Source: a virus
IMG/VR virus record: IMGVR_UViG_3300027969_000206
Location: 1 to 38,787 of that record
Direction: 5' to 3' (one strand)
DNA length: 38,787 bases
The first letter of the stretch is position 1, and each line of letters begins with the position of its first letter. The position numbers were made by a program, and so were the translations under genes. The notes under the pieces were generated by a model. It was given only the letters and a program-made list of their open reading frames with translations. It searched no databases and was not told the origin of the DNA. Positions 1 through 38,787 of the stretch are shown here, one piece after another.

Positions 1-26
1 GGCAAACTCGCATAAACTGAGTTGCC
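1..26. other. Hairpin upstream of terminase genes
   Basis: Bases 1-9 (GGCAAACTC) pair with 19-26 (GAGTTGCC), giving 8 base pairs with one bulged A and a 9-nt loop. No T-run follows, so it is not a typical terminator. Its place between the HNH gene (across the probable circular junction) and the terminase genes would suit a packaging or terminase-binding site, but this is inference from position only. A G6 run follows at 30-35. Confidence 0.3.
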
Positions 27-82
27 ATTGGGGGGTCTTAAACCCTATTATGGTAATATTTAAAAAAACCAAACTAAAAAAC

Positions 83-538
83 ATGAATAGACTTCCACCA
101 GAATTGCATTTAGTCCACGGCACTAAGTCCGCGCATAAAGGCGGCGCTTTGCCTGAAAATGTTAGGCTCAGAGTTCCAAAGGCTGATTGGCTGGATAACC
201 CAGATGCGTGGGACAGGGATGCTTTTGTAAAAGAAACGTCTGATTTCTTGTGGGAAACCTACGGGATTGGGTCAGACCAAGATAAGCACGTTCTTGCTGC
301 CCTGGCTAACCAGATGGAAATTTACATCAAATGCATGAAGGGTGTGGAAAAAGGCGGCATCATTACTAAGTTTAATAATGGCGCGACCGTTGGCCCTAAC
401 CCTTTCCTGACCGCTGGCGACAAAGCATTGAGCCGCGCAATTGTGTTGATGAACGAATTAGGGTTAACACCAAGAGGTCGTCTGGCGACAAATAAACAAG
501 AAGGCGGCAAGTACGCCAAGCTGCTTAACGGGCCATGA
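83..538 (+). CDS. terS: Terminase small subunit (P27-like)
   Basis: Probable DNA-recognition subunit of the packaging motor. The 151-residue protein opens with PPELHLVHGTKS, which matches the proline/leucine/GT-rich N-terminus of the P27 small terminase family. A largely helical middle follows (residues ~55-110) with a conserved-looking IGSDQDKHVLAALANQ stretch. The ORF is open from ATG 50, which would add MVIFKKTKLKN; I prefer ATG 83 because family similarity begins there, though neither start has a convincing ribosome binding site. Its stop overlaps the large-subunit start by ATGA, the usual coupling of terS and terL. Identification rests on context plus family resemblance. Confidence 0.85.
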   Translation: MNRLPPELHLVHGTKSAHKGGALPENVRLRVPKADWLDNPDAWDRDAFVKETSDFLWETYGIGSDQDKHVLAALANQMEIYIKCMKGVEKGGIITKFNNGATVGPNPFLTAGDKALSRAIVLMNELGLTPRGRLATNKQEGGKYAKLLNGP

Positions 539-2196
539 CCTATGAAGATGGCATTCTGTATGCCGTATCGGTGGTTAAGGGTGAGATTGTTGTTTGCAAG
601 AATGTACGTTTAGCCTGCCAACGATTTCTTAATCAATTAGAAGATAGAACATGGGCGTGGGAATTCCACGTTAAATATGTTGAGCATTTTCTAGAATTTG
701 CCACTACGCTTAACCACACCAAAGGCCCAGATGCGGGAAAGCCGCTAGTTTTACAGCCTTTCCAGATATTTGCTATCTGCGCTATTTACGGGTTCAGAAG
801 TAAAAAAAACCCGTCTAAGCGGATGGTGTCGGATGTAATTATTTTTATTCCTCGTAAGGCAGGCAAATCAACTTTGATTGCGGCTATTGGACTTTATGAG
901 TTGGTCTTTGGTGAGGCAGGCGCAGAAGTTTACACACTAGCGACAAACCGAGATCAGGCTTCAATTGTGTTTAACGCTGCTTCTGGATTTGTGGAAGCTA
1001 TGCCACATGACGTTGCGGCTATGTATAACGTGCAGCGCAAACAGATTACTAAGTCAGGTGACGCGCAAACAAAATTTGCGGCTTTGTCTAGAGACACAAA
1101 AAAGTCGGGTGACGGTATGAACCCGTCTTGTGCCATTATTGACGAAGCGGCACAAATCGTAGATCGAAACGCTATTGAGGTTATTTTTTCGGGCATGGTT
1201 GCGCGTCAAAACCCTTTGCGGATATACATTACAACTGCATCATTTACTAAAGAGACAAAGTTCTACGAAGACATGATGCTTATGGAATCTATCCTAAAAG
1301 GCGATGCTGATGAAAATCCTAGATGGTTTGGTCTGATGTATGGCCTAGACCCGCAGGATGATTGGCGCGACCCAACCACCTGGGCTAAAGCCAATCCAAT
1401 GCACGGCATTTCAGTCTATGAAGACGCTATTGCACAACGCGCTGAGGAGGCTAAACACAAGCCAGCCGCGCTGAATGAGTTTCTTTGCAAGACCCTAAAT
1501 ATCTATGTCAGCGCCAATTCAGCTTGGGTTGATCGAGCATTTTGGGATGATGAAAAATGCCTGATAGTTACAGAACGTGAGCCTGAAGCTGTATTTATTG
1601 GCTTTGACTTAGCGGCAACTCGAGATTTAAACGCAGTTTGTACGCTTAAACGCTTTGCTGATGACGACTATGAAGCGGAATTTAAATTCTTTTTGCCTGA
1701 AGACGGATATGGGCTAATCCCCAAACATTACGGCGATATATTCCGTGTGGCTAGGCAGTCTGGCATCCTTCATGTGACCGAAGGCAACGTCATGGATGAC
1801 CGCGAGATTAGTGACTACATCATTGCCCAATGCGCCAAATACGATGTTAAAGAGGTGGGGTTTGACGCTTACAACGCAGCCAGTTTGGTTGCTAGATTGC
1901 ATGAATCTGGGATTCCTGTTAAAAAAGTTGGTCAGGGCATGGCGGTTTTAAGCAACCCAAGCAAGCACGTTGAAAAACTAATCATGAACTACGTGATTAA
2001 GCATAATGGCAACCCTTTTGTGGGCTGGCAGCTTGGAAACTGCGAAGTTTATGAAGATGTAAACGGAAACGTAAAGGTTCGTAAGAATGAGGCTGACAAA
2101 TCTGCCAAAGTTGATGGCATAATTAGTTTAATCATTGCAATGCACTGCTCTTTGGATAACCCTACAATATCAGGGTTTGGATTCAGAACCTTTTAA
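535..2196 (+). CDS. terL: Terminase large subunit
   Basis: ATP-driven DNA translocase and headful/cos nuclease. The 553-residue length is normal for the HK97-like Terminase_1 group. Walker A is PRKAGKST at residues 106-113 and Walker B with catalytic Glu is CAIIDEAAQ near 199-207. The C-terminal RNase H-like nuclease begins at about residue 354 with FIGFDLAATRD, which carries the first metal-binding Asp; further acidic residues lie near VGFDAYN (~440) and the C-terminal EADKSAKVDG stretch. ATG 535 overlaps the small-subunit stop by 4 bases, so translation is probably coupled. The portal gene follows after a 9-base gap. Confidence 0.97.
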   Translation: MTYEDGILYAVSVVKGEIVVCKNVRLACQRFLNQLEDRTWAWEFHVKYVEHFLEFATTLNHTKGPDAGKPLVLQPFQIFAICAIYGFRSKKNPSKRMVSDVIIFIPRKAGKSTLIAAIGLYELVFGEAGAEVYTLATNRDQASIVFNAASGFVEAMPHDVAAMYNVQRKQITKSGDAQTKFAALSRDTKKSGDGMNPSCAIIDEAAQIVDRNAIEVIFSGMVARQNPLRIYITTASFTKETKFYEDMMLMESILKGDADENPRWFGLMYGLDPQDDWRDPTTWAKANPMHGISVYEDAIAQRAEEAKHKPAALNEFLCKTLNIYVSANSAWVDRAFWDDEKCLIVTEREPEAVFIGFDLAATRDLNAVCTLKRFADDDYEAEFKFFLPEDGYGLIPKHYGDIFRVARQSGILHVTEGNVMDDREISDYIIAQCAKYDVKEVGFDAYNAASLVARLHESGIPVKKVGQGMAVLSNPSKHVEKLIMNYVIKHNGNPFVGWQLGNCEVYEDVNGNVKVRKNEADKSAKVDGIISLIIAMHCSLDNPTISGFGFRTF

Positions 2197-2205
2197 GGGG
2201 AAATC

Positions 2206-3600
2206 ATGGGAATGTTTGACGTATTCAAAAGAAAAGATAATATTTCCAAAGAATCTAATACGCTTTTTGGTCAAACTGCGCTTGGTAATAACATTGTTTA
2301 TCAAGGCAGTAACGGCAGGCCAACAGTAAATACGCAGATTCTGTATGTCACGACTTCCAGCACTACAGAGGCTGGTCGGCCAGTAGATACTTCGCTTTTG
2401 ACGCGAAATAGCACAGTTATATCGTGTGTAGCGGTCAAAGCTCGCGCATTAGCGCAGTTGCCAATCAAAATTATGGCCTGCAACGATTCTGGCGAATACG
2501 TTAACGCCTTGACTGATGAAACAGTTGGCGCAAGGGACAAGATTAAAGCAAAGCAGGTTTATTCATTGCTGACAAACCCTAATAACTTTCAAAGCAGTTA
2601 TGAGTTTTGGTATCAATGGATGATGTGGCATGAATTGCTTGGCGAGGCGTTTACTTTGTGGTGGAGAAAGAATCAGGAAGATTCTCAACAAACGCCATTA
2701 GAGATGTATGAGATGGATAGCACCTTGATTGCTGTTCAAATCACGCCTACACGTTACCCAAGCTACAGATTGTCCACGCCTTCTTATGGGTTTAACAAAG
2801 ATGAGCCATTGGCGCCACACCAGATCATGCACGTTAAAGATATGGCGTGGCAGGGTTCAGCGGGCTTTAACAAAGGCATTTTGGCGGCTGAATTGGTTGG
2901 CTTAGATCAAGATATTGACCTTTATGCCAACTTTGTAATGCTCAATGGCGCAAAGCCTAGTGGGATGTTTATTACTGAAAACGTAATTCCTGATGCCAAA
3001 TACAAAGAAATTTCAGCGCGTCTAAAAGAAGCGTGGACAAGCATGATAGGCAGTCAGCAGACCGACCTAAGCAAGCCAGGCCAAGGAATGCTATTAGACC
3101 AAGGCATGAAATATGAAGCTTTGAAGATGCTGACTTTGCAAGATGCAGATTTGGCTAACCTTAAAAAGCAAACCATGAAGCGTATTTGCGGTTTGTACGG
3201 TGTGCCGCCAGCAATGTTGCATATTGACGATCAAAAATACAACAATACGCAAACAATGCTGGATGAATTCTACAAATCCACTATGTATCCAATTATTGTT
3301 AATCTTCAGCAAAAATTAAAGCAATCTTTGTTTAAAGGTTACCCAAATTTGTGTGTAGAATTTGACGTACAAGATTTCCTAAAAGGCGCACCATTAGACC
3401 AAATGAATTATGTGGTTGCTGGCGTAAACGCAGGAATCATGACCCCTAATGAAGCGCGTGAGTATCTTGGCAAGTCAAATATTGACGGCGCTGACGAATT
3501 AATGAGCAAAAAATCCGATGGGCCAATTGCAGGCACAAGTCCACAAGATACTGGAGGCGGTGGCGGCAATCAAACCAAAAAAATGAACATTGGTAAATAA
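2206..3600 (+). CDS. Portal protein, HK97 family
   Basis: Dodecameric ring at the capsid vertex through which DNA enters and to which connectors bind. The 464-residue protein matches the HK97-type portal family: an N-terminal region with LTRNSTVISCVAVKARALAQLP (quoted in part), the YQWMMWHELLGEAF stretch, PHQIMHVKDM, and the clip/stem segment KRICGLYGVPPAMLHI, which is a strongly recognisable portal signature. The C-terminus is low-complexity (TGGGGGNQTKK), as often seen. The start at 2206 has an AGGGGA ribosome binding site. It lies between terL and the prohead protease, the canonical order. Confidence 0.96.
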   Translation: MGMFDVFKRKDNISKESNTLFGQTALGNNIVYQGSNGRPTVNTQILYVTTSSTTEAGRPVDTSLLTRNSTVISCVAVKARALAQLPIKIMACNDSGEYVNALTDETVGARDKIKAKQVYSLLTNPNNFQSSYEFWYQWMMWHELLGEAFTLWWRKNQEDSQQTPLEMYEMDSTLIAVQITPTRYPSYRLSTPSYGFNKDEPLAPHQIMHVKDMAWQGSAGFNKGILAAELVGLDQDIDLYANFVMLNGAKPSGMFITENVIPDAKYKEISARLKEAWTSMIGSQQTDLSKPGQGMLLDQGMKYEALKMLTLQDADLANLKKQTMKRICGLYGVPPAMLHIDDQKYNNTQTMLDEFYKSTMYPIIVNLQQKLKQSLFKGYPNLCVEFDVQDFLKGAPLDQMNYVVAGVNAGIMTPNEAREYLGKSNIDGADELMSKKSDGPIAGTSPQDTGGGGGNQTKKMNIGK

Positions 3601-3602
3601 AA

Positions 3603-3794
3603 ATGGCCGTTAGTTTTGATTTAATGGTAGCATTGCTAACTAAATATAAAGCAAAATCTGTCCCAAAGCGCGGCAGGCCATTGACTACAATAAAAGACAT
3701 AGATCGTTCTAAAGTCGATGAGGTAATCCATGACGCAAAATTTGATGATGGTATGCGAAGCAAAATTGGTTCTAGAGAATCAAAGCAACGCTGA
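3603..3794 (+). CDS. Small basic protein between portal and protease
   Basis: A 63-residue ORF that fills the ~130-base gap between portal and prohead protease and overlaps the protease start by 65 bases in another frame. It is lysine/arginine-rich (KYKAKSVPKRGRP) with no cysteine and no membrane segment. The ribosome binding site is poor. I do not recognise a family. It may be a genuine small head-region gene, since gaps elsewhere in this late operon are close to zero, but a non-coding stretch carrying the protease ribosome binding site is the alternative. Confidence 0.5.
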   Translation: MAVSFDLMVALLTKYKAKSVPKRGRPLTTIKDIDRSKVDEVIHDAKFDDGMRSKIGSRESKQR

Positions 3795-4509
3795 GCCAAC
3801 GGGTAAAATTGAAGCTATCGTAACTACATGGGGTGCGCGTGAAGGCGCAGATGGTAGGCGCTTTAACTATCAGCCAGAGGCTTTTATGGATTGGGCTGAA
3901 GCGTTTTCTAAAACAGGCCGACCCTTGCCAATGTTTGTTAATCATGATGCAGATGCTATTCCCGTGGGCGAATGGACTGCGTTTGAGTTTGACGATAAGG
4001 GAATGTCTGCACAAGGTCGCATTTACATGAACACTACTAGCGGTTCAGACCTTTATCAAATCATGCGCGAATCGCCCAATATGTTTGGCGGCGTTTCTGT
4101 TGGCGCATACGCTGAAGAATATATGATGGTTAACGCAGATGGCGAGCCAGATCAGAGCGATGAAGCATATTTTCAGATCACCAAGGGTGGTTTGCGCGAA
4201 GTGTCTGTTGTGATGTACCCAAATAACCCCGAAGCAGGTGTGCAAAAGCTCGAGTTTTTCCGCGCTGATGGCACTGCTGATTTAAAAGTTTTGGAACGGG
4301 CGTTGCGCGATGCAAACCTGTCTAAAAAGGATGCGGTCACAGCCGCATCTATCTTCAAGAAAGTAATGGAACAGCGTGAAGCCCCTGCACCTATTGAAAA
4401 TGCGCCCCAACTGAGCGACTCAGATGTGGAAGTGACCGAAAGCGAGATTCTTAAAGCCTTAAATGAGCGCGAGATTCTTAAACAACTTAATTCCCGATTG
4501 AAAGGTTAA
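3730..4509 (+). CDS. Prohead maturation protease (HK97 gp4-like, U35)
   Basis: Serine protease that removes the capsid scaffold (delta) domain and then itself during head maturation. The 259-residue protein has the herpesvirus-assemblin-like core at residues ~25-170: candidate catalytic His72 in PMFVNHDADAIPVGEW, candidate Ser123 in GGVSVGAY, and the conserved GGLREVSVVMYPNNPEA segment. The last ~70 residues are charged and coiled-coil-like, often a targeting/scaffold segment. The start at 3730 has GATGAGG upstream; shorter starts (Met6, Met7) cannot be excluded. It directly precedes the capsid gene with its own delta domain, which fits a substrate pair. Confidence 0.93.
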   Translation: MTQNLMMVCEAKLVLENQSNAEPTGKIEAIVTTWGAREGADGRRFNYQPEAFMDWAEAFSKTGRPLPMFVNHDADAIPVGEWTAFEFDDKGMSAQGRIYMNTTSGSDLYQIMRESPNMFGGVSVGAYAEEYMMVNADGEPDQSDEAYFQITKGGLREVSVVMYPNNPEAGVQKLEFFRADGTADLKVLERALRDANLSKKDAVTAASIFKKVMEQREAPAPIENAPQLSDSDVEVTESEILKALNEREILKQLNSRLKG

Positions 4510-4511
4510 TC

Positions 4512-5852
4512 ATGTCAAAAGAAATTATTGAAAAACTTGACGCAATTGAAGCAACCAATGTTGCCAAGATTGAAGAAGTTACTGCTCAGACTCAAGCTGC
4601 TGTTGAAGCCGCTAAAGCTGAATTTGCTGAAAAAGTGTCTGCATTGGAAGCCAAAGTAGCATCTGTGCAAGCTCCTGCAATTATCAAGATTGCTAAAACT
4701 GTTCGCAGCGATGTGAACCGTTCTGTTAAAGAGCAATTGTCTGAATTCTACAAAGGTAATAACCGTGTAGAAAAAGAACTCAAGATGTTTGCTGACGAAA
4801 GCCAGCACGATGCATATCTGAAAGAAGCATCTGCCCTTACCGCTGGCGGTGATGGCAAAGGTGGTCGTACAGCTTATGACCCTACTTTTGTTGCATTGCG
4901 TTTGGCTAACCCACTGCGCGGTTTGACACGCACTGTTGCTACCGATGGTTCTAGCTATCAATTCCGTGTCAAAACTGGCAATGCTGGTGCTGCATGGGGT
5001 TATGGCATCCAAAACAACGGTACGCCAACAACTGAAGACACAACAATTTGGCAATTGGTTTTGCAAGACTTGAACGTCCAGTTTCCAATCCGTACTGCGG
5101 CATTGGATGACATTGACGGTCTGGAAGCAAACGTGGTTGACGATATGTTGGTTGAATTTGCACAAGCAGAAGCCTTGTCTATGATTCAAAACAACGACCA
5201 AGGCGCTACCAGCTTGCCATACGGCGGTTCTAACGGCTTGCGCGGTCTTGATCAGTACGCAGGTGCTAACAGCACTTACGCTGGCGGTACAAGCTCTGTA
5301 GCAGCATTTGGTACTTCTGGTACTGGTTCCACAAGCGGTTTGCACAGCTTGGCTACCTATGACCAGTTGACATCTAACGCTAACACCGTGGGCGCTAACT
5401 CTATTGTTTACAAAGACGTTATCAACCTGATCTACGCATTGCCACAACAATATTGGACACCTAACACCAAGTTTATGGTTAGCCCAATCTTGGCACAAGC
5501 AATCCGTGGTCTGCAAGATACTAACGGTCGTCCAATTTTCAACTCTGTTGAATCTTTGAACCCCGATGGCATCATTGGTCAGATGTTGGGCTTTGACGTT
5601 GTGATGAACAAGTATTTGGATACTCCATCGCAAACTTCTACTGGCTCTGCTGGCACTAACAGCTTGTACCCAATGTACTTTGCTGATTGGTCACGTTTCC
5701 ACACTACCATTGACCGTTTGAACATGGTTATGCGCCGCTACGACCAGACATTGCCAGGCTACATTACCTTCTTTGGTGAGAAGCGTTTGGCTACATCTGT
5801 GCGTGACCCTAACGCTGGTGTGCGTTATCGCTCCACTGGCACAGCGACCTAA
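4512..5852 (+). CDS. Major capsid protein 1, HK97 fold, with delta domain
   Basis: Principal capsomer protein. The 446-residue precursor has an N-terminal alanine/glutamate-rich coiled coil (residues ~1-55) and linker to ~105, matching a cleavable delta scaffold domain. The HK97-fold body follows: GGRTAYDPTFVALRLANP, IWQLVLQDLNVQFPIRT, then a spine-helix-like VVDDMLVEFAQAEALSMI and the C-terminal ADWSRF...FFGEKRLATSVRDPNAGVRY segment typical of the family. It has an AAAGG ribosome binding site. A strong intrinsic terminator lies just after its stop, followed by a paralogue lacking most of the delta domain. Confidence 0.95.
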   Translation: MSKEIIEKLDAIEATNVAKIEEVTAQTQAAVEAAKAEFAEKVSALEAKVASVQAPAIIKIAKTVRSDVNRSVKEQLSEFYKGNNRVEKELKMFADESQHDAYLKEASALTAGGDGKGGRTAYDPTFVALRLANPLRGLTRTVATDGSSYQFRVKTGNAGAAWGYGIQNNGTPTTEDTTIWQLVLQDLNVQFPIRTAALDDIDGLEANVVDDMLVEFAQAEALSMIQNNDQGATSLPYGGSNGLRGLDQYAGANSTYAGGTSSVAAFGTSGTGSTSGLHSLATYDQLTSNANTVGANSIVYKDVINLIYALPQQYWTPNTKFMVSPILAQAIRGLQDTNGRPIFNSVESLNPDGIIGQMLGFDVVMNKYLDTPSQTSTGSAGTNSLYPMYFADWSRFHTTIDRLNMVMRRYDQTLPGYITFFGEKRLATSVRDPNAGVRYRSTGTAT

Positions 5853-5865
5853 TCGTTGCCAATTG

Positions 5866-5892
5866 GGTGGGGGGTTCGCCTCCCACCTTTTT
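5866..5892 (+). terminator. Intrinsic terminator between two capsid genes
   Basis: A 9-bp stem pairs GGTGGGGGG (5866-5874) with CCTCCCACC (5879-5887), eight Watson-Crick pairs and one G-U, closed by a TTCG tetraloop (5875-5878) and followed by TTTTTCTT. It begins 14 bases after the first capsid stop codon and 27 bases before the second capsid start codon. It should cut read-through so that capsid protein 1 is made in excess over protein 2 and downstream head and tail genes, unless an antiterminator acts. Confidence 0.85.
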
Positions 5893-5918
5893 CTTGCAAC
5901 TTAATTTGGATATATAAA

Positions 5919-6947
5919 ATGACCATCACCGAAAAAATCCTCACAGGCATTAAGCAAACACTAGAGACAGGCGATCAAGTCAAAATTGACTTACGTGAAG
6001 CGTCTGCAATCACAGGCTCTGGTTATGGGGTTGGTGGTCGCACTTATTTTGATGATGCATTTGCGGCTTTACGCTTTGCAAACCCAATTCGCCAAGTTGC
6101 ACGAGTAATTCCTGCATCTGGCTCTGCGGTTCAGTTTGTAGCTAAGACGGGTAATGCCGCTAGTTCTACTAACCCTTGGACATACACATTTACGCCTAAC
6201 ACTGGCTCACCAGACACTGACACAAGCATTTGGCAATTGCCAACTCGCGTGATCACGGCTCAATTGCCAATCCGATCAGCGGTTATGTCTGATGTGAACT
6301 ATTTGAACGAAACAATCGTAGAAGATTTGGCTATGGAATTTGCGTCTATTGAAGGCGCTTCTATGGTCTTAAACAACGATCAGGCTGGTTCTACAACAAC
6401 CACAACAGGCGGCACAAACGGCTTGCGTGGCTTAAATTCCTACACAAGCGCATCGGCTTCTGCTTATGGCACAAGCGGCAACGCAATTACAAACGGCATA
6501 CATTCAATTGCTACAGTAACGCAAGGTGCGGCGGCAATTAGTTATTCAGACATTACTGACATGGCGCGTTTGTTCCCGCCACAGTACTGGAATTCTCCAA
6601 ATGCGGCTTGGATGATGCATCCACAAACAATTCACAACTTGCGTAACCTTGGCGGCGCTGCTGTCATTAAGCAATTTGCTGAAGTTGGCGATGGCGATGG
6701 CGGCGCAGTTACGCACATTTTTGGATTCCCTGTTATTCCTAACTCCAACATGAGTTTGGTAGGTGCAGGTAACTTCAGCATTTACTTGGCTGATTGGTCA
6801 CGTTTTATGACGATTGCAGATGTTGAGGAAATGACCATTCAAGCAATGGAACAAACAACACCTGGCTTTATTACTCTATATGCTGAAAAGCGTTTAGTTT
6901 CAACTGTTCGTGACCCGTTTGCTGGCATTCGTTTAGTTGGGGTTTAA
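5919..6947 (+). CDS. Major capsid protein 2 (paralogue without full delta domain)
   Basis: A 342-residue HK97-fold capsid paralogue. It aligns with capsid protein 1 almost throughout: LREASAITGSG versus KEASALTAGGDG, GGRTYFDDAFAALRFANP versus GGRTAYDPTFVALRLANP, shared NNDQ, NGLRGL, PPQYW/PQQYW, ADWSRF and EKRLVSTVRDPFAGIR motifs. It lacks about 77 residues of the N-terminal coiled coil. The ORF is open from 5856, but that start lies before the terminator hairpin and would translate through it; ATG 5919, with GGA upstream, is the credible start. It could be a vertex, minor or alternative shell protein. Similarity is clear; the division of labour is inference. Confidence 0.92.
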   Translation: MTITEKILTGIKQTLETGDQVKIDLREASAITGSGYGVGGRTYFDDAFAALRFANPIRQVARVIPASGSAVQFVAKTGNAASSTNPWTYTFTPNTGSPDTDTSIWQLPTRVITAQLPIRSAVMSDVNYLNETIVEDLAMEFASIEGASMVLNNDQAGSTTTTTGGTNGLRGLNSYTSASASAYGTSGNAITNGIHSIATVTQGAAAISYSDITDMARLFPPQYWNSPNAAWMMHPQTIHNLRNLGGAAVIKQFAEVGDGDGGAVTHIFGFPVIPNSNMSLVGAGNFSIYLADWSRFMTIADVEEMTIQAMEQTTPGFITLYAEKRLVSTVRDPFAGIRLVGV

Positions 6948-6949
6948 TC

Positions 6950-7618
6950 ATGCCCGTTGACGCAACTGGCTATTTAAACTACGGAGCGCCTACGCGCAAT
7001 CCGTTTAATTACGCAAAGTTTGAACAAATTTCGCGTGATTCTTCTACGCCTTGGCTGACAATGGCAGAGATAACTAATCAGTTAAACCTGTTTGACGATA
7101 CAAGCCAAGACGATTACCTTTATGGGCTTGAATTGGCAACAAGACAAGCTATTGAGGATTATCTTGGGCTGTCTATATTCCCTACGTCTTATCGCGTATG
7201 GTACAACGCTGCCAGTTTGTATGGCGTTCCATTAACTTTGGATTTGCCAGAAGTTAGTCAAAACTTTTACTCAACGCAATCAGGCGTTACGATTAATGCG
7301 GTTAAATATTGGACGCAAGCGACAATTCCTGTGTTGACAACGGTTTCTGCAAGCACTTACTATTACGACCCATCGGGTAATAAAGTAGTGTTGCAAACCT
7401 TGCCCACAGATTTAAATTCAAGCATGACTAGCCCTGTGTTTTGCGAATACACAACGGCTGCCAACCCAATCTCCAACTATCCTGTAATCAAACAAGCGGC
7501 ATTGTTGTTGTTGACTCATTTATACAACAACCGAAGTGAGACAACAGACAATCAGCTAAAGAGCATTCCTTTTGGCGTGGCTACTTTGCTTCGTCCGTAC
7601 AAACCCCTCGTAATGTGA
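6950..7618 (+). CDS. Head-tail connector, gp6-like adaptor
   Basis: Predicted ring protein that docks under the portal. The 222-residue protein has the gp6/gp15-like signature: WLTMAEITNQLNL, then DDYLYGLELATRQAIEDYLGLSIFPTSY (quoted here as family pattern), a beta-rich middle, and a C-terminal helix AALLLLTHLYNNRSETT followed by IPFGVATLLRPYKP, the latter being a hallmark of this connector family. It starts three bases after capsid protein 2 and is followed by the head-closure gene, the standard order. A ribosome binding site is not obvious, so coupling with the capsid gene is likely. Confidence 0.88.
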   Translation: MPVDATGYLNYGAPTRNPFNYAKFEQISRDSSTPWLTMAEITNQLNLFDDTSQDDYLYGLELATRQAIEDYLGLSIFPTSYRVWYNAASLYGVPLTLDLPEVSQNFYSTQSGVTINAVKYWTQATIPVLTTVSASTYYYDPSGNKVVLQTLPTDLNSSMTSPVFCEYTTAANPISNYPVIKQAALLLLTHLYNNRSETTDNQLKSIPFGVATLLRPYKPLVM

Positions 7619-7628
7619 GGCAATGTAA

Positions 7629-7973
7629 ATGGCAATCGCACGCTTTGAAAATATCACAATAAACAACTTGACCTTTGGGAAAAGTGCGTTTGGTGAGCAA
7701 AGCACAACGCAGACTTTGTGGTTTGCTACGCGAGCGCGTGTTCAATCTGTGGCTAACAGCGTAAAGATTTCAGATAAATATCGTGTTTATTCCGACATTG
7801 TTAACTTCACTTTGAACTACACGCCTAATACAAAACAAATGATTGATAATCAAAACCTGTATTCAATCAATTGGCGTGGGTTTGATTGGCGTATTGATAA
7901 TGTGCGTGAATCAGATGACCGAATGACGGTAATGATTCTTTGCGTTCGCAACGACCCTGTGGTGGCTGTTTAA
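7629..7973 (+). CDS. Head closure / head-tail adaptor protein
   Basis: The 114-residue beta-rich protein ends with YSINWRGFDWRIDNVRESDDRMTVMILCVR (in part), the typical small beta-barrel pattern of SPP1 gp16/HK97 gp7-like head closure (Phage_H_T_join-like) proteins. Its partner would be the gp6-like adaptor ring above and the tail terminator below. The stop overlaps the next start (TAATG). Assignment is from pattern and position rather than a long alignment. Confidence 0.75.
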   Translation: MAIARFENITINNLTFGKSAFGEQSTTQTLWFATRARVQSVANSVKISDKYRVYSDIVNFTLNYTPNTKQMIDNQNLYSINWRGFDWRIDNVRESDDRMTVMILCVRNDPVVAV

Positions 7974-8389
7974 TGGCACAAATGAACCCTGTTCAGTACG
8001 GCAAGGCAATTCAGTACCAACTGGAACAAATTGTCACGCCTGTGCCTGTTTATGCGGCTTTTAACCGCAATTTTGCAACGCAGCCTAAATTCATTACTTG
8101 GATGCTTCGCAATGTCCACCAACCCGTTTACACGGGTACATATCAATCTGTAAAAGGTATTGATACGCCAGTATTCCAGATTTCAATATTTACGCAAGCG
8201 ATTGAAGACGGATTTACAATTTCAAATTCAATACTACAATCATTGCATGGATATAGCGGCTTATTTGGAGGCGCTGTAAACGGGTTCTATATTGCCAAAG
8301 CAGATGTGCAATGGCTTTATAATTCATACGACAACACAGACAAATTGGCGCAGATTTTTCTGGATTGCACAATTGACGTACCAACATAA
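7973..8389 (+). CDS. Tail terminator / tail completion protein (DUF3168-like)
   Basis: Predicted ring that caps the tail tube and joins it to the head. The 138-residue protein runs VPVYAAFNRNF, then VFQISIFTQ and a long helix before SLHGYSGLFGG, ending in DKLAQIFLDCTIDV; this is the pattern of DUF3168/tail terminator proteins. The ORF extends upstream to 7940 but ATG 7973 overlaps the preceding stop and gives the natural N-terminus; Met at 7982 is an alternative. The tail tube gene follows after 35 bases. Confidence 0.72.
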   Translation: MAQMNPVQYGKAIQYQLEQIVTPVPVYAAFNRNFATQPKFITWMLRNVHQPVYTGTYQSVKGIDTPVFQISIFTQAIEDGFTISNSILQSLHGYSGLFGGAVNGFYIAKADVQWLYNSYDNTDKLAQIFLDCTIDVPT

Positions 8390-8424
8390 GATAATCTCAC
8401 AACTTTTTTTGAAGGAAAATCAAA

Positions 8425-8919
8425 ATGGCATTGCCTACCAAAATCTTACCTGGCTTTTTAGCCACGCTATACGCTCAACCGTCAACGACTCCAACGCCTT
8501 TGACTGTGGCTAACCTTTCTGTTTACGCAAGCGTAAGCGCATTGGCTGTATCTGGCAACTTAGTGCCTGTGGAAGCTATCCCTGCATTTGGTCAAGATGA
8601 TGCTGTTGCGTCTTTTGCTGTTGCTGGTGCGCGTCAGTCTGACAAAATCCCAACACAGTCAGCCCCCACAAGCATGACAATTACTGCGGCTTGGAACCCA
8701 AGCGACACAGTTCTTTTGTTGTTGCGCGGCGATGCTTACAACGGCACTATTGATCGCACTTTTGTGATTTCTGCTACCGATGGCACAGGCATTGTGAACT
8801 ACGCTTTTAACGGTCGCGTGAGCCAGTGGCAAATTGATAGTCAGCCAGGTGCAGAAGCCAAGGCGACATTTACAATTCATCCTCGCGGCAACCAGTACGG
8901 TTGGACTGCAAGCACCTAA
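8425..8919 (+). CDS. Major tail tube protein
   Basis: Likely structural subunit of the flexible tail tube. The 164-residue protein is beta-rich with few charged residues and has the PTSMTITAAWNPSD and ATFTIHPRGNQYGW segments reminiscent of small tube proteins. It has the strongest ribosome binding site in this block (GAAGGA, 8 bases upstream of ATG 8425), which fits an abundant protein. It lies between the tail terminator and the chaperone genes, where a tube protein is expected. Confidence 0.75.
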   Translation: MALPTKILPGFLATLYAQPSTTPTPLTVANLSVYASVSALAVSGNLVPVEAIPAFGQDDAVASFAVAGARQSDKIPTQSAPTSMTITAAWNPSDTVLLLLRGDAYNGTIDRTFVISATDGTGIVNYAFNGRVSQWQIDSQPGAEAKATFTIHPRGNQYGWTAST

Positions 8920-8920
8920 G

Positions 8921-9124
8921 ATGAGCGCCCTAAAAGAAGTGCTGGCAGAGATGACTAGCAGCTACGTCAGCCTTGATGTTTTGGCCCGCAGCCAGAATGT
9001 CAGCGCTGATGATGTGGCAAAAGCAATTGCCAAGGCAGACCCAGATTCTGCTGAGATGGTTGCTTTGCAGGCATTGGCTAAGTGGAATCCTGTGCAGGAA
9101 GAAGCCCCTAAAGATGCAGATTAA
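8921..9124 (+). CDS. Small acidic protein after tail tube
   Basis: A 67-residue ORF starting at ATG 8921, one base after the tail tube stop. The open frame extends back to 8834 inside the tube gene, but that extension is shadow. It has a helix-turn-helix-like spacing (LDVLARSQNVSADDVAKAIAKA) and an acidic tail (EEAPKDAD). I do not recognise a family. Tight packing with both neighbours (11-base overlap downstream) supports it as real. Confidence 0.65.
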   Translation: MSALKEVLAEMTSSYVSLDVLARSQNVSADDVAKAIAKADPDSAEMVALQALAKWNPVQEEAPKDAD

Positions 9125-9338
9125 AGACTCAAACGATTTGCTTGGATTCCTTGTCAACCAAGCGGAAACGGGAAACAAGCAATGGTTTGGGTTCTTGCAA
9201 CAAAAGATTATTGGCATTACATTGGCGCACCAGATCGCTGCCAATCATGCCGATAAGCTAACGCCAGAGCAAGTGGTGGATTACGTCATTGATTTAAACA
9301 ACGAAATATTTAATCGTCTTATCAGCAAAAAATCATGA
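9114..9338 (+). CDS. Small helical protein, unknown
   Basis: A 74-residue ORF from ATG 9114, overlapping the preceding gene by 11 bases and the following gene by 4. It is mostly helical (NDLLGFLVNQAETGNKQWFG; VVDYVIDLNNEIFNRLI). AGGAAG lies about 11 bases upstream. The same frame is open back to 8973 but only as an antisense-looking, Trp/Arg-rich shadow of the previous gene. No family recognised; position in the head-tail joining block suggests a minor morphogenesis role, which is inference. Confidence 0.6.
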   Translation: MQIKDSNDLLGFLVNQAETGNKQWFGFLQQKIIGITLAHQIAANHADKLTPEQVVDYVIDLNNEIFNRLISKKS

Positions 9339-9898
9339 CAGCCACAAAAGTTGAAGTAACTGGACTAAGCGATGCTTTGGCAGTCTTTGACGAACTTGCA
9401 GACGAAATCGGCGACAAAAAAGCTACAAGCAAAATTTTAGTGCCAGCAGCGCGTGAGGCTATGCGCCCTGTTTTACAGTCAGCTAGACTGTTGGCCCCTA
9501 AAGATACTGGCGACCTATCTAGAACGCTTCAGATTGAGGCTAGAAGGCCCAATAAGCGCGACCAGAGGTCTAAGTACGCCAGCCCAACAGATACGGTTAT
9601 TTCTTTGGTAACGACAAAGGCTTTTCCTAAAAAGAAACGCAAAGAGTTTTACGAAGAAAACAAAGCCTTGTATGCTTCTAACACAAAAGCCTATAAAAAG
9701 AAGTTCAAAGAATATGCGCTATCTATTGGTTTCCCTTATGACGCAAGGGCGATAGCGCAGGAGTTTGGGTCTGCTCATAACGGAGCGCACCCATTCATGA
9801 GGCCAGCGTTGGAATCAAACTCTACTGCGGTGGCAAACAAACTTGGTGAGATAATCGGCAGACGCTGTGAGGAATTCAGAGCGAAAAACATGAAATAA
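9335..9898 (+). CDS. HK97 gp10-family tail component
   Basis: The 187-residue protein has the HK97 gp10 pattern: N-terminal EVTGLSDALAVFDELADEIG, then AAREAMRPVLQSARLLAPKDTGDLSRTL with the characteristic APKDTG, and C-terminal AQEFGSAHNGAHPFMRPALE. The family is required for tail completion or assembly. A lysine-rich insertion (~residues 88-125) enlarges it over the usual ~120-150 residues. The start overlaps the previous stop by ATGA. In HK97 this gene precedes the tail tube; here it follows it. Confidence 0.88.
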   Translation: MTATKVEVTGLSDALAVFDELADEIGDKKATSKILVPAAREAMRPVLQSARLLAPKDTGDLSRTLQIEARRPNKRDQRSKYASPTDTVISLVTTKAFPKKKRKEFYEENKALYASNTKAYKKKFKEYALSIGFPYDARAIAQEFGSAHNGAHPFMRPALESNSTAVANKLGEIIGRRCEEFRAKNMK

Positions 9899-9909
9899 CA
9901 GGAAAAAAC

Positions 9910-10392
9910 ATGACAAAACTATCGACACTTCTTGGAAGTAAGTATCAAAGCAAACGTAAAAATTTATTTGTACGCCAATTTGAATTGGGTGGCCATACCT
10001 TTAAGGTAAGAGTGCCAACGGTGTCTGAATCAGATGCAATGTATGAGCGCATCCAAAGCCCAGCAGAGGCGGCAATTGAGCAAGTTTATGCAGAAATTGC
10101 CAAACCGCTTGAGCAATTTAAAGGTCAAGAAACTCAAGATTTTAAGTTTTTAGAAAACGACATTCTGGTCAATGGTCGTTCTTTGCGCGAGACTGCGCGG
10201 CTTAAATTAACTACACAAAACCGCATTACTGAGTTTGTAAAACTGTTAATTCCAGAAGCAGAAAACGATTCATTAAGTGATTTGACCTACAAAGAAATTG
10301 AAGAAGAATTCCCTATGTCGGTGCAGATTGCGCTGTTAGAAAAGATTGCCGAAGCTATCAGCCCAAGCTATAAGGAATCGCGGGGAAACTGA
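9910..10392 (+). CDS. Tail assembly chaperone (lambda gpG analogue)
   Basis: Predicted cytoplasmic chaperone that coats the tape measure protein during tail assembly. The 160-residue product is acidic and helical, and ends ...YKESRGN directly at a GGGAAAC slippery heptamer followed by TGA. It sits immediately before the tape measure gene, the position of lambda G. A fraction of ribosomes should shift -1 and add the downstream 119-residue segment, giving a 279-residue G-T product. The sequence of the chaperone itself shows no family signature that I can name; the call rests on position and the frameshift site. Confidence 0.85.
   Translation: MTKLSTLLGSKYQSKRKNLFVRQFELGGHTFKVRVPTVSESDAMYERIQSPAEAAIEQVYAEIAKPLEQFKGQETQDFKFLENDILVNGRSLRETARLKLTTQNRITEFVKLLIPEAENDSLSDLTYKEIEEEFPMSVQIALLEKIAEAISPSYKESRGN
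10383..10389 (+). promoter_or_regulatory. Programmed -1 ribosomal frameshift site
   Basis: GGGAAAC lies in the zero frame as G GGA AAC, immediately followed by the TGA stop (10390-10392). Slipping back one base re-pairs the tRNAs on GGG AAA and continues with CTG ATT GGC. The downstream frame has a TAA at 10371-10373, so the shift window is only about 16 bases and contains this heptamer. This is the X XXY YYZ pattern used by lambda (GGGAAAG). Confidence 0.88.
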
Positions 10393-10748
10393 TTGGCTCA
10401 TTGAGGAAACAAGTCGAAATTGCGATGATCTTCAATGGGCATACACATGACACTTTGGCAGATATAGATGATGTAACTATGTCGCAATTACAAACCATGT
10501 ATGCAGATGGCATGGTTGGAAATAATGGGGTTTTAGAAGTGCTTGGAACGCTTACCGCTGGCGTGTTTAATTACATGAGAACGGCAAATTCTAGCCCTTA
10601 TAAACTAGCCAACATTTTAGGTAATGCGTATGATTACATCTATCCACCATTGACAGAGCAAGACAAAAAACAAGCTGTGAATAATAGTTTGCTTGCTTTT
10701 ATGACACAAGCGCCAGGCTTCCAACAAGATAGGTTTAAACATGGCTAA
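10389..10748 (+). CDS. C-terminal T segment of the G-T tail chaperone fusion
   Basis: This frame supplies the C-terminal 119 residues of the frameshift fusion, beginning LIGSLRKQVEIAMIFNGHTH. The only start available inside it near the front is TTG 10401, without a ribosome binding site, so independent translation is unlikely. In lambda the T domain recruits the tail tube protein to the chaperone-coated tape measure, and this segment is expected to do likewise. It overlaps the tape measure start by 8 bases. The total fusion length, 279 residues, is typical. Confidence 0.82.
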   Translation: MIGSLRKQVEIAMIFNGHTHDTLADIDDVTMSQLQTMYADGMVGNNGVLEVLGTLTAGVFNYMRTANSSPYKLANILGNAYDYIYPPLTEQDKKQAVNNSLLAFMTQAPGFQQDRFKHG

Positions 10749-12657
10749 TACGATTGCAAGATTAGGCGTTCGACTTGGCATTGACAGCGCCGAATTTACA
10801 AAAGGCATTGAAGCTGCTAAGAAAGACTTGTCTAATTTTGCAACCGCAGCCACGGGATATGCAACCGTAGCATCTGCGGCATTTACGGCAATGACTTTCC
10901 AAGCGTTGCAGTTTGCTGATTCAATTGCTGATGTGGCAAAAGCAAATGATGTAGCTATTAGTACCGTCCTACAGTTAAGCTCTGCTTTACAACAAAACGG
11001 TGGCAATGCTGAAAATGCCAGCAAGATGTTATCGGCTTTTACGGCTTTTGTAGACAAAGCTGCAAGCGGTTCATTTGATGCTCAAAAATCATTTAAAGAT
11101 GTTGGAATAAGTCTTAAAGACATTGCCACAATGGATATGGAATCCTTGATGGCTAAGACTCTTGCGGGTCTTAATCAAATGCCAGATACATTGACGCGCA
11201 ATGCTAGGGCAATGGATTTCTTTGGCAAAGCAGCCAAGGGCGTTGACATGGTTGGCTTGTCTGACGACATGAGCAAAACGTCAGCAATTACTGAGAAACA
11301 AACAAAAGCAATTGAAGATGCTGCCAAGGCTTGGGATTTATTAGAAAAAAGAACACATGATGCGTTAGTGACTTTTACATCTTTTGTTGGTACGCCAATG
11401 TTGAAGATGGTTGAACAGCTTGTTCAATTGCCTAAATATATTGATCAAGTCATTATTTCTTTTCAAAATTTAGGTAACACAATTAGTTTTGTTAGTCGTT
11501 TATCTTCTGCTGTTCTTACAAGAGATGCAGACGCTTTAAAAAGTGTTTTTGAAGACTATAAAAAAATACAAGCTGCAATATCTCTTGGCGAATTTGATGG
11601 CGGCGGGGATAGTTATGATAATAAAACATCTACAAAAGATAATTCTCAAAAACGTCAAACAAAATTAGGCGTAGACCCAGAAGCTGTAAAAGCAGAAGCA
11701 TTAAGACAACAGCAGATTCGTTTTAATATTACTCAACGTCAGCGCGAAGGCAAAGAAATTGAAGACAACACCAAGCGCATGGTGGAACAATTTGCAACTG
11801 AAAGTTTGCGCCAAGATGCTTATGCAAGAACTTTAAAAGATAAACAAGCAGAGTTTGAGTTAGATATTGCTGGCAAGCACATGAGAGAAGAAGACTTGCG
11901 ACTTGCTAAAGATATTTTACAAATTGAAAGTAATCGTGCTGAAAAAATAAGAGAAATAAAATTAAACAATGATTTGAATCTGGCAGCGCAAGAGCAACTA
12001 ATTGACAGGGAAAATCAATTAGCTACTGAAGCAGAACGACTTGCAAGGGCTAGAAATGAACTAAGCAGGTCAGTTCGTGAGGGTTCATTAGAACAAGGTT
12101 TTGGCATGGCAATGGAAGACTACTTCCGTAATGCAGCCACCGAAATGGAGCGTGGCCAGCAAATCTTTACTTCTGTCATTGGCAACATGGGCGCTGCAAT
12201 AGATAACTTTGTTCGGACGGGCAAGTTTGCATTTAAAGATTTTGCTAAAAGCATTATTCAAGACATTATTGCTATTCAATTAAAAGCGCAAGCAACACAA
12301 TTGTTATCTGGTGCTTTGTCTATGTTTGGTGGCAAATACACGCCAGGCTCTAACAGCTTTGTTGGCCCTATGCCGCAAGGCTTTGCCGATGGAGGCTCAC
12401 CACCTGTTGGCGTTGCATCGCTTGTTGGCGAGCGTGGGCCTGAATTGTTTATTCCAAAAACAGCAGGTACAATCATTCCAAATGGCTCACTTGCTGGCGC
12501 AATGGGTGGCGGGCAAACTGTTAACTACAACGGGCCATACATTGCCAGCATGAGTGCAATTGATACGCAGTCAGCCACACAATTCTTGGCAAAGAACAAA
12601 CAGACGATTTGGGCTGTAAATCAATCTGCTCAACGATCTTTACCAGTGAGCAAGTAA
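10741..12657 (+). CDS. Tail tape measure protein
   Basis: Sets tail length and is ejected with DNA. At 638 residues it is short; at roughly 1.5 angstrom per residue it predicts a tail near 95 nm. The N-terminus (ARLGVRLGIDSAEFTKGIEA) is a common start for lambda-type tape measures, followed by alanine-rich hydrophobic helices (~35-60), a long charged coiled coil (~310-440), and a C-terminal region with GFADGGSPPVGVASLVGERGP, the familiar tape-measure tail motif, continuing ELFIPKTAGTIIPNG. It lies directly after the chaperone pair. Confidence 0.95.
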   Translation: MANTIARLGVRLGIDSAEFTKGIEAAKKDLSNFATAATGYATVASAAFTAMTFQALQFADSIADVAKANDVAISTVLQLSSALQQNGGNAENASKMLSAFTAFVDKAASGSFDAQKSFKDVGISLKDIATMDMESLMAKTLAGLNQMPDTLTRNARAMDFFGKAAKGVDMVGLSDDMSKTSAITEKQTKAIEDAAKAWDLLEKRTHDALVTFTSFVGTPMLKMVEQLVQLPKYIDQVIISFQNLGNTISFVSRLSSAVLTRDADALKSVFEDYKKIQAAISLGEFDGGGDSYDNKTSTKDNSQKRQTKLGVDPEAVKAEALRQQQIRFNITQRQREGKEIEDNTKRMVEQFATESLRQDAYARTLKDKQAEFELDIAGKHMREEDLRLAKDILQIESNRAEKIREIKLNNDLNLAAQEQLIDRENQLATEAERLARARNELSRSVREGSLEQGFGMAMEDYFRNAATEMERGQQIFTSVIGNMGAAIDNFVRTGKFAFKDFAKSIIQDIIAIQLKAQATQLLSGALSMFGGKYTPGSNSFVGPMPQGFADGGSPPVGVASLVGERGPELFIPKTAGTIIPNGSLAGAMGGGQTVNYNGPYIASMSAIDTQSATQFLAKNKQTIWAVNQSAQRSLPVSK

Positions 12658-12658
12658 T

Positions 12659-13339
12659 ATGAGCCTGCAAGCCATTCTTTCAATCAGCGAATCTGTTGGC
12701 ATCAACGATCAGCGCTTTGTTGGTCAAACAATCAGCCGCAACCAAAAAATTACAACTTCAGAAATTTTGACTGTTGTTCCTTTTGCGTTTGAACTAAAGC
12801 CAATGAACTACCTTCTGTATTCGCAGAATCGTGGATTGCTTAACACTTTGCGGATTCCTGACAAAGCCATAACTCAATACATTAATTTTGGTTCAACTGG
12901 TTGGGTGAACTACATTAAATATCAGGGAGACATGACTTCTGCTGAAATTTCAGCTTGTCAATGGCAAACATCTAGCGCAGCAAAAGTTCTTGTGCTTGGT
13001 TCTTTGCCATCAATCTCAAGTGGTGCATATTTGTTTAAGATTGGCGATTTTGTTCAAGTTGGTTTGTACTCATACATTGTTACGGATAATGTCTTGCGAG
13101 GGGGTGCTGCAACCGTAAACGTACCAGTGCATCGAAGTTTAATTAGTGCATTAACTTCTCCAGTTGCTTGTGTAGCTGGCGAGTACGGGACAACAGTATC
13201 TATGGGAGGCTCTACATATACTGGTGTAACTTTTCCTGTGATCTTGCGCGAATACCCAACTTACACTCTTATTCCAATGACTAATGATTCATTTATTAGT
13301 TGGAATGGAACATTTAAAGCATTTGAAAGCGTACTATGA
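12659..13339 (+). CDS. Minor tail / distal tail protein
   Basis: A 226-residue beta-rich protein two bases after the tape measure stop, the usual place of the distal tail protein that bridges tube and tip. It includes STGWVNYIKYQGDMTSAEISACQWQ (in part) and LFKIGDFVQVGLYSYIVTDN, an OB-fold-like stretch. No specific family signature is visible to me. Position and beta character support a tail-tip structural role. Confidence 0.65.
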   Translation: MSLQAILSISESVGINDQRFVGQTISRNQKITTSEILTVVPFAFELKPMNYLLYSQNRGLLNTLRIPDKAITQYINFGSTGWVNYIKYQGDMTSAEISACQWQTSSAAKVLVLGSLPSISSGAYLFKIGDFVQVGLYSYIVTDNVLRGGAATVNVPVHRSLISALTSPVACVAGEYGTTVSMGGSTYTGVTFPVILREYPTYTLIPMTNDSFISWNGTFKAFESVL

Positions 13340-13929
13340 ACGTAATTGCGCCTGTAGATGGAACAAGCAGCATTAGGCTTGCTGATTTTGTCCGTGTAAA
13401 TACTGGTACTGACATTTATCGTTTTACAACGGCTCCATCAAATACATTGGTTTCAGCAGTTGATTCAACGGCGTTTAGTGCTGTTGGCACTTTGATGAAA
13501 ATTGGCGATGTTCAGAGAGACATTAAAAGTACGGCAAATGAAACTACTGTTACTTTAATTGGTATTGATACTGCAATGTTGGGTTGGGTTCTTGGGCAGT
13601 CTGTAAAAGGTTCACAAATTGATATGTGGCATGGCTTTTACAACGAAGCTAATCAATTGATTACAACTGGTGGAACTGGTGGTTTGTATCAGTTTTTTAG
13701 CGGCATCATTACATCGTTTACCATCTCTGAAACATGGATGGAAGAAGCGCGTAGTTATGTTGGAACAATCACAATTGCTGCATCTGCAATACAGTTAATT
13801 TTGCAAAACAGGATTGCTGGTCGATACACAAATAACAATTCATGGCAATTTTTTAACAGCACAGACACTTCAATGAATCGTGTAAATTTCATTGAAACTA
13901 TCAATTACGAATTTGGTAAGAACGTATGA
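13336..13929 (+). CDS. Tail tip hub-like protein (DUF2163-like)
   Basis: A 197-residue protein overlapping its neighbours by 4 bases on both sides. IRLADFVRVNTGTDIYRFTT at the start and GLYQFFSGIITSFTISE in the middle resemble DUF2163/hub proteins of siphovirus and gene-transfer-agent tips, in which a region binding the tail fibre precedes SITSFTISE-like strands. It likely forms part of the tip complex beneath the distal tail ring and next to the J-like protein. Family assignment is moderate. Confidence 0.6.
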   Translation: MNVIAPVDGTSSIRLADFVRVNTGTDIYRFTTAPSNTLVSAVDSTAFSAVGTLMKIGDVQRDIKSTANETTVTLIGIDTAMLGWVLGQSVKGSQIDMWHGFYNEANQLITTGGTGGLYQFFSGIITSFTISETWMEEARSYVGTITIAASAIQLILQNRIAGRYTNNNSWQFFNSTDTSMNRVNFIETINYEFGKNV

Positions 13930-14372
13930 TTGTTCGCCAAGCAACCCCATTTGATATCCCTGTGCTTTTAGATATGCTTCGCAGGTATAGGAAGTTAACT
14001 CCCTTGGAGTTTCTTGCTGAAGCTGATGACGCAGAATATATAACCAATTTGTTAACAGAGATGATGGCTGGAAAAGGCGTTGTGCTTGTTGTTGACAATG
14101 ATGGTATTGTTGGAATGTTGCTTGCCTCAATATCGCCCAGTATTTGGTCGCCAAAGCATTTTTTAATGACAGAGTTGGCGTATTGGGTTGAGCCTGAATC
14201 TCGCGGCGGTACGGCTGGTTATAGATTGTTAACAGAATACAAAAAAATAGGAATGCAAATGAAAAAAGAAAAACGCATTTGCAATTTCTTAATCAGTAAA
14301 ATGAGCAATAGCCCGAACCTTCAATATCAGAAATTCGGATTTGACAAACTTGAAGAATTTTGGGTGATCTAA
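13926..14372 (+). CDS. GNAT-fold acetyltransferase-like protein in tail module
   Basis: A 148-residue protein with a GNAT layout: IVRQATPFDIPVLLDMLRRY at the N-terminus, central strands around GKGVVLVVDNDGIVGMLLAS, then ELAYWVEPESRGGTAGYRLL whose RGGTAG is the acetyl-CoA pyrophosphate-binding loop position, and a final YQKFGFDKLEEFW. Genes of this type recur between tail-tip genes of siphoviruses; their target is unknown and some may be structural. It overlaps the previous gene by ATGA and abuts the J-like gene. Confidence 0.75.
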   Translation: MIVRQATPFDIPVLLDMLRRYRKLTPLEFLAEADDAEYITNLLTEMMAGKGVVLVVDNDGIVGMLLASISPSIWSPKHFLMTELAYWVEPESRGGTAGYRLLTEYKKIGMQMKKEKRICNFLISKMSNSPNLQYQKFGFDKLEEFWVI

Positions 14373-17300
14373 ATGCCAGGTTCAATTATTGCCGCTGAAT
14401 TAGGTCTTGCTGGATTTGAAGCTATTGCTACCGCTTTTGCAATTAACATGGTTGCTGCATCTGTTATCAGCAAAGCATTTGGGCCACAAGCGCCTAATTT
14501 TAATGATGCTACGCAAAACCCTGGCAGTCGTTCGCAAGTCCCGCCAGCAGGTGACAACAAAGTGCCAGTTGTTTATGGTTCTGCTTATCTTGGCGGCATC
14601 ATTACAGACTTAAGCATTACGTCTGACAATCAAAAACTATTTTATGTTTTGACACTTGCTGAGGTCACAAACACAGAAACAGGCGGCACTCCAGATACAT
14701 ATACATTTGGCGATGTGTATTGGGGCGGCAAGAAATGCGTATTTGGAACTGGAGCAGACACATACAAAGTTGTTGGCTTGTTGGATGAATCTACAGGCAT
14801 AACCGATACAACTGTTGCAGGAAAGATGAATATTTATCTTTACCGCAATGGCTCATCATCTGGCACAAATACATCTTTGACAGCTATTCAGGTAATGCAA
14901 TCCTCTGGACTTGTTTACCAATGGGATAACACAAAGTTAATGAGTAATTCTGCGTTTGCAATTATTGAATTGACGTACAACAGAGAAGCAAATATTACGG
15001 GTATCCAACAAACTAGATTTCAAATTACAAATAGCCGCTACAAGCCTGGCGATTGCTTTAGCGATTATTGGCAATCTGAAAGATATGGCGCTGGCTTATT
15101 GTTGTCTCAAATTGACACAACATCGTTAACAGCTTTAAATACTTACAGTGATGAAAATTTTTCATATATTCCGTCTGGTGGAGGTAGCGCAACGCAAGCT
15201 AGATTTAGATTTGATGGAGCGTTAGAAACCACCAACACGATCATGACCAATATGCAGTCAATGGCATCGTGCTGCGACTGTTTAATTAAGTACAACCAGA
15301 TCACTGGTAAATGGGGCGTTATTGTTCAAAAGCCAACCTACACAGTGGTAATGGACATTAACGACTCAAACATGGTGTCTGCAATTCAAGTGTCTCCAAT
15401 TGACCTTGCATCTAGCTACAACATTGCTGAAGTAAAGTTTCCAGACGGAACTGCAAAAGACAGTTTTAACAGCGCCACGTTTGATTTATCCATAATTAAT
15501 CCTTCGTTGCTTTATCCTAATGAACCAATTAACAAACAGACTATTAGTTTGCCATTGGTAAACAATAGCGTTCGTTCACAATATTTAGCAAACCGATTTT
15601 TAGAATCTGCAAGAGAAGATTTGCAAATCAAAGTTGACATTAACTTTTCAGGCATTCAGTTAGATGCTGGAGATGTTGTAACAGTTACAAATGCAAATTA
15701 CGGATGGTCTGCAAAGTTATTTAGAATTTCTCAAATTGTTGAAAAGTTTAGTGATGACGGACAAGTTACTGCTGGTTTGTCTTTAATGGAATTTAATCCA
15801 TTAGTTTATGACGACATGAGCATTACGCAATTCAAGCCATCGCCAAACACAGGTATTGGTTCGCCTCTTGGTTTTGGTACGCTTTATGTGCCTAGCGTAA
15901 CTAATATTCAAACAACTGCGCCAATACCTTCTTTTGATGTTTTTGTAACAGCGGCAAGTAATGGCATTGTGCAATATGCAGAAGTTTATTACTCTGCCTA
16001 CTCCTCGCCAACTTTGTCTCAAAGGTTCTTTGCTGGAACAACGGCAATTAACCCTGGCGGCAATCCGTACAGCCCTTCATCATCAATGGGCGTTGTTACC
16101 ATAAGCAACATACCACAGGGAGATTGGTATTTTTCTGTCAAGTATGTAAACGCACTTGGCTCAAGCAACTTTTCTGCATCATCTTCTGTATTTCAATGGC
16201 GTCCATTAACTTTTCAGTTCAGCAAACGATGGTTGGCTGTTGCATACGCAGACAACGCTACAGGTACAAGTGGGTTTAGTTATATTGCCCGTAACAAAGC
16301 CTACTTTGGCATTTACAACAATGACACAGCTAATGGCGGTACAGACCCAACGCTATACACATGGTATTCAGTAGCCGCATTTGGAACAACAAATTATTTG
16401 CTTTATGCAAACCGTCAAAACCGCAAATTTAGTTTTGATGTAGGTACTGCTGGATACATAAATTTGGGCGGCGCTTTTGTTCCTACCAATACATCTATTT
16501 ATGACTCAACTCAATGGTCTGCTTTGCTTGACCCAGCAGGTAGCGTTCAAAGTTTTATTGACTTGGATGTGAGAACTGGTCAACTTACGATTACTGGCGC
16601 TACGGGTAACAACTTAAACGATGGATTTTTGGCTGTAACCAACAACCCAGATGGTTCAATGAAGGTCAATTTGCATGACTATTTAAATTTTGGCGCTGGC
16701 GTTTATTCAAAATCATTTAATGCCGCAACTCTTACCATTGACATTTATGGTCGCGTTGTTGGATTTACCGAATCTGATAATTTCTATTACACAGAACAAG
16801 TATTTATTGCTACTGCTGGTCAAACAAGTTTTAGTTTTACACATACAGTTGGCTGGATTCTTGTGTTTCGTAATGGCGTATTGCTTGACCCAAGCGAATA
16901 CAGCGAAACAAGCACCACTGTGGTTATGAGCAATGCTTGTGTTGTAAGTGAAACAGTTGTTATCATTTTCATGAGAGGCAATAGCACAAGCGTATATTAC
17001 GAACCATTAAATATAACAATTGGGTCAAGCGGTTCAAACACTGTTACTTATTCTGGTCTGCCTTGGAATCAAGTTAAAGCTGGTGATGTGTTGTCATTTA
17101 CAAATACAGGCTCACCAACTACTTACACCGTTTCTACTGTCAACCAAACAACCAAAGTAATTACGTTTACCACAACAATTTCTGGAGCTACTGCTGGATT
17201 GACAATTTATCGGTATCGAGCTGCTGGTTCAAACTATGCGCCATTTACTAGGTACGATCAGGACGTTTCGTCAATTACAAGTTTTAGTCCAACAACTTAT

Positions 17301-17690
17301 CAAATAAGAAACGGATTTGAATTTATTTTTGTAAACGGTGTTCAATTTAGCGAAATTGATTATGATGTAAACGTAACAACAAGCGCATTAGATGGGTTTC
17401 CTTCGGCTTTGACTGGTCGTTTATCCATAATTCAATTTGCACCAAATAACTTGGCTGTGCCAGCAAGCAACATTGCTAACACGCCAGCTTACTCAACTTC
17501 TGGTCAAACAACTTACCCATTCCCAAATAATCCTTTGTCAATGGAAATTTATGCCAATGGATTTTTACTAACAAAAGGTTCAGGATATGATTACACGGCA
17601 AGTGCAAACAATTTTATTTTGACAACCGCTTTTGACAATAATTTGACGTTGCTTAATCAACAAACTTTTGCAAGGATAGGCGCTGCCTAA
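14373..17690 (+). CDS. Tail tip attachment protein, lambda J-like
   Basis: Central tip protein that contacts the host receptor. The 1105-residue protein starts with a hydrophobic glycine/alanine segment (IAAELGLAGFEAIATAFAIN), then PPAGDNKVPVVYGSAYLGG, a classic J-like opening (Phage-tail_3 type region up to ~residue 480, including SMASCCDCLIKYNQITGKWG). A fibronectin-III-like section spans ~500-610 (DVFVTAASNGIVQYAEVYYS; GDWYFSVKYVNALGSSNFSA), and the C-terminal ~450 residues are beta-rich modules, two resembling each other around FIATAGQTSFSFTH and FEFIFVNGVQF. Host specificity is likely in the C-terminus. Confidence 0.9.
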   Translation: MPGSIIAAELGLAGFEAIATAFAINMVAASVISKAFGPQAPNFNDATQNPGSRSQVPPAGDNKVPVVYGSAYLGGIITDLSITSDNQKLFYVLTLAEVTNTETGGTPDTYTFGDVYWGGKKCVFGTGADTYKVVGLLDESTGITDTTVAGKMNIYLYRNGSSSGTNTSLTAIQVMQSSGLVYQWDNTKLMSNSAFAIIELTYNREANITGIQQTRFQITNSRYKPGDCFSDYWQSERYGAGLLLSQIDTTSLTALNTYSDENFSYIPSGGGSATQARFRFDGALETTNTIMTNMQSMASCCDCLIKYNQITGKWGVIVQKPTYTVVMDINDSNMVSAIQVSPIDLASSYNIAEVKFPDGTAKDSFNSATFDLSIINPSLLYPNEPINKQTISLPLVNNSVRSQYLANRFLESAREDLQIKVDINFSGIQLDAGDVVTVTNANYGWSAKLFRISQIVEKFSDDGQVTAGLSLMEFNPLVYDDMSITQFKPSPNTGIGSPLGFGTLYVPSVTNIQTTAPIPSFDVFVTAASNGIVQYAEVYYSAYSSPTLSQRFFAGTTAINPGGNPYSPSSSMGVVTISNIPQGDWYFSVKYVNALGSSNFSASSSVFQWRPLTFQFSKRWLAVAYADNATGTSGFSYIARNKAYFGIYNNDTANGGTDPTLYTWYSVAAFGTTNYLLYANRQNRKFSFDVGTAGYINLGGAFVPTNTSIYDSTQWSALLDPAGSVQSFIDLDVRTGQLTITGATGNNLNDGFLAVTNNPDGSMKVNLHDYLNFGAGVYSKSFNAATLTIDIYGRVVGFTESDNFYYTEQVFIATAGQTSFSFTHTVGWILVFRNGVLLDPSEYSETSTTVVMSNACVVSETVVIIFMRGNSTSVYYEPLNITIGSSGSNTVTYSGLPWNQVKAGDVLSFTNTGSPTTYTVSTVNQTTKVITFTTTISGATAGLTIYRYRAAGSNYAPFTRYDQDVSSITSFSPTTYQIRNGFEFIFVNGVQFSEIDYDVNVTTSALDGFPSALTGRLSIIQFAPNNLAVPASNIANTPAYSTSGQTTYPFPNNPLSMEIYANGFLLTKGSGYDYTASANNFILTTAFDNNLTLLNQQTFARIGAA

Positions 17691-17699
17691 AGGAGAACT

Positions 17700-18464
17700 A
17701 TGACTCAGGCTTACAATATTTCGCAACTAGCGAACAATTTAAACACTTCTGGACAGCTTGACGCAACTGACGGATTGGTAAACGCTGTTCCTGTTGCTAA
17801 CGGTGGCACTGGCGCAAGCACTGCTGCAAATGCGCGTACAAACCTTGGACTTGTAATTGGTACAAACGTGCCATCGCCAACAGGCACAGGCGCTTCTGGC
17901 ACTTGGGCAATTAACGTCTCAGGTTCATCTGCTTCTACTACAGGTTCGTCTGCTTCTACTACAGGTAATGCTGCAACAGCCACCGCCCCTGCATCTGGTG
18001 GTTCATTCATCACAAGTTTAAATATTGCTAGTCAATCGGTAAACTATGCAACTACTTCTGGTAATGGTGGCGTTACATCTGTAAATGGAAGCACAGGCGC
18101 TGTAACTGTTACACAAAACCCTGGCACAGTAACTTCAGTTGCAACAGGTAACGGTTTATCTGGTGGAACAATTACAAGTTCGGGAACTTTAACAATTGCT
18201 GCTCCAACTGAAGGAAGTATTGGTAGTTATGTTCTTGCTATCACTACTACAACAGGAACAATTAACCCAGGTTCAACTGTGTCTGCCACAACACTTCGAG
18301 TAACTGGCTTGCAAAATGGAGGGTCTGGTCTTCGCGTCCAGTCTGGAAATACGCTAGGAACCGCTACTTTGTCAGGCACTTGGAAATCCCTGTCATATTC
18401 TATTTATTACAATTGTTGCGGAAATACTTTGTACAACGGCGGTTTGTGGGTTCGAGTTTCTTAA
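17700..18464 (+). CDS. Tail fibre protein with NGGTGASTAANARTNLG motif
   Basis: A 254-residue glycine/serine/threonine-rich fibre with a strong AAGGAG ribosome binding site. The motif PVANGGTGASTAANARTNLG (residues ~30-50) is a widespread phage fibre element at shaft junctions. Next come GSSASTT tandem repeats, then TSVNGSTGAVTVTQ and GTVTSVATGNGLSGGTITSS, which recur in the collagen-like fibre at 19720. The C-terminus (LKSLSYSIYYNCCGNTLYNG in part) is distinct, with adjacent cysteines, and may be a small receptor-binding head. Confidence 0.85.
   Translation: MTQAYNISQLANNLNTSGQLDATDGLVNAVPVANGGTGASTAANARTNLGLVIGTNVPSPTGTGASGTWAINVSGSSASTTGSSASTTGNAATATAPASGGSFITSLNIASQSVNYATTSGNGGVTSVNGSTGAVTVTQNPGTVTSVATGNGLSGGTITSSGTLTIAAPTEGSIGSYVLAITTTTGTINPGSTVSATTLRVTGLQNGGSGLRVQSGNTLGTATLSGTWKSLSYSIYYNCCGNTLYNGGLWVRVS
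17921..17962 (+). repeat. Two 21-bp tandem repeats in fibre gene
   Basis: Bases 17921-17941 and 17942-17962 differ at one position (AGGTTCATCT versus AGGTTCGTCT, then the same 11 bases). They keep the reading frame and encode GSSASTT twice, followed by a partial third unit. Such in-frame repeats let fibre shafts change length by slippage. Confidence 0.85.
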
Positions 18465-18473
18465 AGGACAAAT

Positions 18474-18740
18474 ATGTTTACAGTTGATTATGTAAAAACC
18501 CCAAAGTGGGCCAATGAACAACATTCAATGTTTGAGTGCATTGTTAAATTTGATGAGTTTGCAGACGAAATGCCGTTTGGTTGCAATTCCGCTGATGAAT
18601 ACGAGCACAGTAAAGAAATTTGGACGCGCACTTTAACGGGTGAGTTTGGTGAAATTTCACAATACGTCCCACCAGCTATTGATGAAAACGGCAACGCAAC
18701 ACAGTCGCAACCAACTACCCAAGGCGCTCAAACATTGTGA
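18474..18740 (+). CDS. Small fibre-cluster protein, unknown
   Basis: An 88-residue acidic protein with an AAAGGAC ribosome binding site, immediately after the first fibre gene. It has a conserved-looking start (MFTVDYVKTPKWANEQHSMF) and a C-terminal low-complexity tail (DENGNATQSQPTTQGAQTL). The FECIVKFDEFADEMPFGCNS segment suggests a small globular fold. Position behind a fibre gene would suit a fibre assembly chaperone, but I see no family signature. Its stop overlaps the next GTG start by GTGA. Confidence 0.72.
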   Translation: MFTVDYVKTPKWANEQHSMFECIVKFDEFADEMPFGCNSADEYEHSKEIWTRTLTGEFGEISQYVPPAIDENGNATQSQPTTQGAQTL

Positions 18741-18913
18741 TTTATCCAAACTGCACTCCAGAGTTTCGTTTGTTTGTAAAAGAAGATGGCGCACAAACCA
18801 TGCAAGTGCGTTACATAAACATAACTCAAGGGTATACAAGCAAGTGGCAAGATGTGCCAGTAGTATATGAAAATGACAAAACACATAACACCAAAACACC
18901 AAGTCACGTATGA
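18737..18913 (+). CDS. 58-residue GTG-start fibre-cluster protein
   Basis: GTG 18737 overlaps the previous stop (GTGA) and opens a 58-residue frame: MIYPNCTPEFRLFVKEDGAQ, then MQVRYINITQGYTSKWQDVP, ending at TGA 18913. The residue pattern (PEFRLFVKEDG, QVRYINITQGY, WQDVPV) looks like a genuine folded beta protein, and similar small proteins are familiar from marine and freshwater phages near structural genes. It overlaps the cupin gene by 41 bases. The non-ATG start and short length make it easy to miss. Confidence 0.72.
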   Translation: MIYPNCTPEFRLFVKEDGAQTMQVRYINITQGYTSKWQDVPVVYENDKTHNTKTPSHV

Positions 18914-19154
18914 CGGGGCCAGCCTTAACGTATACCACGCTAACAAAGGCGAAGGGCTGCCGCGCCATGAACACGCATATTCGCATTTGACTATGTGCCA
19001 CGCTGGTTCATGTTTGGTGACCAAAGAAGCAAAGTCCCTGATCATGAACAAAGACACGCAGCCTGTAAACCTAGTTGCAGACGAATGGCATGAAATTGAA
19101 GCGCTTGAGGATGGAACGGTTTTTGTAAATGTGTTTGCAGAAGGCAAATATTGA
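18873..19154 (+). CDS. Small cupin-domain protein
   Basis: A 93-residue single-domain cupin. The metal-binding pattern is visible in LPRHEHAYSHLTMCHAGSC (His-x-His, then a third His) with a second-motif candidate near LVADEWHEIEALEDGTVFVN. ATG 18867 two codons upstream (MKMTKH) is an alternative start. It sits among fibre genes, overlapping the previous small gene by 41 bases. Small phage cupins may bind metal or act on sugars or other small molecules; nothing here fixes a substrate. Confidence 0.75.
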   Translation: MTKHITPKHQVTYDGASLNVYHANKGEGLPRHEHAYSHLTMCHAGSCLVTKEAKSLIMNKDTQPVNLVADEWHEIEALEDGTVFVNVFAEGKY

Positions 19155-19178
19155 CGTAAAATAAAACAACAATACAAG
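19151..19178 (+). promoter_or_regulatory. Possible weak promoter before the TTG-start gene
   Basis: TTGACG (19151-19156, 5 of 6 to TTGACA) is followed after 16 bases by TACAAG (19173-19178, 4 of 6 to TATAAT). It lies in one of the few gaps of the late operon, just before the paired hairpin leader. The poor -10 keeps this low. Confidence 0.25.
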
Positions 19179-19187
19179 ACTTCGTAG

Positions 19188-19229
19188 CCCTGTGAGTACA
19201 TAGGGAGCGTCACAACCTGAGAACAGGGA
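19188..19229 (+). promoter_or_regulatory. Leader with alternative hairpins masking a ribosome binding site
   Basis: CCCTGT (19188-19193) can pair with ATAGGG (19200-19205) in a local hairpin with one G-U pair, or perfectly with ACAGGG (19223-19228). The latter contains the AGGGA ribosome binding site of the gene starting at TTG 19236. The two pairings exclude each other, so the leader could switch translation. Seen by eye only. Confidence 0.4.
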
Positions 19230-19235
19230 ACTATC

Positions 19236-19718
19236 TTGGCAATATTTAATAAAAACACTCTGACGCAAGTGTCAGGGTTTGACAATCCAATCATTTCTGG
19301 AGAGCTGGTCTATAACCAAAAGACTTTCTGGAATTTGACAATGGCAACGGCTGGTGTGCCTGTTGACCTTACTGGTGCAACAATCAGCGCACAAATCATT
19401 CGCAGACAAATTTCAAACCTTATTGACACTCGTTATGGTTTATCTTTTGACATTGCTGATTACACAGTATCAACGCCAACAGCGGTAGACCTGACGGTTA
19501 CAAACAGAAATAATGCTGCTGGTCTTTTTACGCTGGTAATTGATGAAAGCGCATGGTCTGTAATCTCTACTGACCCGCAGTTAGACATTAACGCTCAAGA
19601 CCCTGTGGCATTTAGTGGTCGCATCAAGATTAGTTTTCCGTCTTCTGGCACAACACCAGCACAAGACAGCATTATTTTCTTGTTGTTCCTTGTCCGCTCA
19701 GATGGCGTGGTGAACTAA
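19236..19718 (+). CDS. Fibre-associated protein, BppU-like N-terminal type
   Basis: A 160-residue protein with a TTG start, supported by AGGGA six bases upstream and by no ATG near the front. It has beta-sandwich character: FWNLTMATAGVPVDLTGATI, QIIRRQISNLIDTRYGLSFD and DPVAFSGRIKISFPSSG. The pattern of a strand followed by PVDLTGATISAQIR is common in small phage proteins linked to baseplate or fibre attachment (BppU N-terminal-like). It directly precedes the collagen-like fibre, so an anchoring role is plausible but unproven. Confidence 0.7.
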   Translation: MAIFNKNTLTQVSGFDNPIISGELVYNQKTFWNLTMATAGVPVDLTGATISAQIIRRQISNLIDTRYGLSFDIADYTVSTPTAVDLTVTNRNNAAGLFTLVIDESAWSVISTDPQLDINAQDPVAFSGRIKISFPSSGTTPAQDSIIFLLFLVRSDGVVN

Positions 19719-19719
19719 T

Positions 19720-21384
19720 ATGGCGACCCAACTGACAATCACCAAAGGGGCTGTCAGCGATGTTGCTGTAACAGTAAATGAGACTGAGGTTTTAGTTTCT
19801 AGTCAACAGAACATTCTTGTTGAAGTTACGCCAGTTGCCCGTCAAGAGATCAATATTGATCACGGGATGATTGGCCCACAAGGGCCGCAAGGTCAAACGG
19901 GCGCTCAAGGGCCGCAAGGTGCAACTGGTGCGGCTGCAACTATTGCGGTTGGCGCTACTACAACAGGGGCGGCTGGAACGCCTGCTGCTGTAACAAATAC
20001 AGGCACATCTAGCGCGGCTGTTTTTAACTTTACGATTCCTCAAGGCATTAAGGGCGACACGGGTAATACTGGGCCAAAAGGCGACACGGGCGCTACGGGC
20101 GCAGGCGTTGCTACTGGCGGCACAACGGGACAAGTGCTTGTCAAAGCAAGTAATACAAACTACGACACAACCTGGACAGCAATTCCTGTTACATCGGTAA
20201 ACGGGCAAACGGGCGCTGTTAGCCTTGGATATGCTGACTTAGCTGGCGCAATTCCTACGTGGAATCAAAACACCACAGGGACTGCGGCAAACGTTACTGG
20301 TGTAGTTGCTATTGCTAATGGCGGTACAGGGGCAATTACGGCTCCTTTGGCTTTAACTGCTCTTGGTGCTTATCCTGCATCTAACCCATCTGGTTACACA
20401 AGTAACACGGGAACGGTAACATCTGTAGCAGCCACGGCAGGTACTGGGATTTCTGTAACAGGAAGCCCGATTACTTCAAGCGGTACGCTAAACATTACCA
20501 ACACTGCTCCCGATCAAACGGTTGCAATTGCTTCTGGCACTGGTATTTCTGTTACAGGTACTTACCCTAACTTTACAGTAACAAACACAAGTCCTTCATC
20601 TGGTGGAACGGTTACATCTGTAACGGGGACTGCGCCTGTTGTGTCTTCTGGTGGCACAACGCCTGCAATCAGCATGGCAGCCGCCACCGCATCAGTTAAT
20701 GGATACTTGACATCAACAGATTGGAATACGTTTAACAACAAAGGCTCAGTTACATCTGTTTCCGCTTCTGCTGGCACTGGTATTTCAATTACTGGAAGTC
20801 CGATTACAAGTAGCGGCACTTTAAACATTACTAACACCGCACCAGATCAAACTGTAGTTTTGACTGCTGGCACTGGTATTTCAACAAGCGGGACTTATCC
20901 TAACTTTACGATCACTAACACCAGCCCATCGTCAGGCGGCACAGTTACAAGCGTAGCAACAGGTACAGGTCTTACTGGTGGCCCAATTACAGGTACAGGA
21001 ACTATTGCAATTGATGCAACGGTTGCCACCTTGACGGGGACACAGATTTTGTCAAACAAGCGTATCGACCCTAGAGTCGTAACCGCAGCGACAGCCACAT
21101 CCCTCACTCCAAGCATCGCCACAGCGGACGTATACGCCTATACAGCCCTTGCATCTGCCCTGACCATCAACGCTCCAACAGGAACGCCTCTGGACGGTAA
21201 TAAGCTGATTTTCAGGCTGCTGGACAACGGCACTGCCAGAGCGTTGACTTGGGACGCAACCTATACCGTAGTTGGTACGGTCTTACCAACAACCACAGTC
21301 ATCAACAAGACCACGTATGTTGGATGTATGTACAACACCAACAACACACGTTGGGATGTCATTGCAGTAACTACACAGGCTTAA
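19720..21384 (+). CDS. Collagen-like tail fibre
   Basis: A 554-residue fibre. After a ~48-residue N-terminal beta domain come two short collagen-like Gly-X-Y runs: GPQGPQGQTGAQGPQGATG and, after a TTTGAAGTPAAVTNTGTSSA-type linker, GIKGDTGNTGPKGDTGATG. Next is a TSVNGQTGAVSL module, ANGGTG, then two ~69-residue beta repeats carrying GTGISVTGSPITSSGTLNIT-like sequence. The C-terminal ~125 residues (from about VATLTGTQILSNKRIDPRVV) form a compact domain known from many phage fibres. Trimeric shaft with C-terminal knob is the likely form. Confidence 0.88.
   Translation: MATQLTITKGAVSDVAVTVNETEVLVSSQQNILVEVTPVARQEINIDHGMIGPQGPQGQTGAQGPQGATGAAATIAVGATTTGAAGTPAAVTNTGTSSAAVFNFTIPQGIKGDTGNTGPKGDTGATGAGVATGGTTGQVLVKASNTNYDTTWTAIPVTSVNGQTGAVSLGYADLAGAIPTWNQNTTGTAANVTGVVAIANGGTGAITAPLALTALGAYPASNPSGYTSNTGTVTSVAATAGTGISVTGSPITSSGTLNITNTAPDQTVAIASGTGISVTGTYPNFTVTNTSPSSGGTVTSVTGTAPVVSSGGTTPAISMAAATASVNGYLTSTDWNTFNNKGSVTSVSASAGTGISITGSPITSSGTLNITNTAPDQTVVLTAGTGISTSGTYPNFTITNTSPSSGGTVTSVATGTGLTGGPITGTGTIAIDATVATLTGTQILSNKRIDPRVVTAATATSLTPSIATADVYAYTALASALTINAPTGTPLDGNKLIFRLLDNGTARALTWDATYTVVGTVLPTTTVINKTTYVGCMYNTNNTRWDVIAVTTQA
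20415..20954 (+). repeat. Two ~207-bp diverged repeats in the collagen-like fibre
   Basis: Units at about 20415-20621 and 20748-20954 lie at a period of 333 bases and encode near-identical beta modules (SPITSSGTLNITNTAPDQTV in both). Synonymous differences are frequent while the amino acids agree, so the duplication is old and kept at the protein level. Confidence 0.8.
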
Positions 21385-21385
21385 T

Positions 21386-21607
21386 ATGCAAATCATTTTT
21401 GAATACGACCACAACGGGGCTATTTTTAGGGATGCGTTAAACCTTCCTGACAACCACACGTACACCGATGACGAGCTGGAGGCCATGAAGCAAGAGCGTA
21501 TTGCCAACTGGTTGACCGCTATCACAGCACCACCACCAAATTACATGCGTGATGAGCAGGGCGAGGTTGTTTACGATCAGGATGGCAACCCCATCCCTGC
21601 TGAGTAA
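21386..21607 (+). CDS. Small acidic protein between fibre genes
   Basis: A 73-residue protein starting one base after the collagen-like fibre stop and overlapping the next start by one base. It contains FEYDHNGAIFRDALNLPDNH, a helical TDDELEAMKQERIANWLTAI and a C-terminal RDEQGEVVYDQDGNPIPAE loop. I do not recognise a family. The position, immediately behind one fibre and before another, fits a small assembly or accessory protein. Confidence 0.65.
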   Translation: MQIIFEYDHNGAIFRDALNLPDNHTYTDDELEAMKQERIANWLTAITAPPPNYMRDEQGEVVYDQDGNPIPAE

Positions 21608-24600
21608 TGGCAAACAGATACTGGGTTGGCGGCACAGGTACTTGGAACGGTACAAATACCTTAAACTGGTCTGCCTCATCAGGCGGGGTTGTTGGTGCGT
21701 CTGTCCCAACATCTGCTGATAACGTATTTTTTGACGCCAACTCCAACGTAGGTACGACTGCGTTCACAGTAACGATGTCGACTGTTACTGCGGTTTGCGC
21801 TGACTTTGATGCTACTGCTGTTAACGGTGTAATGACGTTAGCGGGTACGGTTGCGTTTGATGTGTATGGTAGTTTTCGATTGCCAATAACTTCGCTTTTT
21901 ACTCGATCTTATTCAAGCACAACTACATTTCGAGCCACAACAACAGGTAAAACAGTAAGTACAAACGGAAATACATTAGCTGCTGTTACTTTTGATGGCG
22001 TTGGAGGTGGCTGGACATTAGCAACTGCACTCACTACACCTAGCCCACTTACTCTTACAAACGGGTCATTAAATCTTGGTGGTTTTACGGCTTCTTGTTT
22101 TTCGTTTGGTTCAAACAATTCAAACATTAGAACATTAGCTTTTAATGGTGGTTCAATATCCTTAGCTGGTACATCTAACACAGGTAACCAAACGCTTTGG
22201 AGCGTAGCAACCGCAACCAACTTAACAGTCACAGGTACACCGACAGTCAACGTAATTAACAACAGTACCAACTCTGGTTTTACAAGAACATTTACCCACG
22301 GTGCTACCGCTGGAGGAACTGAACCAAACGCAGTTAACTTGAACATTCAAGCTGGTGATGTTGGCAGTCTTGTAAACGTAAGCGGCGTATGGAAAAATAT
22401 AAACTTTACTGGTTGCTCAAGCACACTGTCAAATAGCGCTAGAAACATATACGGCAACTTGGTAATGAGTAGCACCATGACGTTAACTGCTGGCACAAGC
22501 GGAATTTTTTTCGCTCTTACAAGTGGCACTCAACAAATTACAAGTGCTGGATTAAATTTTGATTTTCCAATTGGTTTTGGATATTCTTTTGCTACAACAG
22601 CAGCATCTGGAGATGGAACAACTGCTACATTAACATTTGCAACGTCTATTCAAGTTATTGCTGTTGGTAGCACCATTGTTGTTTCAGGAGTTACTCCAAC
22701 AGGTTACAACGGTACATACACAGTAACAGCAAGTACCAACTCAACTGTTTCATACGCAAACGCAACCACAGGCGCACAAACTGTAGCAGGACTTATTGTT
22801 AACGGCGGGTCAACAACCTATACGTTGCAAGATGATTTGAGCGTAGGGACAGCAACAAGCAGAACAATTACGCTTAACACTGGCACGCTTAATTTAAACA
22901 ATTTTACGTTGACAAACTTTGGATTGTGGGCATCAAACAATTCAAACACAAGAGCGATTGCATTTGGTACTGGTAATTACACCAACATCTATAACGTAGG
23001 AAGTGCTGGTGTTTGGGGTATGCAAACCGCAACAGGCTTTACTCTTACAGGAACACCAACTGTTAATATAACAGGCAACCAAAGTGGTGCTGTTACAAGA
23101 ACTATATCTCATGGAAATACCGCTGGAGGGTCGGAAACAAACGCTATTACTGTAAACGTGTCAGCAGGTTCAGATACTATTGGTATTAACGGATGCTTTA
23201 TAGATTTAAATCTTACGGGTTTTACTGGAACATTAGCTGGTAACACTAGGTTTATATACGGTAACTTGATTATCAGTAGCGGAACAACCGTAACCCCAAG
23301 TACATTAAGCACTTCATTTTGCAGAGCAAGCGGAACTCAGCAAATTACAACTAACGCCAAAAACTTAGATTTCCCAATCAACTTTGGATACAACCTTACC
23401 ACAACTGCCGCAACGGGTAACGGAACAACAGCTACTTTAACTATTGGTAGTACACTTAACTGTATTGCAGTAGGTAGCACAATCATTGTTTCGGGCGTCA
23501 CTCCAACAGGTTACAACGGCACGTACACGGTAACAGCAAGCACTAACACAACCGTATCGTATTTAAACGCCACAACAGGCGCTCAAACTGTAGCTGGTTC
23601 AGTCGCAAACGCTGGTTCAACAACTTACACATTGCAAGACGCATTAAACGTTGGTTCTGCTGGCGCTAGAAACGTAGGTCTTTCTACGGGCACGCTTAAT
23701 TTAAACAACTTTACATTTACGTTATACGGCAACTTTGCCAGTTCAGTTTCCTATACAAGAACTCTGGCTTTTGGCACAGGCAACATAACAATAACTAACA
23801 CAAACGTAGGGCAAACAATATGGAACTGTGCTCTTGCGACCAACCTAACCGTCACAGGAACTCCAACAGTTAACGTCACGGGCGCTGTGCCATCAGGGAC
23901 TACACGATTTATTAGCCACGGACAAACTGGTGGCGGCACAGAAGCAAACTCTGTGTCGTTCTATATTAGCGCTGGTGCAGAGCCTTTTACCATTCAAGGG
24001 TTTATTCGCAATCTTGACTTCACGGGATACACAGCGGCATTAAACAACAGCGCAAGAACAGTTTACGGCAACCTGACGCTTTCATCGGGCATGAGTTTGG
24101 TTGCTGGAGCGAACACAACAACATTTGGTTCAACCAGCGCAACTGTCCGAACAATAACTACTAACGCTCAGAACTTAGATTTCCCCATCACTTTTAACGG
24201 CGTGGGCGGCTCATGGCAGTTGCAAGATAACTTGGCTTGTGGGACTTCTGCTCTTAGATCAATGACTTTGACAGCGGGGACGCTCGATCTCAATGCTTCC
24301 AACATAACTTTGTTTGGTACATTTACTGGCACTGGGTCGACTGCAAGAACAATTGCCTTTGGTACAGGTCAGTTTTTCTTGACAGGTACGTCAGGTTCAT
24401 TGTGGAGCGTAACTGGAACCAACCTGACAATTACAGGAACAAACCCAACGATTACCGCAAACGCAAACGCATCTAGTGGCGAAAGAACTTTTTCTCATGT
24501 GCCTACCACGGTTGCAGAAAACCTTGCAATTAACATGAACTTCACCGCTGGCAGTGCCGACCTTGGTTTTAGTGGTGGCATTCAGTTGGTTAAAAGCATA

Positions 24601-25488
24601 AACTTTACTGGATTTACAGGTAGGGCTGGTAACGCAGGATTGTCTTCTGCGCCGCAATTCAACATATACAACAACATGACCTTTAATACTGGCATGACGT
24701 TGATTGCGGGTAATATTGCTTTTGCTTTCAGAGGCTCATCAGGCACGCAGGTGCTTACATCAAATGGCGTAACGATAAACTCACCCATAAATTTTGGCAC
24801 AGGAACAAATACCACAACAACATATCAGTTGGCAGACGCTTTAACAGTGGCAAGCGATAAAGCTATTACTTTATCTAGCGGAATTTTTGATTCAAACGCC
24901 AAATCAATTACCACGGGAACTTTTAGCTTTGGTAGCGGCAACACAAAAACATTAACGCTTACAAACAGTTCTATAACAATCACTGGCGGCACATCCACAA
25001 CAGGATTTACTGGGTCAACAACTGGAACATCATATAACTTTACTGGTACTGAGATTGTTTTTACAACTTCTTCAGCAGCAGCGCTTGCGGGTATAAGTAC
25101 GTTTGTTCCAGATGCGATTGTCACAATGTCTGGCACGGGAACTTTAACCATAGGCTCCACCAATCAGGCCATAACACTTAAAACTTTAAGGAACACCGTT
25201 CAACCCTGCACAATTTCTTTGCTCAGTACGGCAAACTCATTAACCGTCACCAACTTCAACTTGAGCGGAACGGCGGGCAACTTGGTGACCTTTAACAGTA
25301 GCGTGGCTGGTACGGCAAGGACAATCAACAAAGCCAGCGGAACGACCAACGCTTACTACATGAACATCCAAGATTCAACGGCTACGGGCGGTACGTGGAA
25401 CGCATACAATTCGACCAACAGCGGCAACAACACTGGTTGGAACTTCCTGACCGCAAACAGCGGAAACTTTTTAATGTTTTTTAATTGA
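21607..25488 (+). CDS. 1293-residue beta-repeat tail fibre or adhesin
   Basis: Very large Thr/Asn/Gly/Ser-rich protein. The N-terminus MANRYWVGGTGTWNGTNTLN followed by SASSGG and VPTSADNVFFDANS is a recurring phage structural opening. The rest is five related units marked by (I/V)YG(N/S)(L/F) at about residues 84, 280, 549, 818 and 1019, with spacing 196, 269, 269 and 201. The two long units each hold an extra ~70-residue module with VSGVTPTGYNGTYTVTAST. A beta-helix or stacked beta-sandwich rod is likely. Near-absence of cysteine and charge suits an extracellular fibre. Function as side fibre is inference. Confidence 0.82.
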   Translation: MANRYWVGGTGTWNGTNTLNWSASSGGVVGASVPTSADNVFFDANSNVGTTAFTVTMSTVTAVCADFDATAVNGVMTLAGTVAFDVYGSFRLPITSLFTRSYSSTTTFRATTTGKTVSTNGNTLAAVTFDGVGGGWTLATALTTPSPLTLTNGSLNLGGFTASCFSFGSNNSNIRTLAFNGGSISLAGTSNTGNQTLWSVATATNLTVTGTPTVNVINNSTNSGFTRTFTHGATAGGTEPNAVNLNIQAGDVGSLVNVSGVWKNINFTGCSSTLSNSARNIYGNLVMSSTMTLTAGTSGIFFALTSGTQQITSAGLNFDFPIGFGYSFATTAASGDGTTATLTFATSIQVIAVGSTIVVSGVTPTGYNGTYTVTASTNSTVSYANATTGAQTVAGLIVNGGSTTYTLQDDLSVGTATSRTITLNTGTLNLNNFTLTNFGLWASNNSNTRAIAFGTGNYTNIYNVGSAGVWGMQTATGFTLTGTPTVNITGNQSGAVTRTISHGNTAGGSETNAITVNVSAGSDTIGINGCFIDLNLTGFTGTLAGNTRFIYGNLIISSGTTVTPSTLSTSFCRASGTQQITTNAKNLDFPINFGYNLTTTAATGNGTTATLTIGSTLNCIAVGSTIIVSGVTPTGYNGTYTVTASTNTTVSYLNATTGAQTVAGSVANAGSTTYTLQDALNVGSAGARNVGLSTGTLNLNNFTFTLYGNFASSVSYTRTLAFGTGNITITNTNVGQTIWNCALATNLTVTGTPTVNVTGAVPSGTTRFISHGQTGGGTEANSVSFYISAGAEPFTIQGFIRNLDFTGYTAALNNSARTVYGNLTLSSGMSLVAGANTTTFGSTSATVRTITTNAQNLDFPITFNGVGGSWQLQDNLACGTSALRSMTLTAGTLDLNASNITLFGTFTGTGSTARTIAFGTGQFFLTGTSGSLWSVTGTNLTITGTNPTITANANASSGERTFSHVPTTVAENLAINMNFTAGSADLGFSGGIQLVKSINFTGFTGRAGNAGLSSAPQFNIYNNMTFNTGMTLIAGNIAFAFRGSSGTQVLTSNGVTINSPINFGTGTNTTTTYQLADALTVASDKAITLSSGIFDSNAKSITTGTFSFGSGNTKTLTLTNSSITITGGTSTTGFTGSTTGTSYNFTGTEIVFTTSSAAALAGISTFVPDAIVTMSGTGTLTIGSTNQAITLKTLRNTVQPCTISLLSTANSLTVTNFNLSGTAGNLVTFNSSVAGTARTINKASGTTNAYYMNIQDSTATGGTWNAYNSTNSGNNTGWNFLTANSGNFLMFFN
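22561..23727 (+). repeat. Long in-frame repeat pair (period 807 bp) in fibre gene
   Basis: The stretch 22561-22920 and the stretch 23368-23727 are diverged copies offset by exactly 807 bases (269 codons). Both start with GAT TT(T/C) CC(A) AT and contain the PTGYNGTYTVTAST module, TTGAQTVAG and TYTLQD(D/A)L. This is an internal duplication of one beta unit together with its inserted module. Confidence 0.85.
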
Positions 25489-25498
25489 GAAAACAGAA

Positions 25499-25678
25499 AT
25501 GACAACGATTGACGCAACAGACGCAAGGCTATCCACCCACGAAGAAGTTTGTGCTTTGCGTTATGAGATTATCAACGCCAGGTTAAAACGCATGGAAACC
25601 ATCATGATTACTTGCGCTGGTGCAATGATTATGAGTATGGCAGGCGCTGTCTTTATGTTGATGAATCACACAAAATAA
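25499..25678 (+). CDS. 59-residue membrane protein, holin-accessory-like
   Basis: Begins at ATG 25499, ten bases after the large fibre stop. The N-terminal half is hydrophilic and helical (THEEVCALRYEIINARLKRM) and the C-terminal half is one membrane segment (ITCAGAMIMSMAGAVFMLM) ending NHTK. This amphipathic helix plus single TM layout resembles XhlA/haemolysin-type lysis accessories. It opens a run of small membrane proteins leading to the holin. Family resemblance is by layout only. Confidence 0.65.
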   Translation: MTTIDATDARLSTHEEVCALRYEIINARLKRMETIMITCAGAMIMSMAGAVFMLMNHTK

Positions 25679-25679
25679 T

Positions 25680-26420
25680 GTGGACCCAATCAGTCTCCTT
25701 CTTATGGCACAAAGCGCTGTGGGTGCTATTCGAGCTGGTTGCCAAATGCTCTCAGAAGGCAAGCAATTCATCGATGATGCTAAATCTGAAGTGGAAGGCA
25801 TTGTCGGTCAAGTCAAAGAAACTTACGAAACAGTTACGGGGCTATGGGGTTGGATTACTAATCTTTTTAGTGGTGAACAAAATGGCAAATCTGAGAAACA
25901 AACTGTTTTGTCGTCAACGCCTGAAACACAAGCCAAGCCTGTGGAGAAAAAGGCAAGTCGCAAGCCAGAACCAGAACTGAGTTATGAAGAATTCCAAGCA
26001 AGAGCCGTACACGATATATGTGAAAATTTAAAGGTTTATTTTGAGGCTATTCGACAGCTCAAAATACATTGTCTGGAACTTGATGAAGAAGCTCTTACCA
26101 CCGAGAAAGTTGCCGATAGTGCAATTGATCGCATAGAAATTCAATGGCAAATGAAACAACTTTCAGCACAACTAAAGCAATCCATGATCTACGGCACACC
26201 TGAGTCGCTAGGTTTGGGTGCAATGTACGCAGAATTTTTGGCAAAGCAAGATGAGATAGTTGAGGAACAAGAGGTTGCTCGTGAGTTAAAGCTCAAGAAA
26301 GATCGAGATAACGCATGGCAACACGATCACCGCAAACAAATTTTGATGGCCAAACTGGGGTACGTGATCGTGCTAACAGTATCGGCCCTGTGGATAACGG
26401 CGTTGTATTCAGCACTATGA
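25680..26420 (+). CDS. Membrane-anchored protein of unknown function
   Basis: A 246-residue protein from GTG 25680 (ATG 25704 is an alternative). The start MDPISLLLMAQSAVGAIRAG is a hydrophobic helix of a kind seen in many phage proteins of this type. Then come SEVEGIVGQVKETYETVTG, a Pro/Lys-rich linker (~75-105), a long charged helical region with ELDEEALTTEKVADSAIDRI, and a C-terminal TM (KLGYVIVLTVSALWITALYS). Tail-anchored topology next to lysis genes suggests an envelope role, but similar proteins occur in virions of other phages. No firm function. Confidence 0.7.
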   Translation: MDPISLLLMAQSAVGAIRAGCQMLSEGKQFIDDAKSEVEGIVGQVKETYETVTGLWGWITNLFSGEQNGKSEKQTVLSSTPETQAKPVEKKASRKPEPELSYEEFQARAVHDICENLKVYFEAIRQLKIHCLELDEEALTTEKVADSAIDRIEIQWQMKQLSAQLKQSMIYGTPESLGLGAMYAEFLAKQDEIVEEQEVARELKLKKDRDNAWQHDHRKQILMAKLGYVIVLTVSALWITALYSAL

Positions 26421-26593
26421 AAGAATTTTATTTGTGGGTAGCAATTGTCACTTGCCTGATTGTGTTGTTGGGGTTCTCAATTGCACTAGCGTTGTACGCA
26501 GACAAACAAATTCGTAAAGCTGAAATCATCCTGCAACGTGCAGAACAGCTTGAACGTAAGCAAAAACTTTTTGAAAGGAAAGATGATGAATGA
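26417..26593 (+). CDS. 58-residue single-TM protein
   Basis: ATG 26417 overlaps the preceding stop by ATGA. One N-terminal membrane helix (LWVAIVTCLIVLLGFSIALA) is followed by a charged coiled coil (KQIRKAEIILQRAEQLERKQ). That layout resembles a very short inner-membrane spanin or a holin partner, but it is far shorter than known Rz proteins and there is no nested lipoprotein gene. It overlaps the holin start by 8-11 bases. Confidence 0.7.
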   Translation: MKEFYLWVAIVTCLIVLLGFSIALALYADKQIRKAEIILQRAEQLERKQKLFERKDDE

Positions 26594-27083
26594 TTTATTC
26601 AATTTGCTCAAAGGTATCGCCCCGACATTGGCGACAGCGGTTGCTGGGCCATTGGGCGGTGCTGCCGTTAGCGCTTTGGCTACTAAGTTTGGCGTTTCTG
26701 ATTCTGTTGAGGCTGTGGCTAAGGCTATATCGGGCGACCCTGCGGCTGCACAAAAGCTGGCAGAGTTGGAGTTGGAATATGCCAAGCTAGACATGGCCAA
26801 CACCGCTGATGCTAGAAACATGAACAGTAAGATTCAAGAATCTGAAAATGCTTCATGGGTAGCCAAAAACGCGGCTTACATCCTTGATTTTGCGATTGTG
26901 AGTGCAACCATCATCATGACTTGGATTGTGTTCTTTAAGGGCGTTCCTGTTGAGAATAAAGAGATTGCATATATGGCCATCGGTTCGCTGATAACCATGT
27001 GCGGTACTGTGTTGAACTTTCACCGTGGTTCATCTGCTGGAAGCAAGTCTAAAACCGAAGAGATGATGAGGGCAGTCAAATGA
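26586..27083 (+). CDS. Holin, 3-TM family (PF11351-like)
   Basis: Membrane pore former timing lysis. The 165-residue protein has an N-terminal amphipathic/hydrophobic stretch (IAPTLATAVAGPLGGAAVSA), the GDPAAAQKLAELELEYAKLD segment and two clear TM helices (YILDFAIVSATIIMTWIVFF; IAYMAIGSLITMCGTVLNF), then HRGSSAGSKSKTE. The last motif and overall layout match the 3TM holin family first linked to gene-transfer-agent release. ATG 26586 has AAGGA with good spacing; ATG 26583 is one codon earlier. The endolysin follows with a 4-base overlap. Confidence 0.85.
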   Translation: MNDLFNLLKGIAPTLATAVAGPLGGAAVSALATKFGVSDSVEAVAKAISGDPAAAQKLAELELEYAKLDMANTADARNMNSKIQESENASWVAKNAAYILDFAIVSATIIMTWIVFFKGVPVENKEIAYMAIGSLITMCGTVLNFHRGSSAGSKSKTEEMMRAVK

Positions 27084-27523
27084 ACTTAACACCACACTTT
27101 ACGCTTGAAGAACTTACGCATACCGACCACCGTGAGTTTGACAACACGCCTAATGATTCAGAGTTGGCTAACCTAGTGCGCTTGGCTGACTTTTTAGAAC
27201 AAGTCAAAGTCGTTTTAGGCGGCAAGCCAATCATGGTTAATTCGGCGTTTAGGTGTAAACAGGTCAATGACGCTGTGGGTTCTAAAGACACAAGCCAGCA
27301 CCGTATTGGTTGCGCTGCTGACATTCGTGTGCCAGGCATGACACCAGATCAAGTTGTGAAGGCCATCATTGCGTCTGGCATTGCTTACGACCAAGTGATT
27401 CGTGAGTTTGAAACGCCAACAGGCGGCGGTTGGACACACATTTCTATTCCAAATACTGTTGCAACAGCACCACGCAAACAAGCTCTTATCATTGATAAAG
27501 CTGGCACACGCGCTTATTCATAA
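27080..27523 (+). CDS. Endolysin, M15 family peptidase
   Basis: Zinc peptidase predicted to cleave the stem peptide of peptidoglycan. The 147-residue protein has the M15A-type zinc signature SQHRIGCAAD (His74, Asp81) and a third ligand in GGWTHIS (His120), with NSAFRCKQVN (~54-63) upstream, typical of the Peptidase_M15_3 group. There is no signal peptide, so it needs the holin encoded just before. Length is normal for a single-domain phage M15 endolysin. Confidence 0.95.
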   Translation: MNLTPHFTLEELTHTDHREFDNTPNDSELANLVRLADFLEQVKVVLGGKPIMVNSAFRCKQVNDAVGSKDTSQHRIGCAADIRVPGMTPDQVVKAIIASGIAYDQVIREFETPTGGGWTHISIPNTVATAPRKQALIIDKAGTRAYS

Positions 27524-27554
27524 ATAGGTCATACTGAAAACGTCTAATGCGCTT

Positions 27555-27983
27555 ATGAAAATCAAGCGCGTAGACATTCGCTGTTCAAAAATACAGAAAG
27601 AATTGCAGGTACTTCAAAAAAAGTGCCTACCTTTTGATACACCTTTTAATACAACAACGGGCTGGTGGTGGATAGTTTATGACGCACTCAATTTGCCATG
27701 CGCTTTTGCGGGTCTTGTTCCTTCTGTTCGCTGGGGTGATACTGGTTATTTGTGTCGTGCAGGCGTTCTATCTGGTTATCGTGGACAAGGAATACAGAAA
27801 AGACTTATTCGAGCGAGGATTCGCCAAGCCAGAGCGTTAGGCTGGCGCTGGCTTATTACTGATACATATCTCAACCCTGCATCTTCAAACAGCCTGATCA
27901 ATTGTGGTTTTAAGCTGTTTGAACCGAGTAAACCTTGGGGTGCTACTGGCACTTTATTTTGGCGACTTAAACTGAAGGATTGA
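27555..27983 (+). CDS. GNAT acetyltransferase
   Basis: A 142-residue GNAT protein. The acetyl-CoA loop is evident in CRAGVLSGYRGQGIQKRLIR (R-G-Q-G-I-Q), followed by a helix of basic residues (ARIRQARALGWRWLITDTYL), then NPASSNSLINCGFKLFE, the usual C-terminal strand-helix-strand. It is unrelated in sequence to the GNAT-like gene in the tail block. Substrate unknown; phage GNATs can modify host proteins, toxins or small molecules. It sits after the endolysin and one base before the phosphoesterase gene. Confidence 0.88.
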   Translation: MKIKRVDIRCSKIQKELQVLQKKCLPFDTPFNTTTGWWWIVYDALNLPCAFAGLVPSVRWGDTGYLCRAGVLSGYRGQGIQKRLIRARIRQARALGWRWLITDTYLNPASSNSLINCGFKLFEPSKPWGATGTLFWRLKLKD

Positions 27984-27984
27984 T

Positions 27985-28959
27985 ATGCCTAGACCGTTAT
28001 GTTCAGAAAATGAGTTTATTGAACTGTGGAAGGTTCACGGCTCAACCCAAAAGATTGCTGAAATTCTTGGCACAACCTTACGCAAGGTAAACGCCAGACG
28101 CAGGCGCATTGAGGAAAGACGTAACATTCCATTAGAAAACACTTCAACAAGGGCAGATCAGTTTAGGGGATTGCAGCAAGCTGCAAAGAATCCAGCTAGG
28201 GCTAATTTGGGGATAGAAAATGGAACTGTCATTATTTTCTCTGATTCACATTTTTGGCCAGGTATTCACACTACTGCTTATCGTGGTCTGTTATGGGCTA
28301 TTAAGGAACTGCAACCGAAGGCAGTTATTGCTAACGGCGATGTTTTTGACGGTGCTTCCATTAGCCGTCATCCTCGTATTGGCTGGGATTCAACCCCTAC
28401 TGTTATTCAGGAACTAAAAGCCTGTGATTTAGCAATGGGTGAAATTGAGGAAACCGCCAAAGCCGCCCGTCACAATGTCCAGTTGGTTTGGACGCTTGGA
28501 AACCATGACGCTCGGTTTGAGAATCGTCTAGCCGCAAACGCGCCGCAGTACGAACAAGTTAAAGGGTTTTCCCTTAAAGACCATTTTCCTGCGTGGAAAC
28601 CCTGCTGGTCGTGCTGGGTGACTGATGATGTGGTCGTTAAACACCGCTGGAAGGGCGGTATTCATGCTACCCACAACAACACAGTTGGAAGCGGTAAAAC
28701 AATGGTTACAGGCCATCTACATAGCCTTAAAGTAACGCCTTACGCTGACTACAACGGCAACAGGTTTGGGGTTGATACGGGTACACTTGCTGAGACAGAT
28801 GGCCCACAATTCATGGACTATTTGGAAGACGCGCCTGTTAACTGGCGTTCGGGTTTCGCCGTTCTGTCATTTAAAGATGGGAAACTTCTCTGGCCTGAGT
28901 TAGTTCACAAATGGGCTGATGGGCAAATCGAGTTTCGTGGGCAAATTATTGATGTTTAA
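27985..28959 (+). CDS. Calcineurin-like metallophosphoesterase with N-terminal HTH
   Basis: The 324-residue protein joins an N-terminal helix-turn-helix-like segment (HGSTQKIAEILGTTLRKVNA, residues ~18-38) and basic linker to a metallophosphoesterase domain. Metal motifs in order: FSDSH (Asp87, His89), NGDVFD (Asp119), GNHD (Asn173, His174), HATH (~228-231) and GHLH (His244, His246). All expected residues are present. The HTH suggests nucleic-acid binding, so a DNA or RNA phosphodiesterase role is likelier than a protein phosphatase. It lies at the end of the late operon. Confidence 0.9.
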   Translation: MPRPLCSENEFIELWKVHGSTQKIAEILGTTLRKVNARRRRIEERRNIPLENTSTRADQFRGLQQAAKNPARANLGIENGTVIIFSDSHFWPGIHTTAYRGLLWAIKELQPKAVIANGDVFDGASISRHPRIGWDSTPTVIQELKACDLAMGEIEETAKAARHNVQLVWTLGNHDARFENRLAANAPQYEQVKGFSLKDHFPAWKPCWSCWVTDDVVVKHRWKGGIHATHNNTVGSGKTMVTGHLHSLKVTPYADYNGNRFGVDTGTLAETDGPQFMDYLEDAPVNWRSGFAVLSFKDGKLLWPELVHKWADGQIEFRGQIIDV

Positions 28960-28969
28960 AGGACTAATC

Positions 28970-29218
28970 ATGTACAAAATTGAAATTGACATTTCGGCTT
29001 GGGGTGGTGAAGAAAAGGTAACTATCGAAACTTCAGACTTTGACAAGATTGAGCTAATCCGCGAGTTCATTGAGTTCCAGCAAGAAAACGGCTGGGCTGC
29101 TGACTATGAGCAAGTTGCTGAATTTGATGACGAAGAAGAAGAATTAGAAGAAGACGAAGAAGATGAAGACGAAGCTGTAACCGTCTCCACCTACGTCATT
29201 ACAAAAATCGAAGATTAA
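28970..29218 (+). CDS. Small acidic protein at the end of the late operon
   Basis: An 82-residue protein starting at ATG 28970 with AAAGGA upstream; the frame is open to 28919 but those codons are shadow. The N-terminal ~55 residues look folded (MYKIEIDISAWGGEEKVTIE), followed by an Asp/Glu run of ~20 residues and STYVITKIED. Acidic stretches of this kind occur in DNA-mimic and inhibitor proteins, but no family is evident. Its 3' end overlaps a convergent gene by 20 bases. Confidence 0.72.
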   Translation: MYKIEIDISAWGGEEKVTIETSDFDKIELIREFIEFQQENGWAADYEQVAEFDDEEEELEEDEEDEDEAVTVSTYVITKIED

Positions 29219-29402
29219 ACTTCTGGAAGTTCTTTCCTGCATTTGGGTTGCCTTGACCACGTTTAGGTGGTTGAAGCAACTCATTGTGTGTTTCAGCAAA
29301 GTAGTCCAGATTCGCAATCTGAGCCTTGCGCCAGCCAGTCCTACGATACTTAAAGTCTGAAGGCTTAGGCCAAGGTGCGTTTGGGGCTAATACTGTTTTC
29401 AT
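29199..29402 (-). CDS. Small basic protein ending the leftward operon
   Basis: A 67-residue minus-strand ORF whose start overlaps the stop of the winged-helix gene by ATGA. It is basic and rich in Pro/Asn (MKTVLAPNAPWPKPSDFKYR; QPPKRGQGNPNAGKNFQKFN). It resembles a short DNA-binding tail but I cannot name a family. Overlap with the convergent acidic gene is 20 bases. Tight coupling to its upstream neighbour is the best support. Confidence 0.6.
   Translation of the reverse strand: MKTVLAPNAPWPKPSDFKYRRTGWRKAQIANLDYFAETHNELLQPPKRGQGNPNAGKNFQKFNLRFL
29218..29231. terminator. Possible bidirectional terminator at operon convergence
   Basis: AACTTCTGGAAGTT is a perfect palindrome able to form a 5-bp stem with a 4-nt loop on either strand, followed by TTCTTT-type residues on the plus strand and TTTAATCTT on the minus strand. 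It lies exactly where the two convergent operons meet. The stem is AT-rich and short, so strength is doubtful. Confidence 0.35.
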
Positions 29403-29725
29403 AGGTCAGAAAAATAAACTTTGGTTAATAAATCTTGCTGTTGAGGCTTAAAGCGCCATTCACGCTCTGCCCTGCCGCTGTTAGAAGTTACCTGTTTTCC
29501 AGTTAACTCAATTAAATCCATCTTTTCCAACTCATTCATGCGCCTGGCAACCTGATTGCTTTGCAGTCCTGTGTAGTTAGAAATACCATCTTTGCCCAAT
29601 GGCCCGAATCGTTGTAAACACGCCACAATAACATCGTGGTGCATCTTGGCTATGTCTTTGATGGAATCAGCCGCCTTGAAGCTGGTGATTGCGTCTTTGG
29701 TTCTCGCTCTGAAAAATTCAAACAT
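29399..29725 (-). CDS. Winged-helix DNA-binding protein
   Basis: A 108-residue protein with a MarR/ArsR-like winged-helix core: VACLQRFGPLGKDGISNYTG, LQSNQVARRMNELEKMDLIE (recognition helix), then a basic wing (LTGKQVTSNSGRAEREWRFK). It is the only candidate regulator in the leftward operon. Upstream of its ATG is ATAGGAACCAAT, with AGGA as ribosome binding site. A structured intergenic stretch separates it from the SSB-like gene. It might regulate early-late switching, or be a replication accessory; the sequence does not decide. Confidence 0.75.
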   Translation of the reverse strand: MFEFFRARTKDAITSFKAADSIKDIAKMHHDVIVACLQRFGPLGKDGISNYTGLQSNQVARRMNELEKMDLIELTGKQVTSNSGRAEREWRFKPQQQDLLTKVYFSDL

Positions 29726-29746
29726 ATTGGTTCCTATGAGAAAAGG

Positions 29747-29795
29747 TGGGGGCTACTTGCCATTGGCAACTGCAAATTGTTGACTTTCACCCCCA
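29747..29795 (-). other. Intergenic RNA structure between SSB-like and winged-helix genes
   Basis: On the leftward transcript an outer stem pairs TGGGGG with CCCCCA (29790-29795 and 29747-29752) and encloses a perfect 5-bp hairpin TTGCC-AAT-GGCAA (29757-29769). The outer 3' arm is followed by CCTTTTC, so partial termination or a translational block before the winged-helix gene is possible. Confidence 0.35.
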
Positions 29796-29799
29796 AAAA

Positions 29800-30066
29800 T
29801 TAAAATGGGATTTTGTCATCCATATCATCAAACCCGCCGCTGGCTGGCGCTTTGCCTTTTGCTGGTGCTTTATAGCCATCTGCCTGCGGCTCAAAAAGGT
29901 AAGCCCAGCCTTCCCAGCCGCCTTCAACCAAAGGCATCTGGTCAAGTTTAAGCATCGGGCCTTTCTTGGTTTCGATGACGCTGCCGATGCGCTGGTAGCG
30001 GATTTTCTCTTGCCCGTCTTTCTGGTACACGCCAGCTTTTACGGTTACTTCATAAATTATTGCCAT
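29800..30066 (-). CDS. SSB-like single-stranded DNA-binding protein
   Basis: An 88-residue protein: a short beta-rich domain (MAIIYEVTVKAGVYQKDGQE; YQRIGSVIETKKGPMLKLDQ; LVEGGWEGWAYLFEP), a Gly/Ala/Lys linker, and the acidic C-terminal tip GFDDMDDKIPF. The tip matches the DDDIPF tail with which bacterial SSB recruits repair proteins. The core is smaller than a normal OB-fold SSB (~110 residues), as in several phage SSB-like proteins. It sits with an exonuclease and ERF annealing protein, a standard recombination set. Confidence 0.82.
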   Translation of the reverse strand: MAIIYEVTVKAGVYQKDGQEKIRYQRIGSVIETKKGPMLKLDQMPLVEGGWEGWAYLFEPQADGYKAPAKGKAPASGGFDDMDDKIPF

Positions 30067-30075
30067 TTTGTTTCC

Positions 30076-30705
30076 TTAGTTTGAATGTTCATCTGAAATC
30101 TGCTTTACGACCAAATCGTAAAACTTACGCGCTTCATCAACCTTAAATTTGATCTTGTCTTCTAGTGCTTTATCACGCACATACTTGACCACGGTTACCC
30201 GCAATTCAGGGTTGATGTGTTCTACCTGATGCAGCTTCTTGTCTTCAAAGCCTACAAGGTTGTCTGGTGTGTTTACAAGGCAGTAAGCAATATGGGAATA
30301 GTCCAAGTCCCAAAGCCACATATAAGCCCGTAATTGCCATTCGTATGTCTTATCCTCACCTTGAGAAGATAACACAGGGAAGGTGGCAAGCGACCAGCTA
30401 GATTTGATGTCAATGATTTGGTCTGCTGTAACAATGTCTGCTTCACCAGTTAGCCATTCATTTGTCTTGCGCTCGGTGTTCTTTTTGTAGTTTGAGAACA
30501 TCACAGAGTTAAGCAATTCAATAGAACGGTCTTCAACAAGAATCCCTTTTTCGGTGTACTTGCTAGAAAAGCGTTCATCAAAGCCATACACAAACTCTTT
30601 GGCCTGCTTGGTGATAGCTGTCTTAGCCCCTACTGACAAGGTTTCATCCTTACCTTTAGGGTCTGTCATGATCTCAGCAAGAGAACTAGCGCGAATATTA
30701 AGCAT
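30076..30705 (-). CDS. PD-(D/E)XK exonuclease (YqaJ/lambda Exo-like)
   Basis: Predicted 5'-3' dsDNA exonuclease that makes single strands for annealing. In the 209-residue protein the nuclease motifs are GILVEDRSIEL (Glu59), TGEADIVTADQIIDIKSS (Asp90 region; Asp99, Lys101 of the D-x-K motif) and the downstream QLRAY (124-128), the Q-xxx-Y pattern of the YqaJ/RecB-type family. It overlaps the upstream ERF gene by 8 bases, so the two are translated together, like lambda exo/bet. Confidence 0.9.
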   Translation of the reverse strand: MLNIRASSLAEIMTDPKGKDETLSVGAKTAITKQAKEFVYGFDERFSSKYTEKGILVEDRSIELLNSVMFSNYKKNTERKTNEWLTGEADIVTADQIIDIKSSWSLATFPVLSSQGEDKTYEWQLRAYMWLWDLDYSHIAYCLVNTPDNLVGFEDKKLHQVEHINPELRVTVVKYVRDKALEDKIKFKVDEARKFYDLVVKQISDEHSN

Positions 30706-31279
30706 TTGCTAGTGCCTCCACCACTTGTTTTTCTTGGTCTGTCGTCAAGAAAAAGGTGTCACGCAGCTTCTCGGTTGTGTATTGACCAGCAAGAATTTTG
30801 TCAATTGCGCCTTGTAAGCGTTTAGCGTCTAGCGTTGGCTTGTTAGCGACTACATCATGCGTTTGTCCGTCTGCATCGTTATCGCCTTCAGTTGGAATTG
30901 CAAAAGTCTGGAAAGCCATGTATTTGTAAGCGGCTGACATTGCTTTGTTTGTCCCTTTGTCGCCTGAATCCATTGCTTCGCCAAAAGTCCGAGCTATATG
31001 CTTAGACCCATCTTCTGCACTAACCAAGTCAAACTCAGCCTCTACGGTGATGTAAAACAATGCCCCACCTGCTTTGCTAACACGTTCCTCACTAATCCTT
31101 GTAAGCATCCTTGGAATGATGCAAAGGCCGTTTTTAGCCATGATTGAAGACAAGACGTTGTAGACAGCATCAATGCCTCGAAAGTTGTAGCCAGCACCTT
31201 GGTTGTTGCGTGATGACTTGCTAATTCCGATTGCTGCCAATTCGGTTTGTACTGCGTTAATTGCTTGATAAACTTTCAT
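30698..31279 (-). CDS. erf: ERF-family single-strand annealing protein
   Basis: Phage recombinase pairing complementary single strands. The 193-residue protein carries the ERF core: MKVYQAINAVQTELAAIGIS, YNFRGIDAVYNVLSSIMAKN, and DSGDKGTNKAMSAAYKYMAF leading to FAIPTEGDNDADGQ, all hallmarks of PF04404. A less conserved ~50-residue C-terminal region follows. It partners with the exonuclease directly downstream and the SSB-like protein. Its start overlaps the stop of a 38-residue membrane peptide gene by ATGA. Confidence 0.93.
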   Translation of the reverse strand: MKVYQAINAVQTELAAIGISKSSRNNQGAGYNFRGIDAVYNVLSSIMAKNGLCIIPRMLTRISEERVSKAGGALFYITVEAEFDLVSAEDGSKHIARTFGEAMDSGDKGTNKAMSAAYKYMAFQTFAIPTEGDNDADGQTHDVVANKPTLDAKRLQGAIDKILAGQYTTEKLRDTFFLTTDQEKQVVEALANA

Positions 31280-31392
31280 AGTCCAGTCCAGATTAAGATG
31301 AATACGGTGAAGGCGGCAACAACATAAAGAACACGCAAGACGCGCTCAAAAAGTGGTTTCTTTGGTGGGTCAGGGTAAAAAGTGTTTTTCAT
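31276..31392 (-). CDS. 38-residue single-TM peptide coupled to ERF
   Basis: A tiny minus-strand ORF from ATG 31392, flanked by ATGA overlaps on both sides (with the gene ending at 31389 and with ERF at 31279). Sequence: a proline/lysine-rich start (MKNTFYPDPPKKPLFERVLR) followed by a membrane helix (VLYVVAAFTVFILIWTGL). The double coupling is strong support. Role unknown; it could anchor or simply be a small early membrane protein affecting the host. Confidence 0.75.
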   Translation of the reverse strand: MKNTFYPDPPKKPLFERVLRVLYVVAAFTVFILIWTGL

Positions 31393-31607
31393 GTTCGCTC
31401 CATCATTTCGTTAGCCAAGTTAGTAATACGCATAGATTCTGAAGGTTTCAGATCGTACGTGATGTTGTACAAGCTATGGGCAATAAAAACAAACGCATCA
31501 TCTGGGTCGTCAAAAGCCACAATGACAGCGCAATTCATGCCGCTGAAATTCACGCTGGTGAAGATTTGATGTGCAAACTGATCGGGGAAGATGTAAGTGC
31601 GTTTCAT
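31389..31607 (-). CDS. 72-residue early protein, unknown
   Basis: Starts at ATG 31607 with AAGG nine bases upstream; the frame is open to 31634 but that start lacks a ribosome binding site. It begins MKRTYIFPDQFAHQIFTSVN and continues with hydrophobic strands (MNCAVIVAFDDPDDAFVFIA). The first gene of the operon begins similarly, MKQTYIVEF. No family recognised. Its stop overlaps the next start by ATGA. Confidence 0.72.
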   Translation of the reverse strand: MKRTYIFPDQFAHQIFTSVNFSGMNCAVIVAFDDPDDAFVFIAHSLYNITYDLKPSESMRITNLANEMMERT

Positions 31608-31612
31608 TTTGT

Positions 31613-31759
31613 TCAACCTTGAAAAATTTGGCAATGAGTTCCACGTTTCACCATAAGTGAAATAAAACCAAGTGCTTTTGTGATTGAAGTGAACTCAATG
31701 CGTGACCAGCCATCTTGAGTGTTTGTTGTGTTGAATTCAACAATGTAAGTCTGTTTCAT
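31613..31759 (-). CDS. 48-residue first gene of leftward operon
   Basis: ATG 31759 with TAGGA six bases upstream opens a 48-residue frame: MKQTYIVEFNTTNTQDGWSR, then IEFTSITKALGFISLMVKRG, ending THCQIFQG before TGA at 31613. Good ribosome binding site, first position after the divergent control region and close spacing to the next gene (5 bases) support it. It looks like a small alpha/beta protein. First genes of early operons often act on the host, but nothing in the sequence shows how. Confidence 0.72.
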   Translation of the reverse strand: MKQTYIVEFNTTNTQDGWSRIEFTSITKALGFISLMVKRGTHCQIFQG

Positions 31760-31796
31760 ATCGTTTCCTAAGTTACCGCTTGCGTTGCGCTACGGG

Positions 31797-31835
31797 ATGT
31801 ATGAATAATAAGCCAAATTATCAAGATTTACCACA
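31797..31835 (-). promoter_or_regulatory. Candidate leftward early promoter
   Basis: On the minus strand TATTAT (31805-31810, 5 of 6 to TATAAT) lies ~46 bases upstream of the first leftward gene, giving a start near 31797. No good -35 is present at 17 bases; TTGATA-like sequence is closer and TTGTGG is at about 20 bases. The location between divergent genes requires a promoter here. Confidence 0.4.
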
Positions 31836-31855
31836 ATCAGTAAAAATATTTTGCT

Positions 31856-31875
31856 TTGTTGCTTTGGTGCAACAA
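31856..31875. promoter_or_regulatory. Operator-like inverted repeat over rightward promoter
   Basis: TTGTTGC (31856-31862) and GCAACAA (31869-31875) form a perfect 7-bp inverted repeat with a 6-bp spacer, a 20-bp dyad. It covers the -35 region of the rightward promoter, as repressor operators do. A weaker dyad, TTTAC-N8-GTAAA, lies at 31827-31844 between the two promoters. The Cro-like protein encoded next is the likely ligand. Confidence 0.6.
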
Positions 31876-31893
31876 TCTAGCTTATGGCATAAT
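31864..31893 (+). promoter_or_regulatory. Candidate rightward early promoter
   Basis: -10 CATAAT (31888-31893) with a weak -35 TTGGTG (31864-31869), spacer 18. Transcription would begin at about 31899-31901, on or next to the ATG of the Cro-like gene, which has no ribosome binding site upstream. That implies a leaderless message, as known for lambda cI from PRM. Confidence 0.55.
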
Positions 31894-31900
31894 AAAAGTT

Positions 31901-32074
31901 ATGGATAAACAATATTTTGTAAAGTTGGCAGGCTCACAGCGTAAGCTCGCAGACTTGTTGGGCATAAAACAACCAGCGGTAGGTGCTTGGAAGCACGTTC
32001 CAAAGGCTAGAATTTGGCAATTGAAACTGTTAAAACCTGAATGGTTTGAAGGGATGGAACATGAGTTACGCTGA
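31901..32074 (+). CDS. Cro-like HTH repressor
   Basis: A 57-residue DNA-binding protein with YdaS/Cro-type helix-turn-helix: YFVKLAGSQRKLADLLGIKQ and PAVGAWKHVPKARIWQLKLL, in which KLADLLGIKQPAVGAW is the HTH. It is first in the rightward operon, next to an operator dyad. The frame is open to 31856, across the promoter, but ATG 31901 is the natural start. No partner CI repressor is found in the window, so it probably tunes early transcription in a lytic cycle. Confidence 0.85.
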   Translation: MDKQYFVKLAGSQRKLADLLGIKQPAVGAWKHVPKARIWQLKLLKPEWFEGMEHELR

Positions 32075-32351
32075 AACAGAGATGAAAATTATCCGCCAGG
32101 TCGAGGCAACTCGCGGCATTGACGGAAACATTGAGATTGACCTGGAGGCCATTGAAGACTACATGGAATCCTTGCGCTGGTTTAACGAGCAAGAAAGCCC
32201 AGACAAGATGGCCAAGATGATTGGCTGGATTGGTTTATCGCTGATCAGCATCTGTGCGACTTTAGATGTGAACTTTGCTGACTGCTTAGAGGTTGCCTAT
32301 GAAGAAGGCGAAGGCAATCAAGAAGTTTTTGAAGAAGATCAGGATTCTTAA
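32061..32351 (+). CDS. 96-residue acidic early protein
   Basis: ATG 32061 overlaps the Cro-like gene by 14 bases and has AAGGG upstream. The protein is acidic and helical: MSYAETEMKIIRQVEATRGI, IEIDLEAIEDYMESLRWFNE, then a hydrophobic helix (MIGWIGLSLISICATLDVNF) and an acidic tail. The ATLDVNFADCLEVAYEEG stretch faintly recalls MazG-type helices, but key acidic motifs are not evident, so I leave it unassigned. In lambda this place holds cII; no HTH is visible here. Confidence 0.72.
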   Translation: MSYAETEMKIIRQVEATRGIDGNIEIDLEAIEDYMESLRWFNEQESPDKMAKMIGWIGLSLISICATLDVNFADCLEVAYEEGEGNQEVFEEDQDS

Positions 32352-32361
32352 AAAATCTGTG

Positions 32362-32367
32362 TATAAT
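32362..32367 (+). promoter_or_regulatory. Consensus -10 box before the structured RNA
   Basis: A perfect TATAAT lies 10 bases after the stop of the preceding gene. The -35 region (about 32339-32344, TCAGGA) is poor, so an activator or a weak promoter is implied. Transcription would start near 32374, just upstream of the long-stem RNA. Confidence 0.5.
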
Positions 32368-32373
32368 CCAAAT

Positions 32374-32530
32374 TGTCTGAGTGGCATCGGACGACAGGAA
32401 CCAACCGTAGAACCCCCGAATATTTTTGGTGGTCTTGCAAAGCAGTAAATAATCTTTTGGTTGGTTCCAATCGTTTACTTGCCGCCTCGCCAAGGCCAAG
32501 ATCACCAAAAGTGTTTGGGGGTTTTTGTTT
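32374..32530 (+). ncRNA. Predicted structured RNA ending in a terminator
   Basis: Bases 32412-32437 pair with 32497-32522 in an uninterrupted 26-bp stem; the four non-Watson-Crick positions are all G-U on the plus strand, so the pairing is RNA-specific to this strand. The stem is followed by TTTTTGTTTT. Inside the 59-nt loop, AGTAAA (32444-32449) pairs with TTTACT (32474-32479), extended by GC/GC across a bulge, and TTGG/CCAA forms an apical hairpin. GGAACCAACC (32397-32406) is a perfect complement of the apical GGTTGGTTCC (32459-32468), a possible pseudoknot. It lies between cro-type and replication genes, where lambda has nutR, tR1 and OOP. Confidence 0.7.
32412..32530 (+). terminator. Long-stem terminator of the structured RNA
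   Basis: The 26-bp stem described for the structured RNA closes with GGGGG(32517-32521) pairing to CCCCC (32413-32417) and runs straight into T5GT4 (32522-32530). A GC-rich stem base followed by a U-tract is the intrinsic-terminator arrangement, although the 59-nt loop is unusually long. It would act like lambda tR1 between the cro and replication genes. Confidence 0.65.
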
Positions 32531-32730
32531 TGGGCAGACCGAGTGACTCACGTTACGTTACTGGGCCTGCATGGGCTGCCAAGTCAAGAAACACCGTCAT
32601 CAGGATACACCCCCTGCATTGTCGAACAGCGTTGATTGAGCGACTGTTAAAGGATTGGGTACAACGGTGGAACAAGGCTCAATCTCTAAGTGAATCAATT
32701 CGTCAAGCGCACTTGGTCTTAAGACTGTGA
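32530..32730 (+). CDS. Possible 66-residue protein after the terminator
   Basis: From TTG 32530 the frame reads MGRPSDSRYVTGPAWAAKSR, then a stretch with NTVIRIHPLHCRTALIERLL and KDWVQRWNKAQSLSESIRQA before TGA 32730. The residue mix looks protein-like and a GGGGG lies nine bases upstream. The frame is open further up (to 32461) but only through the structured RNA. Without a good start or a recognised family it may be chance; the alternative is a ~200-base non-coding stretch. Confidence 0.4.
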   Translation: MGRPSDSRYVTGPAWAAKSRNTVIRIHPLHCRTALIERLLKDWVQRWNKAQSLSESIRQAHLVLRL

Positions 32731-32829
32731 GATGAACCTTTATGAACTTCTATGTGATACAGATTGAAAGATGGAGCGGGAATGGATACTTATCCACCCT
32801 TGGAGAACCTATGCCCAAAAGGAAACAAG

Positions 32830-33192
32830 ATGTTTGAACAATTCTGGACTGCTTGGCCTAAGAACCCAAGAAAAGGCGGCAAGGCTATTTGCCAGGCTAA
32901 ATGGTCAAAGTTAAAGCTGGACTTGCAAGCCGATCAAATCATTAAACACGTTGAATGGATGAAAACAACAGACGCATGGAAAAAAGACAACGGTGCTTTT
33001 ATTCCTGCCCCGCTGGTATACATCAATCAAATGCGTTGGGATGGGGCTGAGATACCAGACATAGAAATAACCGTGTCTGTGGCCTTTAAAGACCCTGCTT
33101 TGCGAAAGATTGAGGAAGACAGCAAACGTGCTGCCAAACCATCGTTAGAAGTGTTGGCACGAATGGCTGAATTACGAAAGCAGGTGGCGTAA
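32830..33192 (+). CDS. Replication-type protein (standalone C-terminal domain)
   Basis: The 120-residue protein FEQFWTAWPKNPRKGGKAIC, then AKWSKLKLDLQADQIIKHVE, DAWKKDNGAFIPAPLVYINQ and MRWDGAE matches the domain found at the C-terminus of many phage replication initiators (lambda O/DnaT-like context), where F(W)xxWPrK...FIPxPxxxLnxxRW is typical. Here it stands alone. ATG 32830 has AAAAGGAAA at ideal spacing; in-frame ATG 32782 (GGAG upstream) and TTG 32764 give longer forms. A 31-codon ORF (32742-32837) overlaps the front in another frame. Confidence 0.75.
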   Translation: MFEQFWTAWPKNPRKGGKAICQAKWSKLKLDLQADQIIKHVEWMKTTDAWKKDNGAFIPAPLVYINQMRWDGAEIPDIEITVSVAFKDPALRKIEEDSKRAAKPSLEVLARMAELRKQVA

Positions 33193-33566
33193 TGACAAAA
33201 ATTTACAAATCTTCTGAATACATGAGAGAAAAAGCAAAAGCCTGGCGCTTGGCTAATCCTGACCGTGTTGCTGCTTACAGAGTGAAAAACAGAAGCAAAA
33301 ACCATAGGCAAGATGTTGTTCGTAAATATGGTGTTGCCTTTGAATGGTTTGATGAGCAACTTGAAAAACAAGATAAATCATGTGCAACTTGCCATAAGCC
33401 ACTTGAATGGACAGACAAGCAAAACACGCCCCATGTTGACCATTGCCATTCAACAGGAAAAGTAAGAGGGATTCTTTGCAATCGTTGCAACACGGTTTTA
33501 GGTCTTTGCGAAGACAACAAAGAATTATTTAAAAATTTAACAGGATATTTGGAATGTCATGGTTAA
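33192..33566 (+). CDS. Recombination endonuclease VII family nuclease
   Basis: Branch-cutting HNH-type nuclease like T4 gp49. The 124-residue protein has zinc ligands Cys64, Cys67 (SCATC) and Cys96, Cys99 (LCNRC) around the catalytic HVDHCHSTGKVRGILCNRCN, the hallmark of PF02945. The basic N-terminus (KAKAWRLANPDRVAAYRVKN) is typical of the family. It begins in a TAATG overlap with the previous gene and overlaps the methyltransferase start by 8 bases. Likely role: resolving branched DNA before packaging, with the ERF/exonuclease system. Confidence 0.93.
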   Translation: MTKIYKSSEYMREKAKAWRLANPDRVAAYRVKNRSKNHRQDVVRKYGVAFEWFDEQLEKQDKSCATCHKPLEWTDKQNTPHVDHCHSTGKVRGILCNRCNTVLGLCEDNKELFKNLTGYLECHG

Positions 33567-34492
33567 TCAGCAAAGCCTTAATGAACTCGCACTTTTTGCA
33601 GGAGCAGGTGGAGGAATACTTGGGGGAAAACTTCTCGGATGGAGAACAGTCTGCGCCGTTGAATGGGAACCCTATCCAGCAAGCGTATTGTGCGCCCGAC
33701 AAAATGACGGTCTTCTCCCGCCTTTCCCGATTTGGGATGACGTACAAACCTTTGATGGAAAGCCGTGGCGAGGAATTGTTGACGTTATATCGGGCGGTTT
33801 TCCTTGCCAGGACATTAGTGCCGCAGGAAAAGGCGCAGGAATTAATGGAGAGCGAAGTGGAATGTGGGGAGAAATGGCGCGCATCATTCACGAAGTACGA
33901 CCCAGATTCGTTTTCGTGGAAAACTCACCAATGCTCACTTCTAGGGGACTTGGACGAGTTCTCGGAGACTTGGCCGCAATGGGGTTTGATGCGAGATGGG
34001 GAGTGTTGGGAGCAGCGGATGTTGGAGCAAACCATCAGAGGGACAGAATCTGGATTGTCGCCAAATGGCGTGGACAGCTTTCACACGCCAAACACGACAG
34101 GATTGGACGGTGGGAGCAACAGCAGGAAGGCGCTAAAGAAACGTCAAGAGATGTGGCCGACACCTTGTGCAACAGATCACAAAGGGGCGGGCAAGATGGG
34201 GACTTTGCGGGACAGATTGGATTACGCGGCAGAGAGGGGAGCAACCAAGAGCAAGACCTACACATGGCCAACACCCAGAACAAAGGGTATGTGCGGTGGA
34301 TCGGGAGCATGGGCGCAACTGAAAGCCAACACAACGATAGAGGAAGCCAGAGCAATGGGCGCGGGGAATGGTGGGAAACTGAACCCAGCGTGGGTCGAGT
34401 GGTTGATGGGTTGGCCTCCAGAGTGGACAGACTTAAAGCCATTGGAAACGGACAAGTCCCATTGTGTGCCGCAACAGCATGGAGAATCCTAA
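33554..34492 (+). CDS. Long ORF overprinting the methyltransferase gene (+1 frame)
   Basis: A 312-residue ORF covering 934 of the 942 bases of the methyltransferase gene in the +1 frame. It has tryptophan-rich recurring motifs: YDPDSFSWKTHQCSLLGDLD, FSETWPQWGLMRDGECWEQ, two WPTP elements (MWPTPCATDHKGAG; TWPTPRTKG) plus HTPNTTG, and LNPAWVEWLMGWPPEWTDLK. I recall proteins with SWKT..CSL..D, WP.WGMMR.GECW and LNPAWVEWLMGWP in other phage genomes, often near or overlapping dcm-like genes. GGA precedes ATG 33554 only weakly. Whether it is expressed is unknown. Confidence 0.5.
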   Translation: MSWLISKALMNSHFLQEQVEEYLGENFSDGEQSAPLNGNPIQQAYCAPDKMTVFSRLSRFGMTYKPLMESRGEELLTLYRAVFLARTLVPQEKAQELMESEVECGEKWRASFTKYDPDSFSWKTHQCSLLGDLDEFSETWPQWGLMRDGECWEQRMLEQTIRGTESGLSPNGVDSFHTPNTTGLDGGSNSRKALKKRQEMWPTPCATDHKGAGKMGTLRDRLDYAAERGATKSKTYTWPTPRTKGMCGGSGAWAQLKANTTIEEARAMGAGNGGKLNPAWVEWLMGWPPEWTDLKPLETDKSHCVPQQHGES

Positions 34493-34500
34493 GCCAATGA
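33559..34500 (+). CDS. C5-cytosine DNA methyltransferase
   Basis: Transfers methyl from S-adenosylmethionine to cytosine C5. The 313-residue protein has motif I LFAGAGGG (12-19), motif IV GGFPCQDIS with catalytic Cys83, motif VI VFVENS (118-123), motif VIII HQRDRIWIV (159-167) and motif X KAIGNGQVP (293-301). Between VIII and X the target-recognition region (~170-285) is hydrophilic and low in hydrophobic residues. GGA precedes ATG 33559. There is no restriction partner, so it is an orphan enzyme, probably for protection from host restriction. Local GC is higher than in neighbours. Confidence 0.93.
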   Translation: MVNQQSLNELALFAGAGGGILGGKLLGWRTVCAVEWEPYPASVLCARQNDGLLPPFPIWDDVQTFDGKPWRGIVDVISGGFPCQDISAAGKGAGINGERSGMWGEMARIIHEVRPRFVFVENSPMLTSRGLGRVLGDLAAMGFDARWGVLGAADVGANHQRDRIWIVAKWRGQLSHAKHDRIGRWEQQQEGAKETSRDVADTLCNRSQRGGQDGDFAGQIGLRGREGSNQEQDLHMANTQNKGYVRWIGSMGATESQHNDRGSQSNGRGEWWETEPSVGRVVDGLASRVDRLKAIGNGQVPLCAATAWRILSQ

Positions 34501-34700
34501 ACTACTTTGAAGCGCACAAAATTCTTGACCAAGTTCGTGATAATGTGTCTTATAATATAGACACGATTAACAAGGCTTTGGAACTAACAGGTGACTTGGA
34601 CTTTGGAGAATGTGAGGGAGATGCAAATCCAGCATCTCACAAATATGGCTCGCAAGCCTGGCTGGAGAGCTTATGCCAAGGCAAGGTCAAAGGAACTTGA
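34497..34700 (+). CDS. 67-residue early protein
   Basis: ATG 34497 overlaps the methyltransferase stop by ATGA; the frame is open to 34464 but those codons are shadow. MNYFEAHKILDQVRDNVSYN, IDTINKALELTGDL then GSQAWLESLCQGKVKGT. It looks like a small helical protein of the kind abundant in phage early regions. No family recognised. A promoter-like dyad lies inside it at 34545-34564. Confidence 0.7.
   Translation: MNYFEAHKILDQVRDNVSYNIDTINKALELTGDLDFGECEGDANPASHKYGSQAWLESLCQGKVKGT
34545..34564. promoter_or_regulatory. TATAAT inside a perfect dyad (intragenic)
   Basis: GTGTCT-TATAATAT-AGACAC: perfect 6-bp arms flank a consensus TATAAT. TTGACC (34525-34530, 5 of 6 to TTGACA) lies 20 bases upstream of it, a long spacer. 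It is within a coding region, so it may be chance, or an internal regulated promoter for the small-gene run that follows. Confidence 0.3.
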
Positions 34701-34764
34701 AAAAGAAGACTTGTTTAAAGGTATCACCAATGAAGTGCGAAAGCGCCTAAAGGAGCAGCCATGA
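34621..34764 (+). CDS. 47-residue basic protein
   Basis: A short frame missed by length cut-offs: MQIQHLTNMARKPGWRAYAK, then ARSKELEKEDLFKGITNEVR and KRLKEQP. It overlaps the previous gene by 80 bases and the next start by ATGA (34761). ATG 34621 directly follows GAGGGAG, too close for that site; ATG 34645 (MARKPGWRAY) is an alternative. Strong positive charge and helix content suggest nucleic-acid or protein binding; no family known to me. Confidence 0.6.
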   Translation: MQIQHLTNMARKPGWRAYAKARSKELEKEDLFKGITNEVRKRLKEQP

Positions 34765-34964
34765 ACACGAAACTTAATGCAGCATTTGCCGATCTTGATT
34801 ATGAAAACTCGCCAGAGGAACTCCAGCGCGTCATTGACGTATTGGATGCAACCCGTAAGGCGTGGTTAAGCATGACCCAAGCTGATTACGACAAACTGGT
34901 TTGGGAAGAAGAACGCATTGCCATTCAACGGGTTGAATTTGAAATGAACGGGGTTGATGAATGA
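34761..34964 (+). CDS. 67-residue helical early protein
   Basis: Starts at ATG 34761 with AAAGGAG upstream and is ATGA-coupled at both ends. MNTKLNAAFADLDYENSPEE, LQRVIDVLDATRKAWLSMTQ, DYDKLVWEEERIAIQRVEFE: acidic, all-helical. No family recognised. Confidence 0.75.
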   Translation: MNTKLNAAFADLDYENSPEELQRVIDVLDATRKAWLSMTQADYDKLVWEEERIAIQRVEFEMNGVDE

Positions 34965-35140
34965 CTCTGGCATTTGACATTTGCCGCTGCAACGGGTTGC
35001 GTGATGACTGTAATCGTTTGGTTACACCTTGTGCAACTTGCCGCAGAGTGTTGGAGAAAGAGCCAAGTGGCCCAAGAACGCCTTGGATGGAGCCTCCAAT
35101 AAAAGACGGTGTGTGCGAATACGTTATTCAAACACACTAA
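34961..35140 (+). CDS. 59-residue cysteine-rich protein (zinc-ribbon-like)
   Basis: ATG 34961 overlaps the previous stop by ATGA and the frame runs to TAA 35140. Six cysteines at residues 8, 10, 17, 24, 27 and 52: ICRCNG, DDCNRL, PCATCRR, then VCEYVIQTH. The spacing could bind one zinc (for example C8/C10 or C17 with C24-x-x-C27). Small zinc-binding proteins are common in early phage regions. Function unknown. Confidence 0.72.
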   Translation: MTLAFDICRCNGLRDDCNRLVTPCATCRRVLEKEPSGPRTPWMEPPIKDGVCEYVIQTH

Positions 35141-35166
35141 CCATAATTAACATATATGTGAACAAA

Positions 35167-35325
35167 ATGGCTGAAACAGACAATTTAATGTTAGCTGAGT
35201 TAGAACAAGAGAGCAGGCTCATGAGGGCTAGAAATGCCCGTCTTGAGGCTGAGGTAACTGTGCTAACCGAGATGGTGCGTGTACTGTCTGACAAGCTGGC
35301 ACAGATGGAGGCTAAGCATGAATAA
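35167..35325 (+). CDS. 52-residue coiled-coil protein
   Basis: ATG 35167 opens MAETDNLMLAELEQESRLMR, ARNARLEAEVTVLTEMVRVL, SDKLAQMEAKHE, a continuous heptad-like helix. GTG 35158 is an alternative start; the frame is open further upstream only as shadow. It overlaps the next gene by 8 bases. Likely a small oligomeric or adaptor helix; no family assigned. Confidence 0.7.
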   Translation: MAETDNLMLAELEQESRLMRARNARLEAEVTVLTEMVRVLSDKLAQMEAKHE

Positions 35326-36064
35326 AGAAACAATGAAGCTGGCGCTTGAGGTGCTACAAGAAAACCATCATTTGATTGAAGAATACGAACACCCTGATTA
35401 TTTGGCGCATTATGACCGAGTAATCGGCGAAGTTGCAAAAGCACTAGCCAAGCAAGAGCAGAAACGACCACAAAACTGTGGCACTTCATATTGCAGTTGC
35501 ATTGAGTGTGTGATGGATGAGCAAGAGCAGGGTGAGCCAGCGTTTTATGCACATGATGGCTACTTAATGACACCAGAGCGTGCAAAGTTCCTTGGTTTTC
35601 CATTGGATAGCATTCTTGCTCTCTACACCACACCACCGCACAGTTTCTTTGAAGACGTAGCGGATGACTTGCGCGTAGAAATAGCAGAATTACAAGATCA
35701 TGTTCGTTTGCTGGAGAAGCAATTAGCACAGCAAAAGCAGGGTGAGCCAGATGATGAAGAAGTGCTTGGCTTTAACGGTTGGGGGTTTCCTATTGAGCCT
35801 CCATCAAAGCAAGAGCAGGGTGAGTTTGTGGCAATAGTTGAAGAATTGCCAACTGGTGAAGGCAACCCACCATTTAAGTTTGCAGACCTTCGTAATGTGC
35901 CAACTGGTGCAAAGCTCTACACCACACCACAACAACGCACATGGGTTGGGCTGACGGATGAGGAAATTGAAAAGATGCGGCATTTAATTGACTGGACGGC
36001 ACATTGGTCATATGGAATATTTGCCAAAGCTATTGAAGCCAAACTCAAGGAGAAGAACACATGA
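35318..36064 (+). CDS. Modular protein with QEQGE linkers, unknown
   Basis: A 248-residue protein from ATG 35318. It contains LALEVLQENHHLIEEYEHPD at the start, a CGTSYCSCIECVMDEQEQGE cysteine cluster, then units separated by (K/E)QEQGE(P/F): each unit carries a short beta pattern ending LALYTTPPHSF or AKLYTTPQQRTW. It ends GLTDEEIEKMRHLIDWTAHW, a helix seen in many phage early proteins. Units look like shuffled cassettes. Function unknown; the modules are recurrent in environmental phages. Confidence 0.7.
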   Translation: MNKETMKLALEVLQENHHLIEEYEHPDYLAHYDRVIGEVAKALAKQEQKRPQNCGTSYCSCIECVMDEQEQGEPAFYAHDGYLMTPERAKFLGFPLDSILALYTTPPHSFFEDVADDLRVEIAELQDHVRLLEKQLAQQKQGEPDDEEVLGFNGWGFPIEPPSKQEQGEFVAIVEELPTGEGNPPFKFADLRNVPTGAKLYTTPQQRTWVGLTDEEIEKMRHLIDWTAHWSYGIFAKAIEAKLKEKNT

Positions 36065-36741
36065 CACCGCTAATCAAAGAGATGGTTAAGTTGGTTTCGG
36101 TGGCCGACTTTGACCCAACGCAGATGCAATGGTTTGATGTAACTGGAGCAATCAAAGAATACATTGGCTATGACCAGCGTAAATACTTGCTACATCCAGC
36201 CCCATATAAAAACATGATGCTTTGTGGTCGTACAGAGCAAGGCGACTTCATGTTGTCAGTGCTGGCAGAGCCAGCGGCAACCATTGTGACGGGTTGGATT
36301 ATGAAACCAACGGGTTACAAAACCCTTGGGACTTTTTTGTTTGCTGAAGACAATGGAGAGCCAAAGACAGGCGAGGTTGACAAACCAATTGACCCGCAAG
36401 ACCAGTCAATGATGTGCGCGATTGTTGCCATGTTTTACGCCTCTTTGGATATGAAAGTTGAAGCGTATGTGCCAACAGCAAAGGACACATTCACAAACCG
36501 CCGCAAAATAAAAGAAGGCAAACTTCCCACATACGACTGGCACACAGTAGTAATTGAGCCATCACACGCAAAACAAGAACATCAAGGCGGCACACACGCA
36601 AGCCCACGAAGGCATCAAGCAAGAGGTCATTGGAGAACCTACAAATCAGGTAAACGCGGTTGGGTCAAAGAATGCTGGCGCGGCGATGCAAGTAAGGGTG
36701 CGGTGTTTAAAGATTATGAACTCAAGGATAAAAACACATGA
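36061..36741 (+). CDS. 226-residue early protein with C-terminal WR-rich motif
   Basis: Overlaps its upstream neighbour by ATGA. The first ~150 residues look like a compact alpha/beta domain (DFDPTQMQWFDVTGAIKEYI; GDFMLSVLAEPAATIVTGWI). The C-terminus SPRRHQARGHWRTYKSGKRG, then WVKECWRGDASKGAVFKDYE, is a basic motif (RGHWR...W....GD...G...KDYE) common at the ends of unrelated phage proteins. No enzymatic motif is clear. Next gene begins with an ATGA overlap. Confidence 0.7.
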   Translation: MTPLIKEMVKLVSVADFDPTQMQWFDVTGAIKEYIGYDQRKYLLHPAPYKNMMLCGRTEQGDFMLSVLAEPAATIVTGWIMKPTGYKTLGTFLFAEDNGEPKTGEVDKPIDPQDQSMMCAIVAMFYASLDMKVEAYVPTAKDTFTNRRKIKEGKLPTYDWHTVVIEPSHAKQEHQGGTHASPRRHQARGHWRTYKSGKRGWVKECWRGDASKGAVFKDYELKDKNT

Positions 36742-36839
36742 TTGAAAACATTTGCATGATCGTGCTACTAATTGGACTGGGCGTTGTTATAACAATAGCA
36801 ATGTTAGTGTGCGTTTTAATGTTAAGTTACAAAGAATGA
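36738..36839 (+). CDS. 33-residue single-TM peptide
   Basis: ATG 36738 and TGA 36839, coupled by 4-base overlaps at both ends. MIENICMIVLLIGLGVVITI then AMLVCVLMLSYKE: almost entirely one hydrophobic helix with a charged C-terminus. The double coupling argues that it is real. Function unknown; small early membrane peptides may affect host membranes or superinfection. Confidence 0.65.
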   Translation: MIENICMIVLLIGLGVVITIAMLVCVLMLSYKE

Positions 36840-37108
36840 GATACGCCGCCCGCGTGGATTCCAACCAAACCCAGATCGTAAGTGCATTACGCGCTGCTGG
36901 CGCTTACGTTTGGATTATTGGCCTGCCAGTTGATCTTTTAGTTGGCTACAACGGTCACACGTTTTTGGTTGAGATAAAAGCAGACTCCAAAAAGCGTTTA
37001 ACGAAGCTGCAAGCCGACTTTTTTGAGAATTGGGCTGGTAGTACGCTGGCAAGGATTGATGGCCCTGAAGCCGCTTTAAGAATGATTGGCGTATGCGGTA
37101 CAACCTAG
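36836..37108 (+). CDS. VRR-NUC/PD-(D/E)XK-like small nuclease
   Basis: ATG 36836 overlaps the previous stop by ATGA. The 90-residue protein has NQTQIVSALRAAGAYVWIIG, LPVDLLVGYNGHTFLVEIKA: catalytic candidates Asp33, Glu46 and Lys48 in the D-x12-E-x-K pattern, after a helix that aligns with VRR-NUC domains. The C-terminus KLQADFFENWAGSTLARIDG fits the same fold. VRR-NUC proteins of phages cut branched DNA. It overlaps ninB by 16 bases. Confidence 0.82.
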   Translation: MRYAARVDSNQTQIVSALRAAGAYVWIIGLPVDLLVGYNGHTFLVEIKADSKKRLTKLQADFFENWAGSTLARIDGPEAALRMIGVCGTT

Positions 37109-37512
37109 ACGACCAGGCTCAAGCCACGAGCCTGATGAAACATCTGTGGCCAAAAGTGAAACAATCGTTGTCTGATGGAAAACAGTTAACGCTAGAGATT
37201 AAGCCAGCCAGCAAGAGCCGCGACCAAGAGGAAAAGTATCACGCCATCATTGGCGACATTGCCAAGCAAGCGCAGCACATGGGGGCTAAGTGGTCAGCAG
37301 AGGACTGGAAAAGAATGTTAGTTTGGCAATACTGCAAAGATAACCAACTAGATTGTGGCAAGGTCGTGCCAAGTCTTGACATGACGGGAATTGTCCAACT
37401 TGGGATGCAAACCCGCAAGTTCACAAAAGAACAGGCCAGCGAGTTTGTTTCATTCTTAATCTGCTGGTGTGACCAAAACGGGATAGAGCTAAATGATGAT
37501 TCCAAAGTTTAG
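37093..37512 (+). CDS. ninB: NinB recombination protein
   Basis: Lambda NinB (Orf) family: binds single-stranded DNA and helps recombination in place of host RecFOR. The 139-residue protein has LTLEIKPASKSRDQEEKYHA, IIGDIAKQAQHMGAKWSAED, WKRMLVWQY and FTKEQASEFVSFLICWCDQN, matching PF05772 in length and layout. It stands in the rightward operon just as in the lambda nin region, followed by a NinG/DUF968-like nuclease gene. Confidence 0.9.
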   Translation: MRYNLDDQAQATSLMKHLWPKVKQSLSDGKQLTLEIKPASKSRDQEEKYHAIIGDIAKQAQHMGAKWSAEDWKRMLVWQYCKDNQLDCGKVVPSLDMTGIVQLGMQTRKFTKEQASEFVSFLICWCDQNGIELNDDSKV

Positions 37513-37816
37513 CTATTACCGTAGCAAGAAGCATTTAAAGAATGTGGCCAGCCTGCCATGCCAGATATGCTACGTTGAAGGCAGAACGCAGGCATCACAT
37601 TCAAACCAAGCCGTACATGGCAAAGGCCGTTCGCTTCGTGCTTCTGACGAATTTACGGCTGCTATCTGTGTGGAACATCATTATGAAATAGATCAAGGCT
37701 CCAATTTGACTAAGCAACAACGCGTTAATATGTGGAATGAGGCTTACCAAAAGACGGTCAATCAGTTAAAATCGCAAGGACTTTGGCCTGCTGAACTAAG
37801 GAATAACAATGGTTAA
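37493..37816 (+). CDS. DUF968/NinG-like zinc nuclease
   Basis: A 107-residue protein with YYRSKKHLKNVASLPCQICY, VEGRTQASHSNQAVHGKGRS, SDEFTAAICVEHHYEIDQGS and MWNEAYQKTVNQLKSQGLW. The pattern C-x-x-C, (A)SHSN...GKG...D...A.C..HH..IDQG matches the DUF968-like HNH proteins that follow ninB in many phages and are considered structure-specific nucleases. Met1 (37493) or Met2 (37496) may be used. It overlaps ninB by 20 bases. Confidence 0.85.
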   Translation: MMIPKFSYYRSKKHLKNVASLPCQICYVEGRTQASHSNQAVHGKGRSLRASDEFTAAICVEHHYEIDQGSNLTKQQRVNMWNEAYQKTVNQLKSQGLWPAELRNNNG

Positions 37817-38198
37817 ATACCGCGCAAGCATTGAAACAGACCCAGTAATGCAATTTACAATGTGCCTATTGCATAGCGTCACAAACGCGCATATCTTGCA
37901 TCTGACGACCACAAGTTACTCAGAGCATAAGGCACTTGAATCTTTTTACACAGAGATTGGCGGCTTGGTTGATGACTTTGTTGAGGCGTTTCAAGGTAAA
38001 TACGGCTTATTGCATGATTTCACTACCGATTATGTTTTGCCAGCTAACGCGCTGGAATATCTGACATACCTAAAAGATGAAGTTGAGGCAGTAAGACGTA
38101 TGCCAAAATTCCCAAAGGATTCAGAGTTGCAAAACATTGTCGATGAAATTGCATCATTGATTGATTCAACGCTGTATAAACTACGTTTCTTAAAGTAA
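37809..38198 (+). CDS. DUF5856-like ferritin-fold helical protein
   Basis: A 129-residue all-helical protein with CLLHSVTNAHILHLTTTSYS, EHKALESFYTEIGGLVDDFV and EAFQGKYGLL. The H...HILHL....YS.H.AL..FY..I..L.D.F.E...G pattern recalls DUF5856 and Dps/ferritin-like four-helix proteins of phages, which have no proven function. The start overlaps the previous gene by 8 bases and the stop is in TAATG with the next. Confidence 0.78.
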   Translation: MVKYRASIETDPVMQFTMCLLHSVTNAHILHLTTTSYSEHKALESFYTEIGGLVDDFVEAFQGKYGLLHDFTTDYVLPANALEYLTYLKDEVEAVRRMPKFPKDSELQNIVDEIASLIDSTLYKLRFLK

Positions 38199-38380
38199 TG
38201 CCATTAAGACGCACACAAAACGGCTGGATGTGGGGAAGCAAAGGGCCGTTTTTAACTAAAGCACAAGCCTTGGCAGTCGCAAGGGCAGCTTATGCACATG
38301 GATTTAAAGATGCCAACAGCCCCGTTCAATCAGAAGTGCAGTCATCTTGGATGCAAGAACCCAAGAAGCAAGCTCAATAG
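38198..38380 (+). CDS. 60-residue small basic protein
   Basis: MPLRRTQNGWMWGSKGPFLT, KAQALAVARAAYAHGFKDAN then a polar tail. The first 40 residues (RR...GW.WGSKGP...K..A..QA.AAYA.G) are a frequently seen phage small protein upstream of HNH/terminase genes. It starts in TAATG with the previous gene and overlaps the HNH start by 71 bases. Function unknown. Confidence 0.7.
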   Translation: MPLRRTQNGWMWGSKGPFLTKAQALAVARAAYAHGFKDANSPVQSEVQSSWMQEPKKQAQ

Positions 38381-38726
38381 TTATTGTGTAGATCACGGCG
38401 GTAAAGAGTACATCAAAGAAACAGATACCCTATATCAAACACCATTATGGCGAGCAATCAGAACAACACAGATAAGTAAGCAACCACTATGCCAAGCCTG
38501 CTTAATAGATGGCAAGGTAGAAGCAGCCAAGCACATAGATCACGTATTCCCTTGGAAGACATACGGAGAGAAAGCGTTTAGTCAAAACATCTTTCAATCG
38601 TTATGCCACGCACATCACAGTCATAAGACAGCACTAGAGCGCAAAGGGCAGTACGAGCATTACACTCAGCATGGCATTAAAACCTATGTAGAAGGCGACT
38701 ATTGCTCAAGCCTATGGGGTGGGTAG
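38310..38726 (+). CDS. HNH endonuclease preceding the terminase genes
   Basis: A 138-residue HNH nuclease from ATG 38310 (frame open to 38292). Zinc ligands are CSHLGC, SYCVDH and LCQAC; the HNH motif is AAKHIDHVFPW (His75, His78), NIFQSLCHAHHSHK (Asn93, His102/103). In HK97-group phages such a gene sits next to the small terminase and stimulates cos cleavage with TerL. Here it is the last gene; the terminase genes start at position 83 of the window, which fits a circular map. Confidence 0.9.
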   Translation: MPTAPFNQKCSHLGCKNPRSKLNSYCVDHGGKEYIKETDTLYQTPLWRAIRTTQISKQPLCQACLIDGKVEAAKHIDHVFPWKTYGEKAFSQNIFQSLCHAHHSHKTALERKGQYEHYTQHGIKTYVEGDYCSSLWGG

Positions 38727-38787
38727 GGAAAGCCAAAAAAGGGCTAAAAAACGCGAGAAACTTAAATTTTGGGCATTTATTAAAAAG
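38727..38787. other. AT-rich non-coding end of window
   Basis: No gene. AGCC-A6G-GGCT (38732-38746) could form a 4-bp stem followed by A-rich sequence; this is not a convincing terminator on the plus strand. Together with bases 1-82 it would make a ~140-base non-coding junction next to HNH and terS, the usual place of a packaging site. Confidence 0.4.

Follow-up and report, generated by a model that had tools for sequence, protein, structure and literature searches.

A predicted, previously uncatalogued phage small RNA with a hypervariable, covarying pseudoknot

In phage lambda, tR1 and the pR'-tR' leader RNA are marked by their promoter and operon position and by a terminator in the regulatory region, while the phage immunity RNAs of the P4 CI and P1 C4 type contain segments complementary to each other, by which specificity could be set. 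The put element of HK022, about 70 nt long and made of two stem-loops, suppresses termination (PMC9378689). It affects termination downstream of itself, by way of the zinc-binding domain in the beta' subunit of RNAP. GOLLD and ROOL are elaborate phage-encoded noncoding RNAs of unknown function, GOLLD having a conserved and a less conserved half (PMC12286853). Here we describe an RNA element, RNA1, in a virus record of 38787 bases, analysed at its full length and called the window below. The record carries terminase, portal, head, tape-measure, Erf, Cro, MazG-like, replication, endonuclease VII and DNA methylase genes. The terminase shares 72% identity with the terminase of Methylophilaceae phage P19250A, which suggests a related betaproteobacterium as host, probably one of freshwater.

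RNA1 lies between the early genes and the replication gene (rep), with a terminator ahead of rep. An initial annotation had placed it between the cro-like and replication genes; rep does lie downstream, but a MazG-like gene intervenes after the cro-like gene (Table 1). That annotation had described a perfect TATAAT followed by an uninterrupted 26-bp stem running into T5GT4, and all of these are present: the arms at 32412-32437 and 32497-32522 form 26 unbroken pairs, namely 22 Watson-Crick and four G-U with no A-C, and T5GT4 occupies 32522-32531. Three outer positions extend this stem, P1, to 29 pairs (five G-U, no A-C), and it is the longest inverted repeat within 31700-33300. The argument from strand asymmetry, originally made for the one stem, generalises to P1 in 53 diverse relatives, which show 143 G-U against 25 A-C cells. 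The plus-strand RNA folds with a z of -4.42 against dinucleotide shuffles (0 of 200 as stable), and the minus strand less favourably (z -2.39). The helix is therefore real, but it is one helix only of a pseudoknotted fold, and the structured region reaches to about 32715; the initial annotation had overlooked both the S1:S1' pseudoknot and a second module, RNA2.

Table 1. Features of the RNA1-RNA2 locus and its flanking genes, in positions of the window.
Feature	Position	Strand	Basis or remark
MazG-like gene	32061..32351		between cro-like gene and RNA1
-10 promoter box TATAAT	32362..32367	+	no good -35 in the window copy
HPI, 5' hairpin, loop GUGGCA (32381-32386)	32373..32394	+	loop invariant in 121 rows
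RNA1, predicted transcript of ~158 nt	32374..32531	+	conservation edges; covariance model match
S1, pseudoknot 5' strand, GGAACCAACC	32397..32406	+	covaries with 32459-32468
P1 5' arm (32412-32437 plus three outer positions)	32409..32437	+	15 of 29 pairs changed on both sides
P2 5' strand, partner 32473-32482	32442..32450	+	covarying pairs 32442-32482, 32445-32479
Conserved CUUUUG ahead of S1'	32454..32459	+	alignment
S1', pseudoknot 3' strand, GGUUGGUUCC, inside P2 loop	32459..32468	+	covariation with S1
P2 3' strand	32473..32482	+	covariation
P3 mini-hairpin GCCUCGCCAAGGC	32484..32496	+	alignment
P1 3' arm	32497..32525	+	pairing with 32409-32437; covariation
U-rich tail T5GT4GG, intrinsic-terminator tail	32522..32533	+	family consensus TTTTTGCTTTTGG
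RNA2 (type ii), second structured noncoding module, ends approximate	32536..32715	+	covarying helices, 32 rows
RNA2 hairpin 32564-32567 / 32574-32577	32564..32577	+	covariation run
RNA2 hairpin, loop 32634-32639 pairs with 32695-32700 (second pseudoknot)	32625..32648	+	covariation
RNA2 helix 32653-32659 / 32678-32684	32653..32684	+	covarying 32653-32684, 32655-32682, 32657-32680
Replication-like protein gene (rep)	32764..33189		downstream of RNA1

Covariation was assessed over all column pairs by a G-test with average-product correction, assuming no structure. The top-ranked pairs inside RNA1 belong to P1 (32421-32513, 32417-32517), S1 (32400-32465, 32401-32464), P2 (32442-32482) and HPI, whose closing pair 32380-32387 covaries; high-ranking pairs beyond 32540 partly reflect mixed downstream modules. 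In the 53-row alignment, changes on both sides of a pair number 279 cells against 95.9 ± 8.1 in shuffles, and the covariation score is 0.278 against 0.137 for shuffled and 0.074-0.158 for slid partners, the shuffles in both comparisons ignoring phylogeny. The structure was carried over from the window copy to the MAFFT columns of these 53 rows, and for this reason the per-helix percentages for HPI and for parts of S1 and P2 are probably underestimates. Conservation and covariation, by which the initial annotation had proposed to judge the stem, are both found in viral relatives, and covariation together with the G-U/A-C asymmetry strongly supports its view that selection acts on the RNA and not on a DNA palindrome.

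The S1 duplex has an energy of -16.5 kcal/mol. The GCCA loop of P3 could in addition pair with UGGC of the HPI loop. A loop-loop contact of the GUGGCA loop in the class to which the window copy belongs (class A) is supported by a third variant (L035, 2584-2708), whose hairpin loop GUGGCAUCA has a perfect complement, UGAUGCCAC, close to the apex. A switch between P1 and hairpins local to its arms was considered and rejected: the energies are near-equal in some rows, yet the local hairpins show no covariation. Pairing of the tail GCUUUUGG with CCAAGAGC, plausible by eye in several rows, was likewise rejected, being absent from the covarying pairs.

The conservation edges of RNA1 are sharp and fall at the -10 box and just past the U-rich tail; the start was placed about 7 nt after the -10 box and the end at the tail. 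The box matches TATAAT at five or six of six positions in 100 of 121 relatives, and 66 of the 121 match TTGACA at four or more of six positions in the -35 box. The window copy has no good -35 box; by sequence signature RNA1 carries its own promoter, with a weak -35 element in the window. The signature at the 3' end is a stem followed by a U tract, at least six of the first 8 nt of the tail being T in 115 of 121 rows. Majority conservation in the 121-row family stays at about 0.9 through the tail; beyond TTTTTGCTTTTGG the rows continue into several different sequences, so that it falls at once to about 0.5. The upstream neighbours also vary (cro-like, MazG-like, HTH, rep or terminase) and downstream lie rep and others, so that RNA1, found in several contexts, is independent of any one downstream gene. 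A covariance model of RNA1 scores 139.9 bits on the window, which was in its training set (E 1.4e-31), and recovers a locus outside that set, L011, with E 6.9e-13. Four long records with a match were searched over their whole length, and each genome has one copy of RNA1, the second match in each being the reverse complement of the same place.

The sharp edges, the -10 and -35 boxes, the T tail and the varied neighbours favour an autonomous module. Of the possibilities raised by the initial annotation, that of a free small RNA agrees best with these features; a conditional terminator is possible, and an element of the HK022 put kind is not supported. We consider it fairly probable that RNA1 is transcribed from a promoter of its own, ends at its own terminator and exists as a free small RNA locked by the pseudoknot. 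The helices, the pseudoknot, the promoter and terminator signatures and the modularity come directly from the computation; from them we infer the transcript ends, a fold in cis, stability and action in trans. A sigma-70-type promoter would start transcription at the 5' hairpin, and the 29-bp stem with its U-rich tail would end it some 158 nt later. S1 would pair with S1' during synthesis, before the 3' arm of P1 exists, and P1 would close afterwards. If P2 folds back beside P1 from the three-way junction with P3, all helices can coexist in one molecule, since the P2+S1 rod (~20 bp) is shorter than P1 (29 bp); on this geometric argument, the idea that S1:S1' and P1 are mutually exclusive in one molecule was dropped. 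The product would be a compact, knotted RNA that begins with a hairpin and finishes with a long stem, and for that reason it should be long-lived and capable of acting away from its gene. Counting against the free small RNA, a terminator ahead of rep in the window requires readthrough by part of the transcripts.

Almost every RNA1 locus continues into RNA2, which hints at a joint role in cis and also counts against a free RNA1. In the window it is of type ii, and in 32 rows its hairpin and second pseudoknot contain the covarying pairs 32626-32647, 32629-32644, 32631-32641, 32635-32699 and 32638-32696. Type ii also occurs in 40 loci that have no class A RNA1 (including MW202484.1, 33595-33844), where it follows other elements, most of them of a class B that combines a -10-like box with a 5' hairpin and a long stem, the stem ending in a T run. 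Examples of class B are found in L318 (MW202484.1, ~33512-33622), L021, L033, L073 and L080. The loop of the class B 5' hairpin has a 7-nt core complementary to a segment at the P1/P2 junction, with 14 distinct cores in 27 rows. Homology of the two classes was rejected: the class A model scores class B non-significantly and layout alone is shared. Pairing of a 5' element with the apical portion of a long terminator stem is thus an arrangement found again in sequences that are unrelated. Elsewhere class A is followed by RNA2 of other types, namely i (L108, L133), iv (L119, L124) and vi (L145, L160); these are conserved, noncoding and apparently structured stretches of ~230-420 nt, with no Rfam match in the loci tested. 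Where close relatives of the MazG-like gene occur (L319-L328), the gene is directly followed by TATAAT and a different conserved stretch, GTTTTGAAACAAGGCTAGGTGCGAAG..., and then by another gene; in four loci part of that stretch matches the terminal portion of RNA2 type vi. The related phage MW202484.1 also has long stretches free of annotated genes (27336-28263, 34158-34841 and 35678-37293), which are possible further noncoding RNAs.

A conditional terminator, or attenuator, of the early operon is compatible with a free small RNA, neither excluding the other, but we hold it to be rather unlikely as the explanation of RNA1. S1:S1' would form first and, if stabilised by a factor, would delay or distort closure of the outer P1 and permit readthrough into RNA2 and rep. 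Such an order of events agrees with the transcription of S1 and S1' ahead of the P1 3' arm, with a linker of 0-9 nt between S1 and P1 in most rows, and with relatives that fold alternatively at similar energy with S1:S1' as a nested helix. The position of the window element between early genes and rep, and the presence of RNA1-like elements of two unrelated sequence classes at the same place before RNA2, would suit it as well. However, the local hairpins of the alternative state lack the covariation that the full P1 shows, class A RNA1 also stands in other contexts, for example behind a terminase gene or rep, and no ligand or factor is known.

S1/S1' changes faster than the rest of RNA1. There are 86 distinct S1 sequences in 121 rows, and in 99% of rows S1 can pair with S1' over 8 positions or more, as against 42% when the partners are taken from different rows. 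Mean S1' identity drops from 0.95 where the flanks exceed 0.98 to 0.78 where they lie at 0.93-0.96 (random pairs, 0.65), and the cores can be unrelated between rows with flanks ~97% identical, for example L133 and L197. This block-wise difference between RNAs otherwise ~97% identical seems to go beyond the needs of a structural helix and would fit intermolecular pairing, in which two copies are joined through the S1 of the first and the S1' of the second to give a dimer or larger assembly and the fast-changing pair serves as a self-recognition code. ROOL, GOLLD and OLE RNAs, which form homo-oligomers, offer a precedent (PMC12286853). We nevertheless regard this as unlikely, since the pseudoknot is geometrically possible in cis if P2 folds back, and the class B rod is shorter and should form easily in cis. 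Antisense action of S1 or S1' on other sites was rejected; the S1 10-mer GGAACCAACC has an exact plus-strand copy at 24415-24424 of the window, inside a 1293-aa ORF, weakly more than expected by chance, but 9-mers of S1 and S1' are not enriched elsewhere in their own loci, where no trans target and no general pattern was found, a result that also counts against the free small RNA.

A broader and more speculative proposal, which we put forward with little confidence, is that RNA1-RNA2 represents a new class of modular phage noncoding locus in which a pseudoknotted RNA1 driven by a promoter, and belonging to one of at least two classes alike in layout but unrelated in sequence, is joined to one of several unrelated structured RNA2 types, the fast-diversifying pair acting as a self-recognition or specificity code between RNAs, for example those of competing phages. 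Improbable, too, is a pre-primer or origin RNA for phage replication, similar to ColE1 RNA II and made beside the replication gene: RNA1 stands ahead of rep in the window and many relatives, and its hypervariable compensated pairing recalls plasmid copy-control RNAs, but in L040, L148 and L122 it is found either downstream of rep or at a distance from it, and it ends in a terminator-like tail. A small protein gene with an incidental RNA fold is most improbable of all. In its favour, 90 of 121 rows have one or more reading frames open across RNA1, and the spacing between the loops of HPI and P3 shows a 3-nt periodicity that lacks an explanation (106, 109 or 112 nt in 77 rows of the 121-row family). 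Against it, the middle of RNA1, P1 arm included, is read in three frames across relatives, all nine combinations of phase occur between conserved anchors, the relatives share no start codon, variation in the tested part of RNA1 is highest at codon position 2 and not at third positions, the synonymous ratio is not special to the open frame, and the helices covary; no conserved reading frame with synonymous bias was found in RNA1, which we judge noncoding.

Relatives were collected with the downstream replication-like protein, which gave 80 viral loci, many with an RNA1 relative just upstream, with the exact 5' arm, which gave five more, and with a conserved 16-mer; rows found by the 16-mer are biased to contain it, whereas those from the protein and arm searches are unbiased. 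HMM scanning places RNA1 in at least 148 viral loci, with at least 121 distinct sequences. The window and 12 relatives have no covariance-model match in Rfam 15 at the gathering cut-off, and E-value scans gave chance-level weak matches only (microRNA, snoRNA and sRNA models), strongly supporting the earlier statement that no described family has this layout. By blastn RNA1 has no match among named phages in an annotated phage collection, and it is missing from the stretch 24000-38749 of P19250A. Bacterial homologues were sought and rejected: bacterial contigs fetched with the 16-mer contain no RNA1, the few HMM matches with E<1 being short fragments (E 0.005 or worse); the 108 genome-wide 16-mer matches are, by our own estimate, about what chance gives in that much sequence; and the RNA1 model had no match in any of 300 genomes from the order to which L222 belongs, in a search with stricter filters and no positive control. 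As predicted from sequence, RNA1 is a previously uncatalogued small RNA. It is common in viral metagenomes and small enough for direct probing; nature already supplies sequence exchanges confined to one helix, and a second structured RNA accompanies it, so that its function is testable by simple compensatory mutants. Few of the known phage RNA families are this complex, and for most of them the function is open.

Set beside the described systems, RNA1 resembles the P4 CI and P1 C4-type RNAs in having complementary segments that could set specificity; it differs in lacking an Rfam match and in its absence from the bacterial genomes sampled, so that no role in prophage immunity is visible. GOLLD and ROOL are, like RNA1, elaborate phage-encoded noncoding RNAs but much larger, and RNA1 matches neither of their family models in Rfam. 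With HK022 put it shares the character of a structured phage RNA near an early promoter and on the same strand as the early genes; a put-like identity is not supported because it is not a two-stem-loop RNA of ~70 nt but one of ~158 nt, with HPI, P1, P2, P3, a pseudoknot and its own terminator at the end. Lambda tR1 and the pR'-tR' leader RNA are like RNA1 in promoter and operon position and in the terminator within a phage regulatory region, whereas in RNA1 the internal fold, with its covarying pseudoknot, is itself conserved.
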